A DNA stretch of 64,000 bases. It comes from Rugalucina vietnamica (Eukaryota > Mollusca > Bivalvia > Lucinida > Lucinidae). The notes beneath the pieces are model-generated. The model worked only from the letters and a program-made list of their open reading frames with translations, ran no database searches and was not told where the DNA came from. The stretch's first letter is position 1, and the number at the start of each line of letters is the position of its first letter. Positions 1 to 64,000 of the stretch are shown here, piece by piece. The translations under genes and the position numbers were made by a program. The stretch spans positions 5,937,214 to 6,001,213 of the forward strand of contig OZ024871.1 in the NCBI GenBank assembly GCA_964017185.1. The letters are read 5' to 3'.

Positions 1-975
1 TACCGCCTGTGAATTCAATAATGTATATAAAATTATCTGATGCTAAATTATGCTGAATCACAATCATAATTTCATATTAAATTAATTTTGTAGGTCAAAT
101 TGGCCTCTAGGGTATAAGTAACGTTGTAACATTACAAAAAATATAAACAACTTGGTGTTGCACCGTTACACATCCAACACATGTAAATAATACATATGTC
201 CTTCTATGTTTGCGCTGCAAGCAATTGGTTTCCATAACCAAATTTGATTTCAACATATATAAAGCTGACAGCCAAAACTTCTATTGTAACACAGTCATTT
301 ATCATGCATGTTACATACGTGACCGAATTGAAATTCACAGGCTGTGAATTCAATTATGTATAGAAAGCTATCTTCCTCTTGTATCTACATTGTATTCGTA
401 AGGAAAATTTATACCAATCTTGTACCTAAAATAATTAAATTTTCATGTATCACTGGACCTACATGTACTACATTTTTGTCTGAGATAAAAAAAAAAAAGT
501 AAATTGCAATCAATTTTTAGATAAATCTATCTAGAGATAGAACAGTACAATGAAAGCCTTATATCAATCGCACATCTATAATTTAGATTGAAAGAAGAAA
601 ACAGGCAAATAGAGATGCTTATTTCAGCTGCCGTATGGAAAAAAAGTAACATACATAACAACTCTGAACAGCAAAACTTTCATATCTGGTTGGAATCATT
701 GATTTATTAATTGCACAATAAAAGATGACAAGAGTTTTGCTTTTTCTCGACTTTAACAAACAAAACAAGTATCGCGTGTTGCACTGCGTGATAATACGAG
801 GTTTGTGGGTTACATAGATTACAAGCTGTTTACAGACTTATGACCACAGAGAACTTAGTAAAACATGGTTTTCTAAGAACCTGAGACATGCCCCTGACCA
901 CTGACAGTAACCAAGTTTTTCTTCCTAGGGGGGGAAACAAACTTCAAAAATAGCCCATATATCTCAGATTGGCTC
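1..975. other. Non-coding AT-rich DNA
   Basis: I see no coding sequence, RNA gene or clear transposon ends here. A short phrase near 8-20 (gtgaattcaataatgtata) recurs with one change at about 347-361, so a small dispersed or duplicated repeat may be present. The stretch lies beyond the truncated end of the polymerase relic on the minus strand. Confidence 0.4.
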
Positions 976-2434
976 CTAGACCATTTTACGAAAGTTTTCG
1001 AACACGTCCGTCAGCAAAATGACATCAGTTTTTAAGTAAATGTCATAATATTGCCCAAAGTTGTTCATTTGAAAAACGTTCCACATGTTTTCCGCATGCT
1101 CATAATCATCATCTGATATGTCGGATTCTGACAGTTTATTGTAAAACGCACATTTATGCGGCAGAGACGTTTTGCTAAAAACGGCTGGAGATGATGCGAA
1201 GTCATATGGATAGACACCTTTACGTATTAAAAGTTTGAACTCCTCTCTATTTGGAAAGTGACTTGCAAGTGATTCAAACTTTGCAGCATTTTCCTTTGAC
1301 AGATTCGAGAGGCTCGTTCAAAAACTGAAGGGAATCAATAAATCTCAGATTGCCGACAGAAAACGAAAGGTATTTTTCGCTATGATTTGGAATAATGCTT
1401 AATTTTCTGTCCTTGTACATTTTCCCAGCAAATTCCATTAAAAGATGTGAATCGTAACCTCGTAGGCTATGAAACACAACTGGAATATAGAACTTGGAGT
1501 TTTGTGCTCTTTTGCCCTGCCTAAATTGAAACTGCAAATTACAAAAGTTATGTGCAGCTCCCCTATAGGTGTAAGGGGGCTAATGCATGTGGTCTCTCAC
1601 TTTATCGCTATCCAAATCTTTTCTGCAGATATTACATATAGTAGCATTTTGAAATGACTTTTCCTCCTCTACACTTAGCTTAAGTGGGTTGAAATTGGCT
1701 AAAATCAGACAAATTAGCTCCTCTTCTTCAAACAAACATTTGAAAAAAATGTCAATGACGTTCGGTCCCCAGTAGACCTTAGCAGGTTTTGACAATTCAT
1801 CACTGGTGCATTTTACCAGATAACAAAACCCTGAAGGTTCGTGCTTTTGATAAACCTGTGTAAACGGTTTACTCGTATCGGGTTTGCACGTGCTAATCGG
1901 CTCTGCGTATATAACAAAAGGTTATGTGGTTGAAATGCACCCATTGATGTTCTTCTGACTTTGGGAAGCTTAATTTCTGGGGTCCATTTGGTGAACAATA
2001 CGGAATATGCTCCTGCAGAGAACTTTCGGAAAATACCCATGTAAACAATAATTACAGTAAAATGTTTGAGCTTTGTGTGCCGTTCTGTCACCAAGTAGTC
2101 TACTCAAATTCTTGATGAGGCAAAAATGCCTTACTTCGCCCTTTGAAATCAAAAGCAGAGTCACGTGGTGCGGCATATCACGGAACTGGGTAATTTGCAA
2201 TGGATACACCTCCTTATTTTCTAGACCAAATACATTGATCAATATACTATTGCTTTTCTCAAATTTTGGTATCTGAGATATGGCTGTTGGAAAGTCGATC
2301 GCGTCCGTACATAACTCTCTTTCATACTGAACATAATTGGAAACTCGCTTGGCATGATCTTTAAGGCAAACTGGATGTAAGGAGCCCAAGATGGACCAAA
2401 TGAAACACTTTTGGTCATTGTTTTGAATATTCAA
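976..2434 (-). pseudogene. Polinton-type DNA polymerase B, N-terminal half, decayed
   Basis: This is the relic of a protein-primed family B DNA polymerase of the Polinton/Maverick type, which in intact elements replicates the element. The start of the reading (NIQNNDQKCFIWSIL) and CLIKNLSRLLG are typical of the region before the exonuclease domain. A CxxC...HxH treble-clef-like motif (CNICRKDL...DHMH, with M where C is usual) is followed by exonuclease-region blocks VVFHSLRGYDSHLLM and RFIDSLQFLNEPLE, then YLKTDVILLTDVFENF close to the end. The reading changes frame near 1970, between 1795 and 1925, and near 1305, and has an in-frame TAG near 1600. Similarity stops at about 980, before the palm motifs, so the catalytic polymerase domain is absent. 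A zinc-finger fragment lies directly upstream. The family call is secure from the motifs; the gene cannot be functional. Confidence 0.88.
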
Positions 2435-2461
2435 TACGGCCTTGTTTTTTGTTTGTTTTTT

Positions 2462-2744
2462 TTAGTTCACCTGAGCCGAAGGCTCACAGGTGAGCTTATA
2501 GTATACCCATGCTTTTATGGAGTTTAGGTGTCTCTGGAGCGAGTCTGCTAAATTTGGCGAAGCAAACTGTACACTGGTGATGTTCATTTCCAGAGTGAAC
2601 CGATCTTTTATGGCGTTGGAGGTTAGACTTTTCGTTGAATCGACGGCTGCAAATATCGCAGACATAATCTCCCTTTTCTCTCTGATTAGAAACCGCATCG
2701 GCCATCATTTGGAGTCTTCTAAGGTTTACCAAGTCAGCATTCAT
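2462..2744 (-). pseudogene. C2H2 zinc-finger fragment next to the polymerase relic
   Basis: The minus strand encodes one good C2H2 finger (YVCDICSRRFNEKSNLQRHKRSVH) followed by a second whose cysteines (CTVCFAKFSR) and histidine side (DSLQRHLNS) lie in different frames, so a frameshift near 2570 breaks it. The reading ends inside the small hairpin at 2465-2494. C2H2 fingers upstream of, or fused to, the polymerase are common in invertebrate Polintons, and only about 30 bases separate this from the polymerase start. I infer that both come from one element whose intervening sequence was lost. It could also be an unrelated zinc-finger gene fragment. Confidence 0.65.
2465..2494. repeat. Short hairpin of a dispersed family
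   Basis: The sequence cacctgagc-cgaag-gctcacaggtg folds into an imperfect hairpin. Similar CACCTGAGC/GCTCAGGTG hairpins are common in bivalve genomes as I know them. It lies exactly between the zinc-finger and polymerase relics and may mark the join where the intervening sequence was lost. Confidence 0.5.
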
Positions 2745-3512
2745 CAGACCATGTTGCGCAGCCCAGTTATTGAGCTGCTCCTATTGTCGGCTGGTGACAA
2801 ACAAAACGATAGTTGAAGTGCGTATCTTTATTATCTGACAATTATTGTTACATAAACAATACTCTATTTACGTTTAATACACTATTTACGCTTATTCACA
2901 GTTAATAGTCTCAGCGGTTTACACTATTTAAAAGTCACTTTAACCATCAATTCAGTTTAAATTCACTGAACTATGTAAGGGAACACAATTGTCAATATAG
3001 CTCACGCCGTTGTAGATTTTCTCACCTGTAGAAATATTTAACAAAAGTATTTCGGTTAACAATAATCTGTATGATAAAATACTGCAGGTAAATAATACAG
3101 TAGCATCAATGCTTGTGCAAAGCGAAATGATACTTTGTGCTTTTATAAGCTGCTGACTAGGGACTTTCCATTTTTACTATTTTAAGTCGGAGCAAGTTGA
3201 GACATGAATCCAGGTGGATGTATACCGCATTAAGACATACTGATTGTCTACGCGCCAGCGCGTAGACTACTCTAAGGTTTGAGATTGACCTTCTTACAAG
3301 ACAACTCATACACCTCTCTACAACTGCAACTGCACGTTTGAGTCTAGTGGCTTGACCATCGTGTTAGTATGATTCCGGGTCGTTTCGCCAAGGACCGTAT
3401 AAACACCCCCAAACACCCATGCAAACCTCCCTTTGGTTGGTAACATTTGTACCAATGGTGCAGTAGGTACCAAAAATGGGGCAAATTGTTAAATTCGTGG
3501 AACTGGTGCATG

Positions 3513-3705
3513 ATTGCATTCTATCTATGCAACAACGGAATGAAATGAACCGACGGTATTGTGACGCTATATGGTCAGGTATGAAAGCTTTGACCGCGCC
3601 CCACCTGCCGTGTAGCCAATTACATTCTATCCAAGCCACAACGGAATGAAATGAACCGACAGTATTGTGACGGTCGATTGTCAGGTATGAATGCTTTCAC
3701 CGCAC
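3513..3705. repeat. Two-copy tandem duplication, ~113 bp
   Basis: A block containing acaacggaatgaaatgaacc, then gtattgtgacg and tcaggtatgaa, occurs at about 3530-3590 and again at 3640-3695 with scattered mismatches. It contains no supported gene. The surrounding 2820-3990 shows no coding sequence that I recognise. Confidence 0.7.
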
Positions 3706-3990
3706 AGCATTTTATTTCTGTTGAGTCAAATGCACCACGATGAAATGGGAGTACGGTCAGATTCTTTGACATTCTAGTTTATATATGCGAAGCGTAGACC
3801 AAGCTTTTTGTTAAAGCTTATACTTGTTTAATGAAATACTCAATCTGATCCGGAAATCAGGCTTAAATATTGATTGGGAAATTCCAACAAGACTTCTATT
3901 AATAATTATCGCATATGTATTTCCATTATCTATAAATAGAAAACCGATTGCACCATCATATACAATCGATCCACACAATGCACTCACTGA

Positions 3991-6900
3991 TGCCTAGGTC
4001 ACACTAGGGCTTACGTACGCTGCGGACGCTGCGGATAGGTGTTCCGTATCTGTCCGTCCTATCCATAACGATTCGTATCTCATCCGTAATGTCCGTAACT
4101 GTACGTATCGTATCCTCAGGGCGCGGTAGATCCGCGGGCAAATTTTCATAACTGTCAAAAATGCATGCGCGGATGGATGATCGGTAATGGTAGGCAATGG
4201 TACGTAACTGAAGGCATTTATTCGAATCTGTCCGTATCTTATCGCATCTAAACGTATCATTCCGCGATAAAGCATTTGTTGCGGATCGATACTGTTACAT
4301 ACGTGTTGTTTCGTTCGGTTGCGGTCTTTGTCGTTTATACACACTTTTCGATACAATTTAATACGTTCAGATACGAACACGTAATGTTACGGTTTTCCTA
4401 AAGTTTACACAGCATGCCACACGTATGACAGGATGCAACTTGAACAATGCTAATAAGCGTGTGGCTGAGCCCTCTAGAGCTGAGTGTTTGGGCATAACAT
4501 AATCTGTATCCAATGCTTGAATGAATCATACAAGAACGTTTCTGGAATATATAGTCTCCTTGACAAAAATGTCCGTCATTTTTCTATTATACAGGTAATT
4601 TATTTATTTAAGGATATCCATACTTCATTTATGGATATCCATAATTCATTTATGGATATCCTTAATTCATTTATGGATATCCTAAGATAATTAAAGATAT
4701 CCATCAATATTTTTGGATATCCTAAAATGAATTAAGGATATCCATAAATGAATTATGGATATCCATAATTGAATTATGGAAATCCTGAAATACATTTTTG
4801 GATATCCAAAAATCACGATGAATTATGGATATCCATAATTCGATTTTTGGATATCCAAAAATCGAATTATGGATATCCTTTAATCAGCTCATTTAAGGAT
4901 ATCCTTAAATGTGTTTTAGGATATCCAAAAATAAGCTTGAATTTAGGATATCCATAATTCGATTTTTGGATATCCATGATTCTTTTTTTGGATATCCATA
5001 ATGATCTGATTTAAGGATATCCATAATTCGATTTTAGGATATCCATAATTCATTTTAAAAAACATTTCTTTTCCATAATGATTTTTTCCGTGTAATACGC
5101 ATGCGCTAACTTAAACTGAACGAAACGGAAGCCAACGTAAATTCAACCACACCGGATGCCTCAATTCTCTGACTATGGAGAAATCATTATATCCCATAGG
5201 CACGTATGGGGTGCCATTTTACTATTTATTTCCTATTTAGGGATGTCCAAAATTCATTTTTGGATATCCATAATTATTTTTGGATACCCATAATTCTTTT
5301 TTGGATATCCTAAAATCGATTTATGGATATCCTTAATTCGGCTGAATATTGGATATCCATAAATTGATTTTAGGATATCCTACAATCGAATTATGGATAT
5401 CCTTAAATACAATCCTATTTTTGGATATCCATAATTCGATTAAAGGATATCCTGAAATCGGGCTTATATTGGATATCCATAATTCGATTTATCGTTAATT
5501 ATTGTAGGATATCCATAAATGAATTAAGGATATCCATAATACATTATGAATATCCTTAAATAAATTATGGATATCCAACAATAGGGAATAAATAGTAAAA
5601 CGGCACTCCATAGGCACGTACATCATTTTTTTGTGATTTAAGGATATCCTTAAATGAATTATGGATATCCTTAAATACAGTCCTATTGAAGGACATCCAT
5701 AACTCATTTATGGATATCCATAAATCGAATTATGGGTATCCAATATTAGCCCGATTTTAGGATATCCTTAAATCGAATTATGGATATCCAAAAATAGGAT
5801 TGTATTTTAGGATATCCATAGTTCGGTTGAAGGATATGCTAAATCTATTTATGGATATCCAATATTCAGACGAATTTAGGATATCCTTAAATTGATTTTA
5901 GGATATCCAAAATGAATTATGGATATCCAAAAAAGAATTATGGATGTCCAAAAATACATTTTGGATATCGAAAAAAATAAGGATATCCATAATTCATTTC
6001 AGGATATCCATAATTCATTATGGATATCCATAATTCATTTCAGGATATCCATAATTCATTTTAGGATATCCAAAAATGTTAATGGATATCCTTAATTATT
6101 TAAGTATAGCCATAAATGAATAAAGGATATCCATAAATAAATTATGGATATCCTTAAATGAATTATGGATATCCAAAAATAGGGAATAAATAGTAAAAAG
6201 GCACCCATAGGCACGTACATCATTTTTTGTGATTTAAGGATATCCTTAAATTATGGATATCCTTAAATACAGTTCTATTGAAGTACATCCATAACTCATT
6301 TATGGATATCCATAAATCAAATTATGGATATCCAATATTAGCCCGATTTTATAATATCCTTAAATCGAATTATGGATATCCAAAAATAGGATTGTATTTT
6401 AGGATATCCATAGTTCGATTTTAGGATATCCTAAAATCAATTTATGGATATCCAATATTCAGACGAATTAAGGATATCCATAAATCGATTTTAAGTATCC
6501 AGAAATGAATTTTGGATATCCAAAATGAATTATGGATATCCATAATTAGGGAATAAATAGTAAAACGGCACCCCATATGATTGTTGGTTGATGCGTTCAT
6601 TTACGGTGTAGATACGTTTGTGTTACGGTTTAGATACGGAAAGATTCGAATCAACGCCTTCATTTACATGTCATTACGTACTATTACGGGTGTTTCATCC
6701 GTGCCCAATTTTTGACTTTTTTCAAAATTTGGGCGCGGATGGAATCGGACTTGCATATACAATACGTTAAGATACGAACATATACGGAAAAGATACGAAT
6801 TGTTACGGATATGACGGATAGATACGAAAGGTCAGTCCGCAGCGTCCGCAGCATCCGGATGTGCTAGTGTGACTGTAGTTTGACTAAAACCTGCGTTTTC

Positions 6901-7211
6901 TTGCATCAAATTTCACCGTTATATACGCAAGAAAACGCAACATTACGTATCTGAAGGTGTATGTCTGTATCTAAAAGTAACAGATGGTATCGAAAGGTAT
7001 GTAGTCAAGTATCTTAACCGTATGTATTCGAATTTATCCGTAACTATCTTCGAACGTATCCGTATCTTTCCTGAACTACCCGTATTTATTCGTATTTAAA
7101 GGTAATAAATTCATTAAGAACCGTTAGCCCCGCCCACAAAATTCTGCGGATCGCTACGTATAGTATTCGCAACTATCCGCGGCATCCGTAAGCGCTAGTG
7201 TGACCTAGGCA
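3991..7211. mobile_element. Large MITE-like TIR element with palindrome array
   Basis: The left end tgcctaggtcacactag (3991-4007) is matched in inverted orientation at 7195-7211, and the similarity continues inward through gcttacg and gcggatag, giving terminal inverted repeats of roughly 35-40 bp. A possible 3-bp target duplication TGA flanks it (3988-3990 and 7212-7214), which is weak evidence. Both shoulders (4010-4400 and 6580-7200) are full of short cgtatc/gatacg/cggat words in both orientations. The core is a long array of GGATATCC palindromes. No transposase is encoded, so it is non-autonomous. A second sequence of similar style begins near 45762. Confidence 0.75.
4611..6575. repeat. 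Array of palindromic GGATATCC words
   Basis: Dozens of copies of the self-complementary octamer GGATATCC are spaced every 15-35 bases by A/T-rich linkers such as ataattcattt, aaaaatcgaat and ttaaatgaat. The linkers are also partly self-complementary, so much of the ~1.9 kb can pair with itself in many registers. A different module (gggaataaatagtaaaacggcac...ataggcacgta) interrupts the array in direct orientation near 5583, 6182 and 6545 and inverted near 5195-5245. The unit length varies, so this is not a simple satellite. Confidence 0.9.
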
Positions 7212-7603
7212 TGACAGGTGGATCGCCCTATATAAACGCATGTGTGGATCGAGAGGCACAGGAACCCCCAATTTACTTTCATTAAGGGTTTACAATGAGC
7301 AAATATTTAAGGTAAGCTACAGGATCATTGGTCCTCTTGTGTCCTCTTTATATGTCATGTTTGGTATTTATTATTTGTGCTTTCTACTTTAAAACATCGC
7401 TTTTTTCCACATTCTATACAAAGATTTATACAACAACAACTTCAGACAAACACTTTTAAACATACATGTAAGCATATTATCATACATCAATTCAGCACGT
7501 TAATGTATACAGTTTCGTGTCTACTCATGTTCTCTATAAATCTTTATACATAATGCTTTTAAGTGAAAAATGTGGAAAAAGAAGAACATTCAAAAGAAAA
7601 AAA

Positions 7604-7628
7604 TGCAATAAATAAATAAATAAATAAG

Positions 7629-7659
<31 letters not shown>

Positions 7660-7690
7660 ATAGGTGAATAAAATAAATAGATGAAATAAA
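7604..7690. repeat. (TAAA)n microsatellite
   Basis: About 85 bases of imperfect AATA/TAAA repeat. The flanks from 7212 to 8270 hold no gene that I can support. A TATA-like tataaa at about 7231 precedes a short ATG segment followed by ggtaagc, but nothing downstream supports an exon. Confidence 0.9.
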
Positions 7691-8276
7691 TAATATTGCT
7701 ACTGTCTACTTCTAAACTTTACGCTTCATTTGTTGTCCATGCATCAATTAAGGTACTAAGAGGTAAGATTATCATAAAGCAAAGCCATCTTCGATCCCGG
7801 GCTTCTCGATAAAACAGCTACAAAAACCAACCAACCGGTTGAGCCTTAGGATACTCCCGGGACAACAAAACCCACAAAAACAACATTCTCTAGTACTGGT
7901 CTCGCCCAGGAAAAAATATTTAACATCAATATAAGCGATCTTGATTGGTTGTCAGTTTCAGGCCACAGTGACTAATAAAATGATTGACAGGTATTATCTC
8001 ACCTGGTTGTTTATTGCAACCAATTATGACACTGATCAGGGTTTTTTTTTACCCCTAAAGTTAGCCAGCTTCCTGTGTGTAAGCTCCGCCCACTTCTAGG
8101 ACTAGCTACCTGTTCATCTTCAACCTGGAAACCAGACCCCGGGCATGAAAACCCTGTCTTTAAATGAAATGACTTGAAATGTTGTATGTTTGGAATTTGT
8201 TTTCTTTGTTAGCTTGAAAGATGAAAATTAATATTCTTCTAAATAACTAATGAAATTTTGAGTTAACACTTTGTAA

Positions 8277-8530
8277 TTGGGATTTGCTTGGGCTATTCCG
8301 AAACTCATTGTCTTAAAATCTAAACTGAAGTTGAAATTTCTCACCGCTGTGTCTGGTGTGGGTTCGAGCTCCGCACTGGCCACATGTGAGACAAACCAAG
8401 TTTTGCTTGCGGGTGTGCCAGGTGGTTTTTCTCGGGGTTCTCCCGTTTTCTCCCACCTACTGATTGACCCGTCTTATATGAGCTGAAATAGTCTTGAAAT
8501 GGACGTAAAACTGAAAACAAAAAAAAAATG
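8277..8530 (+). repeat. SINE-like repeat fragment
   Basis: A B-box-like stretch (gggttcgagctccgc, near 8360) is followed by a conserved-looking body (ctcggggttctcccgttttctccc) and an A-rich tail ending near 8530. This arrangement resembles tRNA-derived SINEs in molluscs. No A box is clear, so the copy is probably 5'-truncated or decayed. Confidence 0.45.
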
Positions 8531-8663
8531 TAAAGAAGTTGAAATTACAGCGATTCAGAAAATTCGTCAGTGAAGTCCAAACATCGCAAATTTACATTAT
8601 CGCAGGGCCGAGTTACGATGTAACAATATTATGCCTTATATTGCGTTGTTCACGACAATAACC

Positions 8664-9250
8664 AAAAAGGTACAGGTATGTAAAGATCAGGAAAAGGCGC
8701 AATCAGAAAAAGATTCCCACTCCAAAAACCGAGGTGGGAAAAACCAAACTAACAATCAGGTACTTATACCATGAAAACATTTCGAAAGCCGAATGAGCAG
8801 CTTTTTTCCGAATAGGTGGCCACTCAGTTACCTTAACTTAACGAAAAATATGAAAACACACATAAGGCGCCAACAGCACAAAAAATTTTAACACCAAGAC
8901 ATAAAGCAAAAAGAACCACCACAGAAGTATCGACTTGGAACGATCAGTAACACAAAGTTACTGGCGGGCTTAAATCGATTTTACATGGCCATAACCTCAC
9001 CCTCAACTTCTGCAGTGGTTCATAACATTTAGTTAGTTCTTCGGTCCTCGTGGTGAATCTTTAACTAGTCAATGAATCATCAAGAACAAACAAATAAATC
9101 ATGATATTAACATCCTGATGAATCAAAAACCAGGACTCACACATTCACTAAGCTGCCCGACGATGGAGATCCCTGGGCGCCGAATAACTTATTAACTCCG
9201 GAGCAAAAGAAAAAAAAAAACATCAGTTGGACCCCGGTGGGCCAAGCCAT
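8664..9250 (-). mobile_element. Penelope (Naiad) 3'-end fragment, inverted
   Basis: On the minus strand this matches the 3' untranslated part found after the reverse transcriptase at 14968-15800. Shared landmarks are ggcccaccggggtccaact, the gttattcggcgcccaggg block, the atgaaccactgcagaag block, and the terminal ctgattgcgcc...tgtacct. It lies head-to-head with the main plus-strand Penelope copy starting near 9676. Inverted 5' partners are a known property of Penelope-like elements. It contains no coding capacity. Confidence 0.8.
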
Positions 9251-9675
9251 ATTTACAAAAGAATTAGCCCATGTTTGATAAAATGACCGGTTCCATGTTT
9301 TGTCGTTCAAACATGAACACAAATATTCATTTTTGATATCAAATAAACATGGGATTCTGCAAAAATCACTAGCGTTTACTTCAGTTTGTAAAAGGAGAAG
9401 AAAATAAAATAGATAAATGCCCAGCGTGGGATTTGAACCACAGGTTGAACGGTGAACAGACTATCTATCACACTAATGGGGATTGTTATTTTCCTATCTC
9501 TAATTACCTTACTCTTCGATACTTCATTGAAGGTCATTAGTTGACCGTCACTCGTATCTCGTTGTATAAACGATTCTTACGTTATTATCCATAGGCTTGT
9601 ATTAGACATTGACCTGAGATGTGGGCTTCTGTTACCCATTTCTCTTTCATTCAAAAGATTTTGCATTATGATTAA

Positions 9676-10955
9676 GTGCATTATTTCTTCTATAACCGAT
9701 ATGAGTGTCGCGCTTCTTTTGGCAGTATCAACACAGAACTCGCATCTATGACTATCACAAAACGATTAGGTATTACATTAACTCCGTTTATGTTGCATGC
9801 CGCGTCTACTGTACGGATTCCTCATTCAACTAACAATTTTCAAAATTTATTACCTACTGTTAGGGTGACACCTCTTAATTTATTTTCGGCATCTACTGTT
9901 AATCTACACGGAGCTTCTAATTCTAATATGTTTCGCAATAATCTTCAGATAAGATTATCGCCACTCAAATCTCTAATTTTACGTAAATATGCTAATCCGT
10001 TCAAGAGACCTGGACTGTACCCTAGTATTTCTAAGTACAATGCCAAGAAGTGCAACTGCTGCAATCATTTATACTCTAAGACTACTATCACTTCATCCGT
10101 GAATGGTAGGACATTTTCAGTAGTCAATGATTCTGATTTAGACTGAAAATCAATGGATCTTGTATATGTTTTAACTTGAAATACTAAAAAATTGTAATAT
10201 GCAATATGTTGGACAAATTTGTCGAAACTTGCAAAAACGATTTGGTGAACACTATCGTAGAATCACAAAGCCTAAAATTATCGATACCTTTCTTTACCAG
10301 CATTTTAAACGCACTGGTCATTCCCCAATAATGTTACAGTTCAACCAGTGGAGAAAACTTTATATGATTCTATTTCTTCCACTAGATTCAAAAACATCAA
10401 ACGATTTGAAACTGAACTTAAATGGATAAAATTATCGCAAACACCCTTTCCACTGGGATTTAACGATAACATTTACCATGAAGGTAATATTTCTAAAATG
10501 CCCGATTTTGATGTTCTTACACTTTTAGAGTCTCGTAAACGTAAATCTAGATCTCATGGTATAAGAAAAATTTGTAACGACAAGCGAAAACGGTGCGCTG
10601 CAATGAAAATGAACACTTCCCTTAACGATTTAGCGGCTAAACTAAGGGAACACGGTCGGCATTCTATGCTTTCTTATCTTAGTTCTCTACCTATTACTGT
10701 ATTACGTTCCTTGGACACAGAAGCTAACATATTTGACGATAGAAATAATCAAATGCACCATGCAGCACTGCTGACAAGATGTTATACTCAACACGCTCTT
10801 CGTCCATTTATCGTTTCCAAATCTAATCATATACGGCATTTTATTAAAATTCCATTCATTAATAAAGGAATTGACTGTATTGTTTTACCAAGTACTAGTA
10901 AATTTAACCCGTCTCTACGTAGCAGTAAGATGATTGCGGCGATGAAGACAAATAA
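9676..10955 (+). pseudogene. Naiad-type Penelope element, N-terminal GIY-YIG part
   Basis: This is the first part of a Penelope-like retroelement protein whose GIY-YIG endonuclease precedes the reverse transcriptase, the permuted order of the Naiad clade. A zinc-binding-like KKCNCCNHLYSKTTITSSV segment (~10045-10085) is followed by the endonuclease core MQYVGQICRNLQKRFGEH (from 10199) and a long linker (RFETELKWIKL...GRHSMLSYLSSLPITVLRSL). The frame is broken by TGA at about 10144 and 10178, by a frameshift in the A-run near 10190, and by another near 10370. After IRHFIKIPFINKGIDCIVL the reading runs into the array inserted at about 10956 and resumes at 13085. The GIY-YIG nuclease would nick target DNA for priming; this copy is dead. 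Confidence 0.85.
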
Positions 10956-13084
10956 GACACACACATACACACACACACAGTCTCAAATAAGACATACACA
11001 GAGGAAAAGAGAATAAAAATGACCGAATCTTTAAAGTGAAGGAAACGTATACACTGATTTAGTAGGACCTCGATGACCTTTGACCCGATTGGACCCATAA
11101 ATCTTAATCAGGGATCAACCTGTACACACTCACCAAGTTTCATCCTAATCGGACGATGGACTGCCGATATACAGAAATTTGACCTTTGACCTCGATGACC
11201 TTGACCTTTAAAAAATGAACCCCTCGAGCTAATATCCGGGGCCGCCCAAGTTTGGTGAAGATCGGCCCAAGGACCTGGGAGAAGTAGGGGAACAAACAGA
11301 AAAAAAAACATAAATTTGACCTTTGACCTTGATGACCTTGACCTTTCAACAAATGAACCCCTCAAGCTAATATCTGGGGCCGCCGTCCATTTTCCCTCCA
11401 TATTTGGTGAAGATCGGCCCAAGGACCTGGGAGGAACAAACAAAAAAAACCATAAATTTGACCTTTGACCTCGATGACCTTTGACCCAATTGGACCCATA
11501 AATCTTAATTAGGGATCAACCTGTATACACTCACCAAGTTTCATGCAAATCAGACCAAGGACTGCAGAGATACAGAAATTTGACCTTTGACCTCGATGAC
11601 CTTGACCTTTAAAAAATGAACCCCTCGAGCTAATATCCGGGGCCGCCCTCAACCTTCCCGCCAAGTTTGGTGAAGATCAGCCCAAGGACCTGGGAGGAAC
11701 AAACTGAGATACAGAAATTTGACCTTTGACCTCGATTACCTTGACCTTTAAAAAATGAACCCCTCGAGCTAATATCCGGGGCCGCATTTAGTGAAGATCG
11801 GCCCAAGGACCTGGGAGGAAGAAACAGAAAAAAAAACATAAAATTGACCTTTGACCTCGATGACCTTTGACCCAATTGAACCCATAAATCTTGATCAGGG
11901 ATCAAACTGTTTACACTCACCAAGTTACATGCAAATTGGACCAAGGACTGCCGAGATACAGAAATTTAACCTTTGACCTCGATGACCTTGACCTTAAAAA
12001 ATGAACCCCTCGAGCTGATATCCGGGGCCGCCCTCAACCTTCCCACCAAGTTTGGTGAAGATCGGCCCAAGGACCTGGGAGAAGTAGGGGAACAAACAGA
12101 AAAAAACATAAATTTGACCTTTGACCTGGATGACCTTGACCTTTCAAGAATGAACCCCTCAAGCTAATATCCAGGGCCGCCCTCCACCTTCCCTACAAGT
12201 TTGGTGTAGATCGGCCCAAGGACCTGGGAGGAGTAGGGGAACAAACAAACAGACAAACAAACAGACAAACGTTGCTCAAATTATAGTATGAAATCTTAAT
12301 TAGGGATCAGCCTGTATACACTCACCAAGTTTCATGCAAATCGGACCAAGGACTGCGGAGATACAGAAATTTGACCTTTGACCTCGATGACCTTGACCTT
12401 AAAAAATAGGAACCCCTCGAGCTAATATCCGGGGCCGCCCTCAACCTTCCCGCCAAGTTTGGTGAAGATCAGCCCAAGGACCTGGGAGGAACAAACTGAG
12501 ATACAGAAATTTGACCTTTGACCTCGATGACCTTGACCTTTAAAAATAAACCCCTCGAGCTAATATCCGGGGCCGCATTTGGTGAAGATCGGCCCAAGGA
12601 CCTGGGAGGAACAAACAGAAAAAAACACATAAATTTTACCTGTGACCTCGATGACCTTTGACCCAATCGGACCCATAAATCTTCATCAGGGATCAACCTG
12701 TATACACTCACCAAGTTTCGTGCAAATCGGACCAAGGACTGCCGAGATACAGAAATTTGACCTTTGACCTCGATGACCTTGACCTTTAAAAAATGAACCC
12801 CTCAAGCTGATATCCGGGGCCGCCCTCAACCTTTCCACCAAGTTTGGTGAAGATCGGCCCAAGGACTAGGAGAAGTAGGGGAACAAACAGAAAAAAACAC
12901 ATAAATTTGACCTTTGACCTCGATGACCTTGACCTTTCAAAAAATGAACCCCTCAAGCTAATATCCGGGGCCGCCCTCTACCTTCCCTCCAAGTTTGGTG
13001 AAGATCGGCCAAATGACCTGGGAGGAGTAGGGGAACAAACAAACAGACAAACAAACAGACAAACGTTGCTCAAATTATAGTATG
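10956..13084. repeat. ~2.1-kb tandem array rich in TGACCTTTGACCT motifs, inserted in the Penelope ORF
   Basis: A higher-order repeat of about 385-405 bases occurs five times, with the phrase aaatcttaatNagggatca near 11100, 11500, 11885, 12291 and 12675. Each unit carries about three blocks of tttgacctttgacctcgatg and accttgaccttt, each followed by aaatgaacccctcgagctaat and a tail caagtttggtgaagatcgg, ggcccaaggacctgggagga. Two larger ~795-bp blocks end with caaacagacaaac... gttgctcaaattatagtatga (12291 and 13084). A short (CA)n tract lies at the left junction near 10960. The array splits the Penelope reading frame, so it arrived after the retroelement. It has no coding capacity. Confidence 0.9.
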
Positions 13085-14967
13085 ATATTCCAGGACAAAC
13101 CAGTGTCACAGTCTATACCTACATACTTCCAAAACTCGGAACATCCCATTATTTGTTACAAATATAACAAACCAATCAGAAATACTATTTTTGATTTCAA
13201 TAAACTTGTTTCTGATCTTGATATTCATGCTAACACTCCTAAGTCTTTAGAGTGTAAAGATTCAAAATATCTTTATTAACCCGCCGGATATATAGTAACT
13301 GGAAATTTAAAAATAATTTCGGATTCTAGAGTTCGCAATATTGTTTCTAAAGGTCCGAAATACAGATTCCCTTCCCACATTAATTTCGACAAATAAAGAG
13401 AGGAGATTGCATCTGCATTCAATGAATTCGGTAATCGATGGTGTAAACGAGAGGGCGTTGAGGATGGTGCACTTAAAAAGAAGTATCTTCACTATTGTGG
13501 AAAAGAAGTATCTTCACTATTGTGGATAAACGTATAACGTTTTAATCACAAAATACTAATATTTTACCGCCTAAGCCCAAATCGCCCTTTAGGCATTTGA
13601 AGCAGGGTATCCAAGAATTCCATAGAAAGTATGTCTTGGCTCCAGCAGACAAGGTCGCAAACAACGTTGTTGTCGTTTGTAGGCTTCACTATATTAACAC
13701 CTAAAAACAGGAGCTTGATGGTACCAGGGCTTATCGGGAGACAGATACTGATGAAATGTCTGTAGTTAATGCTCACTTAAATGAATTACCTATTAAGTTT
13801 TCTGTTTGTGTCAATGAAGGCCAAGACAAACTTCCTACGATGTATTGGTTACCTAAGCTTCACAAAAGACCGTACAAAGCTAGATTTATTGCTAATTCTA
13901 GTTCTTGTACTACCAAAGAACTTTCTAAATTGTTAACGTCCTGTCTGACTGCTATCAAATCTCATGTCATAAGATACTGTGAGACGGTGTATGAAACTTC
14001 AAATTAAAATTGGTTTTGGTCAGTAAAAAATTCTGGCGAGGTGCTCAGTGTAGGGGGCTCCGTGCGACGAGCTTTTCCACATACGATTTTTCTACTCTGA
14101 ATACCATATTGCCTCATAATCTGATTAAAGAAAAATTACCCGATTAGATAGAGAGGACATTTAAAAAGCATTAAAAACTATGGCTCACTTTATTTGGCCT
14201 GTAATGATAGAAAAGCATTTTTCACTTCCTTTGACCAAAGTCGATATACACTTTGGTCATGTCAGAATGTATGCGATGCCTTATCCTATCTACTGGATAA
14301 TATTTATATTAGATTTGGAACTGTTATACAGACAAATTGTTGGAATCCCGATGGGTACTTATTGCGCCCCTCTCGTAGCTGACCTATTTTATACTGCTAC
14401 GAATGAGACTTCATGGACTCTCTTAACCATGACAATCAAGCTGATGTTACCGAGGCTTTAAGTTCTACTTCTAGGTACCTCGATGACCTTTTGAACATTG
14501 ACAATCCTTATTTTGAAGGCATGGTCAAACAAATTTATCCCCCTGAACTACAGTTGAATAAAGCAAACAACACAGATACCGAAGCCCCATTTTTAGACTT
14601 CCGTCTGTCTATTGCAAATGGATTTGTTTCTTCTAAAATGTATGATAAACGCGATAACTTTGATTTTGATATAGTAAACTTTCCGTTTGTGGATGGTGAC
14701 GTTCCTCGCCGTGCTTCTTATGGCGTATGCATTTCGCAACTTTTTAGGTTTGCTAGAGTCTGCAATCATGTTGCTGACTTCAATTCACGAAATAAATGTT
14801 TAACAGCCAAACTTCTTCAGCAGGGCTATCGGTATCATAAACTTCGAAAATCCTTTTCTAAATTTTATCGCAGACACTATGAACTGATTTCTAAATTTAA
14901 TGTTGGACTAAAGACCCTTTTACGCGAGGGCCTTTCGAAACCAGAATTTTATGGTGACTTGGTTTAA
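13085..14967 (+). pseudogene. Naiad-type Penelope element, reverse transcriptase part
   Basis: This continues the protein interrupted at 10955. Recognisable blocks are YFQNSEHPIICYKYNKPIRN, the VRNIVSKGPKYRFPSHINF segment (~13337-13390), APADKVANNVVVVCR (~13640), LPTMYWLPKLHKRPYKARFI (~13830), IVGIPMGT.CAPLVADLF (~14337) and the catalytic SRYLDDLL (~14470). Then come APFLDFRLSIANGFVSSKMY and the C-terminal FYRRHYELISKFNVGL. Reverse transcription of the element RNA is the family role. Frameshifts and stops recur (near 13280, 13400, 13490, 14010, 14130, 14400), while the last 184 codons (14413-14967) stay open. The YLDD active site is intact, but the gene as a whole is a pseudogene. Confidence 0.88.
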
Positions 14968-15800
14968 GAAACTTATTGGAAGAAGTTATTTTTTTTTTCT
15001 TTTCAATTCAGAAAAAGCATGACACGTTACAAACGTATAGGTTATAACTTGAATGTTATGCGACAGTCTGCATGCTTAGTTTTTAACCCAATCACGGTTG
15101 ATAACTATGCTATCTTCTTTATTTGCACGCCGGTGGGTCGGGCGTCACACTCTATGATGGCCCAACATAAAGCTATTAATTTTAGTTAGTTGGGGCCGGG
15201 GATTCTTGTCCGTTGCTTGGCCCAACGGGGTTCAACTGGTGTTTTTCTTTTGCTCCAGAGTTAGTAAGTTATTGGGCGCCCAGTGATCTCCATCGTCGGG
15301 CAGCTTACTGAGTCAGTTGAGTCCTCGTTTTTGATTCATCATGGAATTTATCATCATTTATTTGTTTGTTCATGACGATTCATTGACTAGTTAGAGATCC
15401 ACTACGAGACGAGGACCGAACAGCTGACTAAATGTTATGAACCACTGCAGAAGCTGAGGGTGAGGTTAGGTACCTGTAAACCCGGTTTAAGCCCGCCAGT
15501 AATTTTATATTACTGATCGTTCCAAGGCGAGACTTCTGTGGTGCTTCTTATTGTTTAATGTCTTGGTGTTTTAAATTTTTGTGCTGTTTGCGCCTTATGT
15601 TTGTTATCATATTTTTAGTTAAGTTTAGGTAACTGAGTGGCCACCTATTGGGAAAATAGCTGCACATTCGGCTTACGAAATGTTTTCATGATATAAGTAT
15701 CTTATTGTTAGTTTGATTTTTTTCCCGCCTCGGTTTTTGGAGTGGGAATCTTTTTCTGATTGCGCCTTTGCCTGGTCGTTGCCTAATTGTACCTTTTTAA
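14968..15800 (+). mobile_element. Penelope 3' region
   Basis: Sequence after the reverse transcriptase includes a decayed C-terminal extension (RYKRIGYNLNVMRQSACLV, ~15020-15080) and then a conserved 3' region ending in ctaattgtaccttttt at about 15800. The same 3' region recurs in at least eight other places in this window in both orientations (8664, 35105, 38784, 39763, 40376, 41370, 42000, 59022), which helps define the element end. Confidence 0.8.
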
Positions 15801-16589
15801 TTAGATATTGTTTTAGATTGTACACATTTCATAGGTGCCGTTTAGGTGGACTAATCCGCAGAGCGTTACGCATTCCGCACAGTGAGTTTTGGTTTCTATA
15901 TTCTAGTATCTACATTAATCTGAGTCTTACTTGTACTAGTCTAATATGGTGTACAAAAAGGGACAGAACCACCGGTACTTATCGACAACTAAATATAACC
16001 AGTGCAGTGTCACAGGTGATAAACAAGTGGTATGGAATGGGTGCAATGCAATTCTGCTCGAAGTTTAGATGAAAACTTCGAGTTTTCTCCTATATCATTT
16101 ACTCTATTGACTGATAGATGGGCGCAGTCAATGGAGAACATTTATTCAGTTGAATGAACGTAACATTATTTCGTTTTCTCAAAAACTTCCGCCCCATGAA
16201 CTTATAGTGCTTCTAACACAATAATATTGACGTGTTTGCGAAAACAAAATAACCGGGATTTCTTATCTTACTTTCTTTCAATAAATGTTCAATTTCTGCA
16301 TGGACTGCACCCATCTAGTTTTCAGTAGAGTAAGCGCTATAGGAGGAAACTCGAATATCTAACCTCAACTTTTGTCTCAATTGCAGGTTGTCACCGATCA
16401 TTTATCGGTTTGTATTTAAACAATACAACGTGATTGTCAGTAGTGAGTGGTTTTATCCCAGGCAACCTATCCATTGTTCATTTCTACAATTCAGCTGTGA
16501 ATTCTACGAGCCCGTCGGTAAACGAGCGAGGAACTGGTAAATTAAATGATGCACTGCTTAAATTCAGCGGTGGACTGGTTAAAAATAGT
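15801..16589. other. Intergenic, nothing recognised
   Basis: I see no gene, RNA or repeat boundary that I can support in this ~790-base stretch. The open frames here have no recognisable motif and look random. Confidence 0.4.
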
Positions 16590-16800
16590 TGATTTGTTTG
16601 TTTGTATAAACCCTTAACGTCCCAGTCAACAATTTTTCGGTCATGTCGGGACGTAGCCAACGCTTGCTGTGCTTAGCCAGTACTCTAGGGAGTTAACGTG
16701 TCTTGCTCAAGGACACAACACGGTGCCGCATGTGGGGATCGTATCCAGGACCTCTCGATTCGGGGTCCGATGATCTTCCACTACGCATCCGCGCTCCCAG
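16590..16800 (-). repeat. tRNA-headed SINE
   Basis: Read on the minus strand, a tRNA-like head starts near 16800 with gggagcgcggatgcgtagtgg (A-box-like tgcgtagtgga) and a B-box-like ggatacgatccc follows about 45 bases later. The body contains gtgttgtgtccttgagcaag and ends with acgtta, agggtttatacaaacaa repeats. This layout fits a pol III-transcribed SINE. I cannot name the family with confidence. Confidence 0.6.
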
Positions 16801-17337
16801 AAAACAAAATAGTTGAGTGTTGGTATATTATGGTATATAATGCAATAAAACTATCTTTGTTGACCAATCACAGGTCTTGTGACATGTGAGATCATAATGG
16901 TAACAAACATTTATGTTTGCCAGTTATTACGGAAGTGACGAGGAGTGAGAGAGTTTTCACACATTCAAGGAAAGCAGAACATGCCCGATATAGGTAAAAT
17001 CAAAACATTAATCTATGAAACAATAAGATTTTAAATACGAGGAGAGCATACCCATGTTTTTAAAAATGTATGAACAAAATACAAATGTTTAAAATATGAA
17101 TTTTAGGGCTTACATTTTTGCCATGTTAAATAATGTTTTTCCTCCGCCAATCAAATTATAGCTTCTATATTGCTCTCAAAATAAACACTTTACAATAACT
17201 TAAGTGTTTCCTCCCGACAATTGCGGTTCTAACTATCTTCTGCGGCTCAAAGACATACTCCTTATAACACATTTCATACGCAAATTTCAAGTCATGTACT
17301 TCTAATGAATATTTGTAATAATGTGGCAAATAATGTT
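16801..17337. other. Spacer after the fucosyltransferase stop
   Basis: AT-rich spacer on the 3' side of the minus-strand fucosyltransferase. No ORF or repeat is supported. It must contain the 3' untranslated region if the gene is expressed, but I could not single out one polyadenylation signal. Confidence 0.4.
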
Positions 17338-19530
17338 TTATGCAGGAAATAGTGGCGGGAAGGACTCGTCGATTGGAAGAGAAGATCCAGGGTCCGTCAG
17401 TTGCAGATCGCGAAACCAGTCACTAATACTATAATACATGTTCTTGTGCTGGTCCTGGGCATGTAACATGCTACACAGCTCACAGTATGCTTTCTGAGCT
17501 ACATCCCATTGACTTTGAACAATATACCTATCCTTCGTCTTCAGATACTCTGTGTATAGTTCTTCGCTACCCATTACCTGTTTTAAGTATGATGCAAGTC
17601 GTTTTGGGTAAAAGAATTTCTTCACGTCAATAACAGTTTTGTCCGGGACTAACCTACCGTAGTTTGCCGATCCGCCGACTATTTGAACCATGTCCTTGGA
17701 AAAGTTGTCAAACAATTTCTCCGTAACATAGTCAGTGAGATAATCATTTTCCAAATTAAAGCGGAAGAAATATTCTTCCTCCAGTTTTTCAACACATTCT
17801 TTGTCACCTTTTGGACATATATCCCGACCACATTTCCCGACTATGTCAATGTCAATATATTTACTGAGTTCTTCGGCGTAATCCTCACGCCTCGACCTCG
17901 TTCTACAATGACTCACAAACCAGATGATACCCTTTCTCTTCTTTTTGTAAATAGCCGAATAATCCTTCGCTGGCGTCGCGCCAATTCTTGGCACTATTGC
18001 ACCGTAGGGATAGAAAATATCTGAGTCTCTTCGAAAGGTCATTGTCCAATTGAACATATATTCAAAATTCTGGCTCGGTATTCCGCCTGCGGCTGTCGGT
18101 TCTCTCTCCACGGCTACAAACACCTGTCCAGGTCGTTTCAGTGGTGGGTGACCGATTGTTCTTAATTTGTTGATTTGTATTAGAACCGCGTCACCACCTA
18201 AAGGCTCATAATATTTACATGTATCTGATTCATTGAATATAAACCAATCGGCTTCACATTTACATTTGCACATGGAGAAGTCCACTCGCCTACACTGTTC
18301 CCTCATGCCACTTCCATTATGCCAAACATCAAACCAGATTATTTTTTGTGTAGAATTTGTGCATTGAGGTATGACTTTGGACTTAGTGTCGGGCATACCT
18401 GTAAGCAATGATTTGGCTTCGTCGAACCTAAGTTTCATATCTGTCTGACTATAAGATTCAGGTAAAGCGTCATATATTTTAAAGAGTGGTACCTTTTTCT
18501 CAGTGTAACCTAACCTAAAGTTACTCTTCTTATCTAACTGCACTTCTTTGACCACGGGCCCGATATCAGAGCTTTTGCCAACTTTTGTTTCCTCGACAAC
18601 GGATCTACTTGTGGAGACTTTGCTATCCTTCTCTTCCTTGACTGTGGGCCCGGCATTGGACACTTTGCTTTCATTCTCTTCCTTAGCTGTGGGTCCGGCA
18701 TTGGACACGTTGCCATCTTTTGTTTTTGTGACAGGGGGTCTGAAAGTTGGGACTTTGCTACCCTTTGTTTCCTTAGCGGGAGATCCGGCGTTTGAGACTT
18801 CTCTATCTTTTGTTTCTATGACAATGGGTCCGGTATTTGGGACTTTGATACCCTTTTCTTCATTGACAGTGGGCCCGGTATTTGAGACTTTGCTTTCTTT
18901 CGTTTCCTTGGCAGGTGGTCCTCCATTTAGGACCTTGCTATCCTTCGTTTCTTTGGCTACGGGTTCGACGTTTGAGACTTTGCTGTCCTCAGTTTCCTTG
19001 ACAAGCGGTCCGATATTGGAGACTTTGCTATCCTTCGTTTCCTTGACAGGGGGGCCTGCATTTGAGACTTTGCTATTCTTTTCTTTTTTGACAAAAGCTC
19101 CTGTATTGGACGCTTCACTATCCTTTGCAGATTTTTCAACGTGTGGTATTTTATTTTCCGTATTACCTAAGCTACCCTTTCCCGACTCTCCTGACTTTGC
19201 TTCTCTGGCACCAGAGAATTCGTTATTCTGTGTATCGCTGACCAAAGACCCGCTACTCGGGATTTTCATATTCTGTACGTCTTTGTTAGATCGTATCGCC
19301 TGAGTAACTTGGTGTGCACTTCCTCTTGTCATAGAACTACCCATCATAACAATAGCTGCTCCACCCAGTACTAAAGCTGTGATTACGATTTTGGTGTACT
19401 TGGACCGTCGCAGCTTTATATACAGCTTTCCAGCCCTACAACCTGAAAGTTGTCCATATGAGCCGGTTAGTGGGAAAACCAACAATGTGGTTTTCGAACA
19501 GTTCTGACACAAACCAGGCTGTACAAGCAC
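17338..19530 (-). CDS. Alpha-1,3-fucosyltransferase (GT10) with repeat-expanded stem
   Basis: The 730-residue reading frame encodes a Golgi type II membrane glycosyltransferase that would move fucose from GDP-fucose to N-acetylglucosamine on glycans. Residues 40-46 are basic and 47-65 form the signal anchor. Residues 138-332 are about thirteen degenerate 15-residue repeats (SKVSNAGPPVKETKD type), a long charged stem. The N-terminal GT10 region follows (IIWFDVWHNGSG at ~397, FNWTMTFRRDSDIFYPYG at ~493), then the donor-binding domain: GIIWFVSHCRTRSRREDY (~534) and the hallmark LENDYLTDYVTEK (593-605). Catalytic-region motifs look intact. The first ~25 residues, including the ATG at 19530, lie inside a MITE (19455-19698). 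A pyrimidine-AG acceptor-like site (ctttcag) sits just after the MITE, so the true 5' end may come from an upstream exon. The paralogue at 52625-53983 lacks the repeats. Confidence 0.9.
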   Translation of the reverse strand: MLVQPGLCQNCSKTTLLVFPLTGSYGQLSGCRAGKLYIKLRRSKYTKIVITALVLGGAAIVMMGSSMTRGSAHQVTQAIRSNKDVQNMKIPSSGSLVSDTQNNEFSGAREAKSGESGKGSLGNTENKIPHVEKSAKDSEASNTGAFVKKEKNSKVSNAGPPVKETKDSKVSNIGPLVKETEDSKVSNVEPVAKETKDSKVLNGGPPAKETKESKVSNTGPTVNEEKGIKVPNTGPIVIETKDREVSNAGSPAKETKGSKVPTFRPPVTKTKDGNVSNAGPTAKEENESKVSNAGPTVKEEKDSKVSTSRSVVEETKVGKSSDIGPVVKEVQLDKKSNFRLGYTEKKVPLFKIYDALPESYSQTDMKLRFDEAKSLLTGMPDTKSKVIPQCTNSTQKIIWFDVWHNGSGMREQCRRVDFSMCKCKCEADWFIFNESDTCKYYEPLGGDAVLIQINKLRTIGHPPLKRPGQVFVAVEREPTAAGGIPSQNFEYMFNWTMTFRRDSDIFYPYGAIVPRIGATPAKDYSAIYKKKRKGIIWFVSHCRTRSRREDYAEELSKYIDIDIVGKCGRDICPKGDKECVEKLEEEYFFRFNLENDYLTDYVTEKLFDNFSKDMVQIVGGSANYGRLVPDKTVIDVKKFFYPKRLASYLKQVMGSEELYTEYLKTKDRYIVQSQWDVAQKAYCELCSMLHAQDQHKNMYYSISDWFRDLQLTDPGSSLPIDESFPPLFPA

Positions 19531-19698
19531 TGAAAAGGGCTAGAAGCTTGAAATTTCGGATTTAAGTAGAAAAGGAATTGTACTATCCGAGTAGCGAAAA
19601 CAAAGGCGCGGATCAGCTTCGCGGTTACCGCGAAGCTGATCTGCGCCTTTGTTTTCGCATATACAGATTGTTTGTTTTCCCATGAGTCGGCTCATATG
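19455..19698. mobile_element. Foldback MITE at the fucosyltransferase 5' end
   Basis: The inverted ends catatgagccgg (19455-19466) and ggctcatatg (about 19689-19698) bound a ~244-bp element. Its core contains a near-perfect hairpin, gcggatcagcttcgcggtt/accgcgaagctgatctgc, at about 19609-19646. Related copies lie at 52333-52575, 54084-54304 and 63828-64000. Element sequence on the minus strand provides the ATG and roughly the first 25 codons of the fucosyltransferase reading frame. Confidence 0.8.
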
Positions 19699-19796
19699 TT
19701 TGCTTGTATGTTTGAGTTGTGGTGTATCGTCCCGGTCAACAGCTTTGGTCATGACGGGACGTTAACTCCATTTTATGGGGTTTTACTCAAAATAAG
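19699..19796. repeat. Left half of dispersed repeat split by the Polinton
   Basis: gtcaacagctttggtcat...ccattttatggggttttactcaaaataagg aligns with gtcaacagctatggtcag...ccattttatgggacttatacccaaaattagg at about 58781-58848. The second half of the repeat resumes at 24474, after the Polinton. Confidence 0.75.
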
Positions 19797-19802
19797 GACG
19801 AC
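19797..19802. repeat. Target-site duplication, left (gacgac)
   Basis: Six bases, gacgac, directly before the element terminus agtagtaat. The same six bases directly follow the right terminus at 24474-24479. A 6-bp duplication is the size known for Polintons. Confidence 0.9.
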
Positions 19803-20589
19803 AGTAGTAATGGGCGGCGCTATGGGCTCATTTTCTGAAACTTATGGGTCCATTTTTATGGGTCCATTTCAGATAAGCGTAGCGCTAGAAATGGAGCCAT
19901 AAAAATGGACCCATAGCGCGCACCCTGGGTCTCAGTTTTAAAAATGAACTAGCTAAGTTGCATGTGTAGGTAAGTATCCTTGAGTTAAGACAAGCCTGCA
20001 CATCTGCTCATCTGCACATCTGCACATCTGCTCATATGCACATCTGCTCATCTGCACATCTGCACATCTGCTCATCTGCACATCTGCACATCTGCACATT
20101 TGCACATCTGCTCATCTGCACATCTGCTCATCTGCACATTTGCGCATCTGCACATCTGCCCATCTGCACATTTGCACATCTGCACATTTGCACATCTGCT
20201 CATCTGCACATCTGCTCATCTGCACATTTGCTCATCTGCACATCTGCTCATCTGCACATTTGCACAACTGCACATCTGCTCATCTGCACATTTACACATC
20301 TGCACATTTGCACATCTGCACATTTGCACATCTGCACATCTGCTCATCTGCAGAATTTGCACATCTGCACATTTGCACATCTGCACATCTGCACAATTGC
20401 ACATCTGCACAATTGCACATCTGCACTTCTGCACATCTGCACTTATGCACATTTGCACATCTACACATCTACACGCCTACACATCTTTAGAGACTATGAG
20501 ATAACTGACATAGTCAAGTTTTTCTCTAGGTAAGTTCCATTACGAAATTAAGAAAGGGCCTTTTTCCTCTAGTGTTCCTGGGTAGACTT
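19803..20589. repeat. Mini-Polinton left terminal inverted repeat
   Basis: The order is: terminus with mirrored 'atgggtccatttttatggg' words (19803-19925), a unique part (ctgggtctcagttttaaaaatg), the 8-bp minisatellite, then agagactatgagataactgacatag and an inner end at ctgggtagactt (20589). The order is mirrored at 23704-24473. This copy lacks about 25 bases of the outer foldback that the right copy keeps. Confidence 0.9.
19998..20486. repeat. 8-bp minisatellite CACATCTG/CTCATCTG
   Basis: About 60 tandem copies of an octamer alternating between cacatctg, ctcatctg and cacatttg, ending in cacatctacacgcc. Long open frames across it in several frames (His-Ile-Cys-Ser-Ala-type repeats) follow from a stop-free repeat unit and are not genes. 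The mirrored array lies at 23813-24256. Confidence 0.95.
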
Positions 20590-21162
20590 AATTGATTTTG
20601 CATAAGCATCCACATCTACACAAACATAGAAACTTAAAGTAAAATGCCTCTTTGTTTTATTATTATTCACAGATTAGTATAGGCCATTAAAACTTTATAT
20701 AAGTGAAGTTTTCAAAGATTATAAAAATTTGTGAATGGAAATTTGCATATTGAAATCCATTCTCATATCAAAAGTAAGAAAAGTGTTGCAATTATTTTAT
20801 TGAATGTAATACAATTTACTTAAATATCACATTTTCTAATTAAAAAAAAGAAAATAAATAAACACATTTTGCTTGAATATGCACAGAAAAGTTTTATTAA
20901 TTTTATAGTTGATATATTTTTACGTTCAGGGGGAACTATCGATATTGTTTTTTTTCTGAGAAAAACAAAAGTAGGTTAGCATTTTCAGAAAATTATAAAA
21001 CTGAAAGTAGATGATTTTCGGAAAATGACACATGAATGAAAATCGACAAAAGATGATGTTATATACAGTTTTGCATTTAAATCAAACTGATATAAAGCAT
21101 TTGCGTTTCTGAAGTTATCCATTCACTCAAGTAGTACTAACACATTCTGTAGTTCTTCAAAC
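20590..21162. other. Upstream region of the mini-Polinton genes
   Basis: AT-rich sequence between the left inverted repeat and the first reading frame, with no ORF of its own. It probably holds the promoter of the capsid-related gene, but I cannot point to one convincing element. Confidence 0.4.
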
Positions 21163-22004
21163 ATGAAGGATTTTTACATGACATTACTAAGTGACAGTTC
21201 TATGAACATGTTCCCATCAAATAAACAGTCTGAATTTACTGTAAGATTGGATCATCCTATTAAAATTGACGTGGAAAGCTGGGAGGTTGCCTTGGTTGAA
21301 ATTGCAACACCATCTGAAGTTCTCAACATAACAGAAGAAAACAACTTTTTCTTTTTGACTTTCCTAGACCAATCCAGTTACGCAGAGTTGGAAATCAAAA
21401 CATCAAAGAGATATGTAGCAGTGAAAACGGCTGCTATAACTTCAAACTAACAATTTCAACTGGAAATTATGAGTCACATGAATATCTAGCTGAAGAAATG
21501 CAGAACTCCATTGACAACTTTGAAAAAGGCATACTGAAAAAATTCAATGCTCACATTACTATGACATATGATCATTTGAGTCAACGTTTCAAAATATCAG
21601 CCCAAAACGAACGGCTGGTTAGGCTAATATTCCCAAAACAATTTGCTCAGATCTTAGGATTAGATTCATCATTAGTTGAAAAGCCTATAGGAAATGAGCA
21701 AAATGTGTTTAAGTTCAATGCAAAGTTGAATCACAATTCTAGCAACTTCTATGTTTATTCTGACATTGCAAGTTTCACTTTTATTGGTGATACTGTAGCA
21801 CCTATTTTACGAGTTGTTCCATTTCAAAGTAAATCAGATTCATATTTCTTCTATAAAGAATTTAAAACTCTGCACTATGTTTCTGTTTCAAAATCTATTG
21901 TAGACCAAGTGAACATTACATTAAAAATAGAAAATGGTATGATTGTTCCTTTTGTAACAGGCAAAACGATTTTAAAATTACACTTTCGTAGAAAGAAAAA
22001 CTAG
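21163..22004 (+). pseudogene. Polinton capsid-related (minor capsid/penton-like) protein, one frameshift
   Basis: The family is a ~280-residue protein found in invertebrate Polinton-like elements. The N terminus reads FYMTLLSDSSMNMFPSNKQ, then FTVRLDHPI and SWEVALVEIATPSE. The C-terminal half has FYVYSDIASFTFIGDTVAPI (a family hallmark, ~21748-21807), LRVVPF, and the end block IVPFVTGKTILKLHFR. The frame changes by one base near 21430, after YVAVKT, and the second frame then runs open to 22004, so a single event separates two otherwise clean halves. It may be a real mutation or a sequencing error. I infer a minor capsid or penton-type role from knowledge of the family; the sequence itself does not show it. 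The gene is followed by two same-strand genes. Confidence 0.75.
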
Positions 22005-22104
22005 TATAAATATAATCTAAGAGTTTGTAAAATTATCAGTTTTGTACAACATGCTTAAGAGATTACGTCTTTAGAAAAAACAGACAAAACAATCCTGCAA
22101 GTCT

Positions 22105-22377
22105 ATGGAAGAATCTAAGAAAACACCTGTGACACAGAAACCGAGTGGATCTCATGCAAGTTATGCACAGATCAGAAACCTTATGAAAAGGTTGAATACA
22201 GCTTTGAGTAAAAGGCTTAGAGAGGGCAGACCATCGAAGTATTGCAGAGTGTGTCGGGCTGAACTGTTAAAAGAACTGTCAGAGAAAAAGAAGAAATCAA
22301 CAGCTAAACGTCAGAGGATTACAAAGAAACCCAATCTGAGAAGAACTAGAACAAAACCAACTCCAGCTATGGTATAA
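22105..22377 (+). CDS. Small basic protein of the mini-Polinton
   Basis: This 90-residue frame is strongly basic, with Lys/Arg-rich patches (KRLREGRPSKY, KKKKSTAKRQRITKK) and one CxxC (YCRVC). I do not recognise a named family. Its size, charge and place between the capsid-related and zinc-finger genes would suit a DNA-binding or core protein of a virus-like element, but that is inference. The start is the first ATG after a 100-base gap, and the stop lies 47 bases before the next gene, so the three frames form a tight same-strand cluster. Confidence 0.65.
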   Translation: MEESKKTPVTQKPSGSHASYAQIRNLMKRLNTALSKRLREGRPSKYCRVCRAELLKELSEKKKKSTAKRQRITKKPNLRRTRTKPTPAMV

Positions 22378-22424
22378 AAGAGACAGACTCAGGATGAATC
22401 TCAGTATTCTTCGACTAACCAGCT

Positions 22425-23240
22425 ATGTGTCGATATCAGTGTCATCAGTGCGATCGAGTATTTGCCAGATCATACAATTTGAGAAGACACAAGGACAGTG
22501 GTATCTGCAGAGGTGCTGAGGTTATCATGTTAGACAGTGATGAAGAAAGTGTTATGTCTGAAAGAAGATCACTGGACGATGGAAAAGACATCTTCAGAAA
22601 ACCTGATCTTGAAGATGTAGAAGAAGTCGATGAGGAAAAAGAGGATGAAACTGAAGAAAGTGAGGAAGATGAGGAAGAAGAAGATGAAGAAGAAGATGAT
22701 GTTGATGAAGAAGAAGATAATGATGATGATGAGAATGATATTGATGATGATGAGGAGGAGGAGGAGGAGGAACCTCAGAAAATAAAACCATGGAATGTTT
22801 TGATGGGCGTTACGACAGATAAGATGCAAGACACTTTCAACGAAACGGTTGAAAAGGTCCTGCATGAAAATCCTGGCAAAGGCGTACAAGAGGCTGAAGA
22901 GATAGCATATGATGAGCTGAAGCCAAAGTATTTGTCAGAGTTCGTATCCCGCTACAAGTATCTGACTGATCTCTCAGCTGCACTTAGAAAAGATCCAGTT
23001 AACAAGAAAATACAGGAAACAGCTAAACGATTGAGGGATGAAGAAGAATATGACGAGGACGAATCAAGACTGTATGCCATCAAGAAACGAAAATTTTTGA
23101 TTGAGAAGAAACTGAATGACTATGACCCACCAAGCTACGAAGTGGCCGAGGAACAGACATTATTGTTGCCACATAAAACACATATGAACAATATTAACAA
23201 TAAACCAAAGAGTAGCTATATTCAGGGGAAACACTTGTAA
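22425..23240 (+). CDS. C2H2 zinc-finger protein with acidic tract
   Basis: The 271-residue protein has one N-terminal C2H2-like finger (YQCHQCDRVFARSYNLRRHKDSGIC, ending in C rather than H). Residues ~60-120 form an almost pure Glu/Asp tract encoded by gatgaa/gaggag repeats. The C-terminal half is a predicted helical, charged region beginning KPWNVLMGVTTDKM and containing YLSEFVSRYKYLTDLSAAL. Proteins with one or two fingers followed by an acidic run are frequent in invertebrate Polintons; their function is unknown to me. The finger suggests nucleic-acid contact. The frame is intact over its whole length despite the repetitive tract, suggesting a fairly recent copy. Confidence 0.75.
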   Translation: MCRYQCHQCDRVFARSYNLRRHKDSGICRGAEVIMLDSDEESVMSERRSLDDGKDIFRKPDLEDVEEVDEEKEDETEESEEDEEEEDEEEDDVDEEEDNDDDENDIDDDEEEEEEEPQKIKPWNVLMGVTTDKMQDTFNETVEKVLHENPGKGVQEAEEIAYDELKPKYLSEFVSRYKYLTDLSAALRKDPVNKKIQETAKRLRDEEEYDEDESRLYAIKKRKFLIEKKLNDYDPPSYEVAEEQTLLLPHKTHMNNINNKPKSSYIQGKHL

Positions 23241-23703
23241 ACGAGAACAGAGGGACGGTCCTAATCCTCTGTTTCATCGTGCATTCATAGTTAGCGGGAC
23301 AAATTAAATTGTTGAAAATGTTATTCAGTTTTGGGTTTTTATTTCTCCTCTCAGGAGGTAGTAGTAAAGGGTTTAAAGTTTGACAATAACTAGCTGAGTT
23401 TTTAACACTTATCAATGTTCTCGAGATACGAAAACATTGAAAAGCCTCAATATATTAGGAAGACGCTATAAAGTTATGCCTTTTGACTAGTTGAGGTCTT
23501 GAGATACAAGACCAAGAGACAGTGAAATGCATACCACTTTCAAGCCTCTAAGGAAACTATAGAGTCATGCCTCTAACAGAGTTGAAGTCTTGAGATACAA
23601 GACTAAGACACTCTTCAGACGCATTCAGCTGTATAGCAACATAATCTTCTACATACCCACACATAGCCATCCCAGACAAGTCCAGCAAGTGTCACAACGT
23701 GAG
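23241..23703. other. 3' region of the mini-Polinton genes with short direct repeat
   Basis: A ~50-base phrase (tata-agt-atgcct ... gttga-gtcttgagatacaaga) occurs near 23465-23520 and again near 23565-23612. No coding sequence is supported. The segment ends at the inner edge of the right inverted repeat. Confidence 0.6.
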
Positions 23704-24473
23704 AAGTCTACCCAGGAACACTAGAGGAAAAAGGCACTTTCTTAATTTCGTAATGGAACTTACCTACAGAAAAACTTGACTATGTCTGTTATCTCATAGT
23801 CTCTAAAGATGTGTAGGCGTGTAGATGTGTAGATGTGCAAATGTGCAGAAGTGCAGATGTGCAGAAGTGCAGATGTGCAAATGTGCAGATGTGCAGATGA
23901 GCAGATGTGCAAATGTGCAGATGAGCAGATGTGCAGATGAGCAGATGTGCAAATGTGCAGATGTGCAAATGTGCAGATGAGCAAATGTGCAGATGAGCAG
24001 ATGTGCAGATGAGCAGGTGAACAGATGAGCAGATGAGCAGATGAGCAAATGTGCAGATGTGCAGATGTGCAAATGTGCAGATGAGCAGATGTGCAGATGC
24101 GCAAATGTGCAGATGAGCAGATGTGCAGAGGAGCAGATGAGCAGATGTGCAGATGTGCAGATGAGCATATGTGCAAATGTGCAGATGTGCAAATGTGCAG
24201 ATGAGCAGATGTGCAGATGTGCAGATGAGCAGATGTGCAGATGAACAGATGTGCAGGCTTGTCTTAACTCAAGGATACTTACCTACACATGCAACTTAGC
24301 TAGTTCATTTTTAAAACTGAGACCCAGGGTGCGCGCTATGGGCTCATTTTCTGAAAACTTATGGGTCCATTTTTATGAGTCCATTTCTAGCGCTACGCTT
24401 ATCTGAAATGGACCCATAAAAATGGACCCATAAGTTTTCAGAAAATGAGCCCATAGCGCCGCCCATTACTACT
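23704..24473. repeat. Mini-Polinton right terminal inverted repeat
   Basis: This is the reverse complement of 19803-20589 in the same order, including the octamer array (23813-24256). Its outer ~140 bases (24330-24465) are themselves a foldback: ctatgggctcattttctgaa, then aacttatgggtccattttta, mirrored around tctagcgctacgc. The left copy has lost part of that foldback. Confidence 0.9.
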
Positions 24474-24960
24474 GACGACATGACATCCAGAAAGTGCTTC
24501 AAATATAACCAACCAAGCCAGTAAGGGGTATATGCATTGATGGTTTGACTTGAACCGCTTTTCCTGAGCAGGTTCAGACCTTAGCGGTTAACCAGTAACC
24601 AGATGGACAGTCTGTAGCGTGGAAGCTATTTCTTTAGTCTTCGGTGGAGTTCGGGGAATGTGAACTATTCCCACCTGACCACTGAGCTCCTATAAGAACA
24701 GTGAACATATAAATGATAAAGGGGATGGTCATACTGGGTTTTGGCTACTTTAGCCCTGTAAGTGACCCTTTAGATTTGACAACATGGAGCCAAAGGAGAA
24801 TTACTGTAGTATCATATTTACTGGAATTATATGTAGTTTACTGCATAACAGCGACGGCATGTGAAAAACTTTGCGAGACAAGATCTCAGATATATAGACC
24901 GTGCGAGAGAAGAGCTTATGATTTAAATGGTAGCTTCATAAGACGTACTGATCATTTGAA
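24474..24960. repeat. Target duplication and right half of the split dispersed repeat
   Basis: gacgac (24474-24479) is the right target duplication. After it, atgacatccagaaagtgcttcaaatataacc aligns with atgacatccaaaatcgtttcaaatataatc near 58851, and caggttcagaccttagcgg with caggctcagacctgagagg near 58943. Further pieces of the same family occur inverted near 36480-36720 and direct near 37135-37265. No gene is supported. Confidence 0.7.
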
Positions 24961-25485
24961 TTGATGAGCAATGAGCGATTGCCAAAACAATAGTTTTCTA
25001 CAGGGACGCTCTCAAAGAGGTCACAAAATTGTAACTGTGTAAACACAAACGCAGACGAATTACACTACTTAATATTGTTTGATGGTTTTGTTAGTTCAAA
25101 TTAAACGGTTTGAGTAGAAATAGACATTTTCATTTGTGAGGCTTCCTAATACGCATATTGTACGTGTACTAAAGAAAAATTCAGTATTTGTCTTTAAATA
25201 TTTACATTTCTGATGCAAAGTCTTACATGAACCTATAGAATTGTCCTGCGATTCATAGTTCCATGAACAACATCGTGTCACGCGACGTCACATGATCAAA
25301 CTTGACGTCATGAAAAAACATGGCTCACACCAATGTGATTGGACGTTGTAAACGTCATGACTTCGTCGACTCCGTTCCGCTGTTTCAACACACACTGTGT
25401 ATAAATCCTCTATTTGCTTATAAACGTGATCGCATTGACAATTTTTCAACAAGCGATAGAGAGAAATTAATGTACATATAAGCAA
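24961..25485. other. Intergenic, nothing recognised
   Basis: Short random-looking open frames only. A gacgtca motif occurs twice near 25284-25310, with no further support for a regulatory role. Confidence 0.35.
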
Positions 25486-26966
25486 TGAATTTCATTTTTC
25501 TGATGTTCATGGAGCTATGAACCACAGTGGTTCGCGAGCAAAGCTTACATGAGGGTCTGGATGGGGGGTCCTGGTATTCACTAATCACTAAAAGTTTAGC
25601 CATTTATTCACTGTCATTAAAATTTTGGCTTATCCATTAAAATTAGTTCAATTATTCATGAAAATATGATAATTACTAGTCACGCCTTCTTCACCCAGCT
25701 AATACCCATAAGCAATTAGGTGTTTTCCACCTAAGGCATCCCCTATCTCAAGCCATAAGGACTAGTTCTATGATATTAAATTGTAGACTGCTGAGTGCAA
25801 CCTTGATATTAACATCTTGAGAGAAGCATATATACTCCTAGACCACAAAGCCTCAAGTATACATTCCGAAATAGTATACCGATTTATTTTAGCAAATCCC
25901 CTTTTAAATATGTTGGGTGTATAATCCCCTCCACCTTAAATACTGAATACGCCATAAGTTTTACCGTGAATCTGTCTCCTCAATCATATCAAAGGTTATT
26001 TAAGAAAAGAAATGTAACTTCAGGGGTAAAAGTTATAATAAAATGAAGTTGTTTTTATTTAGTAAACTATGTGATGTATGGATTTGTGCTTGTCCCTGAT
26101 TGTACAATACATTTTAATATTTATTAATGTCTTAAATACCGAGCGAGCGAAGCGAGAAATATGTAGCGCCATATAAGTTGCCAGATAGATTTGCATTAAC
26201 GTTCTTAGTGCTGCATTGTTTCTCATTGCAAAAGACACTGTAATTATGTTCCGTCCTATAAAAAGCAAGATGATGTCCATCCACAGAAAAGATTATCATT
26301 ATAGGATTGGAACATACATAAATAGGACAAAGTGGGGTAATAGAATAAAAAGAAAATACATTTAACATAAGCAAACAAAACAGTGAAATAGTATCTGGCT
26401 CAGTAAACATCCAGAATGATTTAATTTATTTTTCTTTGCCTTCAGATGGCACATTTGTTTTTCAATTGGTCCATGAGGCGAGTCCCTACATGCTTGGCAT
26501 CCAGATATATGCCTTTCAAAACATTCAAGGATTTCTGAAATGTAGATACATTTGAACTAAAACGGGTGGTCTGGGGGCATCCAGACCCCAGAAAAAAATG
26601 AAATTCTGGAATGTCAGGGAGACCATCTAAGACAATTCCATAGCCAAATTTTAGCATATTCATTATTCTTTAAAATGTTATTATTCACTATTCATTATAT
26701 TACTCTGCTATTCATTAAAAAATACATTTATTTATTATTCTTTAGGACCTCATTATTCACTAATCATTAATTTTTTTGCTCTTTATTCACATTCATTAAA
26801 ACTTTTAGGCCATTATTCATTAATCATTATACCCCATCCAGACCCTCTTACATGAACCGCTTCGGGGTTCATTCACTTTGCATGCGACCCACTGTGGTTA
26901 TTCATTCATTTTGCATGCGACCCACTGCGGTTCATAGCTCCATGAACATCAGAAAAATGAAATTCA
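25486..26966. mobile_element. 1.5-kb TIR element rich in 'attcattaatcattat'
   Basis: The left end tgaatttcatttttctgatg, with ttcatggagctatgaacc, is inverted at 26920-26966. Similarity continues inward through agggtctggatgggg (25551 and the mirror near 26838), giving terminal repeats of about 90-130 bp. The right repeat has an extra ~45-base tandem unit (tgcatgcgacccactg). The interior has repeated attcattattcacta words near both ends, and minus-strand frames without recognisable domains. It is probably a non-autonomous DNA element; no target duplication is certain. Confidence 0.6.
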
Positions 26967-27794
26967 TTTTTTAATTAGATACTTAATGCAAAAAAAAAAA
27001 TGAAAAAAAGTAATTAATTTCATTAAAACTGAAAACTGGGGCTTAATGTATTACCTCTTTCTAAGAACATCCTTAATATTAGTCGACTCCTCTCCACAAA
27101 CTTAGAATGATGTTTTATTGATTTATCAATCAGCTCGTTCTGTGCTATTCTATCAACTGACTTTGGAATAAAGTTCAATTGTACAGATATCAGTAAATGA
27201 CAGTTCAAGCGCACATATGTTGTTTAATCAGTACCGAGGTGTGCACTTATGAGACAATGAATGATCAGATGATCAGCATATGTTGTGGTATTTTTCAAAC
27301 GAAATAATTATTAGTTGTAAAGACAAACTTATCAGACAATCATTACTTTTATTCATCACAGTGTGAGTACTGATACATCTCTATAGCATTCATTTAAACT
27401 GTTTAATGACAAATTCTGATCTCGTAAATGTCACACTGAAGACGAAGTCTTTGACGCGGCTCTATGATATATATTGTACTCTCTGCCAAAAAAGTGGTCC
27501 GTTCAGATTTTAAACATTCTTTTTATGACGAAGTCCAAACAACAGCTGAGCACAATTAATGATTTGTTGATGTTTTAAAATCGGACAGTGATAAATAAGA
27601 AAAGAACGCACAAACATTGATAGAGTTAGAATTACAATCCCCGTCGAGACACAAGGCGGGAAGGTACAGCACAAAACAATACAAAAATTACAACGCACTT
27701 GAAAAACAGTATGACTAGCTTTTTTAAAAAAAAAAAAAAAAAAAGGTTGCCATTTCGCTAGACTCAACCAAATACAAAGAGACGACAGAACAGA
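26967..27794. other. Intergenic, poly-A tract
   Basis: No gene is supported. A run of about 20 adenines at 27726-27745 lies ahead of the SINE at 27796, but since that SINE reads on the minus strand it is not its tail. Confidence 0.4.
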
Positions 27795-27795
27795 A

Positions 27796-27965
27796 ATTGG
27801 TTGGTTGGTTGATTGGGGCTTAAAGTCACACCAACAGCTAAGGTCATATGGAGACGGGACCTCGGTTTATAGTCCCATCCGATAGACTGGAGAAGCCCGA
27901 GATCGAACCTGCGACCCTTGGTTTACCAGGCGAGTGATATAACCACTGCACCACGGAGGCTTCTA
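27796..27965 (-). repeat. tRNA-derived SINE
   Basis: On the minus strand, aagcctccgtggtgcagtgg (A box tggtgcagtgg) is followed 50 bases later by the B box ggttcgatctc. The body then passes through tatgaccttagctgttggtg, tgactttaagcccc and a (caac)n tail (aaccaaccaacc). The intact A and B boxes at tRNA-like spacing are good evidence of a pol III SINE. It is not a functional tRNA because no closing acceptor stem or anticodon arm follows. Confidence 0.78.
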
Positions 27966-28567
27966 ATTTTTGTCAGAACTGTTCGGAAACCACATTTGGT
28001 TATATATAAAATAAATCCAAATAAAAGATACCTACAGAAAGTCCGAAATACAGACAACATAAAGACAAAACACAGCAGAATCGCCCTGGACTGGTCAGCA
28101 AAGAAATTACAGTAGGGATTTAATTCATTTTTCGAGGTCCAAATTTCTCGCCTTAGTCTGCTGAAATTTAGAAAATCAGACTCTTTGGGTATTGAAATAC
28201 GAGAGTTACCGCGTTTATATTTGTAAGACATATTAAATACAAAAAAAAATTGCTTCACTGTCGCGGTAAGCATTAATCAGCGCTACCTCCTCAGCCATGT
28301 GACTACTCATGTAGATGTTAAACAAAACCTAATTTGACACACAAAAAATCAACATCGTTGGATGAACCAGGGACGGGGTAACTGAAATCAATAATTATAA
28401 TTAACTGTTATTAAATACAATTGTCAACGTAATCGCATGTAAATGTAATCATGGCTTTGTTCAAATACATGTAATGATTACAATTAATGATATTATTTCA
28501 GTTGTAATCACAAATAATTTCTAATACTTTTGAACTACATTTCACATTTTCTTAATAAAAATTAAAA

Positions 28568-30100
28568 CCCCGGGAGCTAATTTGACCTACCTTGCACCCC
28601 CCCAGGACAATTTTTCATGGGTGTCAAATCGTTCATTGGGACCCCAGAAATGCAAAGAATTTTTGTCCTCAAAGATAAACTCAATTGCACTATGAAAAAA
28701 TGCATGGTTTCCATGGCAACCGTTAACGCGATTCTTGAGCATGGGGGTGTACATAGAAAATTGACCATATCTCCATTGTTGCTTATCCTAGACCACTGAA
28801 ATTGGTCTCATTTTAAAGCTGAGATATAGCCCATTCATCCTATAGTGAGTAGTGCATGTTCATGAAATTTAATGAAAACATTAAAAATGACAGAAAAAGC
28901 CTTAAAATCCATAAATAAACTAATTTCAGGTCCAAACTGCCATTTAGACACTTTTTTATTGAACCAGTAATATTATATGACAAATTTATTGATGATCTGG
29001 GCCTATATGAAAATTATCTCATTTGCATATTCATGAATATTAATAAAAATGTCAAAAAATGAGGAAAAACAAGGGGAAAACTATATCCATTGCAAGGATT
29101 TGGATAGGTTATGAGGTCTATCTGGCATCCATTTAACCAATTCCCATGGCTGCCAGTGTGGTCAGAGGGACCACCTAAATGACATAAAATATTGTCCTCA
29201 ATGATGAACACATTTGCATGATTCACCCACCCCTTGTGCGATTCTAAAAAATAGGAGGTACTTACAAAAATACTCACATCCCACCAATAGCATGCTCTAG
29301 GATACTATAATTGGTCTGATAGTGATGCATGAACCTAACAATTTAACCTTGATACCATATATTTATATCATAGAATTTGCTTATTCATGAAAATAAATAA
29401 AAAAAATAAAAAATGGAGAAATATTGTGGAAAAATAGGGGGTATACATACAAATCGCTTGTACCAGAGCTATTAATAAACCCAAGATGCTGAAAGAGGTT
29501 TCAAACGAATGCTATTGCAATGTACTATGGCCCTGAAGTATGATTTAAGAATAATCTGATTTTCAGTTTCATGAATTTTCATGAAAACTTAAGAAATTTG
29601 AGGGAAAAAGTTGAAAACTTAAATAGGTAAACCTACAAAATGACTTGCATCTCAGCAATAAAAAGCCCTATAGTGCTAAAAATGGTATCAAATGGCTGCT
29701 ATGGTAATATTATACCATCCTGTACTACACTATTTAAGTTATTTGATATTTTGTTTGAAGAATATTAACAAAAATTTTTGAATTATGTGAAAAAATACAG
29801 AAAAATAAAGGGGGTATACGTAGAAAAATGCACATATCTTGGCTACTGAAAGACCTAGAGAGCTCTAATTGGTATCAAATAATTGCTAGGACAATGTTCT
29901 ATGACCATGTAATCAGCAATATATAACATTAACTATTGTTGTTGTATGGATATTAATGATATCGTCATAAATAAGAGAAAAACCAATGAAAAATGACGGG
30001 GTACACCAACCAAATCGTTAATATCTCATTTACCAATAGCCATAGAGAACTCAAAATGGCATCAATTTATTGCTAGGACAATGTATTATTGCCAGGTACT
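28568..30100. repeat. Left arm of a large palindrome
   Basis: The outer end ccccgggagctaatttgacc is mirrored at 34483-34501. The two arms can be followed for ~1.5 kb with moderate divergence (for example ggtttccatggcaaccgtta and ccatggctgccagtgtgg and their complements near 34346 and 33900). Within the arm a degenerate ~200-230-base motif repeats (ctgaaattggtctcat..., gtgtacatagaaaat...), so each arm is itself a diverged tandem repeat. TTAA lies two bases outside each outer end (28562-28565, 34504-34507). No protein gene is supported; the frame at 29014-29277 is mirrored in the other arm and looks incidental. Confidence 0.85.
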
Positions 30101-30160
30101 CAGATATGTGAATCATCTTCGCTGGCAAGCAAGATTTATTAAATTTTGTTTAAGCACAGC

Positions 30161-30369
30161 TGGACAGAAGACGAACTGATACGTTAAATGGTTCCTCATT
30201 ATAAAGTTCACTAATTGGACGTTACGTGATGTGCGTAACGTTAGCGTAACGTGAGAGAACGTTTAGGGTTGCTAGGAGCTGAAGTTTCGCCATTGCTAAC
30301 AGTTAGAAGTTTGTCATTAAAGTCGAATAATTGAAAGCTGAATCGTTTTATTTCCATAATCGGGGAAAT
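30161..30369 (+). repeat. Left LTR
   Basis: Starts tggacagaagacgaactgat and ends ccataatcggggaaat. It includes the dyad-like gttacgtgatgtgcgtaacg. It appears identical to the right LTR. Confidence 0.92.
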
Positions 30370-30381
30370 CGTAGAAACATC

Positions 30382-30397
30382 TGGTAGCAGAGCGAGG
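30382..30397 (+). other. Primer binding site
   Basis: tggtagcagagcgagg begins 12 bases after the LTR and starts with the TGG expected for pairing with a tRNA CCA end. Similar tggtagcagagcg sites occur in BEL/Pao-type elements as I know them. Confidence 0.6.
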
Positions 30398-30435
30398 TTT
30401 ATCTGAAATTTGAATCATGCAAATAATAATTTGGA

Positions 30436-32454
30436 ATGGCATCGGCAAACCTTGGAAACTTTGATTACCGCCAGAACTCAATCGACGTCGCCGTGCAGGA
30501 AGCTGGATTAAGAATAGATGTGGCAAAAGCGAAAGCCAACTTTTGCAGATCACGACATGCTTTGTTATTGATGACAAAATTTCAGAACTTGCAAAGTAGC
30601 GGAGGGTTTTGTGATGCCTGCTTCAGTATGAATACATGTATGGAAAACGCAATAGAAGTTCTATCAATGTGCGCATCATTTTATATTGAACATAAGATGC
30701 TACAAAATGGAAACTCTATGGTTCGTGAGATGGAACAATTAGAGACAGATTTCTATGCAGCATATGAGACGGCTTGGGCATATCTAGACTCTCAGAATAC
30801 ACGTACCTCAAATCAGGTATCAGACAAGGTAGGAACTTTAGATAAAATCAAAACCTGTGAATCGATCCGAATTAAAGAACAAAGTCCGTCACCAAATCTT
30901 ACTAGCAAGACACTACAAACGGAAAGTCGTACAAATTCAAAACCGGGCTACGGACTCGTCGAGCATAACACAACAATACAATATGATGCAGAAGAACAGA
31001 ATCGATCACAAAACAACGAAAACAGAGAAAACCCAAATCAAAACATAGCAGAAAGCTGTACAACCCCTAGCATTGGACAAGACCTGTGGACACAACTTGA
31101 ACGTGTAAAGGTCCCTACATTTTTCGGAGACAAGAGACATTATCCGACCTGGAAGGCTGCGTTTATGGGGTGTATAGATAACGCGCCAGTTACACCAGAA
31201 TATAAATTGCTACAGTTACGGCAGTATGGAGAAGCATTGGAAGCTATCGAAAATTTAGGACATTCGTCATTCGCATACAAGGCCGCCAAAGATCGTTTGG
31301 AGAGAAAGTATGGGGGCAAGCGACGTCGGATAGCCATTTTTCTTGAAGACTTGGAGCGGTTTCAACAGATACCGCCCGACAACGCCGTGGAGCTAGAAAG
31401 ATTTGCAGATTTGTTAGACTTAACAGTAATTAATCTCAAAGAAGCAGGTGAGGATCAAGACCTCGGAGATGGTTCCCTGTACATACAACTGCAACGAAAA
31501 CTGCCACAGTCTCTGCTGGCGAGGTACCACCGTTGGCTCTTCGAAAACAACGTGGTGGCATCGGTGATTGCATTAAAAACGTGGGTAAACGAAGAATCAC
31601 GTTTTCAGACGATCGCTGCCGAGACAGTTAATGGATTGACCAGCCAAACCGATAATATCGAGTCAACACCACCAACACGAAACACAGACCACAGGACATT
31701 CTTCATCAACGAGAGAACATGTCATCCCCAACAGAAACAGTCATGCCAAATATGTAAAGAACAGCACAGGATTTGGGAATGTCATACGTTTATGCAAAAC
31801 GACATATCGAAACGATGGAATATAGCAAGAAAATTCAAACTTTGCTATCGTTGCTTAGCAGAAGGTCACCAGGGTAACGCATGCCGTAAAACTAGACGAT
31901 GTGGAATAGATAGCTGTCATCAAGTGCATCATAGACTTCTTCATATAGTAAGAACCGGTGGGCCAGCAATTTCGGAACAAACGTCAAATACCGAACAAAA
32001 GTTAAAACTGTACACCAAAACGCCGCAAGATAGTCAAGAACCAGAATCTGCTTGCTCAGAATTCACTTTCGGCATGGAGGGGAACAGGTTCACAGAACAA
32101 GAAAAGGACTTTGCACACGCATATTTTGCTGGTTGTCAAATGAAAATCGACAACATGAATGACTGTTCCAGTGTGAATAAATCGAAGGAAACTGTAGGAT
32201 TGATAGAAAACGCCAGACCAGGCAACACTACCGATGAACGAGTAATATCATCTAATACCGGGGAACAACTTAGATGTCAAGCAGAGAATTCGTATTCTAC
32301 GAACGACCCCATACCGAACAGGCGTACGTTTTCACGGAGGGGAACTAATGCCGTTTGCTCATCAGATATATTTTCCAGCGGTCGCAACATGGGTGTGCGA
32401 CCAGTCAATAGCCGAAAGGACTATCACGAAGGAAAGGTAGAAAGATTCGCTTAG
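30436..32454 (+). CDS. Gag-like polyprotein of BEL/Pao type
   Basis: The 672-residue frame is the only gene of the LTR element and would form its RNA-packaging particle. Residues ~230-410 match the DUF1759-like region of BEL/Pao Gag (KVPTFFGDKRHYPTWKAAF, LERKYGGKRRRIAIFLEDL, LPQSLLARYHRWL). Zinc-binding motifs follow: CQICKEQHRIWEC (~436), a true CCHC knuckle CYRCLAEGHQGNAC (~469), and a C/H-rich CGIDSCHQVHHRLLH. The ~170 residues after them are low in recognisable features and end VERFA before a stop, with 237 bases to the right LTR. In autonomous relatives this is where protease and reverse transcriptase would begin. The frame is fully open and the LTRs look identical, consistent with a recent insertion. 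The ATG lies 66 bases after the LTR. Confidence 0.85.
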   Translation: MASANLGNFDYRQNSIDVAVQEAGLRIDVAKAKANFCRSRHALLLMTKFQNLQSSGGFCDACFSMNTCMENAIEVLSMCASFYIEHKMLQNGNSMVREMEQLETDFYAAYETAWAYLDSQNTRTSNQVSDKVGTLDKIKTCESIRIKEQSPSPNLTSKTLQTESRTNSKPGYGLVEHNTTIQYDAEEQNRSQNNENRENPNQNIAESCTTPSIGQDLWTQLERVKVPTFFGDKRHYPTWKAAFMGCIDNAPVTPEYKLLQLRQYGEALEAIENLGHSSFAYKAAKDRLERKYGGKRRRIAIFLEDLERFQQIPPDNAVELERFADLLDLTVINLKEAGEDQDLGDGSLYIQLQRKLPQSLLARYHRWLFENNVVASVIALKTWVNEESRFQTIAAETVNGLTSQTDNIESTPPTRNTDHRTFFINERTCHPQQKQSCQICKEQHRIWECHTFMQNDISKRWNIARKFKLCYRCLAEGHQGNACRKTRRCGIDSCHQVHHRLLHIVRTGGPAISEQTSNTEQKLKLYTKTPQDSQEPESACSEFTFGMEGNRFTEQEKDFAHAYFAGCQMKIDNMNDCSSVNKSKETVGLIENARPGNTTDERVISSNTGEQLRCQAENSYSTNDPIPNRRTFSRRGTNAVCSSDIFSSGRNMGVRPVNSRKDYHEGKVERFA

Positions 32455-32680
32455 AAATGATTTGCACGGACTTTTAGTCTTTACCATTGACAATGGTTAA
32501 TTTTAGTTAAATGATAAAGCAGTTTATTTGCTCATTCTTACGATTATAGACATTAGTTTTGTTGTATATCATCCAGTTATACAATCTTTTTTACGATTTG
32601 AATTGTATTAAATGCAATGCAATGTGTCACAGAAGCGGTATAGCATCATTAAGTTATGGTCAAAATGATAAATATTTTGA

Positions 32681-32690
32681 GGAGGGGAAA
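32681..32690 (+). other. Polypurine tract
   Basis: ggaggggaaa directly precedes the right LTR, as expected for the plus-strand primer of an LTR retrotransposon. Confidence 0.75.
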
Positions 32691-32691
32691 A

Positions 32692-32900
32692 TGGACAGAA
32701 GACGAACTGATACGTTAAATGGTTCCTCATTATAAAGTTCACTAATTGGACGTTACGTGATGTGCGTAACGTTAGCGTAACGTGAGAGAACGTTTAGGGT
32801 TGCTAGGAGCTGAAGTTTCGCCATTGCTAACAGTTAGAAGTTTGTCATTAAAGTCGAATAATTGAAAGCTGAATCGTTTTATTTCCATAATCGGGGAAAT
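32692..32900 (+). repeat. Right LTR
   Basis: Same 209 bases as the left LTR. The flank after it (tcagaaaatttt) does not repeat the bases before the left LTR. Confidence 0.92.
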
Positions 32901-32934
32901 TCAGAAAATTTTGTAACATTTTGTTAAATTATCA

Positions 32935-34501
32935 GACCACATGGCAGTAGTGTTTTTTTCCTAGCTATCTATTGGTACCATTTTCAGCACTCTAGGGATA
33001 TTGGCAGTTGAGATATAAGCAATTTTGTTGGTATACCCCTTCATTTTTCGTCGATTTTTCTCTTATTTATGACAATCTCTTTAATATACATACACCAACA
33101 ATAGTTGATGTTTTATATTGCTGATTACATGGTCATAGAACATTGTCCTAGCAATCATTTGATACCAAATAGAGCTCTCTAGGTCTTTCAGTAGTCAAGA
33201 TATGTCCCTTTTTCTACGTATACCCCCATTATTTTTCCGTATTTTTTCACTAAATTCAAAAGGTTTTGTTAATATTCTTCAAACAAAAAATCAAATGACT
33301 TAAATACTGTAGTACAGGATGGTATGTTATTGCCATAGCCACCATTTGATACTATTTTCAGCACTATAGGGCTTTTTATTGCTGAGATGCAAGTCATTTT
33401 GTAGGTTTACCCATTTAAGTTTTCAACTTTTTTCCTCAAATTTCTTAAGTTTTCATTAAAATTCATGAAATTGGAATCAGATTATTTTTATATCATACTT
33501 CAGGGTCATAGTACATTGCAATAGCCTTCATTTGAAACCTCTTTCAGTATTCTGGGTTTATTAATAGCTCTTATACAAGCGATTTTGCATGTATACCCCT
33601 ATTTTTTCCACGATTTTTCTCCAAGTTAGAATGTTTTTTATTAGTTTTCATGAATAAGCAAATTCTATGATAAAAATATAAGGAATCAAGGTTAAATTGT
33701 TAGGTTCATGCATCACTATCAGACCAATTATAGTATCCTAGAGCATGCTATTGGTGGGATGTGAGTATTTTTGTAAGTACCTCCTATTCTTTAGAATTGC
33801 ATGAGGGGTGGGTGAAGACTATGTCATTTTACATCATGCAAATGTGTTCATCATTGAGGACAATATTTTATGTCATTTAGGTGGTCCCTCTGACCACACT
33901 GGCAGCCATGGGAATTGGTTAAATGGATGCAAGATAGACTTCATAACCTATCCAAATCCTTGCAATGGATATAGTTTTTCCCTTGTTTTTCCTCATTTTT
34001 GACATTTTTATTAATATTCATAATTATACAAATGAAATAATTTTCATATAGGCCCAGATCATCAATAAATTTGTCATATAATATTACTGGTTCAATAACA
34101 AAGTGTCTGGATGGCAGTTTTGACCTGAAATTAGTTTATTTATGGATTTTTAAGGCTTTTTTCTGTCATTTTTAAGGTTTTCATTAAAATTCATGAATAT
34201 ACAAATTAAAAAATTTGCATTACTCACTATTGGATAAATGGGCTATATCTCAGCTTTAAAATGAGACCAATTTCAGTGGTCTAGGATAAGCAACAATGGA
34301 GATATGGTCAATTTTCTATGTACACCCCCATGCTCAAGAATCGCGTTAACGGTTGCCATGGAAACCATGCATTTTTTCATAGTGCAGTTGAGTTTATCTT
34401 TGAGGACAAAATTCTTTGCATTTCTGGGGTCCCAATGAACGATTTGGCACCCATGAAAAATTGTCCTGGGGGTGCAAGGTAGGTCAAATTAGCTCCCGGG
34501 G
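32935..34501. repeat. Right arm of the large palindrome
   Basis: Reverse-complement partner of 28568-30100. The open frame at 33808-34002 in this arm is the mirror of one in the left arm and encodes no recognised domain. Confidence 0.85.
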
Positions 34502-34507
34502 TATTAA

Positions 34508-35104
34508 TCATCACCAGAAAATTAAAGATGCAATTTAAAGATACATTTAGTGGAGCGGGCTGGCGCAGTCGGTAGTGCATCGGACTTTGTATTGCAGATA
34601 AACTTGGAGATATAAACTCATCTTGTCAATCTTTACGCAGCGCATTAAAGATATTTGTCTCCAAAACTGGAGAAGTAGCATAAAAACTCCCCAAAAGCGG
34701 AGCATTACAAGTATTTTAAGACGCAGCTCGACGTAGAGAAAAACTTACTCATTGATTTAAGTTTCGTTTGTAGGCCATTGGCAAATTTTAGATGTTCTTG
34801 CCATAAATTGCAAATTGAAAAGGGGCGGCATAATGATACCGATAGGGAATATAGATTTTGTCCACTTTGTTTAGAGAGAAATGTTTATATCATTGAAGAC
34901 ATTTTTTTTCTTTTTTTTTCATGGTGTGTTCACTGTATCAAGATCTAAAAGATTCACTTCAAACCAATGTGGCAAATGTAAATATCTTTACATAAATTTT
35001 ATTCAGTCATGAAACCAAATGATGTGGAAAGCATATTTTCTATTGCAAATTTTCTTGTCGATACATTTGAACTAAGGAATTCGATCTATGATGGTTAAGA
35101 AATA
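34508..35104. other. Intergenic with a weak tRNA-like head
   Basis: gcgggctggcgcagtcggtagtgcatcgg at about 34556-34584 resembles a tRNA A-box region and may be a decayed SINE head, but no B box follows at the right distance. Nothing else is supported. Confidence 0.35.
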
Positions 35105-35460
35105 AGAAGATGATCAGGCGCAATCAGAAAACGATTCCCTCTCCAAAAACCGAGGCGGGAAAAAACCAAACTAACAATAAGGTACTTATACCATGAAAAC
35201 ATTTCGTAAGCCGAATGAGCAGCTATTTTCCCAATAGGTGACCACTCAGTTACATAAACTTAACTAAAAATCTGATAACATACAAAAGGCACCAACAGCA
35301 CAAAAAGTTTAAACACCAAGACATAAAACAGAAGAACCACCACAAAAAAATCGGCTTGGAACGATCAGAAAGATGAAATTACTTTCGGTTCTAAACCGGT
35401 TTTACAGGATCCTAACCTCACCCACAGCTTCTGCAGTGGTTCATAACATTTAATATCGAG
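35105..35460 (-). mobile_element. Penelope 3'-end fragment
   Basis: On the minus strand this carries the terminal part of the Penelope 3' region (gaaccactgcagaagctg..., gtaactgagtggtcacc..., ttttggagagggaatcg). It ends where the LINE fragment at 35473 begins. Confidence 0.75.
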
Positions 35461-35472
35461 ACTAAACGACAA

Positions 35473-35760
35473 ATGAACAAAAGAGACAATCTGTACGCAA
35501 AACTAAAACAAAATAGATCCAACCCGAATCTTAAAGAAAAATTCAAAGTCTTGAAATACATAATCCAAAAGAAACTTCGAGAGTCATATAACACCTACAT
35601 TGAGTCAATCATAACCGACCAACAAGAAACATCAGAACCTAAACGACCCAACAAACGTTTCTATACTTTTATTAGACAGCAAAAATCCGATAGCAAAGAA
35701 ATACATGTAAATTGCCTAATATCCAATGGTATTGCTGTGGGATCACCATTCATGATAAAC
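35473..35760 (+). pseudogene. Non-LTR retrotransposon fragment, endonuclease-RT linker
   Basis: The encoded NKRDNLYAKLKQNRSNPNL, YNTYIESIITDQQE and NKRFYTFIRQQKSDSKEI resemble the linker between endonuclease and reverse transcriptase in Jockey/CR1-type LINEs. The expected VDG-like turn reads CLISNGIAVGS, after which similarity is lost. The matching reverse transcriptase lies 2.1 kb downstream (37903), so this may be the same copy split by later events. Confidence 0.6.
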
Positions 35761-37902
35761 TCACGTTTTTGGCTCTCAGCTGGAAATGGATTGATATTTC
35801 TGGTAGAAATTTTGGATATGAATATAAATAACAAAAGCGCAACTAGTATATTTTTTTCCTTACAACATTTACTTTACTAACAGCTGCATTATCTTGAAAA
35901 ATAAATAACTTAGTTTTTTCACTTCATAATTACCCTTATTGTGCCCTAAAGTTAGTATTTTCAATATATCCATGGTGTAAATACCTTTATTGTCTGACTG
36001 CACACACTTTTATACTGAAAATCAAATGAAACCCTTGTAAGACTTGCACTACAGTAGAGTACTTACATATGCACTTAGGAAGCTACTCGGTTACCTTCTT
36101 TGGCAAAAAGCATTTGGCACATGAGATGACTCAAATTATTTTATGTTTGCAACACAACCATAAGATCGCTTGTAACAACTAAGGATTAGTCAATAAAAAT
36201 GCTAACTTAATAATTTAGTTCAGTATAGTAACTACAGGTGCAAATTGCAAGTAAATAGTCAATACCAACATATTTCCATGCATTTATAGAAAGGCTTTAT
36301 ACAATCTGTAAGAAGGCCCATCCCCCTTCTCATTAATATGCTCGCTGCTCTTAAAGGATCTCAGTTTTATTTTTATTTATTACTTAACATGTCCAGAAAT
36401 GTGGTTTAGTAAAACCATATATGCACACAAACCTCAGTACTTTGCTAGGCTAGGTGTATTCAAGCCTTGAGAAATAGATGAGCTGATTGTGTCTCCAGGC
36501 AATGCTTATAAACTACTGGCTACTGACCTAACAATTACTGGCTAACCACCCAGAAGGTCTGACCCTGCCCAGAAAGAGTCATTCAAGTCAAACCACCCAT
36601 ACATTTACTTTTTACAAAGGTGGTTATATTTTCAAGCGCATTTTGGGTGTCATGCTATCCGAATGAGGGGTAGAAGTCCCTTAAAATGGAGACAACATCC
36701 CGATATGGCCATTGCTGTTGACTAGGTCCGGCCGTCTAAGCCACACATCAAACAAAAATCAAAGAAATAATATATTTACAGCACATTATGAATATCGTGA
36801 CACCCCTAAGTCGGGTAGAAATCACATAAAATGGTGGAAAATTCCAGACATGACCATAACTGTTGACTGGAATATTGAGCAAAACACATTAACTCCCAAA
36901 TTGCTGATCAATACCTAGGCAACAGTTGGTTCATCCGGATTTGCCTGAAAATTTTTGACTAGGACATTAGAACCTCGATACAAGCAAACATATATCCAAT
37001 TCAAGTGGATCTTTAAGTTTTTCAACCAGTGAAATTTCATACAAAATCAATCAATCTTCTGGTCCGGCACATTTTTTCCAGGAAATTTGTAACATGAAAA
37101 TATTTATTCCGGAGTTTATCATCTCCTACTGATTCTGGAGGTGGATTCTGGATGGTTTGACAAAACCACTTTTCCCGGGCAGGCTCAGACTTGAGCGTAA
37201 ACCAGTAATCAGATGGTCGGTCAGTAGTTAAGAAACTTTGCTTGGAGACACAGGCAGCCCATTTATTTCTCTAAGGCCCAAATGGGCGGGGACCCTTGTC
37301 AGTTAGTAATGAAATAAGTCTGCACTAAGAACTGGTATTTTTCCTCCTGGAGACGAACCGAAGTTTGTTCACTTCTTTTTCATTTAGTATATGGTGGAAA
37401 AATCTACATGTATTATAAAGTTTGCGGGCTTTTTGCTATGACATACACTGCATAGGTTACATAATTTCAGCAAACTTTGACCAGGTAAAACAGTTCGATA
37501 TGCGTTTATGATGCTAGTATATATAGTTTTAGTTTCAGTTCAGTGAATCTTCTAATTGTCACCAATTGTCACCAAGCCACACCCCATTCAGGTACAATAA
37601 GGGAATATCATAATACTGAAAATGAAAATCTGTGCAAAAATCCATCATATCACAGCACAACTGGCTTCACATAAAAAATTGAAAAAAAAATATTTTCAGA
37701 TACGCTTTTCAAATCTATATCATATTTGCAAACTAAAATTGAATTAATTTAAGATGCAACTAAAATATCGACAAAAACGGGAGTTTATCATGAAGGGCGA
37801 TCCCACGGTAATTATACTGACCCTGTTGATAAGGCAAATATCCTTAATAACCCGTTTCAGTTTGTATTCACCAAGCTTGTACCCCTTAAGTTTCGCCATC
37901 TT
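35761..37902. other. Intergenic with inverted pieces of a dispersed repeat
   Basis: Fragments of the repeat family that hosts the mini-Polinton occur inverted near 36480-36720 (tgaccctgcccagaaag, ccattgctgttgac) and 36800-36880, and direct near 37135-37265 (ccgggcaggctcagacttga). No gene is supported. The frames here are short and without motifs. Confidence 0.5.
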
Positions 37903-38783
37903 TTGAACCTTATCCTCCCAAGTAAACTCAATTTTTCGGTGATGCCAAACATAACAGCTACATTCAGTGGAGTAGCAAAACAGCTCTCAAAGCTCAACCC
38001 AGGAAAACCAGCTGGCCCGGACAGTCTCACGTCAAGGATTCTTAAAGAACTTCACCAAGAAATAGCTCCCATACTGACAGATATTTTTAACACATCACTC
38101 TCTGAAGGAACAGTTCCCAAGGACTGGAAGAACGCCTACGTGACACCAGTATACAAAAAAGGACCCAAATCAAAACCCGAAACCTACTACCCAATTTCAC
38201 TTACCTGTATTTGCTGTAAAGTCCTAGAACACATTATCACCTCACATAATGGCCCATCTTGATAAAACCAACCTCCTCTTTCACAACCAGCATGGCTTCA
38301 GAAGTCGAGTTAGCTGTGAAACTCAATTGATTCAATTTACACAGGACCTCTATGACACTATAAACAATAAAGGCCCGGCTGATGCCATAGTCATGGACTT
38401 CAGCAAAACATTTGATAAGGTAGACCATCAAAGGCTCTTGCTGAAGCTCCATCCACTAGGTATCAACCAAGGGGTAATTACATGGATCCGGTCTTTCCTT
38501 CTCGGACAGAAGTCAGTGTGCCGTACTAGACGGCGAGAAATCAGATGCTTGTCCTGTCCTATCAGGTGTCCCCCAAGGGTCAGTACTGGGTCCATGTCTT
38601 TTCCTCATCATACATGTATATAAATGACATGCCTGAAACCATAAAGAGCAATATCGGACTGTTTGCAGATGATAGCATTATGTATCTTACCATCTCCAAC
38701 CTATCAGACTGCCTTGACCTTCAAAATGATATTCACACCTTGAAGCATGGAAGAGTGAATGGCTTATGGCTTTCAACCCAGAT
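37903..38783 (+). pseudogene. Non-LTR reverse transcriptase, decayed
   Basis: This is the reverse transcriptase of a Jockey/CR1-type LINE. It shows LNPGKPAGPDSLTSRILKEL, VPKDWKNAYVTPVYKKG, the NQHGFRSRVSCETQL block, DFSKTFDKVDHQRLL, a degraded SGVPQGSVLGP (frames broken near 38555) and the catalytic LFADDSIMYLTI (~38658). Frameshifts separate these near 38250 and 38550. At 38784 a Penelope 3' fragment interrupts it, and the C-terminal end resumes after 39060. It cannot encode an active enzyme. Confidence 0.82.
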
Positions 38784-39060
38784 AAAAAGGTACAAGTAGG
38801 CAAAGATCAGGAAAAGGCGCAATCAGAAAAAGATTCCCACTCCAAAAACCGAGGTGGGAAAAAACCAAACTAACAATCAGGTACTTATACCATGAAACAA
38901 TCGTAAGCCGAATGGGCAGCTATTTTCCCAATAGGTGGCCACTCAGTTACCTTAACTTAACTAAAAATATGAAAACATACATAAGGCGCCAACAGCACAA
39001 AAAAATTTAAACACCAAGACATAAAACAAAAAGAACCACCACAGAAGTATCGACTTGGAA
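38784..39060 (-). mobile_element. Penelope 3'-end fragment inserted in the LINE
   Basis: This ~277-base minus-strand fragment matches the last part of the Penelope 3' region, starting at the terminal aaaaaggtacaa and ending cgacttgga. It separates the NPDKK region of the LINE reverse transcriptase from its C terminus, so it inserted later, as a 5'-truncated copy. Confidence 0.8.
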
Positions 39061-39087
39061 TGAAAAAGAAAAATATCATCCCTGGTA

Positions 39088-39312
39088 ATGCTTTATAAAA
39101 TTCAGTCAGGTCTAGTCCGAATCCCTCTCCCACCATACATCACTCCCACAATGCGTAACAGGCTCTCCATTCCATACTCGATAATTAACGCTCATTTGTA
39201 TTCCTTCTTTCCACTAACAGCAAGACCCTGGAACAACCTTCCCCCTGACCTGATCAATTGTCCAGACCTGGAATCATTCCGGGCTCGACTCACCTCTCAC
39301 CTCATCTGAAAC
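39088..39312 (+). pseudogene. LINE C-terminal end
   Basis: The encoded IPLPPYITPTMRNRLSIPY and FFPLTARPWNNLPPDLIN segments are typical of the far C terminus of CR1/Jockey LINEs. The stop is followed at once by a long (TCA)n tract, which is probably the LINE's microsatellite tail. Confidence 0.75.
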
Positions 39313-39326
39313 AGTAACATTATTAA

Positions 39327-39327
39327 G

Positions 39328-39405
<78 letters not shown>

Positions 39406-39525
39406 GCAGCAGCAGCAGCAGCATCAACATCATCATCATCACCTCTGATTTCATGCCTCCAACCATAATCTTCCTTATGGGCCAGTCGGCGCTACTCATT
39501 CATTGGCAATCATCATCATCATCAT

Positions 39526-39563
<38 letters not shown>

Positions 39564-39565
39564 AC
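39327..39565. repeat. (TCA)n microsatellite with CAC and CAG interruptions
   Basis: Two blocks of tcatcatca (39327-39440 and 39510-39563), with cac, cag and caa variants, separated by about 60 bases of unique sequence. They follow the LINE C terminus. Confidence 0.95.
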
Positions 39566-39762
39566 AACAACAACAATTTAAGAACTACCCCAATTCCTAC
39601 TATCTCAAGCGGATGAAATTCCGAATTCCACCGTTTTACAATAGAGCCTAGTCACAATAATATTGACTCCCAATCCAATTTTTAAAAAACTTTTTTTTGG
39701 CCATTTCCACACGCAATCAACGTAATACTCTTTATGAGGTGTATGGAGTATCTGGCAGATTC

Positions 39763-40375
39763 AGATTCAGATAAGTTGTTCGGTCCTCGCAGTAAATATC
39801 TAACTTGTCAATGAATCATCATGGACAAACAAATAAATCAAGATAAATTTCATGATGAATCATAAACAGATTGAGTAAGCTGTCCAACGATGGATATCCC
39901 TGGGCGCTCAATAACGTACTTACTCCGGAGAAAAAGAAAAAACACCAGTTGAACACCGGTGGGCCAAGCAACAGACACGAAGCTCCGGCCCCAACCACTT
40001 AAAATAAATAGCTTTATGTCGGGGCCAACCCAGAGTCTGACGCCCGACCTACCGGCGTGCAATTAAAGAAGGCAGCATAGTAATCAACCGTGATTGGGTT
40101 AAAAACTAAGCATGCAGACTGTCGCATAACATTTAAGTTATATCCTATATGTCTGTAACGCGTGAAGATTTTTCTGAATTTAAAAGAAAATTCCTTCCTT
40201 CCTATAAGTTTCTTGAATTTGTAAACCAAGTCACCATAAAATTCTGGTTCCGAAAGGCCCTCGCGTAAAAGGATATTTAGCCCAACATTAAATTTGGAAA
40301 TCAGTTCATACTGTCTGCAATAAAATTAAGAAAAGGGTTTTTGAAGTTTATGATACTGATAGCCCTGCTGAAGAA
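39763..40375 (-). pseudogene. Penelope fragment: RT C terminus and 3' region
   Basis: The minus strand carries the end of the Penelope RT ORF (an open part at about 40014-40229 encodes VYKFKKLIGRKEFSFKF and GYNLNVMRQSACLVFNP), preceded by the YHKLQ-type block near 40330. It then runs through the 3' region down to 39763. At 40375 it joins, head to head, a plus-strand 3' fragment. Confidence 0.75.
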
Positions 40376-40935
40376 GTAAGGCTGTTTTTCGTTTGCTCCA
40401 GAGTTAGTAAGTTATTCGGCGCCCAGGGATCTCCATCGTCGGGCAGCTTACTGAATCTGTGAGTCCGGTTTTTTGATTCATCAGGATGTTTATCTTGATT
40501 TATTTGTTTGTTCTTGATGATTCTTTGACTAGTTAAAGGTTCACCACGAGGACCGAAGAACTAGCTAAATGTTATGAACCACTGCAGAAGCTGAGGGTGA
40601 GGTTATGGCCATGTAAAATCGATTTAATCCCGCCAGTAACTGTGTGTTACTGATCGTTCTAAGTCGATACTTCTGTGGTGGTTCTTTTTTGTTTTATGTC
40701 TTGGTGTTTAAAATTTTTGTGCTGTTGACGCCTTATGTGTGTTTTCATATCTTTAGTTAAATTAAGGTAACTGAATGGCCACCTATTGGGAAAATAGCTG
40801 CTCATTCGGCTTACGAAATGTTTTCTTTGTATCAGTACCTGATTGTTGGTTTGGTTTTTTCCCACCTTTTGGAGTGGGAATCTTTTTTCTGATTGCACCT
40901 TTTCCTGATCTTTGCCTACTTGTACCTTTTTAACA
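40376..40935 (+). mobile_element. Penelope 3' region, plus strand
   Basis: From ttgctccagagttagtaagtt to the terminal cttgtacctttttaa. It is back to back with the minus-strand fragment before it and directly followed by an antisense RT fragment. Confidence 0.78.
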
Positions 40936-41365
40936 TTTATTTTGTGCATTGAAGTCCGAAGCATGATTGCAGACTTTGGCAAACCTAATAAGTTGCGAAA
41001 TGTCTACGCCATAAGAAGCACGGCAAGGAACGTCACCATCTAAAAACTAAAAGTTTACTATATCAAAATCACAGTCATCGCGTTTATCATTAATTTTAGT
41101 CTAAAATGTTGCTTCGGTTTCTGTGTTATTTGCTATATTCAACTGTAGTACAGGTGGGGGATAAATTTGTTTGACCATGCCTTCAAAATAAGGATATCGT
41201 CAAAAGGTCATCGAGGTACCTAGAAGTCGAATTAAAAACCTCGATAATATCAGCTCGATTGTCATGGTTAATAGAATCCATGAATTCTCTTTCGTAGCAG
41301 TATAAAAATAGATCAGTTACGAGAGGGGCGCAATTAGTACCCATCGGGATTCCAACTGTCTGTAA
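40936..41365 (-). pseudogene. Penelope RT core fragment with YLDD
   Basis: The minus strand encodes QTVGIPMGTNCAPLVTDLF and the catalytic SRYLDDLLT (about 41210-41370). After frame breaks it continues with DVPCRASYGVDISQLIRFAK near 40955-41040. It is a piece of the same family as 13085-14967, less decayed at the YLDD block. Confidence 0.8.
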
Positions 41366-41999
41366 AATTAAAATAAAAATTAAAAGGGAAAACTCCAAAA
41401 CATAAAACAATTAGAACCACAAGAGAAGAAACGCCTTGAAACAATAAGTAATATAAAACTTCTGGGGCCTTAAATCGGTTTTACAGGGCCCTCACCTTCA
41501 TCTTCTGTAGTGATTCACAACATTTATTTAGTTGTTTGGTCGTCGTAATGAACCTCTAACTAGTCAATAAATCATCATGAATAAACAAATAAATGATGAT
41601 AACCATCATGGTGAATCGAAAACGCGGACTCACAGACTCGGCTAGCTTCCCGACGATGGAGAACCCTGGGCGTCGAATAACTTACTGAAATTCGGAGCAA
41701 AAGAAAAACACCAGTTGAACCCCGGTGGGCCAAGCAACAGACACGAAGCTCCGGCCCCAACCAACTGAAATGAATATCTTTAATTCGGGGCCACCACAGA
41801 GTCCGACGGCCGACCCATCGGTGTACAATTAAAGAAGGCAGCGAAGCTATCATCCATGATAAGGTTAAAAACTAAGCATGCAGACTGTTGCATTACATTC
41901 AATTTATGCCCTATACGCCTGTAACGTGTAATAACTTTTCTGCACTGACAAAGAAAAATCATTCCTTTCTATAAGTTTCTTAAATTTGTAAACCGGTTT
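41366..41999 (-). pseudogene. Penelope RT C terminus and 3' region
   Basis: On the minus strand, RKVITRYRRIGHKLNVMQQS and FFNCTPMGRPSDS (about 41780-41962) are followed by the 3' region (ggggccggagcttcgtgtct, gccgacgggaag). It abuts the RT core fragment on one side and an inverted plus-strand copy on the other. Confidence 0.75.
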
Positions 42000-42840
42000 A
42001 AGCCCACCCCACCCCCACCCCCACAGTAATTTTATATTACTGATCGTTCCAATGCGATACTTCTGTTGTGGTTCTGATCGTTCCAATTCGATAGGTGTGT
42101 TGTGAAAAACATTTTTTCTACATTCAAAGCAGACACTATGAATTGATTTCCAAATTTAATGTTGGGCTAAAGACCCTTTTACGCGAGGGTCTTTCAGAAC
42201 CAGAATTATATGGTGACTTGGTTTACAAATATGGGTCGGGCGTCAGACTCTATGATGGCCCCGACATACAGCTATTTATTTTCATTGGTTGGGGCCGGAG
42301 GTTCTTGTATGTTGCTTGGCCCACCGGGGTTCAACTGGTGTTTTTCTTTAGCTCCGGAGTTAGTAGGTTATTCGACGCCCAGGGATCTCCATCGTCGGGC
42401 AGCTTGCTCAATCTGTGAGTCCTCGTTTTTATTTCATTGTGGTGTTTATCATGATTTATTTGTCTGTCCATGATGATTCATTGACTTGTTAAAGATTCAC
42501 AACGAGGACCGAACCATAAACTAAATGTTGAAGCTGAGGGTGAGGTTATGTACCTCTTAAATCGATTTTATATTACTGATCACTCCATTGCGATATTCTG
42601 ATTCATATTGTTTTATGTCTTGGTGTATAAATTTTGTGCTGTTTTCGCCTTATGAATGTTTTCATATTTTAGTTAAGTTTAGGTAACTGAGTGGCCACTC
42701 ATTGGGAAAATAGCTGCTCATTCGGCTTTCGATATGTTTTCACCTGATTGTTAAATCATTTTTTCTCACCTCGGTTTTTGGAGTGGGAATCTTTTTCTTA
42801 TTGCACCTTTTCCTGATCGTTGCCTACTTGTACCTTTCTA
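42000..42840 (+). pseudogene. Penelope RT C terminus and 3' region, plus strand
   Basis: A short 3' piece (gtaattttatattactgatc) is followed by the RT C terminus SRHYELISKFNVGLKTLL (from 42125) and then by the 3' region to cttgtaccttt (~42837). Internal deletions shorten the 3' part. Confidence 0.75.
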
Positions 42841-42960
42841 TTTGTTTTATGTTTTGGAGTCGATTTTTTTTCTGCTGTTTGAACCTTATGTACGATTTGA
42901 TATTTTTTGTTAAGCTCTGATAACTGAGTTGTCGCCTGTTGGGGAAATAGCTGCTTACAG
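42841..42960 (+). mobile_element. Degenerate Penelope 3' fragment
   Basis: ttttatgttttggagtcgat, then aactgagttgtcgcctgttg, gggaaatagctgctta. A second, more decayed copy of the terminal region directly follows the previous one. Confidence 0.55.
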
Positions 42961-43895
42961 CCACACAGCACACGGGATAATGCTTCAAGATGTTGATCAG
43001 AATGAAAAAGAAGCTGCTCAGCTGGACATCCCAACTTTCGAGAGAACAAAGCAAGCAGAGATAATTAGATGATGTGTTCGATTCGAGATTCGATTCGACC
43101 GATTGTTATATAACCCAATAAAATAAATGGGTGAATTACTGTGCGATTCTTGTGTTGTGATAACGGTTTATTGCTGAAAACGCTAAAAACATGGGGAAAA
43201 TATACACCAACCTGCGTCTAGTAGTTTGTAGCAACATTCGCACTAGAATTCGTATTGTTTCAAAATGACGATCATGATTATTATCCGGTTTTAAATTTTG
43301 CTCGAGGATTTTCCATACAGTCGAAATCGATGGCGTCATGTATACGGATCATTCCATTTTCTACACAGGGAAAGTCGATATTGATTAAGATTACGGGACG
43401 TTACGGACCGTCTTATACCGTGATCTACAGGACTCCGCGGTACGAATACCACCCCGAGTACAGGGTGCTCCTATATATGGAGAGACGAAAGATTACCGTT
43501 GAAACACAAAAATTATGATTTCTTAATAGGGTGTTAGATATAAAATGGGTAAAATAATCAAAAGACTGGTACAAGAATAAGAATATCGGTAACACCAAAC
43601 ACTGGGTCTTCACCTTATCTAGAAACAAAAAAAAAAAAGAAAAAAAAAAAAAAAAAAAAAAAAAAACATCGAGCCAGGTTTATCCAAACATTTGCAATGT
43701 TTCCACATTCATAATTCGTTGGACACTGACCATACCTCTGAGCAAAGTCCAGGCAAGGATCTGACTTTGTGCATGCACGCACACGTGCATATGTGTTCGT
43801 GTGTGTGTTCTTATTTCCTCTAAATTTCCATTTACATATAAAAGCCAGCGCACACGCGGTTCTTGAGACTTGCATCTACATACTTATTTGTGTCT
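42961..43895. other. Intergenic with long poly-A
   Basis: No gene recognised. The open frame at 43255-43518 has no domain that I know. A poly-A/(A)nG tract of about 45 bases lies at 43626-43666. A cacacg/tgtgtg-rich stretch follows near 43768-43810. Confidence 0.4.
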
Positions 43896-44650
43896 TTTTA
43901 TGCACCAGTCATTGTATCCCCAGCCCCGATGGGGCCGGGAAATAACGGGGCTTTTAACTTTTTATGCCCCCAACTTTGAAAAAGTTGGAAGGGCATATTG
44001 CTTTTGGCTTGTCTGTCTGTCTGTGTGTGTGTGTGCGTCCGTTAACTTTTGAACGGTGAATGCTAGGGTTTTGAAATTTCATGTGTGTATTCCTCATGAA
44101 AAAATAGTTGACCCGTATTTTTTTTCATGTCTGAGTTATGCCCCTTTTCTGAGTTATGTCCCTTTGAAAACAAAATTTGAAAATCTTGTGTGCAAGATAT
44201 CTCAAAAAGTATTTGAGCTAGAGCCTTCGTATTTGGTACATGTATACTGGTTGGGGCTGAGGAGTAGATGACCTGATTAGCTTTTGAGAACTTTCCGTCG
44301 AATTTTGACAAAAATACGGAATTTTGAAATTTTGATTGATTTTTCCACTTTTCGGTGAAATTTGAAACTTTTGAAAGGTAAATGTTAGGTTTTGAAATTT
44401 CATTTACACATTCCTCATGAGAAAATAGTTGACCCATATTTTTTTTCATGTCCGAGTCATGCCCCTGTTTGGAGTTATGCCCCTTTGAAAACAAAATTTG
44501 AATATCTTGTGTGCAAGATATCTCAAAAAGTATTTAAGCCAGAGCCTTCATATTTGGTATACTGGTTGGAGCTGAGAACATGATCACCTGATTAACTTTT
44601 GATGACTTTCCGTCAAATTTTGACAAAATTACCCCATTTTGAAATTTTCA
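43896..44650. repeat. Mollusc-type 'gcccccaactttg' repeat with internal duplication
   Basis: It begins atgcaccagtcattgtatcc, passes tatgcccccaactttgaaaa, agttggaagggcatattgc and a (GTCT)n(TG)n tract, and then has two copies of a ~310-base block (aacttttgaacggtgaatgc from 44044; aacttttgaaaggtaaatgt from 44368) with about 90% similarity by eye. I know this repeat type as common in bivalve genomes. The minus-strand frame 44063-44494 runs across both copies and is not a gene. Confidence 0.7.
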
Positions 44651-45086
44651 CTCCATTTCTAACTTGTCTGTAAAAAGCTTACATTCTGTTTCTGGATTGA
44701 GGTCAAAACAGAGGCAACCGAACAGCTTCTTCAGGAAATTAAATTTCACTTCATTCAAATGAAATGAATCATACAAGCTGCCATTTTAGTGACAAGCATA
44801 CAGTTGGGGGCATAGTGTTTTACAAACACGCATTTCTAGTCAATTTTAAAGCCCAACTAAAAGCGTGGCACTGCCTGTCCAGATGTGTGGTAAATTCCCT
44901 GCTTAAAGCCCCTACTCCCCGGAGGCTGACAATAACGTGGAACAACAGCAGCTGCTGGGGGTTGTTCTGATGAAATTGAAACATGAGAAAATGGCGTCCT
45001 TTATGCATGTGAATGCTTAGGTGCATAAATTTGCAAATCAAATAAGTAACATAGTTAATATTAAAAATACAATTAATCTCTAATTT

Positions 45087-45545
45087 GAATTATGCACCAG
45101 TCATTTGTAGCCACTGCCATTTCTTACTCCCTCTTTCCCTACAAGGAAGGGTGGTGGAAAACCGGGCTAAAGTGCGGGGCATTTACTTTTCAAGTGTCCC
45201 CGCAGTGCAGGGGAAATGACGGGGTTTTGACAAAATAGGATCCTTACCTCCAGGGAATTTTCTATTGCGAAGGGCGGGGCAAATAGCAATGTTTTGACCG
45301 CCAGTTCCCTGGGGTGGGGCTCATAGCAGGGCACTTAAACTAAAAAGTCATAAAAGTCATAATCCCCGCCCTTCTCCGTAGGTGGGGGATCAGTGGTTGC
45401 AAATAACTGGTGCCTTAATGTGACCGTGTATTGACGGGAAAGGAAAACACCGGCAAAATCCCAGGCACTTCCGGGGCTCATCAGAGGTTAACGCCCGCTG
45501 TGTCCCCTAAGGGCCGGGGATACAAATGACTTGGGCATTACAGTA
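45087..45545. mobile_element. MITE-like element, atgcaccagtcatttgta ends
   Basis: The left end ttatgcaccagtcatttgta (~45088) is matched in inverted orientation by ggatacaaatgacttgggca near 45517-45537. The interior is GC-richer than its surroundings and has repeated ggggcaaat/gacggggttttgac words. The block at 43899 starts with the same end sequence. Confidence 0.55.
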
Positions 45546-45761
45546 ATTCTGGTGTGGTATTGTCAGTTTGACATTTCACCACAAAACCAATAGGAAAACT
45601 TGCCCATGCAATATACAGAGATTTATTTCAGGTGTAAAAATTGAACATTTCGTTGGAAAAATTTTGACGTTTGTTAAATTTTGCTCAAAATATTGATGGT
45701 GGGTACGCCTTAGAACCGCATCGCATGATCAAAAATAAGAAAAAATGTAGACCCCTGTAAG

Positions 45762-46330
45762 GCCTGGTCACGCTAGCGAATTACGAAGAGTTGCGGATAG
45801 AATTCTTTAACTTTTTGGACGGGGCTTAACTAATTTATGCATCACTGTTACCCATGAATGCAGTTTGTTACGATTACTAAAGGATTGGAACGGATAACTC
45901 TTAATAGCTGATTTACATGTACACGTTTTTTGCATGGTAAGTGGATAAGATACGGATGCTGCCGGATTCTTGCGTTTGCCGCGACATACAATATATCGTA
46001 AGCAATCACTGCTTTTGGTCAAAGTATAGTCACACATACGGATGCCTGCGGATATGCCTTCGTATATTTCCGTAACGAATCGTTATTTGTAACCATCCGC
46101 GTAGTTATGCGTTTCAGGCGTATATGCAGTCATCCGCAGCTGTGGGTATCATATCCGCAGGGTCCGTTAGATGCACGTGCAATTTTTGAAAAGATTCAAA
46201 ATTCAGACACGGGTGAAAACTGAAGGCCATACGGACACGACATGCACATATACGGAAATTATACACACATATACGCACGGAGACGGACGATTGCGGATAA
46301 TATACAATTCATTACCGATAGATTTGAAAG
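45762..46330. mobile_element. Probable MITE, ggtcacgctagcgaattacg family
   Basis: It begins ggcctggtcacgctagcgaa and is filled with cggata/atccgc/tacggac words, like the shoulders of the element at 3991-7211. I could not place a matching right end, so the limits are approximate. Confidence 0.45.
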
Positions 46331-47097
46331 CACCCTTGTATGATAGTGTTGCTGTACTTTGACTGAAAGCTTAAAATGTAATATGAAAGGAAAACTTGAA
46401 GGAAATGGACAAAGGGACTGTATATATCCGAGATCTCAGGTTGGTCCTGCATAAATTATGTATCTTTACGACAGAATACGTATGTAAAATATGCAGTAAA
46501 TGGCAGCATCATAGCACCTGCTCCGCTGCACTGGAGATGCATGTACCATAGTTTAAAACACTATTGGGTTACTGGTTTAAGACGGATGCATACAACAATA
46601 CGAAAATTGAAGCTCCAATTCCCTAGATATAGTATTTAGTGGCTACGTTTCTTGAATTGACATACTCTGTCAGTCAAATAAAAGTTAGTGCCTCAAAACA
46701 TTTTGGAATATTAGGAAGAAGGTCCTATATATATACTGAATGACAATACCACGTCAGTCAATTTGCCAAGGCCCAAACGAATACGAGTTGACGTGTATTA
46801 AAATGTCAATATTTTCTTTAAAAAATGGTAGCAAAAATAGACTTTCTATAACTTTGACCGGCTTTCCTCATTGCAAAATATTGCTTTATATCTGTTAGTT
46901 TCAATGTCACAAACAAGTCATCCTCGGAGCGAGACGTGCTGTTAAAATTTTGTTTCTGGTGGGCGGAGATTAACCCGTAGCTCCAACTGGTGAGTGTGTG
47001 ACAGTATGTGTGACAGTATCTGGCATATTGGATCTTGTGGAGTCAAAGTTGGAAATTTAGTTTTCCATGTGTTTTTAATCCATGTCCAAAAGCTTTA
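46331..47097. other. Intergenic, nothing recognised
   Basis: No supported gene or repeat boundary is visible. Short open frames lack recognisable motifs. Confidence 0.35.
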
Positions 47098-48222
47098 TTC
47101 TAACACACCTCGACTATATAGCCAATGGTTAAAAACGTGTTATATTGTGCAACAATTTCATTGGGCGAATAAGCGTGACGTTATTTTGTGCCATTTGTGA
47201 CGTCAGCTATCCCACCAACCACCGTTAGACGGTGTAACGTCGTTTTAGCGCATAACAAACGTAATAAATGTGTGTAAATATCCGCATTACAGTCAAATAT
47301 TTGGCGGGATGTCTACAAAGCAATGGCGGAAAGCTGAACGATATCGACGGTTTCAGTGACTTTTATTCCGTTTATTGTGTGTTAGAATCGAAATAGATCA
47401 GCTCAAGTGCGTGAATTGTTGAGTAATAATTCACTGTTTGGAGGTCAGTTGTAAGAATATAAATCACTCGCGCTACGCGCTCGTGATTTGATATTCTTTA
47501 CAACTGACCTCCAAACAGTGAATTATTACTCAACAATTCACTGCTAGAGCTGATTTATTTCTTAAATAAATATCCCCAGTCTTGTTCCCGGTTCCACCAT
47601 GTTGTCGTCACGATAAGGGTCTGTGTTACCCGGATTTACTACGGTAAAGCCCGGTGGTGTCCCGGTTCACCCCATGTTTGAAAATATTGATATATTGACG
47701 GCCGAGCGCACTCGTGGACGCTGGAAAGAGTCTGATTCTTTCTGATTCTTGGTATTTTAAACTTCTCCTGGGCGTCGATAAAAGGGCGGTATATTTAAGA
47801 AATAGATCAGCTCTAGCGGTGAATTGTTGTGTAATAATTCACTGTTTGGAGTTCAGTTGTAAAGAAGATCAAATCACGAGCGCGTAGCGCGAGTGTTTTA
47901 TATTTTTACAATTGACCGACAAACAGTGAATTATTACTCAACAATTCACGCACTTGAGCTGATCTATTTCGATTCTAGCACACAATAAACGGAATAAAAG
48001 TCGCTTAAACCGTCGATATCGTTCAGCTTTCCGCCATTGCAGATATCCCGCCAAATATTTGACTGTAATGCGAGTATTTACACACATTTATTACGTTTGT
48101 TAGTGCTCCAAAACGACGTTACACCGTCTAACGCTGCTTGATGGGATAGCTGACGTCACAAACGGCGCAAAGTAACGTCACGCTTTTTCGCCCAGTGAAA
48201 TTGTTGCACAATATAACACGTT
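47098..48222. mobile_element. Palindromic element, interrupted in its right arm
   Basis: The left arm from ttctaacacacctcgactat (47098) through gtgacgtcagctatccc, agcaatggcggaaagctgaa and gcgtgaattgttgagtaata is mirrored at about 47790-48222. Nested within are two smaller foldbacks around the ctcgcgctacgcgctcg centres (47475 and 47885). The right arm is cut at aacacgtttt (48222) by a LINE. The missing end ccgttggctatataggcgag...ttagaa appears at 50659-50690. No coding sequence is present. Confidence 0.82.
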
Positions 48223-48269
<47 letters not shown>

Positions 48270-50658
48270 TATACATTATTTAAAGAGGGTGAAACACATT
48301 TAAATATATAAAGCTATTCTACCATGTGGCCCTCATAAAACATATAAACATATTTACATAAAACTAAATATTGTAACATAGAACAAAACTTCAAGGAGTC
48401 ATAAGTTGATACTGGCTGAGGTAATAAAAATGATTAATTGATGTATACATGAAACGAAATACATGTGGCGGAAACCAATGTCCAGACATCATGTTTCGTT
48501 GTCCGAACACGGCTCTAGGAAATCTGGTTTGAGGCTGCTAAAAATGACCCCAACTTGCTAAAATTTGGGCGTATAAAACTTTAAAAAGCATGTGCTGATG
48601 ATAAAATACATACAGGAATCATTGGCTCAAATTTTAAAGGTCATACAATGTCACAATTATGTTTAAAATCTCTGAATTCAGTCACATAAAAAAAACACAT
48701 GAATTGCACACAATAATTAGAATCACAGAGAAAAGTATTTTAGTATGGGTGTGATATTATCCTTAAAACTTTTAAGAGATGGTGCGTTGCGCACTTTGTT
48801 TGGAATACAATTCCATAATTTTGGTGCTGTATAAGAATATGATCTATCAAACAAGGACGAGTGTGACCTGGGAACCGCTAATGCACCATTGACCGACGAT
48901 CTCAGTGTACGGTTATGAGTTTCTGACACTGGTTTTAGTAAATCAGCGATATACTGGGGTGACAAATTATTCAAGGCTTTGTATGTAAAGACGGCCTTAT
49001 TATATTTCAATCGTTTGTGAATAGGTGACCAATTTAATGTTTCGAACATTTGTAATGATGGGGTATTGAAATCGGCGTGCAGTATCACTCGAGCTGCACG
49101 TTTCTGAACATTAGCTAATCTCTCAATGTTAGAAGTTGAAGTTGAACCCCATACGACTGAACCATAATCAATTAGAGGTAGGATATAGCTTTGATAAAAC
49201 TTTTTTGAACATCAACAGGAACATATTTAGATAACTACTTTAATAAAGATATCTTTGAAGAAATACTGGAGCATAATTTGTCTATATGGTAAGACCAAGA
49301 CAGTTTATCGTCGATATGTACACCGAGTAGCTTTTGCTCGTGTGTCTTTTTTATCTGGTTTCTATCTATTTTTATATTAAATTCGCTAAATTTATCTGTT
49401 GCACCTAGTATCATGTAGTTTGTTTTGTTATAATGAATATGCATTTTATTTTTTCGACTCCAATCTTTTGCATTGTCTGCACCATATTGTAATTTATTTT
49501 CAACTGTTTCGAGAACTTTATCATGCGTGTGGAATGTGGCATCATCTGCAAAGAAATTTGAATAGCAATATGTCATAAAGAGAGGCAAATCGTTGACAAA
49601 AAGTAAGAAAAGCGTTGGTCCAAGTATGGAGCCTTTGGGAACACCAGATTTAACTTGCGCAAAGGCAGAAGTGTTATTACCGGTGACAATTGCTTGATGT
49701 CGATTTGTAAGGTATGATCTAAACCACTGCATAGTTTTGAAGTGAAATTTATACTTAGTGAGTTTATCTAAAAGAATTGAGTGATCGACGACATCAAATG
49801 CCTTTCTAAAATCCACAAATAATGAACCTACGATATTACCTTTATCTATACATTGCATCCACTGATCTATCAATTTTACTAAAGCAGTTTGGCAACTATG
49901 TTTTTGACGGAATCCAGATTGGTTTTTATGAATTAGTTTGTATTTGTTTAAGTATCCCATAAGGTGTTTGTTTATGTGTTTTTCAAAGATTTTAGAAATA
50001 GTAGGTAAAATAGAAATTGGCCTATAATTTGATGGATCTGATTTTTGTCCACCCTTGTAGATAGGAAATACTTTTGCATTTTTCATTTGGCTTGGAAACG
50101 ATCCAGAGTCAATGCTTTTATTTATTAAATCAGTTATCACTGGAGAAGGAATGAGCTGCCAGCTTTATTATCTTCGGACCGATGCCGTCTAACCCTATAG
50201 CCTTAGATGCATCAAGATCATTTATTACCGAGAGAACTTTCTCTGTTGTAATATAGGGTATATTAAAATAAGTAGCATCGGGAACCTTATTATTTACAAA
50301 GTCTTCGAGTTTAGTCAGATCTGGTTCTGTCGATGATGTACTAGCGTTATCTAAAATCCGTGATATCGACGAAAAATATTCATTCAGTTTAGAAGCAATT
50401 TCGTTTGAATCAGAAACGAGGACATTATCGATAAATATTTCGTCGGGCAAGTTGTTTGCATTTGAAGTCGTGCCCCTTATTTATAGCGCTTATGTGTTTC
50501 CAAATACTGCTAGTGCTTTTCGATGTTTCAATTGAGTCCGTAAAATGGGTGCGTTTTGCATTTCTAATGAGATTTCGGGTTTTGTTTCTATATAATTTAT
50601 ATTCTGACCATTTTTAAGGTATTTGTACTTGTCTCTTAATTTGCGAGCTTCCCCTATA
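48223..50658 (-). mobile_element. 5'-truncated CR1/Jockey-type LINE with (AAAT)n tail
   Basis: A minus-strand LINE whose 3' tail is the (TTTA)n tract at 48223-48270 as read on the plus strand. It ends at about 50658 without an endonuclease domain. The uninterrupted left arm of the palindrome (47130-47160) shows the empty target, ggttaaaaacgtgtt, so both junctions can be placed to within a few bases. Confidence 0.85.
48723..50655 (-). pseudogene. LINE reverse transcriptase, partly open
   Basis: The catalytic part is an open frame of 301 codons (49235-50140) with KNAKVFPIYKGGQKSDPSNY, RPISILPTISKIFEKHINK, NQSGFRQKHSCQTALV, LFVDFRKAFDVVDHSILLDK, the SGVPKGSILGPTLFLLFVND turn, the active-site FFADDATF, and LLGVHIDDKLSW. 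Upstream (50130-50655) the linker and first RT motif (DASKAIGLDGIGPKIIK) lie in a second frame. Downstream (48723-49088) is a third frame with FNTPSLQMFETLNWSPIHKR and PKLWNCIPNKVRNAPSLKSF, the usual CR1/Jockey C terminus. At least two frameshifts (near 50135 and 49200) break it. All RT motifs are intact. Confidence 0.87.
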
Positions 50659-50690
50659 ACCGTTGGCTATATAGGCGAGGTGTGTTAGAA
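50659..50690. repeat. Severed end of the palindromic element
   Basis: ccgttggctatataggcgag, then gtgtgttagaa, is the inverse of 47098-47131. It is the outermost piece of the right arm, displaced 2.4 kb by the LINE. Confidence 0.8.
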
Positions 50691-50984
50691 TTAGCTGTAA
50701 AGGGAGAACTCGGTCGATTCCCAGTCGAAATCTCGTGCATGTTACAGGTATCACTTTCAGTCATCAAATAATATGTTGCTTCTGGAAGCTCTACAACTAT
50801 CACAAGACCTTCATAACGAAAGGAATTTTACTTGGTTTTCGTTTTTACGAGTTTATACAAATTGATAGATGTAAAATCCTCTGAAGTTTCATCTCAATCA
50901 TTTAAATTCTGCTTAAAGAAAAACTATGTGAACAGTTTGGTCAGGGCGTATTTATATATAAAACACATTTAGCAAAATGGATAC

Positions 50985-51660
50985 TTTTGTTTGCTTAAGC
51001 AAAATTTTGGGCGGGAAAACTATATAAACGATGTTAGGATAAGAGCTCATAGAATTATTCTCTCTGAAATGAGAATTAGTAACCATAAATTTGCCATGGA
51101 AACGGGGGGATTTTCTAAAATTCCTCGAAATGAAAGAGTATGCTTGTCTTGTAAGCCAAACAGTATTTCTGAGATAGAGGATGAACAACACGTGATATTA
51201 GGATGTTTTAGATTTAACGAGTCACGACAAGACAAGACCTTTTGGAGCATGTCAGGAAAACCTGCTCAAGGTTTGATTTGTTAAATGGTGAAAATAAATT
51301 GTTCTACCTTTTAAATTCCAGTAGCTCGACAATACAGTATGTAGCAAGCTTTTTACATTCTGCATTTTAAGTGAACTAGATTATTCTCAGTTCTCATTTC
51401 AGTTGTAAATATCATTTGTTGTATGTTTTTGACATGTTTCATGAAAATGTTTTGTGAATGTCTCATATGTAATGAGATGAAATACTAAAATAATTGTGAC
51501 TTTGTATTGTATTGTATTATATTGTATTGTATTGTATTGTATTGTATTGTATTGTATTGTATTGTATTGTATTGTATTGTATTGTATTGTATTGTATTGT
51601 ATTGTATTGTATTGTATTGTATTGTATTGTATTGTATTGTATTGCATTGTATTGTATTGT
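50985..51660 (+). mobile_element. LINE 3' fragment with (TTGTA)n tail
   Basis: The frame 50991-51284 encodes IRAHRIILSEMRISNHKFAM, ERVCLSCKPNS and EIEDEQHVILGCFRFN, which resembles the zinc-binding C-terminal domain that follows the reverse transcriptase in some LINEs (CxxC...HxxxxC). A 3' untranslated-like stretch with aataaa near 51290 follows, then the pentanucleotide tract. I infer that the tract grew from the LINE's short repeated tail. Confidence 0.65.
51503..51660. repeat. (TTGTA)n pentanucleotide microsatellite
   Basis: About 31 near-perfect copies of ttgta. It is open in several frames on both strands because the unit lacks stops in them; these frames are not genes. Confidence 0.97.
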
Positions 51661-52113
51661 AGCACTTTTTACTACATGACGTAATCCAATGGAAAACAGC
51701 GACGTCATATGATAAATATATTTATCATACCTCATATAAATTTCCCATGTTAAACTCCCATAGGCCGGCGGGTGAAAATTCTTGCAATCAATTTCGACTA
51801 TCACATGCGCATAAATGATGCGCGTACAGTTCGTTTTTCAAAAACGTTTTATCTCAATAACGATACGTTCAAAACACATAGTTTCAACAGTATTTTGAGG
51901 AAATTATGTAAAACAAACAAATAGAAATATTTTGGTAACTGGAAATGGGCTAAAATGACGTTAAAAAGTTTGAATGGCGATCGATTGTTGTGATGACGTT
52001 ACAAAATGTACGTAAATGCGAAATAACGTTACGCAACGTCGCTCCAAAATTGGTATTTTCCATTCAAATGGAATGACATTTTGTACGATTTTAATCAATT
52101 TCGGTCTGATAAA

Positions 52114-52256
52114 ATAAATACAACATTGCTGAGAGGGTGACAGTAAGAATTTTCACCCTTCGAAAATGATTATCAACCTCGGCTTCGCCTCGGTCGATAA
52201 TCATTTGCTAAGGGTAAAAATTCTTACTCTCACCCTCTCAGCAATGTTGTATTTAT
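52114..52256. mobile_element. 143-bp foldback MITE
   Basis: Arms of ~60 bases (ataaatacaacattgctgag, agggtgacagtaagaatttt and so on) pair almost perfectly around cctcggcttcgcctcgg. No target duplication is certain. The sequence before it (51661-52113) holds nothing that I recognise. Confidence 0.85.
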
Positions 52257-52332
52257 ATAATATAACTATCAACATGGAATGTACGTTGGTTTTCATAACA
52301 CGGGCTCGTTGACTTGATGCATGCTCAATGGC

Positions 52333-52575
52333 ATATGAGCCGCGACGTGAGAAAACCGGTATTTGGGGCTTCTGTCCTGGTTTGACAAAACTGGTTCTGT
52401 GCAGCTATAGAAGATGGCTGGATGCGTGAAATTTAGGATTAAGGAAGAAGAGGAATTGTACTAGCCGTGTAGCGAAAAAAAAAGGCGCTGATCAGCTTTG
52501 CAGTTACTGCGAAGCTGATCTGCACCGTTGTTTTCGCATAGGCGAAAATCCGGTTTTCTCATGACAAGGCTCATA
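52333..52575. mobile_element. Foldback MITE, copy 2
   Basis: The ends tatgagccgcgacgtgag and ctcatgacaaggctcata are inverted. The core hairpin is gatcagctttgcagttactg/cgaagctgatc. It is the same family as 19455-19698 and lies 50 bases beyond the stop codon of fucosyltransferase 2. Confidence 0.85.
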
Positions 52576-52624
52576 AACTTAAACGATAATGTGGAAACAG
52601 TTTTATAGACAATTCGACTGAATC

Positions 52625-53983
52625 TTACATAGTCTTTCTATTCAAGTCCCGGAACCAGTCCCTTATACTGAAGTATAAATTCCTATTACTATCAGGGGCA
52701 TGTAATTTGCTACACAGCTCACAGTATGCTCTCTGTGACATATCTTGATAACCATTCGCTTGATATCTATCCTTTGTTTTCAAATGCCTGGTAAAGAGGT
52801 CTTCTTTGCTCATGACTTTTTTTAAGTAATCTGCAAGCCTTTTCGGGCTTTCGAAGTTTTTCACGTCAATAATTGTATTTTTCGGAGCTATCGCGGAGTA
52901 ATTTGCAGCCCCGCCGACTATTTGAATCATGTCTTTATAAAAGTTGTCAAAGAGTTTCTCCGTTACGTAATCAGTAAGAAAGTCGTTTTCAAAGTTAAAG
53001 CCAAAGAAATAGTCCTCTTCCATTTTTTCGCGACAGCCCTTTGTACCCTTAGGACATACGCCATCCTGTCCACATTTACCAATAATGTCAAGGTCAATGT
53101 ACTTCCTGAGTTCTTGTGCATAATCTTCGCGTCTAGTTCTTGTTCTACAATGACTTACAAACCAAATGATACCCTTTTTCTTTCTTCTGTATATAGCTGA
53201 GTAGTCCTTCATCGGTGGTTGTCCTTCCCTTGGCACTATTTCGCCATATGGATAGAATATGTCTGAATCACCTCTAAATGTCATTGTCCAATTGAAGACA
53301 TATTCATAATTCTGCTGTGGTATACCTCCCGCCGCGGGCGGTTCCCTTTCAGCCACCACAAACACCATGCCCGGCCCTTTCACGGGCGGGTGGTCGATAC
53401 CTCTAAGCTTGTTAATTTGTAACAGAACAGCATCTACACCAAAAGGCTCGTACAGTTTTTGAGTCTCGGATTCGTTGAAAAAGAAATAATCCATTTCACA
53501 CGGACATTCGCACTTGGAGAAGTCGACTCGCCTACTTTGTTCCCTGATACCACTCCCATTGTGCCAGACGTCGAACCACAGAATCTTCTTTGTGGTGTTT
53601 GTACATGTTTGTACGCTTTCTGATTTAGTTTCTGTTTCTGAGATACTTGTAAGCCAGGCTTTCGCTTTGTCGAACTTACGCGCTTTGTCGTCTTCAGTTT
53701 CGTCGACTGGTATGTAGTCATATATTTTAACCACCGGAACATTCTTCTCTGTGTAGCCTATGGTAAAGGTTCCTTTCGTAGTTGTCGTTGTTTCGCTGAC
53801 AATGGAAGTGGTCGTGAAAAAGTCGTCATCGTGTAGTTCGTTCCATGATCGTACACTTTTGACGGACCGGATGTCTATCGAACTTTGAGGAATACTCATC
53901 ATTGTTAAAGCTGCTCCACCCAGCAATAAAATAGTGAATACCGTCTTTGCGAGCTTTGAGTTCCGTCGCAGCCTCCGTAACAT
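52625..53983 (-). CDS. Alpha-1,3-fucosyltransferase (GT10), short stem
   Basis: A 452-residue Golgi type II enzyme expected to transfer fucose from GDP-fucose to N-acetylglucosamine of glycans. Residues 1-11 are basic, 12-30 form the anchor (VFTILLLGGAALTMM), and the stem is ~60 residues with a Ser/Thr run (TTTSIVSETTTTTKG). The core begins IGYTEKNVPVVKIYD and continues with ILWFDVWHNGSGIREQ, FNWTMTFRGDSDIFYPYG, GIIWFVSHCRTRTRREDYA and the hallmark FENDFLTDYVTEKLF (~331). All hallmark residues are present. I chose the ATG at 53983 because an acceptor-like cactacag and gttgcaag directly precede it and the basic anchor starts there; an in-frame ATG 17 codons upstream (54034) is possible. It is a clear paralogue of 17338-19530 without the 15-residue repeats. 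Confidence 0.92.
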   Translation of the reverse strand: MLRRLRRNSKLAKTVFTILLLGGAALTMMSIPQSSIDIRSVKSVRSWNELHDDDFFTTTSIVSETTTTTKGTFTIGYTEKNVPVVKIYDYIPVDETEDDKARKFDKAKAWLTSISETETKSESVQTCTNTTKKILWFDVWHNGSGIREQSRRVDFSKCECPCEMDYFFFNESETQKLYEPFGVDAVLLQINKLRGIDHPPVKGPGMVFVVAEREPPAAGGIPQQNYEYVFNWTMTFRGDSDIFYPYGEIVPREGQPPMKDYSAIYRRKKKGIIWFVSHCRTRTRREDYAQELRKYIDLDIIGKCGQDGVCPKGTKGCREKMEEDYFFGFNFENDFLTDYVTEKLFDNFYKDMIQIVGGAANYSAIAPKNTIIDVKNFESPKRLADYLKKVMSKEDLFTRHLKTKDRYQANGYQDMSQRAYCELCSKLHAPDSNRNLYFSIRDWFRDLNRKTM

Positions 53984-54083
53984 CTTGCAACCTGTAGTGA
54001 ATTTCAGTATTATGAAAAATTGTCCATGTAACATAAAGAGATATTTTTCAGCTGTAAAAGGTTGAAGTTTTCATTGGAAACAA

Positions 54084-54304
54084 AATGAGCATGTGCATGA
54101 GAAAATTAACAATTAGGGTTCCGACCAGCTCCGACACAAACTGGCCTGTACAGTCACCGAAGATGGTTAGAGGCTGGAAATTTTGGATTTAGAAAGTGGA
54201 GGAAGTGTACTATCCCTGTAGCGCTGATCAGCTTCGCAGTTACTGCTCTGTGCCTTTGTTTTCGCCTACGCAGATTGTTGGTTTTCCCCTGCGGCGGCTC
54301 AAAT
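54084..54304. mobile_element. Foldback MITE, copy 3 (decayed)
   Basis: aaatgagcatgtgcatgaga to ttttcccctgcggcggctca. It is the same family, with part of the central hairpin deleted (gatcagcttcgcagttactg then ctctgtgcc). It lies about 100 bases upstream of fucosyltransferase 2 on the minus strand. Confidence 0.7.
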
Positions 54305-54595
54305 AATTGTTTTAAAATGTTTGTTCAAATGAGTACATGTTAAAACCGTATCGCTATGTTTTGGAGAAAACAAAAGGAAAAAAAAACCTTAAAGCCCTGT
54401 ACACCCTAATTTTTCTACATAAAAGTGGGGTTTAAGGAGGTATACATTTCTTGGACATGTTCCCCTGATGGTTAGCTGATTTGCATGTAATTAAAAGATA
54501 TCCTTCAAAGCAGTGGCAATATTAAAGAGAACAAAGTTTGGCCAGACTGCTGGTTCGGTTATCAGAGCATTATCAGTAACCCTACCACTTTACAG

Positions 54596-54905
54596 GTTGA
54601 TTTTATAACTTAACAAGTTAACCCTAATACGGTATTTTATAACTTTGCAAGTTAATCATACAACGATATCTTTGCAAGTTAACCCTATAACTTTGCAAGT
54701 TAATCCTACTACGGCATTTTTGCAAGTTAACCCTATAACTTTGCAAGTTAATCCTACTACGGCATTTTTGCAAGTTAACCCTATAACTTTACAAGTTAAC
54801 CCTAATACGGTATTTTTGCAAGTTGACCCTATAACTTTGCAAGTTAATCCTACTACGGCATTTTTGCAAGTTGACCCTATAACTTTGCAAGTTAATCCTA
54901 CTAGA
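54596..54905. repeat. Minisatellite 'ttgcaagttaaccctataac'
   Basis: Alternating units tttgcaagttaatcctacta/cggcattt and ttgcaagttaaccctataac give a period of ~48 bases, about six copies. The open plus-strand frame LQVNPTTAFLQVNPITLQV and the minus-strand frame across it result from the repeat unit. A short relative occurs at 60765-60822. Confidence 0.9.
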
Positions 54906-55344
54906 CGTTGAGGAGCCAATAGACCCTGGTGCACCATGCCGGGGATTTTTGTAGGGAATAATTTTCTGAAAGCCCATTCAATTCCCTTCAAAATGACACT
55001 TGTTAGCACTCTGGCCGTTGGGGCGTTTGGGCGTAGCGGCCTTTCAAATTCGTTACGTACGTGACATGTTGCCAATTTCATGCGAATCGCCATAAAAATC
55101 AACATTTGGTATATTTTTCGTGAAATTTAGTGTTAAAACAAACACACAAATTAGCAAATAGGAAAAATATGCTAAAACATTTGTTTTTCTATGAACATAA
55201 TTCATTATACCACGTATGGTAACGTATGTAACAAAATATGCAGTAGACGTTCCATATCAACAAACAGTGCGTCGAATTTCTAACGCAAATAAACAGATTG
55301 TGCGGAAATATTTTTGAATAAAGTCTGTTATCCGAATTAGTTCA

Positions 55345-56020
55345 CTCAAAAGTTTGTACTTTGTTTGCAGCTGCATGTCATATATTAAAAACTTGTGTCG
55401 TCCCCACTTGCCAGTATACATATATTTACGTGTACAACTAAATCATACTTAGTCATTCTCAAAGGGACACTGGGGAATAGTACAATTCAGCGATACATTC
55501 TAGTTAAAACTTAGCATTGTCTAAATGGTAAACTTATCATAAACCAATGACATCTTATTGATTGATACCGAGTGGTTTGTCATTTGGTAACGTAGATAAC
55601 GGCAATATACCGTAAGAACATTCCCTTCATACAGAGGGCTGAGGTGAAATAAGTTGTGAGGATTTGCTTCGAAATAATGAATTTATTGTTTGCAAGTAAG
55701 TCTTCTGTCCAAATTGTTTAACCAACAATGTTTGAACTTTGTTTGCAACTGTATCCCGTTGAGTGAAACTTGAAGCGTTCTTGCTTGACTACATACATGT
55801 ATTTGACAAATACATAATATACTTTCTGGAAGGGTCATCGGGGAAAAACTAAATTCAATGACGCATTTTCAGCTTACTTTGCCATTATTTTAATGGTAGC
55901 AAGCTTACTGCTAACACAACGCCACCTTAATGCATGTGGTCTAGTGTATTGTTATATGGTAACGTAGATAACGGTAAGTGTCGTAAAGTCATTTCCACTC
56001 ATACAAAAAGAGCTGAGATT
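55345..56020. repeat. Two diverged direct repeats of ~380 bp
   Basis: tttgtactttgtttgcagct (55355) through gtaacgtagataacggcaat and catacagagggctgag is repeated, diverged, from tttgaactttgtttgcaact (55733) through gtaacgtagataacggtaag and catacaaaaagagctgag. No gene is supported in them. Confidence 0.65.
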
Positions 56021-57550
56021 CCTAAACGCTTATAAATCTGAACAAAAATAAATCGCATCTTAGATTTCAGGATTTGGCTCTATAATGGTTTCAGTGTTTT
56101 TGGTCATCATTATATTCTAATCAGTATTTCAATCGATGAATCATGAATTTCACTAGGTATTACAATAGAACAATCAATCTTCGTCATATTTATGCACGCA
56201 AAATGTGAAGGTGGATGGATTAACTTTAGCCATGGTTATGTGACATAGCCTTACAGCTGGTGTGTAACAAGGCACTATAGGGCTTAACTTGTTGAAGCTA
56301 CATAAAATGAGTCTTGCAGATATGTCTATTGACGTCAAGATTGGTGTCATCAAGGCTTTTGAGTGAGTGTGCTATAGCTAATTCAAACGTCTGACCATAA
56401 TCCAAGGGATCGACAAAAATTGATTTTTGTGGGGTTGGCAAGATATCTTTATTTACATCTATTATGTCAAAACTGTTGCGTTCTAAATTGGCATTTTCTG
56501 CAGGAAACTACACACGATATTGTAATGTTAGACCATAATATGTTTTGTATTACACAGAATGTTTTCTTAAAGGTGACTGCTGAAAAAATGTTGGCAAAAT
56601 GTATTTTGTTAGTGAAATTATACATGATTATAATTATACCGAACCGATGTGGGAAGACAGATAAAGCAAGTGCTTAGTGAGCGTTGTTCTCCATTGAGAA
56701 CAACATTAAGCACGACGCCATGAGGTTGCATTCCTTTTAATTGGTTATATGGATGGTTAGTGAAAGATAGATACTTGCATGAAATCTGCAAAACCCAACA
56801 TAATTAGGTTGCTAATGATGATAATGCTATAATGTAGTCACTACTTAATTCTGAACCAAGATACACAGTGGGGAGCGTGGTGACGTAGTGGTACAGTGTC
56901 GAGCCCAGGAGTGAGAACTTGGTTGTTCGAAACTTTCTTTACCGTGAATTTTCTACAAGCGTACGGCCAAAAACAAAAACGGCAACAAAGGAAATATATC
57001 TACTCCATCTAACATCAAGTAAGAATTTAATCCAAACCATCACTTTAAAAGTAAACAATCAGAAGCAAGCAACAATGGTGGTTATGGGACAGAAAACACT
57101 TAATAGCTGCCCTCTTTATCACGAAAATTTGTCATTTTGCGCATTTACTGTCTGCGATACCGTTACATGTAGCTACATGTATTTTATTTAGACGGATACA
57201 GTTCTGCAGTTTAAATGCATAATGAAGAACCAGATCAGAACAGAACTCCGGTTTCCATGACAATGTATAATATTAATGGGTGAAAAGACTATGGTCACTC
57301 TAGCGGTTATCCTTTGAACTACGGCATAAGCTGTCCTGGAGAACAAGACAAAACATCTTACACGTAAGATGGTGAATTTGTAAGTGTGGCCATTCTATAG
57401 CACCTTCAATATCTTATTTAAACTTCTGCAAGAAGTACATGTTCATATGTAAGTCAGGAATGAAAATTCAAATTATATACTGGCTCCTTTGTTTCGAGCA
57501 AGTCTCTAACAAACATATACACCTACTCAACAAAGGAAGTTTTGGCGGGA
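56021..57550. other. Interior of the putative TIR element, with a SINE-like head
   Basis: A tRNA-like head, ggggagcgtggtgacgtagtgg then ggttgttcgaaac, lies at about 56872-56935 and has plausible A and B boxes, so a decayed plus-strand SINE may start there. Otherwise nothing is recognised. Confidence 0.4.
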
Positions 57551-57616
57551 GGTGTATAAGTTTCCCGCCGTTTATTATACACCGGTGTATAATAAACGGC
57601 GGGAAACTTATACACC
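57551..57616. repeat. Perfect 66-bp palindrome
   Basis: The 33 bases 57551-57583 (ggtgtataagtttcccgccg...) are exactly the reverse complement of 57584-57616, with no spacer. The centre is acaccggtgt. A partial extra copy (ggcgggaaacttat) follows at about 57632-57645. Confidence 0.97.
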
Positions 57617-58506
57617 GGTCTCTAATATCAGGCGGGAAACTTATCAGTCCTCCTGTAGATATATGTTGTGATTTTTATATTAGACTCAATAAAAGGTAAG
57701 TACATTTTATTATTGGTCAGATGCACAGCAAAAATAATGTTTTCGCCGTGTTCAAAGACATTAAATATTGCCAAGGCTGAATGGAAGTTGTTTTTTTAGC
57801 AAATCGTGGTTAAGAATCTTTGTAACGTTAAATGCAGTTTCTTTCAACAGACTATTTAAAATCCTTTGCGGTGAAAGAAAAGAAATTTCATTTATTTACA
57901 ATTCCCCCAAACGTTATATTAAACGAATCGTCGCATACATCTGTGTGAAACTAGCTCTTGCTCCCTGGTTCCATTGTTAGTAGAAGGTTAGCGTTAGTGT
58001 GAGTTGAATGAGAAACCTGGCAGTAGGAACGAACTTCACACAGTTATTTTTGACCAGCTGTTTTCCCCCAAAACAGCCGGGCATAAAATGGTCCTCTGTC
58101 TTTCCAGCAAGGAGATTAGCCCTAGACAGATCCACATACACTAGCTCATCAATTTAAGCACATTATGTAGTTATGTAAAATCATACTTAGATGGTATTGA
58201 ATTATTTGCGTTAATCATAAGCAATACGTTTAACGACGTTTAAAAGGGAAATTACTGTGAAGGTTCAATTTGTTCATGATTGCACGAGGAAATGTAAAAA
58301 TCGTTCACAGTTAGTTACCTCGATAAATCCGTGGCATAGTTTGGCTAATATGCCATGTCGCGAGAAAAGAAAGTTAAGCGGAATTTAATTGGTCTAAATA
58401 TGCTGCGCAAGGTTTGGACAACAGGCTTGCTGTCTGAAGATTTATAGCAGTTGTTATAACGAAACAAAGCAGCCAGTATATAAGTCAGTTAGAGTATGTC
58501 GGTATC

Positions 58507-58611
58507 GGTCAATACGAAAATTATAGACCCGGCACGTGAACTTAAAGCCTCCCTCGCTGCGCTCGGTCGGCTTTAAGTTCACGTGCCGGGTCTATAATGT
58601 TCGTATTGACC
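58507..58611. mobile_element. 105-bp foldback MITE
   Basis: Arms ggtcaatacgaaaattatag, acccggcacgtgaacttaaagcc pair with ggctttaagttcacgtgccg, ggtctataatgttcgtattgacc. The loop is tccctcgctgcgctcggtc. Confidence 0.88.
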
Positions 58612-58639
58612 TCTCCTCCATACTCTAACTATTACTTAC

Positions 58640-59015
58640 TGGCGTGTCTGGAAATATTGTTTAAGTAGGCTAGGCGTGGGCAAGATCCTTTGTGTGTCTT
58701 GCTCAGTCCACTGAGGTTCATATGGCAGTTTCCTTTTGCTCCAAAGTTTCTTTGTTTGTTTGAATTGATTCTCTGCGTTCAAGTCAACAGCTATGGTCAG
58801 GTTGGGAAGTTGCCTCCATTTTATGGGACTTATACCCAAAATTAGGACGTCATGACATCCAAAATCGTTTCAAATATAATCACCCAACTAAACCCTTAAG
58901 ACTAATATGTATGAATGGCTTTACTTAACCACTTTTCCTGGACAGGCTCAGACCTGAGAGGTCAACCAGTAATCAGATGATCAGTCAGTCAGTAGTTTCA
59001 GTTGTGTTATCTGTG
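58640..59015. repeat. Uninterrupted copy of the repeat that hosts the mini-Polinton
   Basis: gtcaacagctatggtcaggt... ccaaaattaggacgtcatgacatcc...caggctcagacctgagaggt. At the equivalent of the Polinton insertion it reads ggacgtcatgacatcc with no element, which makes it a paralogous empty site supporting the boundaries at 19802/24474. Confidence 0.8.
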
Positions 59016-59021
59016 ATCCTA

Positions 59022-59400
59022 AAAAGGTACAAATAGGCAATGGTCAGGAAAACTGAGGCGCAATCAGAAAGAAATTCAAACTCCAAACATCGAGGTGGGA
59101 AAAAACTAGATTGACAATAAGGCACTAATACTTAGAAAACATATAGCAGGCTGTATCTGTGGTGTAGTTTTCGTTTATTGTGAAAGAATGGATGCATTTT
59201 ATAAGCAAATCCACATGAATACACAATTTCACTTTGATTCACAAACGTCTCAATGTTGTATTTCTTTTGTGGTCCTACATGTATTTGTTTTAGGTTTTGA
59301 TGTCGATTTTTGAAGTCACATGGAAGTAGTTAAGTTCAGGTAGTTGTATGGTCACCTTTAGTGAAATAGCTGCTCACTCAGCTAATATAATGTTCTTAGA
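59022..59400. mobile_element. Two Penelope 3' fragments in opposite orientation
   Basis: 59022-59150 is minus-strand Penelope 3' end (aaaaaggtacaaataggcaa, tccaaacatcgaggtggg). 59262-59400 is plus-strand (tttgtggtcctacatgtatt, aatagctgctcactcagct). The two are inverted, as in the 39.7-43.0 kb cluster. Confidence 0.65.
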
Positions 59401-59764
59401 GCCTTCATAATGTTAATGGTAAATCTGTGACGTCAGTCTACTACGATCGGTATTAGATATTATACGTATCAAATGGACCATAGCTGCCTTATGAAGAAAG
59501 TGAATGTATGTGACCAATCACAGCAGGCGAGTCATTCAGTTTTATAACGGTTAATCTGTGAACAACTGTAAGTCTACGATCATAATAGAATTATACAATA
59601 ATGTGAATACGCAAAGAAGCTTTAACTATAAAGTATTTTAGCAGAATAGAACCGCAATAAATAAGTTTCGTTCCATTCCTGTTACTAATTTAATCCTTTT
59701 TAGACTTAATTGATATCAGGTGAGCGATTGCTGCCCTTTTGGCTCCCATTTCTTTATTTTTTAG

Positions 59765-60175
59765 GACAGATATTCAGTAAATTTAATTTACTAATTAAAT
59801 TAAACATGTGAGAGAGAATGATAATGTGCTATAAATTATAAGTATTTGATTCTATAGAGAAAATACAAAATTGTTACGTACGTTAGTACTTACCATGCCA
59901 TTACGTAAAGCATGTAACCGTTATCATGATGCATGGTCTGTAGTTGATTTTTGTGTGCTTTTAATACCTTTTAGGATAGATGTTCAATAAATTTAAATTC
60001 CTCATTGAAATAACTGTGAGAAATAAATGATAATCTGCAATTAATCATAAGTATATGATTCTATAGTGAAAATACAAAATTGTTACATACGTTACCGTGA
60101 CATTACGTAAAATATGTTACCATTATCACGAAGCATGGTCTGTAGTTGATTTTTCGTGTGCTTTTAATACCTATG
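59765..60175. repeat. Tandem duplication, unit ~205 bp
   Basis: gacagatattcagtaaattt (59764) ... gcatggtctgtagttgattt ttgtgtgcttttaatacc is repeated from gatagatgttcaataaattt (59974) ... gcatggtctgtagttgattt ttcgtgtgcttttaatacc (60175). Similarity is high, so it is younger than the 55.3-56.0 kb pair. No gene is seen. Confidence 0.85.
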
Positions 60176-60989
60176 GAAGTTTTATTTCAAAAACTGGGAT
60201 GTTGTTCAGGAAAGGAAGTGTCTTTGTTCTGTTTCTGCTGGGACATGTTTATTAATGGGCATACTATTTAAATGGGGGTAGGGGAAGACAATCGGCATCT
60301 GTGGAGTGAAGGAAGGTCAAAAACAGCTCTACTATATGTCATTTTAAAGGGCAAGGATTGTAAATAACTATAATATAAATTGTATTTTGGTATTTGGTCT
60401 AAGCTATATTCTATAAGAAACGAAACACGGTGGATATGCCAAATTACACGGGTTATTTACGTTTCTTCTGTTGTACCAGTAGTCATGAAATCTAAATATC
60501 ATTAAATTTGGTCCTGTTTGATTAGGTAACATGTTTAAAGGTAAAGTTCTTGTCAAATATTTGCTTTTTGTCATAAATATTGGTGATCCCCTTAACAGCT
60601 TGAATTTAAAAATCATACATAGGTAACGTACGTGACACGCACTGGCACGATAAAGCCCCAGCAGTCAGAGTGCTAACAAGCGGCATTTAGTAGCTTAGGG
60701 TACTGGCTTTCAGAAAATTTATGTCTCCGGCATGGTGCACCTCTGCCATACTACGACATCTTGCAAAGTTGACCCTATCACTTTGCAAGTTGACCCTATA
60801 ACTCTGCAGGTTGACCCAATTTTCATCATGCATTCTATTTCATTAAAACAACCTAAAACGAAGGACTAGCACACCTAGAGAGACAAAGCAACTGACCCTT
60901 TATGTATGTATTGCTGCTAAAATAATTCTTCAGTTAGTGCACGTAATTTGGAGATGTCCAATATTCAAGTTCAACTTCATTTTCAACTA

Positions 60990-61089
60990 CCGGCCCACGC
61001 GACAAACAATTTCTTATTATGAAATAATTATGAAGTATCATCCAGAGATATTGTATGCAAAGTATCATTTTGTTTGTCGTGTGGGCCGG
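60990..61089. repeat. Hairpin with ccggcccacgcgacaaacaa arms
   Basis: 20-base arms (one mismatch) at 60990-61009 and 61070-61089 around a 60-base loop. It is a small foldback element or the ends of a MITE. Confidence 0.8.
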
Positions 61090-62422
61090 CACTTAAAAAT
61101 CAAAAAATGTGTTCAGAAATGGTCAAAAATAGACCAAAAATGCAAAATGTGCTCTATGTATGGTGCTTCTGCGCATTGTCATGGTAACGCTTGTAGGATA
61201 AATGAAGAACTTGTTCTGGTTTTTAAAAGAAGAAATATATGGCTGTTTTAGGAATTTTCTCACCTTAATTCCAAAAAATATTTTTAGCAAATTCTGAGGC
61301 CAAAATCAGGCCTTAAACACCCTAGGCCTTTAACTGACAACCCAAGCTGTCTCAAAAATTGAAGACAATGAGGTGAAATAATGAAGTTCCTTAGATAATC
61401 AATTTTCATAGCTTGTTCAATGCCAATAATTACTGTCTCAACACCATCTTTCAGAAACTGCATTTTTCGAAATCTGAAACACCACAAGACAAATATGACC
61501 ATGTCATCTTCTTGCAACTCATGAGTCCTAATAGGGGCCACAAAAAGTTTGTAAATTGGTTCACAAATAAAACAATTATGCCCAAATATCATTTTGAATA
61601 GGCAAATTGCATGTTCAAGTGAAGTAATCCAAACACCTTAAAACTGAAAATCAAGCAAATCTGCGGAATAATTTTAAGAGTTTTGTGCTCAAATATGCAT
61701 ACAAAACAATTTTGTTTTGGTTTGCTGCATTTACGAAGAAAAAGTGTCAATTTAGCTATTTTCCGGGTAAATAGTTACTTCCCTTGCTGGCAATTTTACA
61801 GTGTGTTATGTCCCATCGCACCACTCATTCATGCGAGACGTAGCTTTTATAAATAGCACAGCTATTCGATACAATGTATCATATGTACAATCTCTGACAT
61901 ACTGCGTCAGGGAGTCGACGCTTTGGCTCAGTGGTTAGAGCACTGGATTTCTACCAGGGACGTGGGATTTTTTTTTTCAAAGTTTTGCATCATTTCTTAC
62001 GAATTTTCATACGTATTCGTAATAAGTGGAAAAGGCCCTATTCAAAATATTTTCTTGCATGAAATTTTTATTTGTTAACCGATTTTCATTTTTTTTGTGG
62101 CACGTTTTAAGACATTTGGAATGCAAATGATGACATGCTCATATTTTTCTTGAGGTCATTCAGAAAACTGAGGTTTTCGAAAATGCAGTTTTTGGAAGAT
62201 GATGTTCAGACAGTAGTATTCAAACATTTGTTTTTAAAGTTAGGAAAATAGTTGAAGCCGTTTACGACATATTCAACAAATTAAAATCCGAAATATCAAA
62301 ACTGTCAAATTTTACCAGCGAACATCCTTAAAAACCCAAATCGCCCGAACTGAAATCCAGTCACAAGACAGACAGAGCACTGCGCTCTGATCCTAACGGC
62401 TTAGTTTCGATGCGTTAGAATT
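61090..62422. other. Intergenic with a tRNA-like SINE head
   Basis: cgacgctttggctcagtggttagagcactgg at about 61917-61947 has a good A box, but what should be the B-box arm runs into T-rich sequence, so this is a decayed or truncated SINE and not a tRNA. A cagcgaacatccttaa end (62316-62331) belongs to the same family as the next feature. Nothing else is supported. Confidence 0.45.
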
Positions 62423-63378
62423 TTAAGGATGTTCGCTGCTAACATTTGACATTTCGGAACTTCCGGTTTTTCTTTTGTTGAATATCTCGTAAACGGTTGC
62501 AGATATTTTCCTAATATTTTACAGTTGGATACATATTGATGATGTGCATAGAATGACCCATGAAAATTGTCAATCTAAGAAACTTTATTTTTTCACCCCA
62601 TTTTCTACAACTTTTCAGAAAATTTTAGTTGTCTGTAAAATTTAGGGGGTAGGGTAGATTAAACTTGAATATTACACATCTTCAAATTAATTGCACTAGT
62701 TCGATGTTTATTTTAGCAGCAGTATATCTGTACATGGTCTACTAAGTCAGTCTTTGTGTCTTTGGTGTGCTGGTTTCAAAATTTTAGGTGGTTTTATGAA
62801 ATGGGCTTTCAGAAACAAAACAGCCGAAAAAAGGCTGAATATGGCGATTTTCAAGTTGTTGGTTCTCACTTATATGCTCACTACCCTATATATTTCTTTC
62901 TTTTATTCGAACAAAATTACCAAGTTCTAGGTTGTGTGAAAATACAAGAAAAAGTTTGAATCAACAAATATGGGTTTGGCACATTTCAAAATATTGATTT
63001 TTTCCCCGACTTTTCAATTATGGGGATTGGGTTGGAAAAGGAATCGTAAAATTTTGTCACCCACTTCAAATTGCAAATGTTTCTATGCTTTTGGTCCAAA
63101 ATAGTCTGCGTTTCGTAAATATTATGACTTTTGAAAGCATTCTATGTGTATTTTTGTTCAAGACAGGTATGATTCAACAAATTAAAAAAAAATAAATTAA
63201 TTTTACTAAATTTAAAACATGGTGCTTAGAGGTCTCATTCAGAGGCCTGTAGCTTGAAAAAATGCACACTACCCTATATCTATTTTGTTTTCAAATGTCT
63301 TGTGTTGTATTTTGGAATCAAAAAAGAGTGGTTAGAAAAAAGTTTGAATACTTTTTCATTGGCAGCGAACATCCTTAA
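62423..63378. mobile_element. ~956-bp element with ttaaggatgttcgctg ends
   Basis: ttaaggatgttcgctg (62423-62438) and its inverse cagcgaacatccttaa (63363-63378) bound an AT-rich segment with no gene. A third copy of the same end at 62316-62331 forms a hairpin with the left end. Frames within have no motifs. Confidence 0.6.
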
Positions 63379-63827
63379 GCGAAAGAGGTCTTGTGCCCCT
63401 TAACTGACCCTTCAGCAAAGTACAGAAAATAAGTAAAATACTAGATGTTTTAAACTATTGGATGCTCTACAAAATAAAATATTACCTCTTCCAACGATTG
63501 TCCTTTGGAATGACACAGGTGAACCCGGATAACAACTTTTTTTGCAACTTGGAAAAAAATTTCTCAAGTATCAGCCTGTCCGTTCCAATCTATACTAACG
63601 ACTGATGCTAAAGATAACATCTTCCTTACACTATCATCGTCACGAAAAACCCTGATTTCTAACAAAGTGTAAACAGTCGCAGAGCAACCGCGCAGTACTT
63701 TGATTTTTGGTAAATGGATTGTGTACTAAGTCTGCTTCTTAGTCGAGTCACCCTTCATGATTGTACAGCATCTGTAGTGTAGGTGCATGCCAGAAAACAC
63801 GATCCGAGATTTTCATTTAACGAGACA
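63379..63827. other. Intergenic, nothing recognised
   Basis: No gene, RNA or repeat boundary supported. Confidence 0.35.
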
Positions 63828-64000
63828 CATATGAACCGCGACGCGAGAAAACCGGTCTTCGGGGTTTCCGACCAGGTCCAACACAAACCGGGCTGTACAG
63901 TCACAGATGATGGCTAGAAGCTTGAAATTTCGGATTTAGGAAGAAGAGAAATTGTACTATCCGAGTAGCGAAAACAAAGGCGCTGATCAGCTTCGCAGTT
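63828..64000. mobile_element. Foldback MITE, copy 4, cut by the window end
   Basis: It starts catatgaaccgcgacgcgag, continues cgaaaacaaaggcgctgatc and stops at the hairpin centre (agcttcgcagtt) at the window edge. It is the same family as the copies beside both fucosyltransferase genes. Confidence 0.8.

What the first reader, a model, noticed from the sequence alone, without database searches (positions are those of the whole stretch)
19803..24473. A complete miniature Polinton with long TIRs and only three passenger genes
Seen: exact inverted termini AGT...ACT, ~780-bp inverted repeats, a 6-bp duplication gacgac, and three same-strand ORFs. Known: autonomous Polintons are ~15-20 kb and carry polymerase B, integrase, ATPase, protease and capsid genes. 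Inferred: this 4.7-kb element keeps capsid-related, basic and zinc-finger/acidic genes but none of the mobility genes, so it is a non-autonomous derivative or a satellite-like passenger of a Polinton virus. Retention of near-intact late-type genes is odd for a plain deletion derivative and may indicate function.
Basis: partly seen in the sequence, partly recalled or inferred. Interest (0 to 1): 0.88.

Follow-up and report, generated by a model that had tools for sequence, protein, structure and literature searches.

The report
Coding satellite of an animal Polinton
This 4.7-kb jumping element shares its ends with a full-size 18-kb virus-like Polinton in the same animal genome but carries its own, very different capsid-vertex gene and two extra genes, as if it were a small parasite of the larger element.

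Summary
At 19803-24473 lies a 4,671-bp element with AGT...ACT tips, 787/770-bp TIRs (712 of 746 aligned bases identical) and a 6-bp GACGAC duplication. It is a family: 31 other loci in the 1.09-Gb host genome match at least 3,200 of 3,301 interior bases. Of 23 copies examined, 19 show both tips and 15 of these have perfect 6-bp duplications. Three inverted tip pairs about 18.37 kb apart mark full-size Polintons. Pieces of them carry PolB, integrase, packaging ATPase and an adenain-like protease, each seen in one copy, and a penton seen in all three.

The small element is no plain deletion of these. Its right end matches theirs (88-96%), but its ORF1, a penton by predicted fold, is only 48.5-49.8% identical to their penton, in a separate lineage. 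ORF2 and ORF3 were not found in their pieces. ORF1 and ORF3 subfamilies match on 7 of 7 shared contigs. Purifying selection is significant for ORF1 only. Best reading: a coding satellite mobilised in trans by a Polinton; packaging is inferred.

The parts
19797..19802 (.). Left copy of the 6-bp target-site duplication GACGAC
24474..24479 (.). Right copy of the 6-bp target-site duplication GACGAC
19803..20589 (+). Left terminal inverted repeat (787 bp)
   Evidence: alignment of the two ends, 712 of 746 aligned bases identical
23704..24473 (-). Right terminal inverted repeat (770 bp)
19996..20486 (.). 8-bp CTGCACAT-type minisatellite inside the left TIR; not seen next to the tips in the partner's ends
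   Evidence: 61.2 units; blastn of partner ends skips it
23807..24256 (.). The same minisatellite inside the right TIR
24260..24473 (-). Outer 214 bp of the right end shared with three 18.37-kb Polintons (88.8-93.5%); the left tip matches them at 81-83%
23235..23721 (+). Right subterminal segment (487 bp) shared with the Polintons at 92.7-94.1%, starting at the end of ORF3
21163..22004 (+). ORF1, penton (capsid vertex) gene, broken by a frame change in this copy; 280 aa in intact relatives
   Evidence: fold
22105..22377 (+). ORF2, small basic protein (90 aa here; 104 aa in 18 of the 20 full-length copies counted)
22425..23240 (+). ORF3, C2H2 zinc finger, acidic stretch and conserved C-terminal region (271 aa)

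Best explanation
A coding satellite of a Polinton virus. Shown: it ends in the same tips and the same right subterminal segment as 18.4-kb Polintons of the same genome, has none of the mobility genes, and has inserted many times with 6-bp duplications like theirs. Shown: it carries a penton of a lineage separate from the Polinton's own, and two genes not found in the Polinton pieces. Inferred: the Polinton's PolB and integrase copy and insert the small DNA in trans through the shared ends. Inferred, weaker: the small DNA is packaged in the Polinton's capsid with its own penton at the vertices, while ORF2 and ORF3 bind DNA and favour the satellite.
For: Shared ends: tips 81-93% and right ~487 bp 92.7-94.1% to three large copies; 88.2-95.9% over 23 small copies, 20 of 23 at 93% or more, against 96.1-96.3% between large copies. 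Same 6-bp duplications in small (15 of 19 with both tips) and large copies (3 of 3). Large copies have PolB, rve+chromo, ATPase and an adenain-like protease in the pieces read. ORF1 is a penton: all 34 Foldseek hits at E<=0.001 are mavirus, Sputnik, adenovirus or PBCV-1 entries. It is distinct from the partner penton, 48.5-49.8% (tree). The gene set is old: ORF1 and ORF3 subfamilies agree on 7 of 7 shared contigs. Constraint on ORF1: omega 0.555, 2dlnL 6.24.
Against: No direct sign of packaging or of penton use. Selection on ORF2 and ORF3 is not significant, and private changes in ORF1 are near neutral (0.83). Intact-ORF counts are biased, since 20 copies were taken for similarity to the window; the two picked by tip have ORF1 broken. 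Only three large copies were looked at, in pieces, and a large element carrying ORF1-ORF3 elsewhere is not excluded, as the wider searches did not complete.
Confidence: 0.55

Rival explanations
1. A deletion derivative of a different autonomous Polinton, not yet seen, that has an ORF1-type penton, ORF2 and ORF3 among its normal genes; its ends were exchanged with the 18.4-kb family by recombination.
For: The gene order penton then a basic protein is also that of the partner's late end (penton, then a 156-aa basic frame). A preprint reports some adintoviruses with duplicate pentons (PMC11071296, passages). The first look in the genome was capped: 40 of 952 candidates scored.
Against: All 3 large tip pairs found carry the other penton; every fetched copy in which both tips were found is short; ORF1 and ORF3 travel together in three subfamilies.
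Confidence: 0.25
2. A plain non-autonomous element in which the three genes are inert passengers, moved because the ends are recognised.
For: Omega for ORF2 and ORF3 is not significantly below 1 (0.77 each). ORF1 is broken in the window and in 7 of the 22 other copies.
Against: ORF1 omega is significantly below 1. ORF1 is intact in 15 of 20, ORF3 in 17 of 20 fetched copies, against 0.11-0.34 in a rough neutral simulation at 0.7-1.5% divergence. Frames of similar length persist at 50-70% protein identity between subfamilies.
Confidence: 0.15
3. A host-kept or host-useful element: its divergent penton spoils Polinton particles and so protects the host.
For: High copy number and a vertex protein unlike the partner's. 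A Polinton-like virus that lowers its helper's replication and protects the alga is a precedent (PMC12945077, abstract).
Against: Dispersed, similar copies with perfect duplications fit self-driven spread. No fixed, host-regulated copy was looked for or seen.
Confidence: 0.05

Closest known systems
Polinton/Maverick elements (polintoviruses; adintoviruses of animals)
   Same: AG...CT tips, long TIRs, 6-bp duplications (tip and duplication rule recalled), penton gene; tips and right end shared with 18.4-kb members in the same genome
   Different: 4-5 kb in place of about 18 kb; no PolB, integrase, ATPase, protease or major capsid gene; separate penton lineage; ORF2 and ORF3 extra; array inside the TIRs
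Virophages and hyperparasitic Polinton-like viruses (mavirus, Sputnik, CpV-PLV Moe)
   Same: Penton of the same fold; dependence on another virus-like element proposed; DNA integrates in host genomes (mavirus, recalled)
   Different: Those encode their own capsid and packaging genes and rely on giant viruses; this encodes only a penton and shares its ends with its presumed helper
Phage satellites that use or alter helper capsids (P4, PICI; recalled)
   Same: Small integrated element, helper genes in trans, few structural genes of its own (by analogy only)
   Different: Bacterial, unrelated genes; capsid alteration is not shown here
MITEs and other non-autonomous DNA transposons
   Same: Shares ends with an autonomous partner; no integrase; many copies
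   Different: Carries three protein genes, one under detectable constraint and two conserved across subfamilies

Membership tests
Polinton/Maverick (autonomous) | Terminal inverted repeats with AG...CT tips and 6-bp target duplications | tested here: met
   the rule itself is recalled
Polinton/Maverick (autonomous) | Protein-primed PolB, rve integrase, packaging ATPase and protease genes | tested here: not met
   No such frame of 60 aa or more fits in the 4.7 kb and Pfam finds none in its ORFs; the 18.4-kb partners have them
Polinton/Maverick (autonomous) | Major capsid protein (double jelly roll) gene | tested here: inconclusive
   The three genes are ORF1 (penton), ORF2 (90 aa) and ORF3 (271 aa); ORF2 and ORF3 folds were not determined, but neither looks like one by length or composition
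Polinton/Maverick (autonomous) | Penton (PX) gene | tested here: met
   P0001 model matches mavirus, adenovirus, Sputnik and PBCV-1 pentons; ~49% identical to the partner penton
Non-autonomous element of a Polinton family | Ends shared with an autonomous element in the same genome | tested here: met
Non-autonomous element of a Polinton family | Several dispersed insertions with target duplications | tested here: met
Simple deletion derivative of the 18.4-kb Polinton | Interior sequence is a subset of the partner's | tested here: not met
   ORF1 is only 48.5-49.8% identical to the partner penton and ORF2/ORF3 have no match (E 0.08 and 0.03) in pieces covering all but about 0.2 kb
Satellite virus | Genes of its own kept by selection | tested here: inconclusive
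   ORF1 significant, ORF2 and ORF3 not
Satellite virus | Replication and packaging that depend on a helper | not testable with these tools
   Inferred from shared ends and missing genes only

The most novel reading that the evidence does not exclude
Animals harbour an old class of capsid-altering Polinton satellites: small integrated DNAs moved and packaged by a Polinton virus that carry their own penton lineage and two DNA-binding proteins, so that satellite particles have vertices different from the helper's, and that have evolved as a three-gene unit in several subfamilies.
Probability: 0.35. Interest if true: 0.9.

Novelty: new variant of a known kind. Interest (0 to 1): 0.74.

Why it matters
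Polintons are argued to be viruses mainly from their gene content. A gene-bearing satellite that keeps a penton under constraint would be indirect evidence that Polinton particles are really made in animals, because a vertex protein is of little use without them. It would extend virus-satellite parasitism, known from phages and protist virophages, to an animal host. It also gives a matched pair in one genome whose shared ends mark the cis signals for replication, integration and perhaps packaging.

Tried and rejected
Rejected: one internal deletion of the partner (different penton, two genes not found in it). Rejected: a chance inverted repeat (reversed-pattern control 0). Rejected for now: a two-part virus in which the large element lacks a penton; all three large copies have one.

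Led nowhere: IMG/VR scans with ORF1 and ORF3 alignments and distant relatives found none; prokaryote contigs none. Pfam and PHROGs gave no informative match for ORF1 and ORF2 (seven ORF1 relatives). Rfam none. PDB by sequence: nothing, weak or zinc-finger matches; one weak line (E 1.7) is a penton. The partner's 436-aa frame matched nothing informative. The fold of ORF3 and the viral fold library were never accepted by the busy machine. Frames at window 979-2780(-) look like a decayed Polinton PolB (recalled motifs), but Pfam shows only a C2H2 finger and the match to the partner PolB is weak (best E 0.001). Literature: six phrases for non-autonomous or miniature Polintons gave 0 papers; six more gave 3 papers, each by the one term 'Polinton-derived', seen in listing only. 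[quoted passage not shown]
Full report
Observation. The element is at 19803-24473 (4,671 bp), with tips AGTAGTAATGGG...CCCATTACTACT and GACGAC on both sides. The arms align over 787 and 770 bp with 712 of 746 aligned bases identical. Each arm has an outer part, an array of CTGCACAT-type 8-bp units (61 at left; 450 bp at right) and an inner part. A loose count of units varies between copies. Three genes lie on the + strand. ORF1 is interrupted here: the ATG frame 21163-21450 is overlapped out of frame by one open from 21318 to 22004.

A family, not one event. The host genome is 1,089,854,562 bases in 47 contigs. The interior (window 20500-23800) gave 952 first-look candidates, of which 40 were scored, so counts are lower bounds. 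32 places, the window's included, match at least 3,200 of 3,301 bases; the other 31 are 91-97% identical. I fetched 20 of these 31 and two more found by tip alone, which were not in the list. Both tips were found in 17 of 21 (20 copies plus the window); 13 of the 17 have a perfect 6-bp duplication and one has 5 of 6. The two tip-selected copies have CGCATT and AAGATG. Together: 15 perfect among 19 copies with both tips, of 23 examined. Misses: four copies had no recognisable tip at one end, the pairing of L016 is probably wrong, and L012 and L023 have unmatched flanks. L009 has an extra tip upstream.

The partner. The 24-base tip with up to 2 mismatches occurs 19 times, the reversed control 0 times. 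By my pairing of the 19 sites: three short inverted pairs (window 4,671 bp; C2 4,932; C13 4,147), three long ones (C1 18,372; C9 18,374; C17 18,379), one pair 89 bp apart edge to edge (C7) and five single sites. The long ones have perfect duplications: GAGAGT (C1), CACATA (C9) and ACTGTA (C17). I read them in separate pieces of the three copies. Pfam finds PolB in the C17 piece (PF03175, 5.7e-49, 1,112-aa frame), and in the C9 piece an integrase (rve 6.6e-13) with a chromodomain and a Pox_A32/FtsK-type ATPase (3.3e-5). In the C1 piece it finds an adenovirus-type protease (PF00770, E 0.0026, 17.9 bits, below the 21.3 cut-off). So each of these genes was seen in one copy; the penton was seen in all three. 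A 436-aa frame beyond the penton is probably the major capsid protein, by position only. The partner TIR is about 228 bp at 99.1%.

What is shared and what is not. The small element shares with the large ones the outer 190-214 bp (right tip 88.8-93.5%, left tip 80.9-82.7%) and 487 bp inside the right TIR, starting at the end of ORF3 (92.7-94.1% to the three large copies). Over all 23 small copies this segment is 88.2-95.9% to the C1 partner, with 20 of 23 at 93% or more; the other two large copies are 96.1-96.3% to it. The array and inner TIR had no blastn match in the partner ends beyond the shared segments. The genes tell another story. P0001, the intact database relative of ORF1, is 48.5-49.8% identical to the partner penton. 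In a tree of 42 pentons (41 that I chose from those listed, plus the partner) the partner groups with P0198 (98.9% identical), P0199, P0202, P0214, P0212 and P0083 (99/93), and P0001 falls in another supported group (96/93). ORF2 and ORF3 have no counterpart in the four large pieces (best tblastn E 0.08 and 0.03), which by their positions cover all but about 0.2 kb of the layout. Old genes with a recent right end suggest exchange of ends between small and large elements.

The three genes as a unit. ORF1b has 118 relatives at E<=0.001, ORF3 has 74, and the wider ORF1 family 690, of which 120 were listed. One contig length is printed per cluster; 7 of the 117 ORF1 lengths recur among the 73 of ORF3. 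In all 7, ORF1 and ORF3 fall in the same subfamily (A once, B and C three times each); rank correlation of identities is 0.55, p 0.01, over 21 non-independent pairs. P0150 has an ORF2-like stretch ahead of its ORF3 part (by eye). Whether the other subfamilies are short elements is not known. Relatives named as a Candidatus Thiodiazotropha MAG are probably clam host DNA in a symbiont bin, and the window is probably from a mollusc (inference).

Selection. ORF1 is intact in 15 of 20 fetched copies (one starts at residue 14), ORF2 full-length in 19 of 20 and ORF3 intact in 17 of 20; with the window 15, 20 and 18 of 21. The script prints the 104-aa form of ORF2 as 'broken' because it is longer than the window's 90 aa; one search counts it as full-length. 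These copies were picked by similarity to the window, which favours intact ones. In the two picked by tip ORF1 is broken in both, ORF2 open in both and ORF3 open in one. A rough neutral simulation gives 0.11-0.34 intact for ORF1 and ORF3 and 0.43-0.66 for ORF2 at terminal divergence 0.7-1.5%. Noncoding pairwise distance is 0.079 (5') and 0.039 (3'); dS is 0.042, 0.023 and 0.045 and dN/dS 0.42, 0.63 and 0.53 for ORF1, ORF2 and ORF3. Private against shared changes give 0.83/0.33, 0.63/1.10 and 0.56/0.30, on small counts. Codon-model omega is 0.555, 0.77 and 0.77; only ORF1 is significantly below 1 (2dlnL 6.24, against 0.53 and 1.6). Decay after insertion is mixed into these values.

Mechanism. 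Shown: shared ends, no mobility genes, repeated insertion with the duplication length of the partner. Inferred from Polinton biology: the partner's PolB and integrase act in trans on the shared ends. Inferred more weakly: packaging in the partner's capsid with this penton at the vertices. A vertex protein under constraint in an element with no recognisable major capsid gene is most simply explained if it joins another element's capsid. ORF2 (basic) and ORF3 (C2H2 finger, acidic) may bind the array or chromatin; untested.

Novelty. Polintons, virophages, helper-inhibiting Polinton-like viruses (PMC12945077, abstract) and phage satellites are known. I found no paper on a small, gene-bearing Polinton with its own penton (the held library lacks most subscription papers, and Repbase was not searched). 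PMC10294476, PMC11071296 and PMC6431247 were seen as passages only. I rate it a new variant of a known kind. On checking, I lowered the probability of the boldest reading from 0.40 to 0.35, because each partner mobility gene was seen in one copy only and the wider survey did not complete.

Noticed in passing
window 979-2780 (-): Broken frames that look like a decayed Polinton-type PolB with an N-terminal C2H2 finger; Pfam supports only the finger and the match to the partner PolB is weak.
   Followed up: partly
window 28561-34508: Inverted repeats of about 1.5 kb (90.5%) around a 674-aa frame with a DUF1759 (Pao-type) domain; possibly another composite element.
   Followed up: partly
window 17341-19539 (-) and 52628-54070 (-): Two fucosyltransferase (GT10) genes; the first has a long repeat-rich insert and lies next to the element's left flank.
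   Followed up: no
window 4598-6545: About 2 kb of palindromic GGATATCC-type minisatellite.
   Followed up: no
G000 C7:4828796-4828908: Two element tips face each other within 113 bp, perhaps a fused or hairpin end product.
   Followed up: no
L009 (C2:73176763-73184059): A small-element copy with an extra tip about 1.4 kb upstream of its left tip.
   Followed up: no
P0079, P0194, P0222: ORF1 relatives filed under a Candidatus Thiodiazotropha MAG, probably clam host DNA in a symbiont bin.
   Followed up: partly
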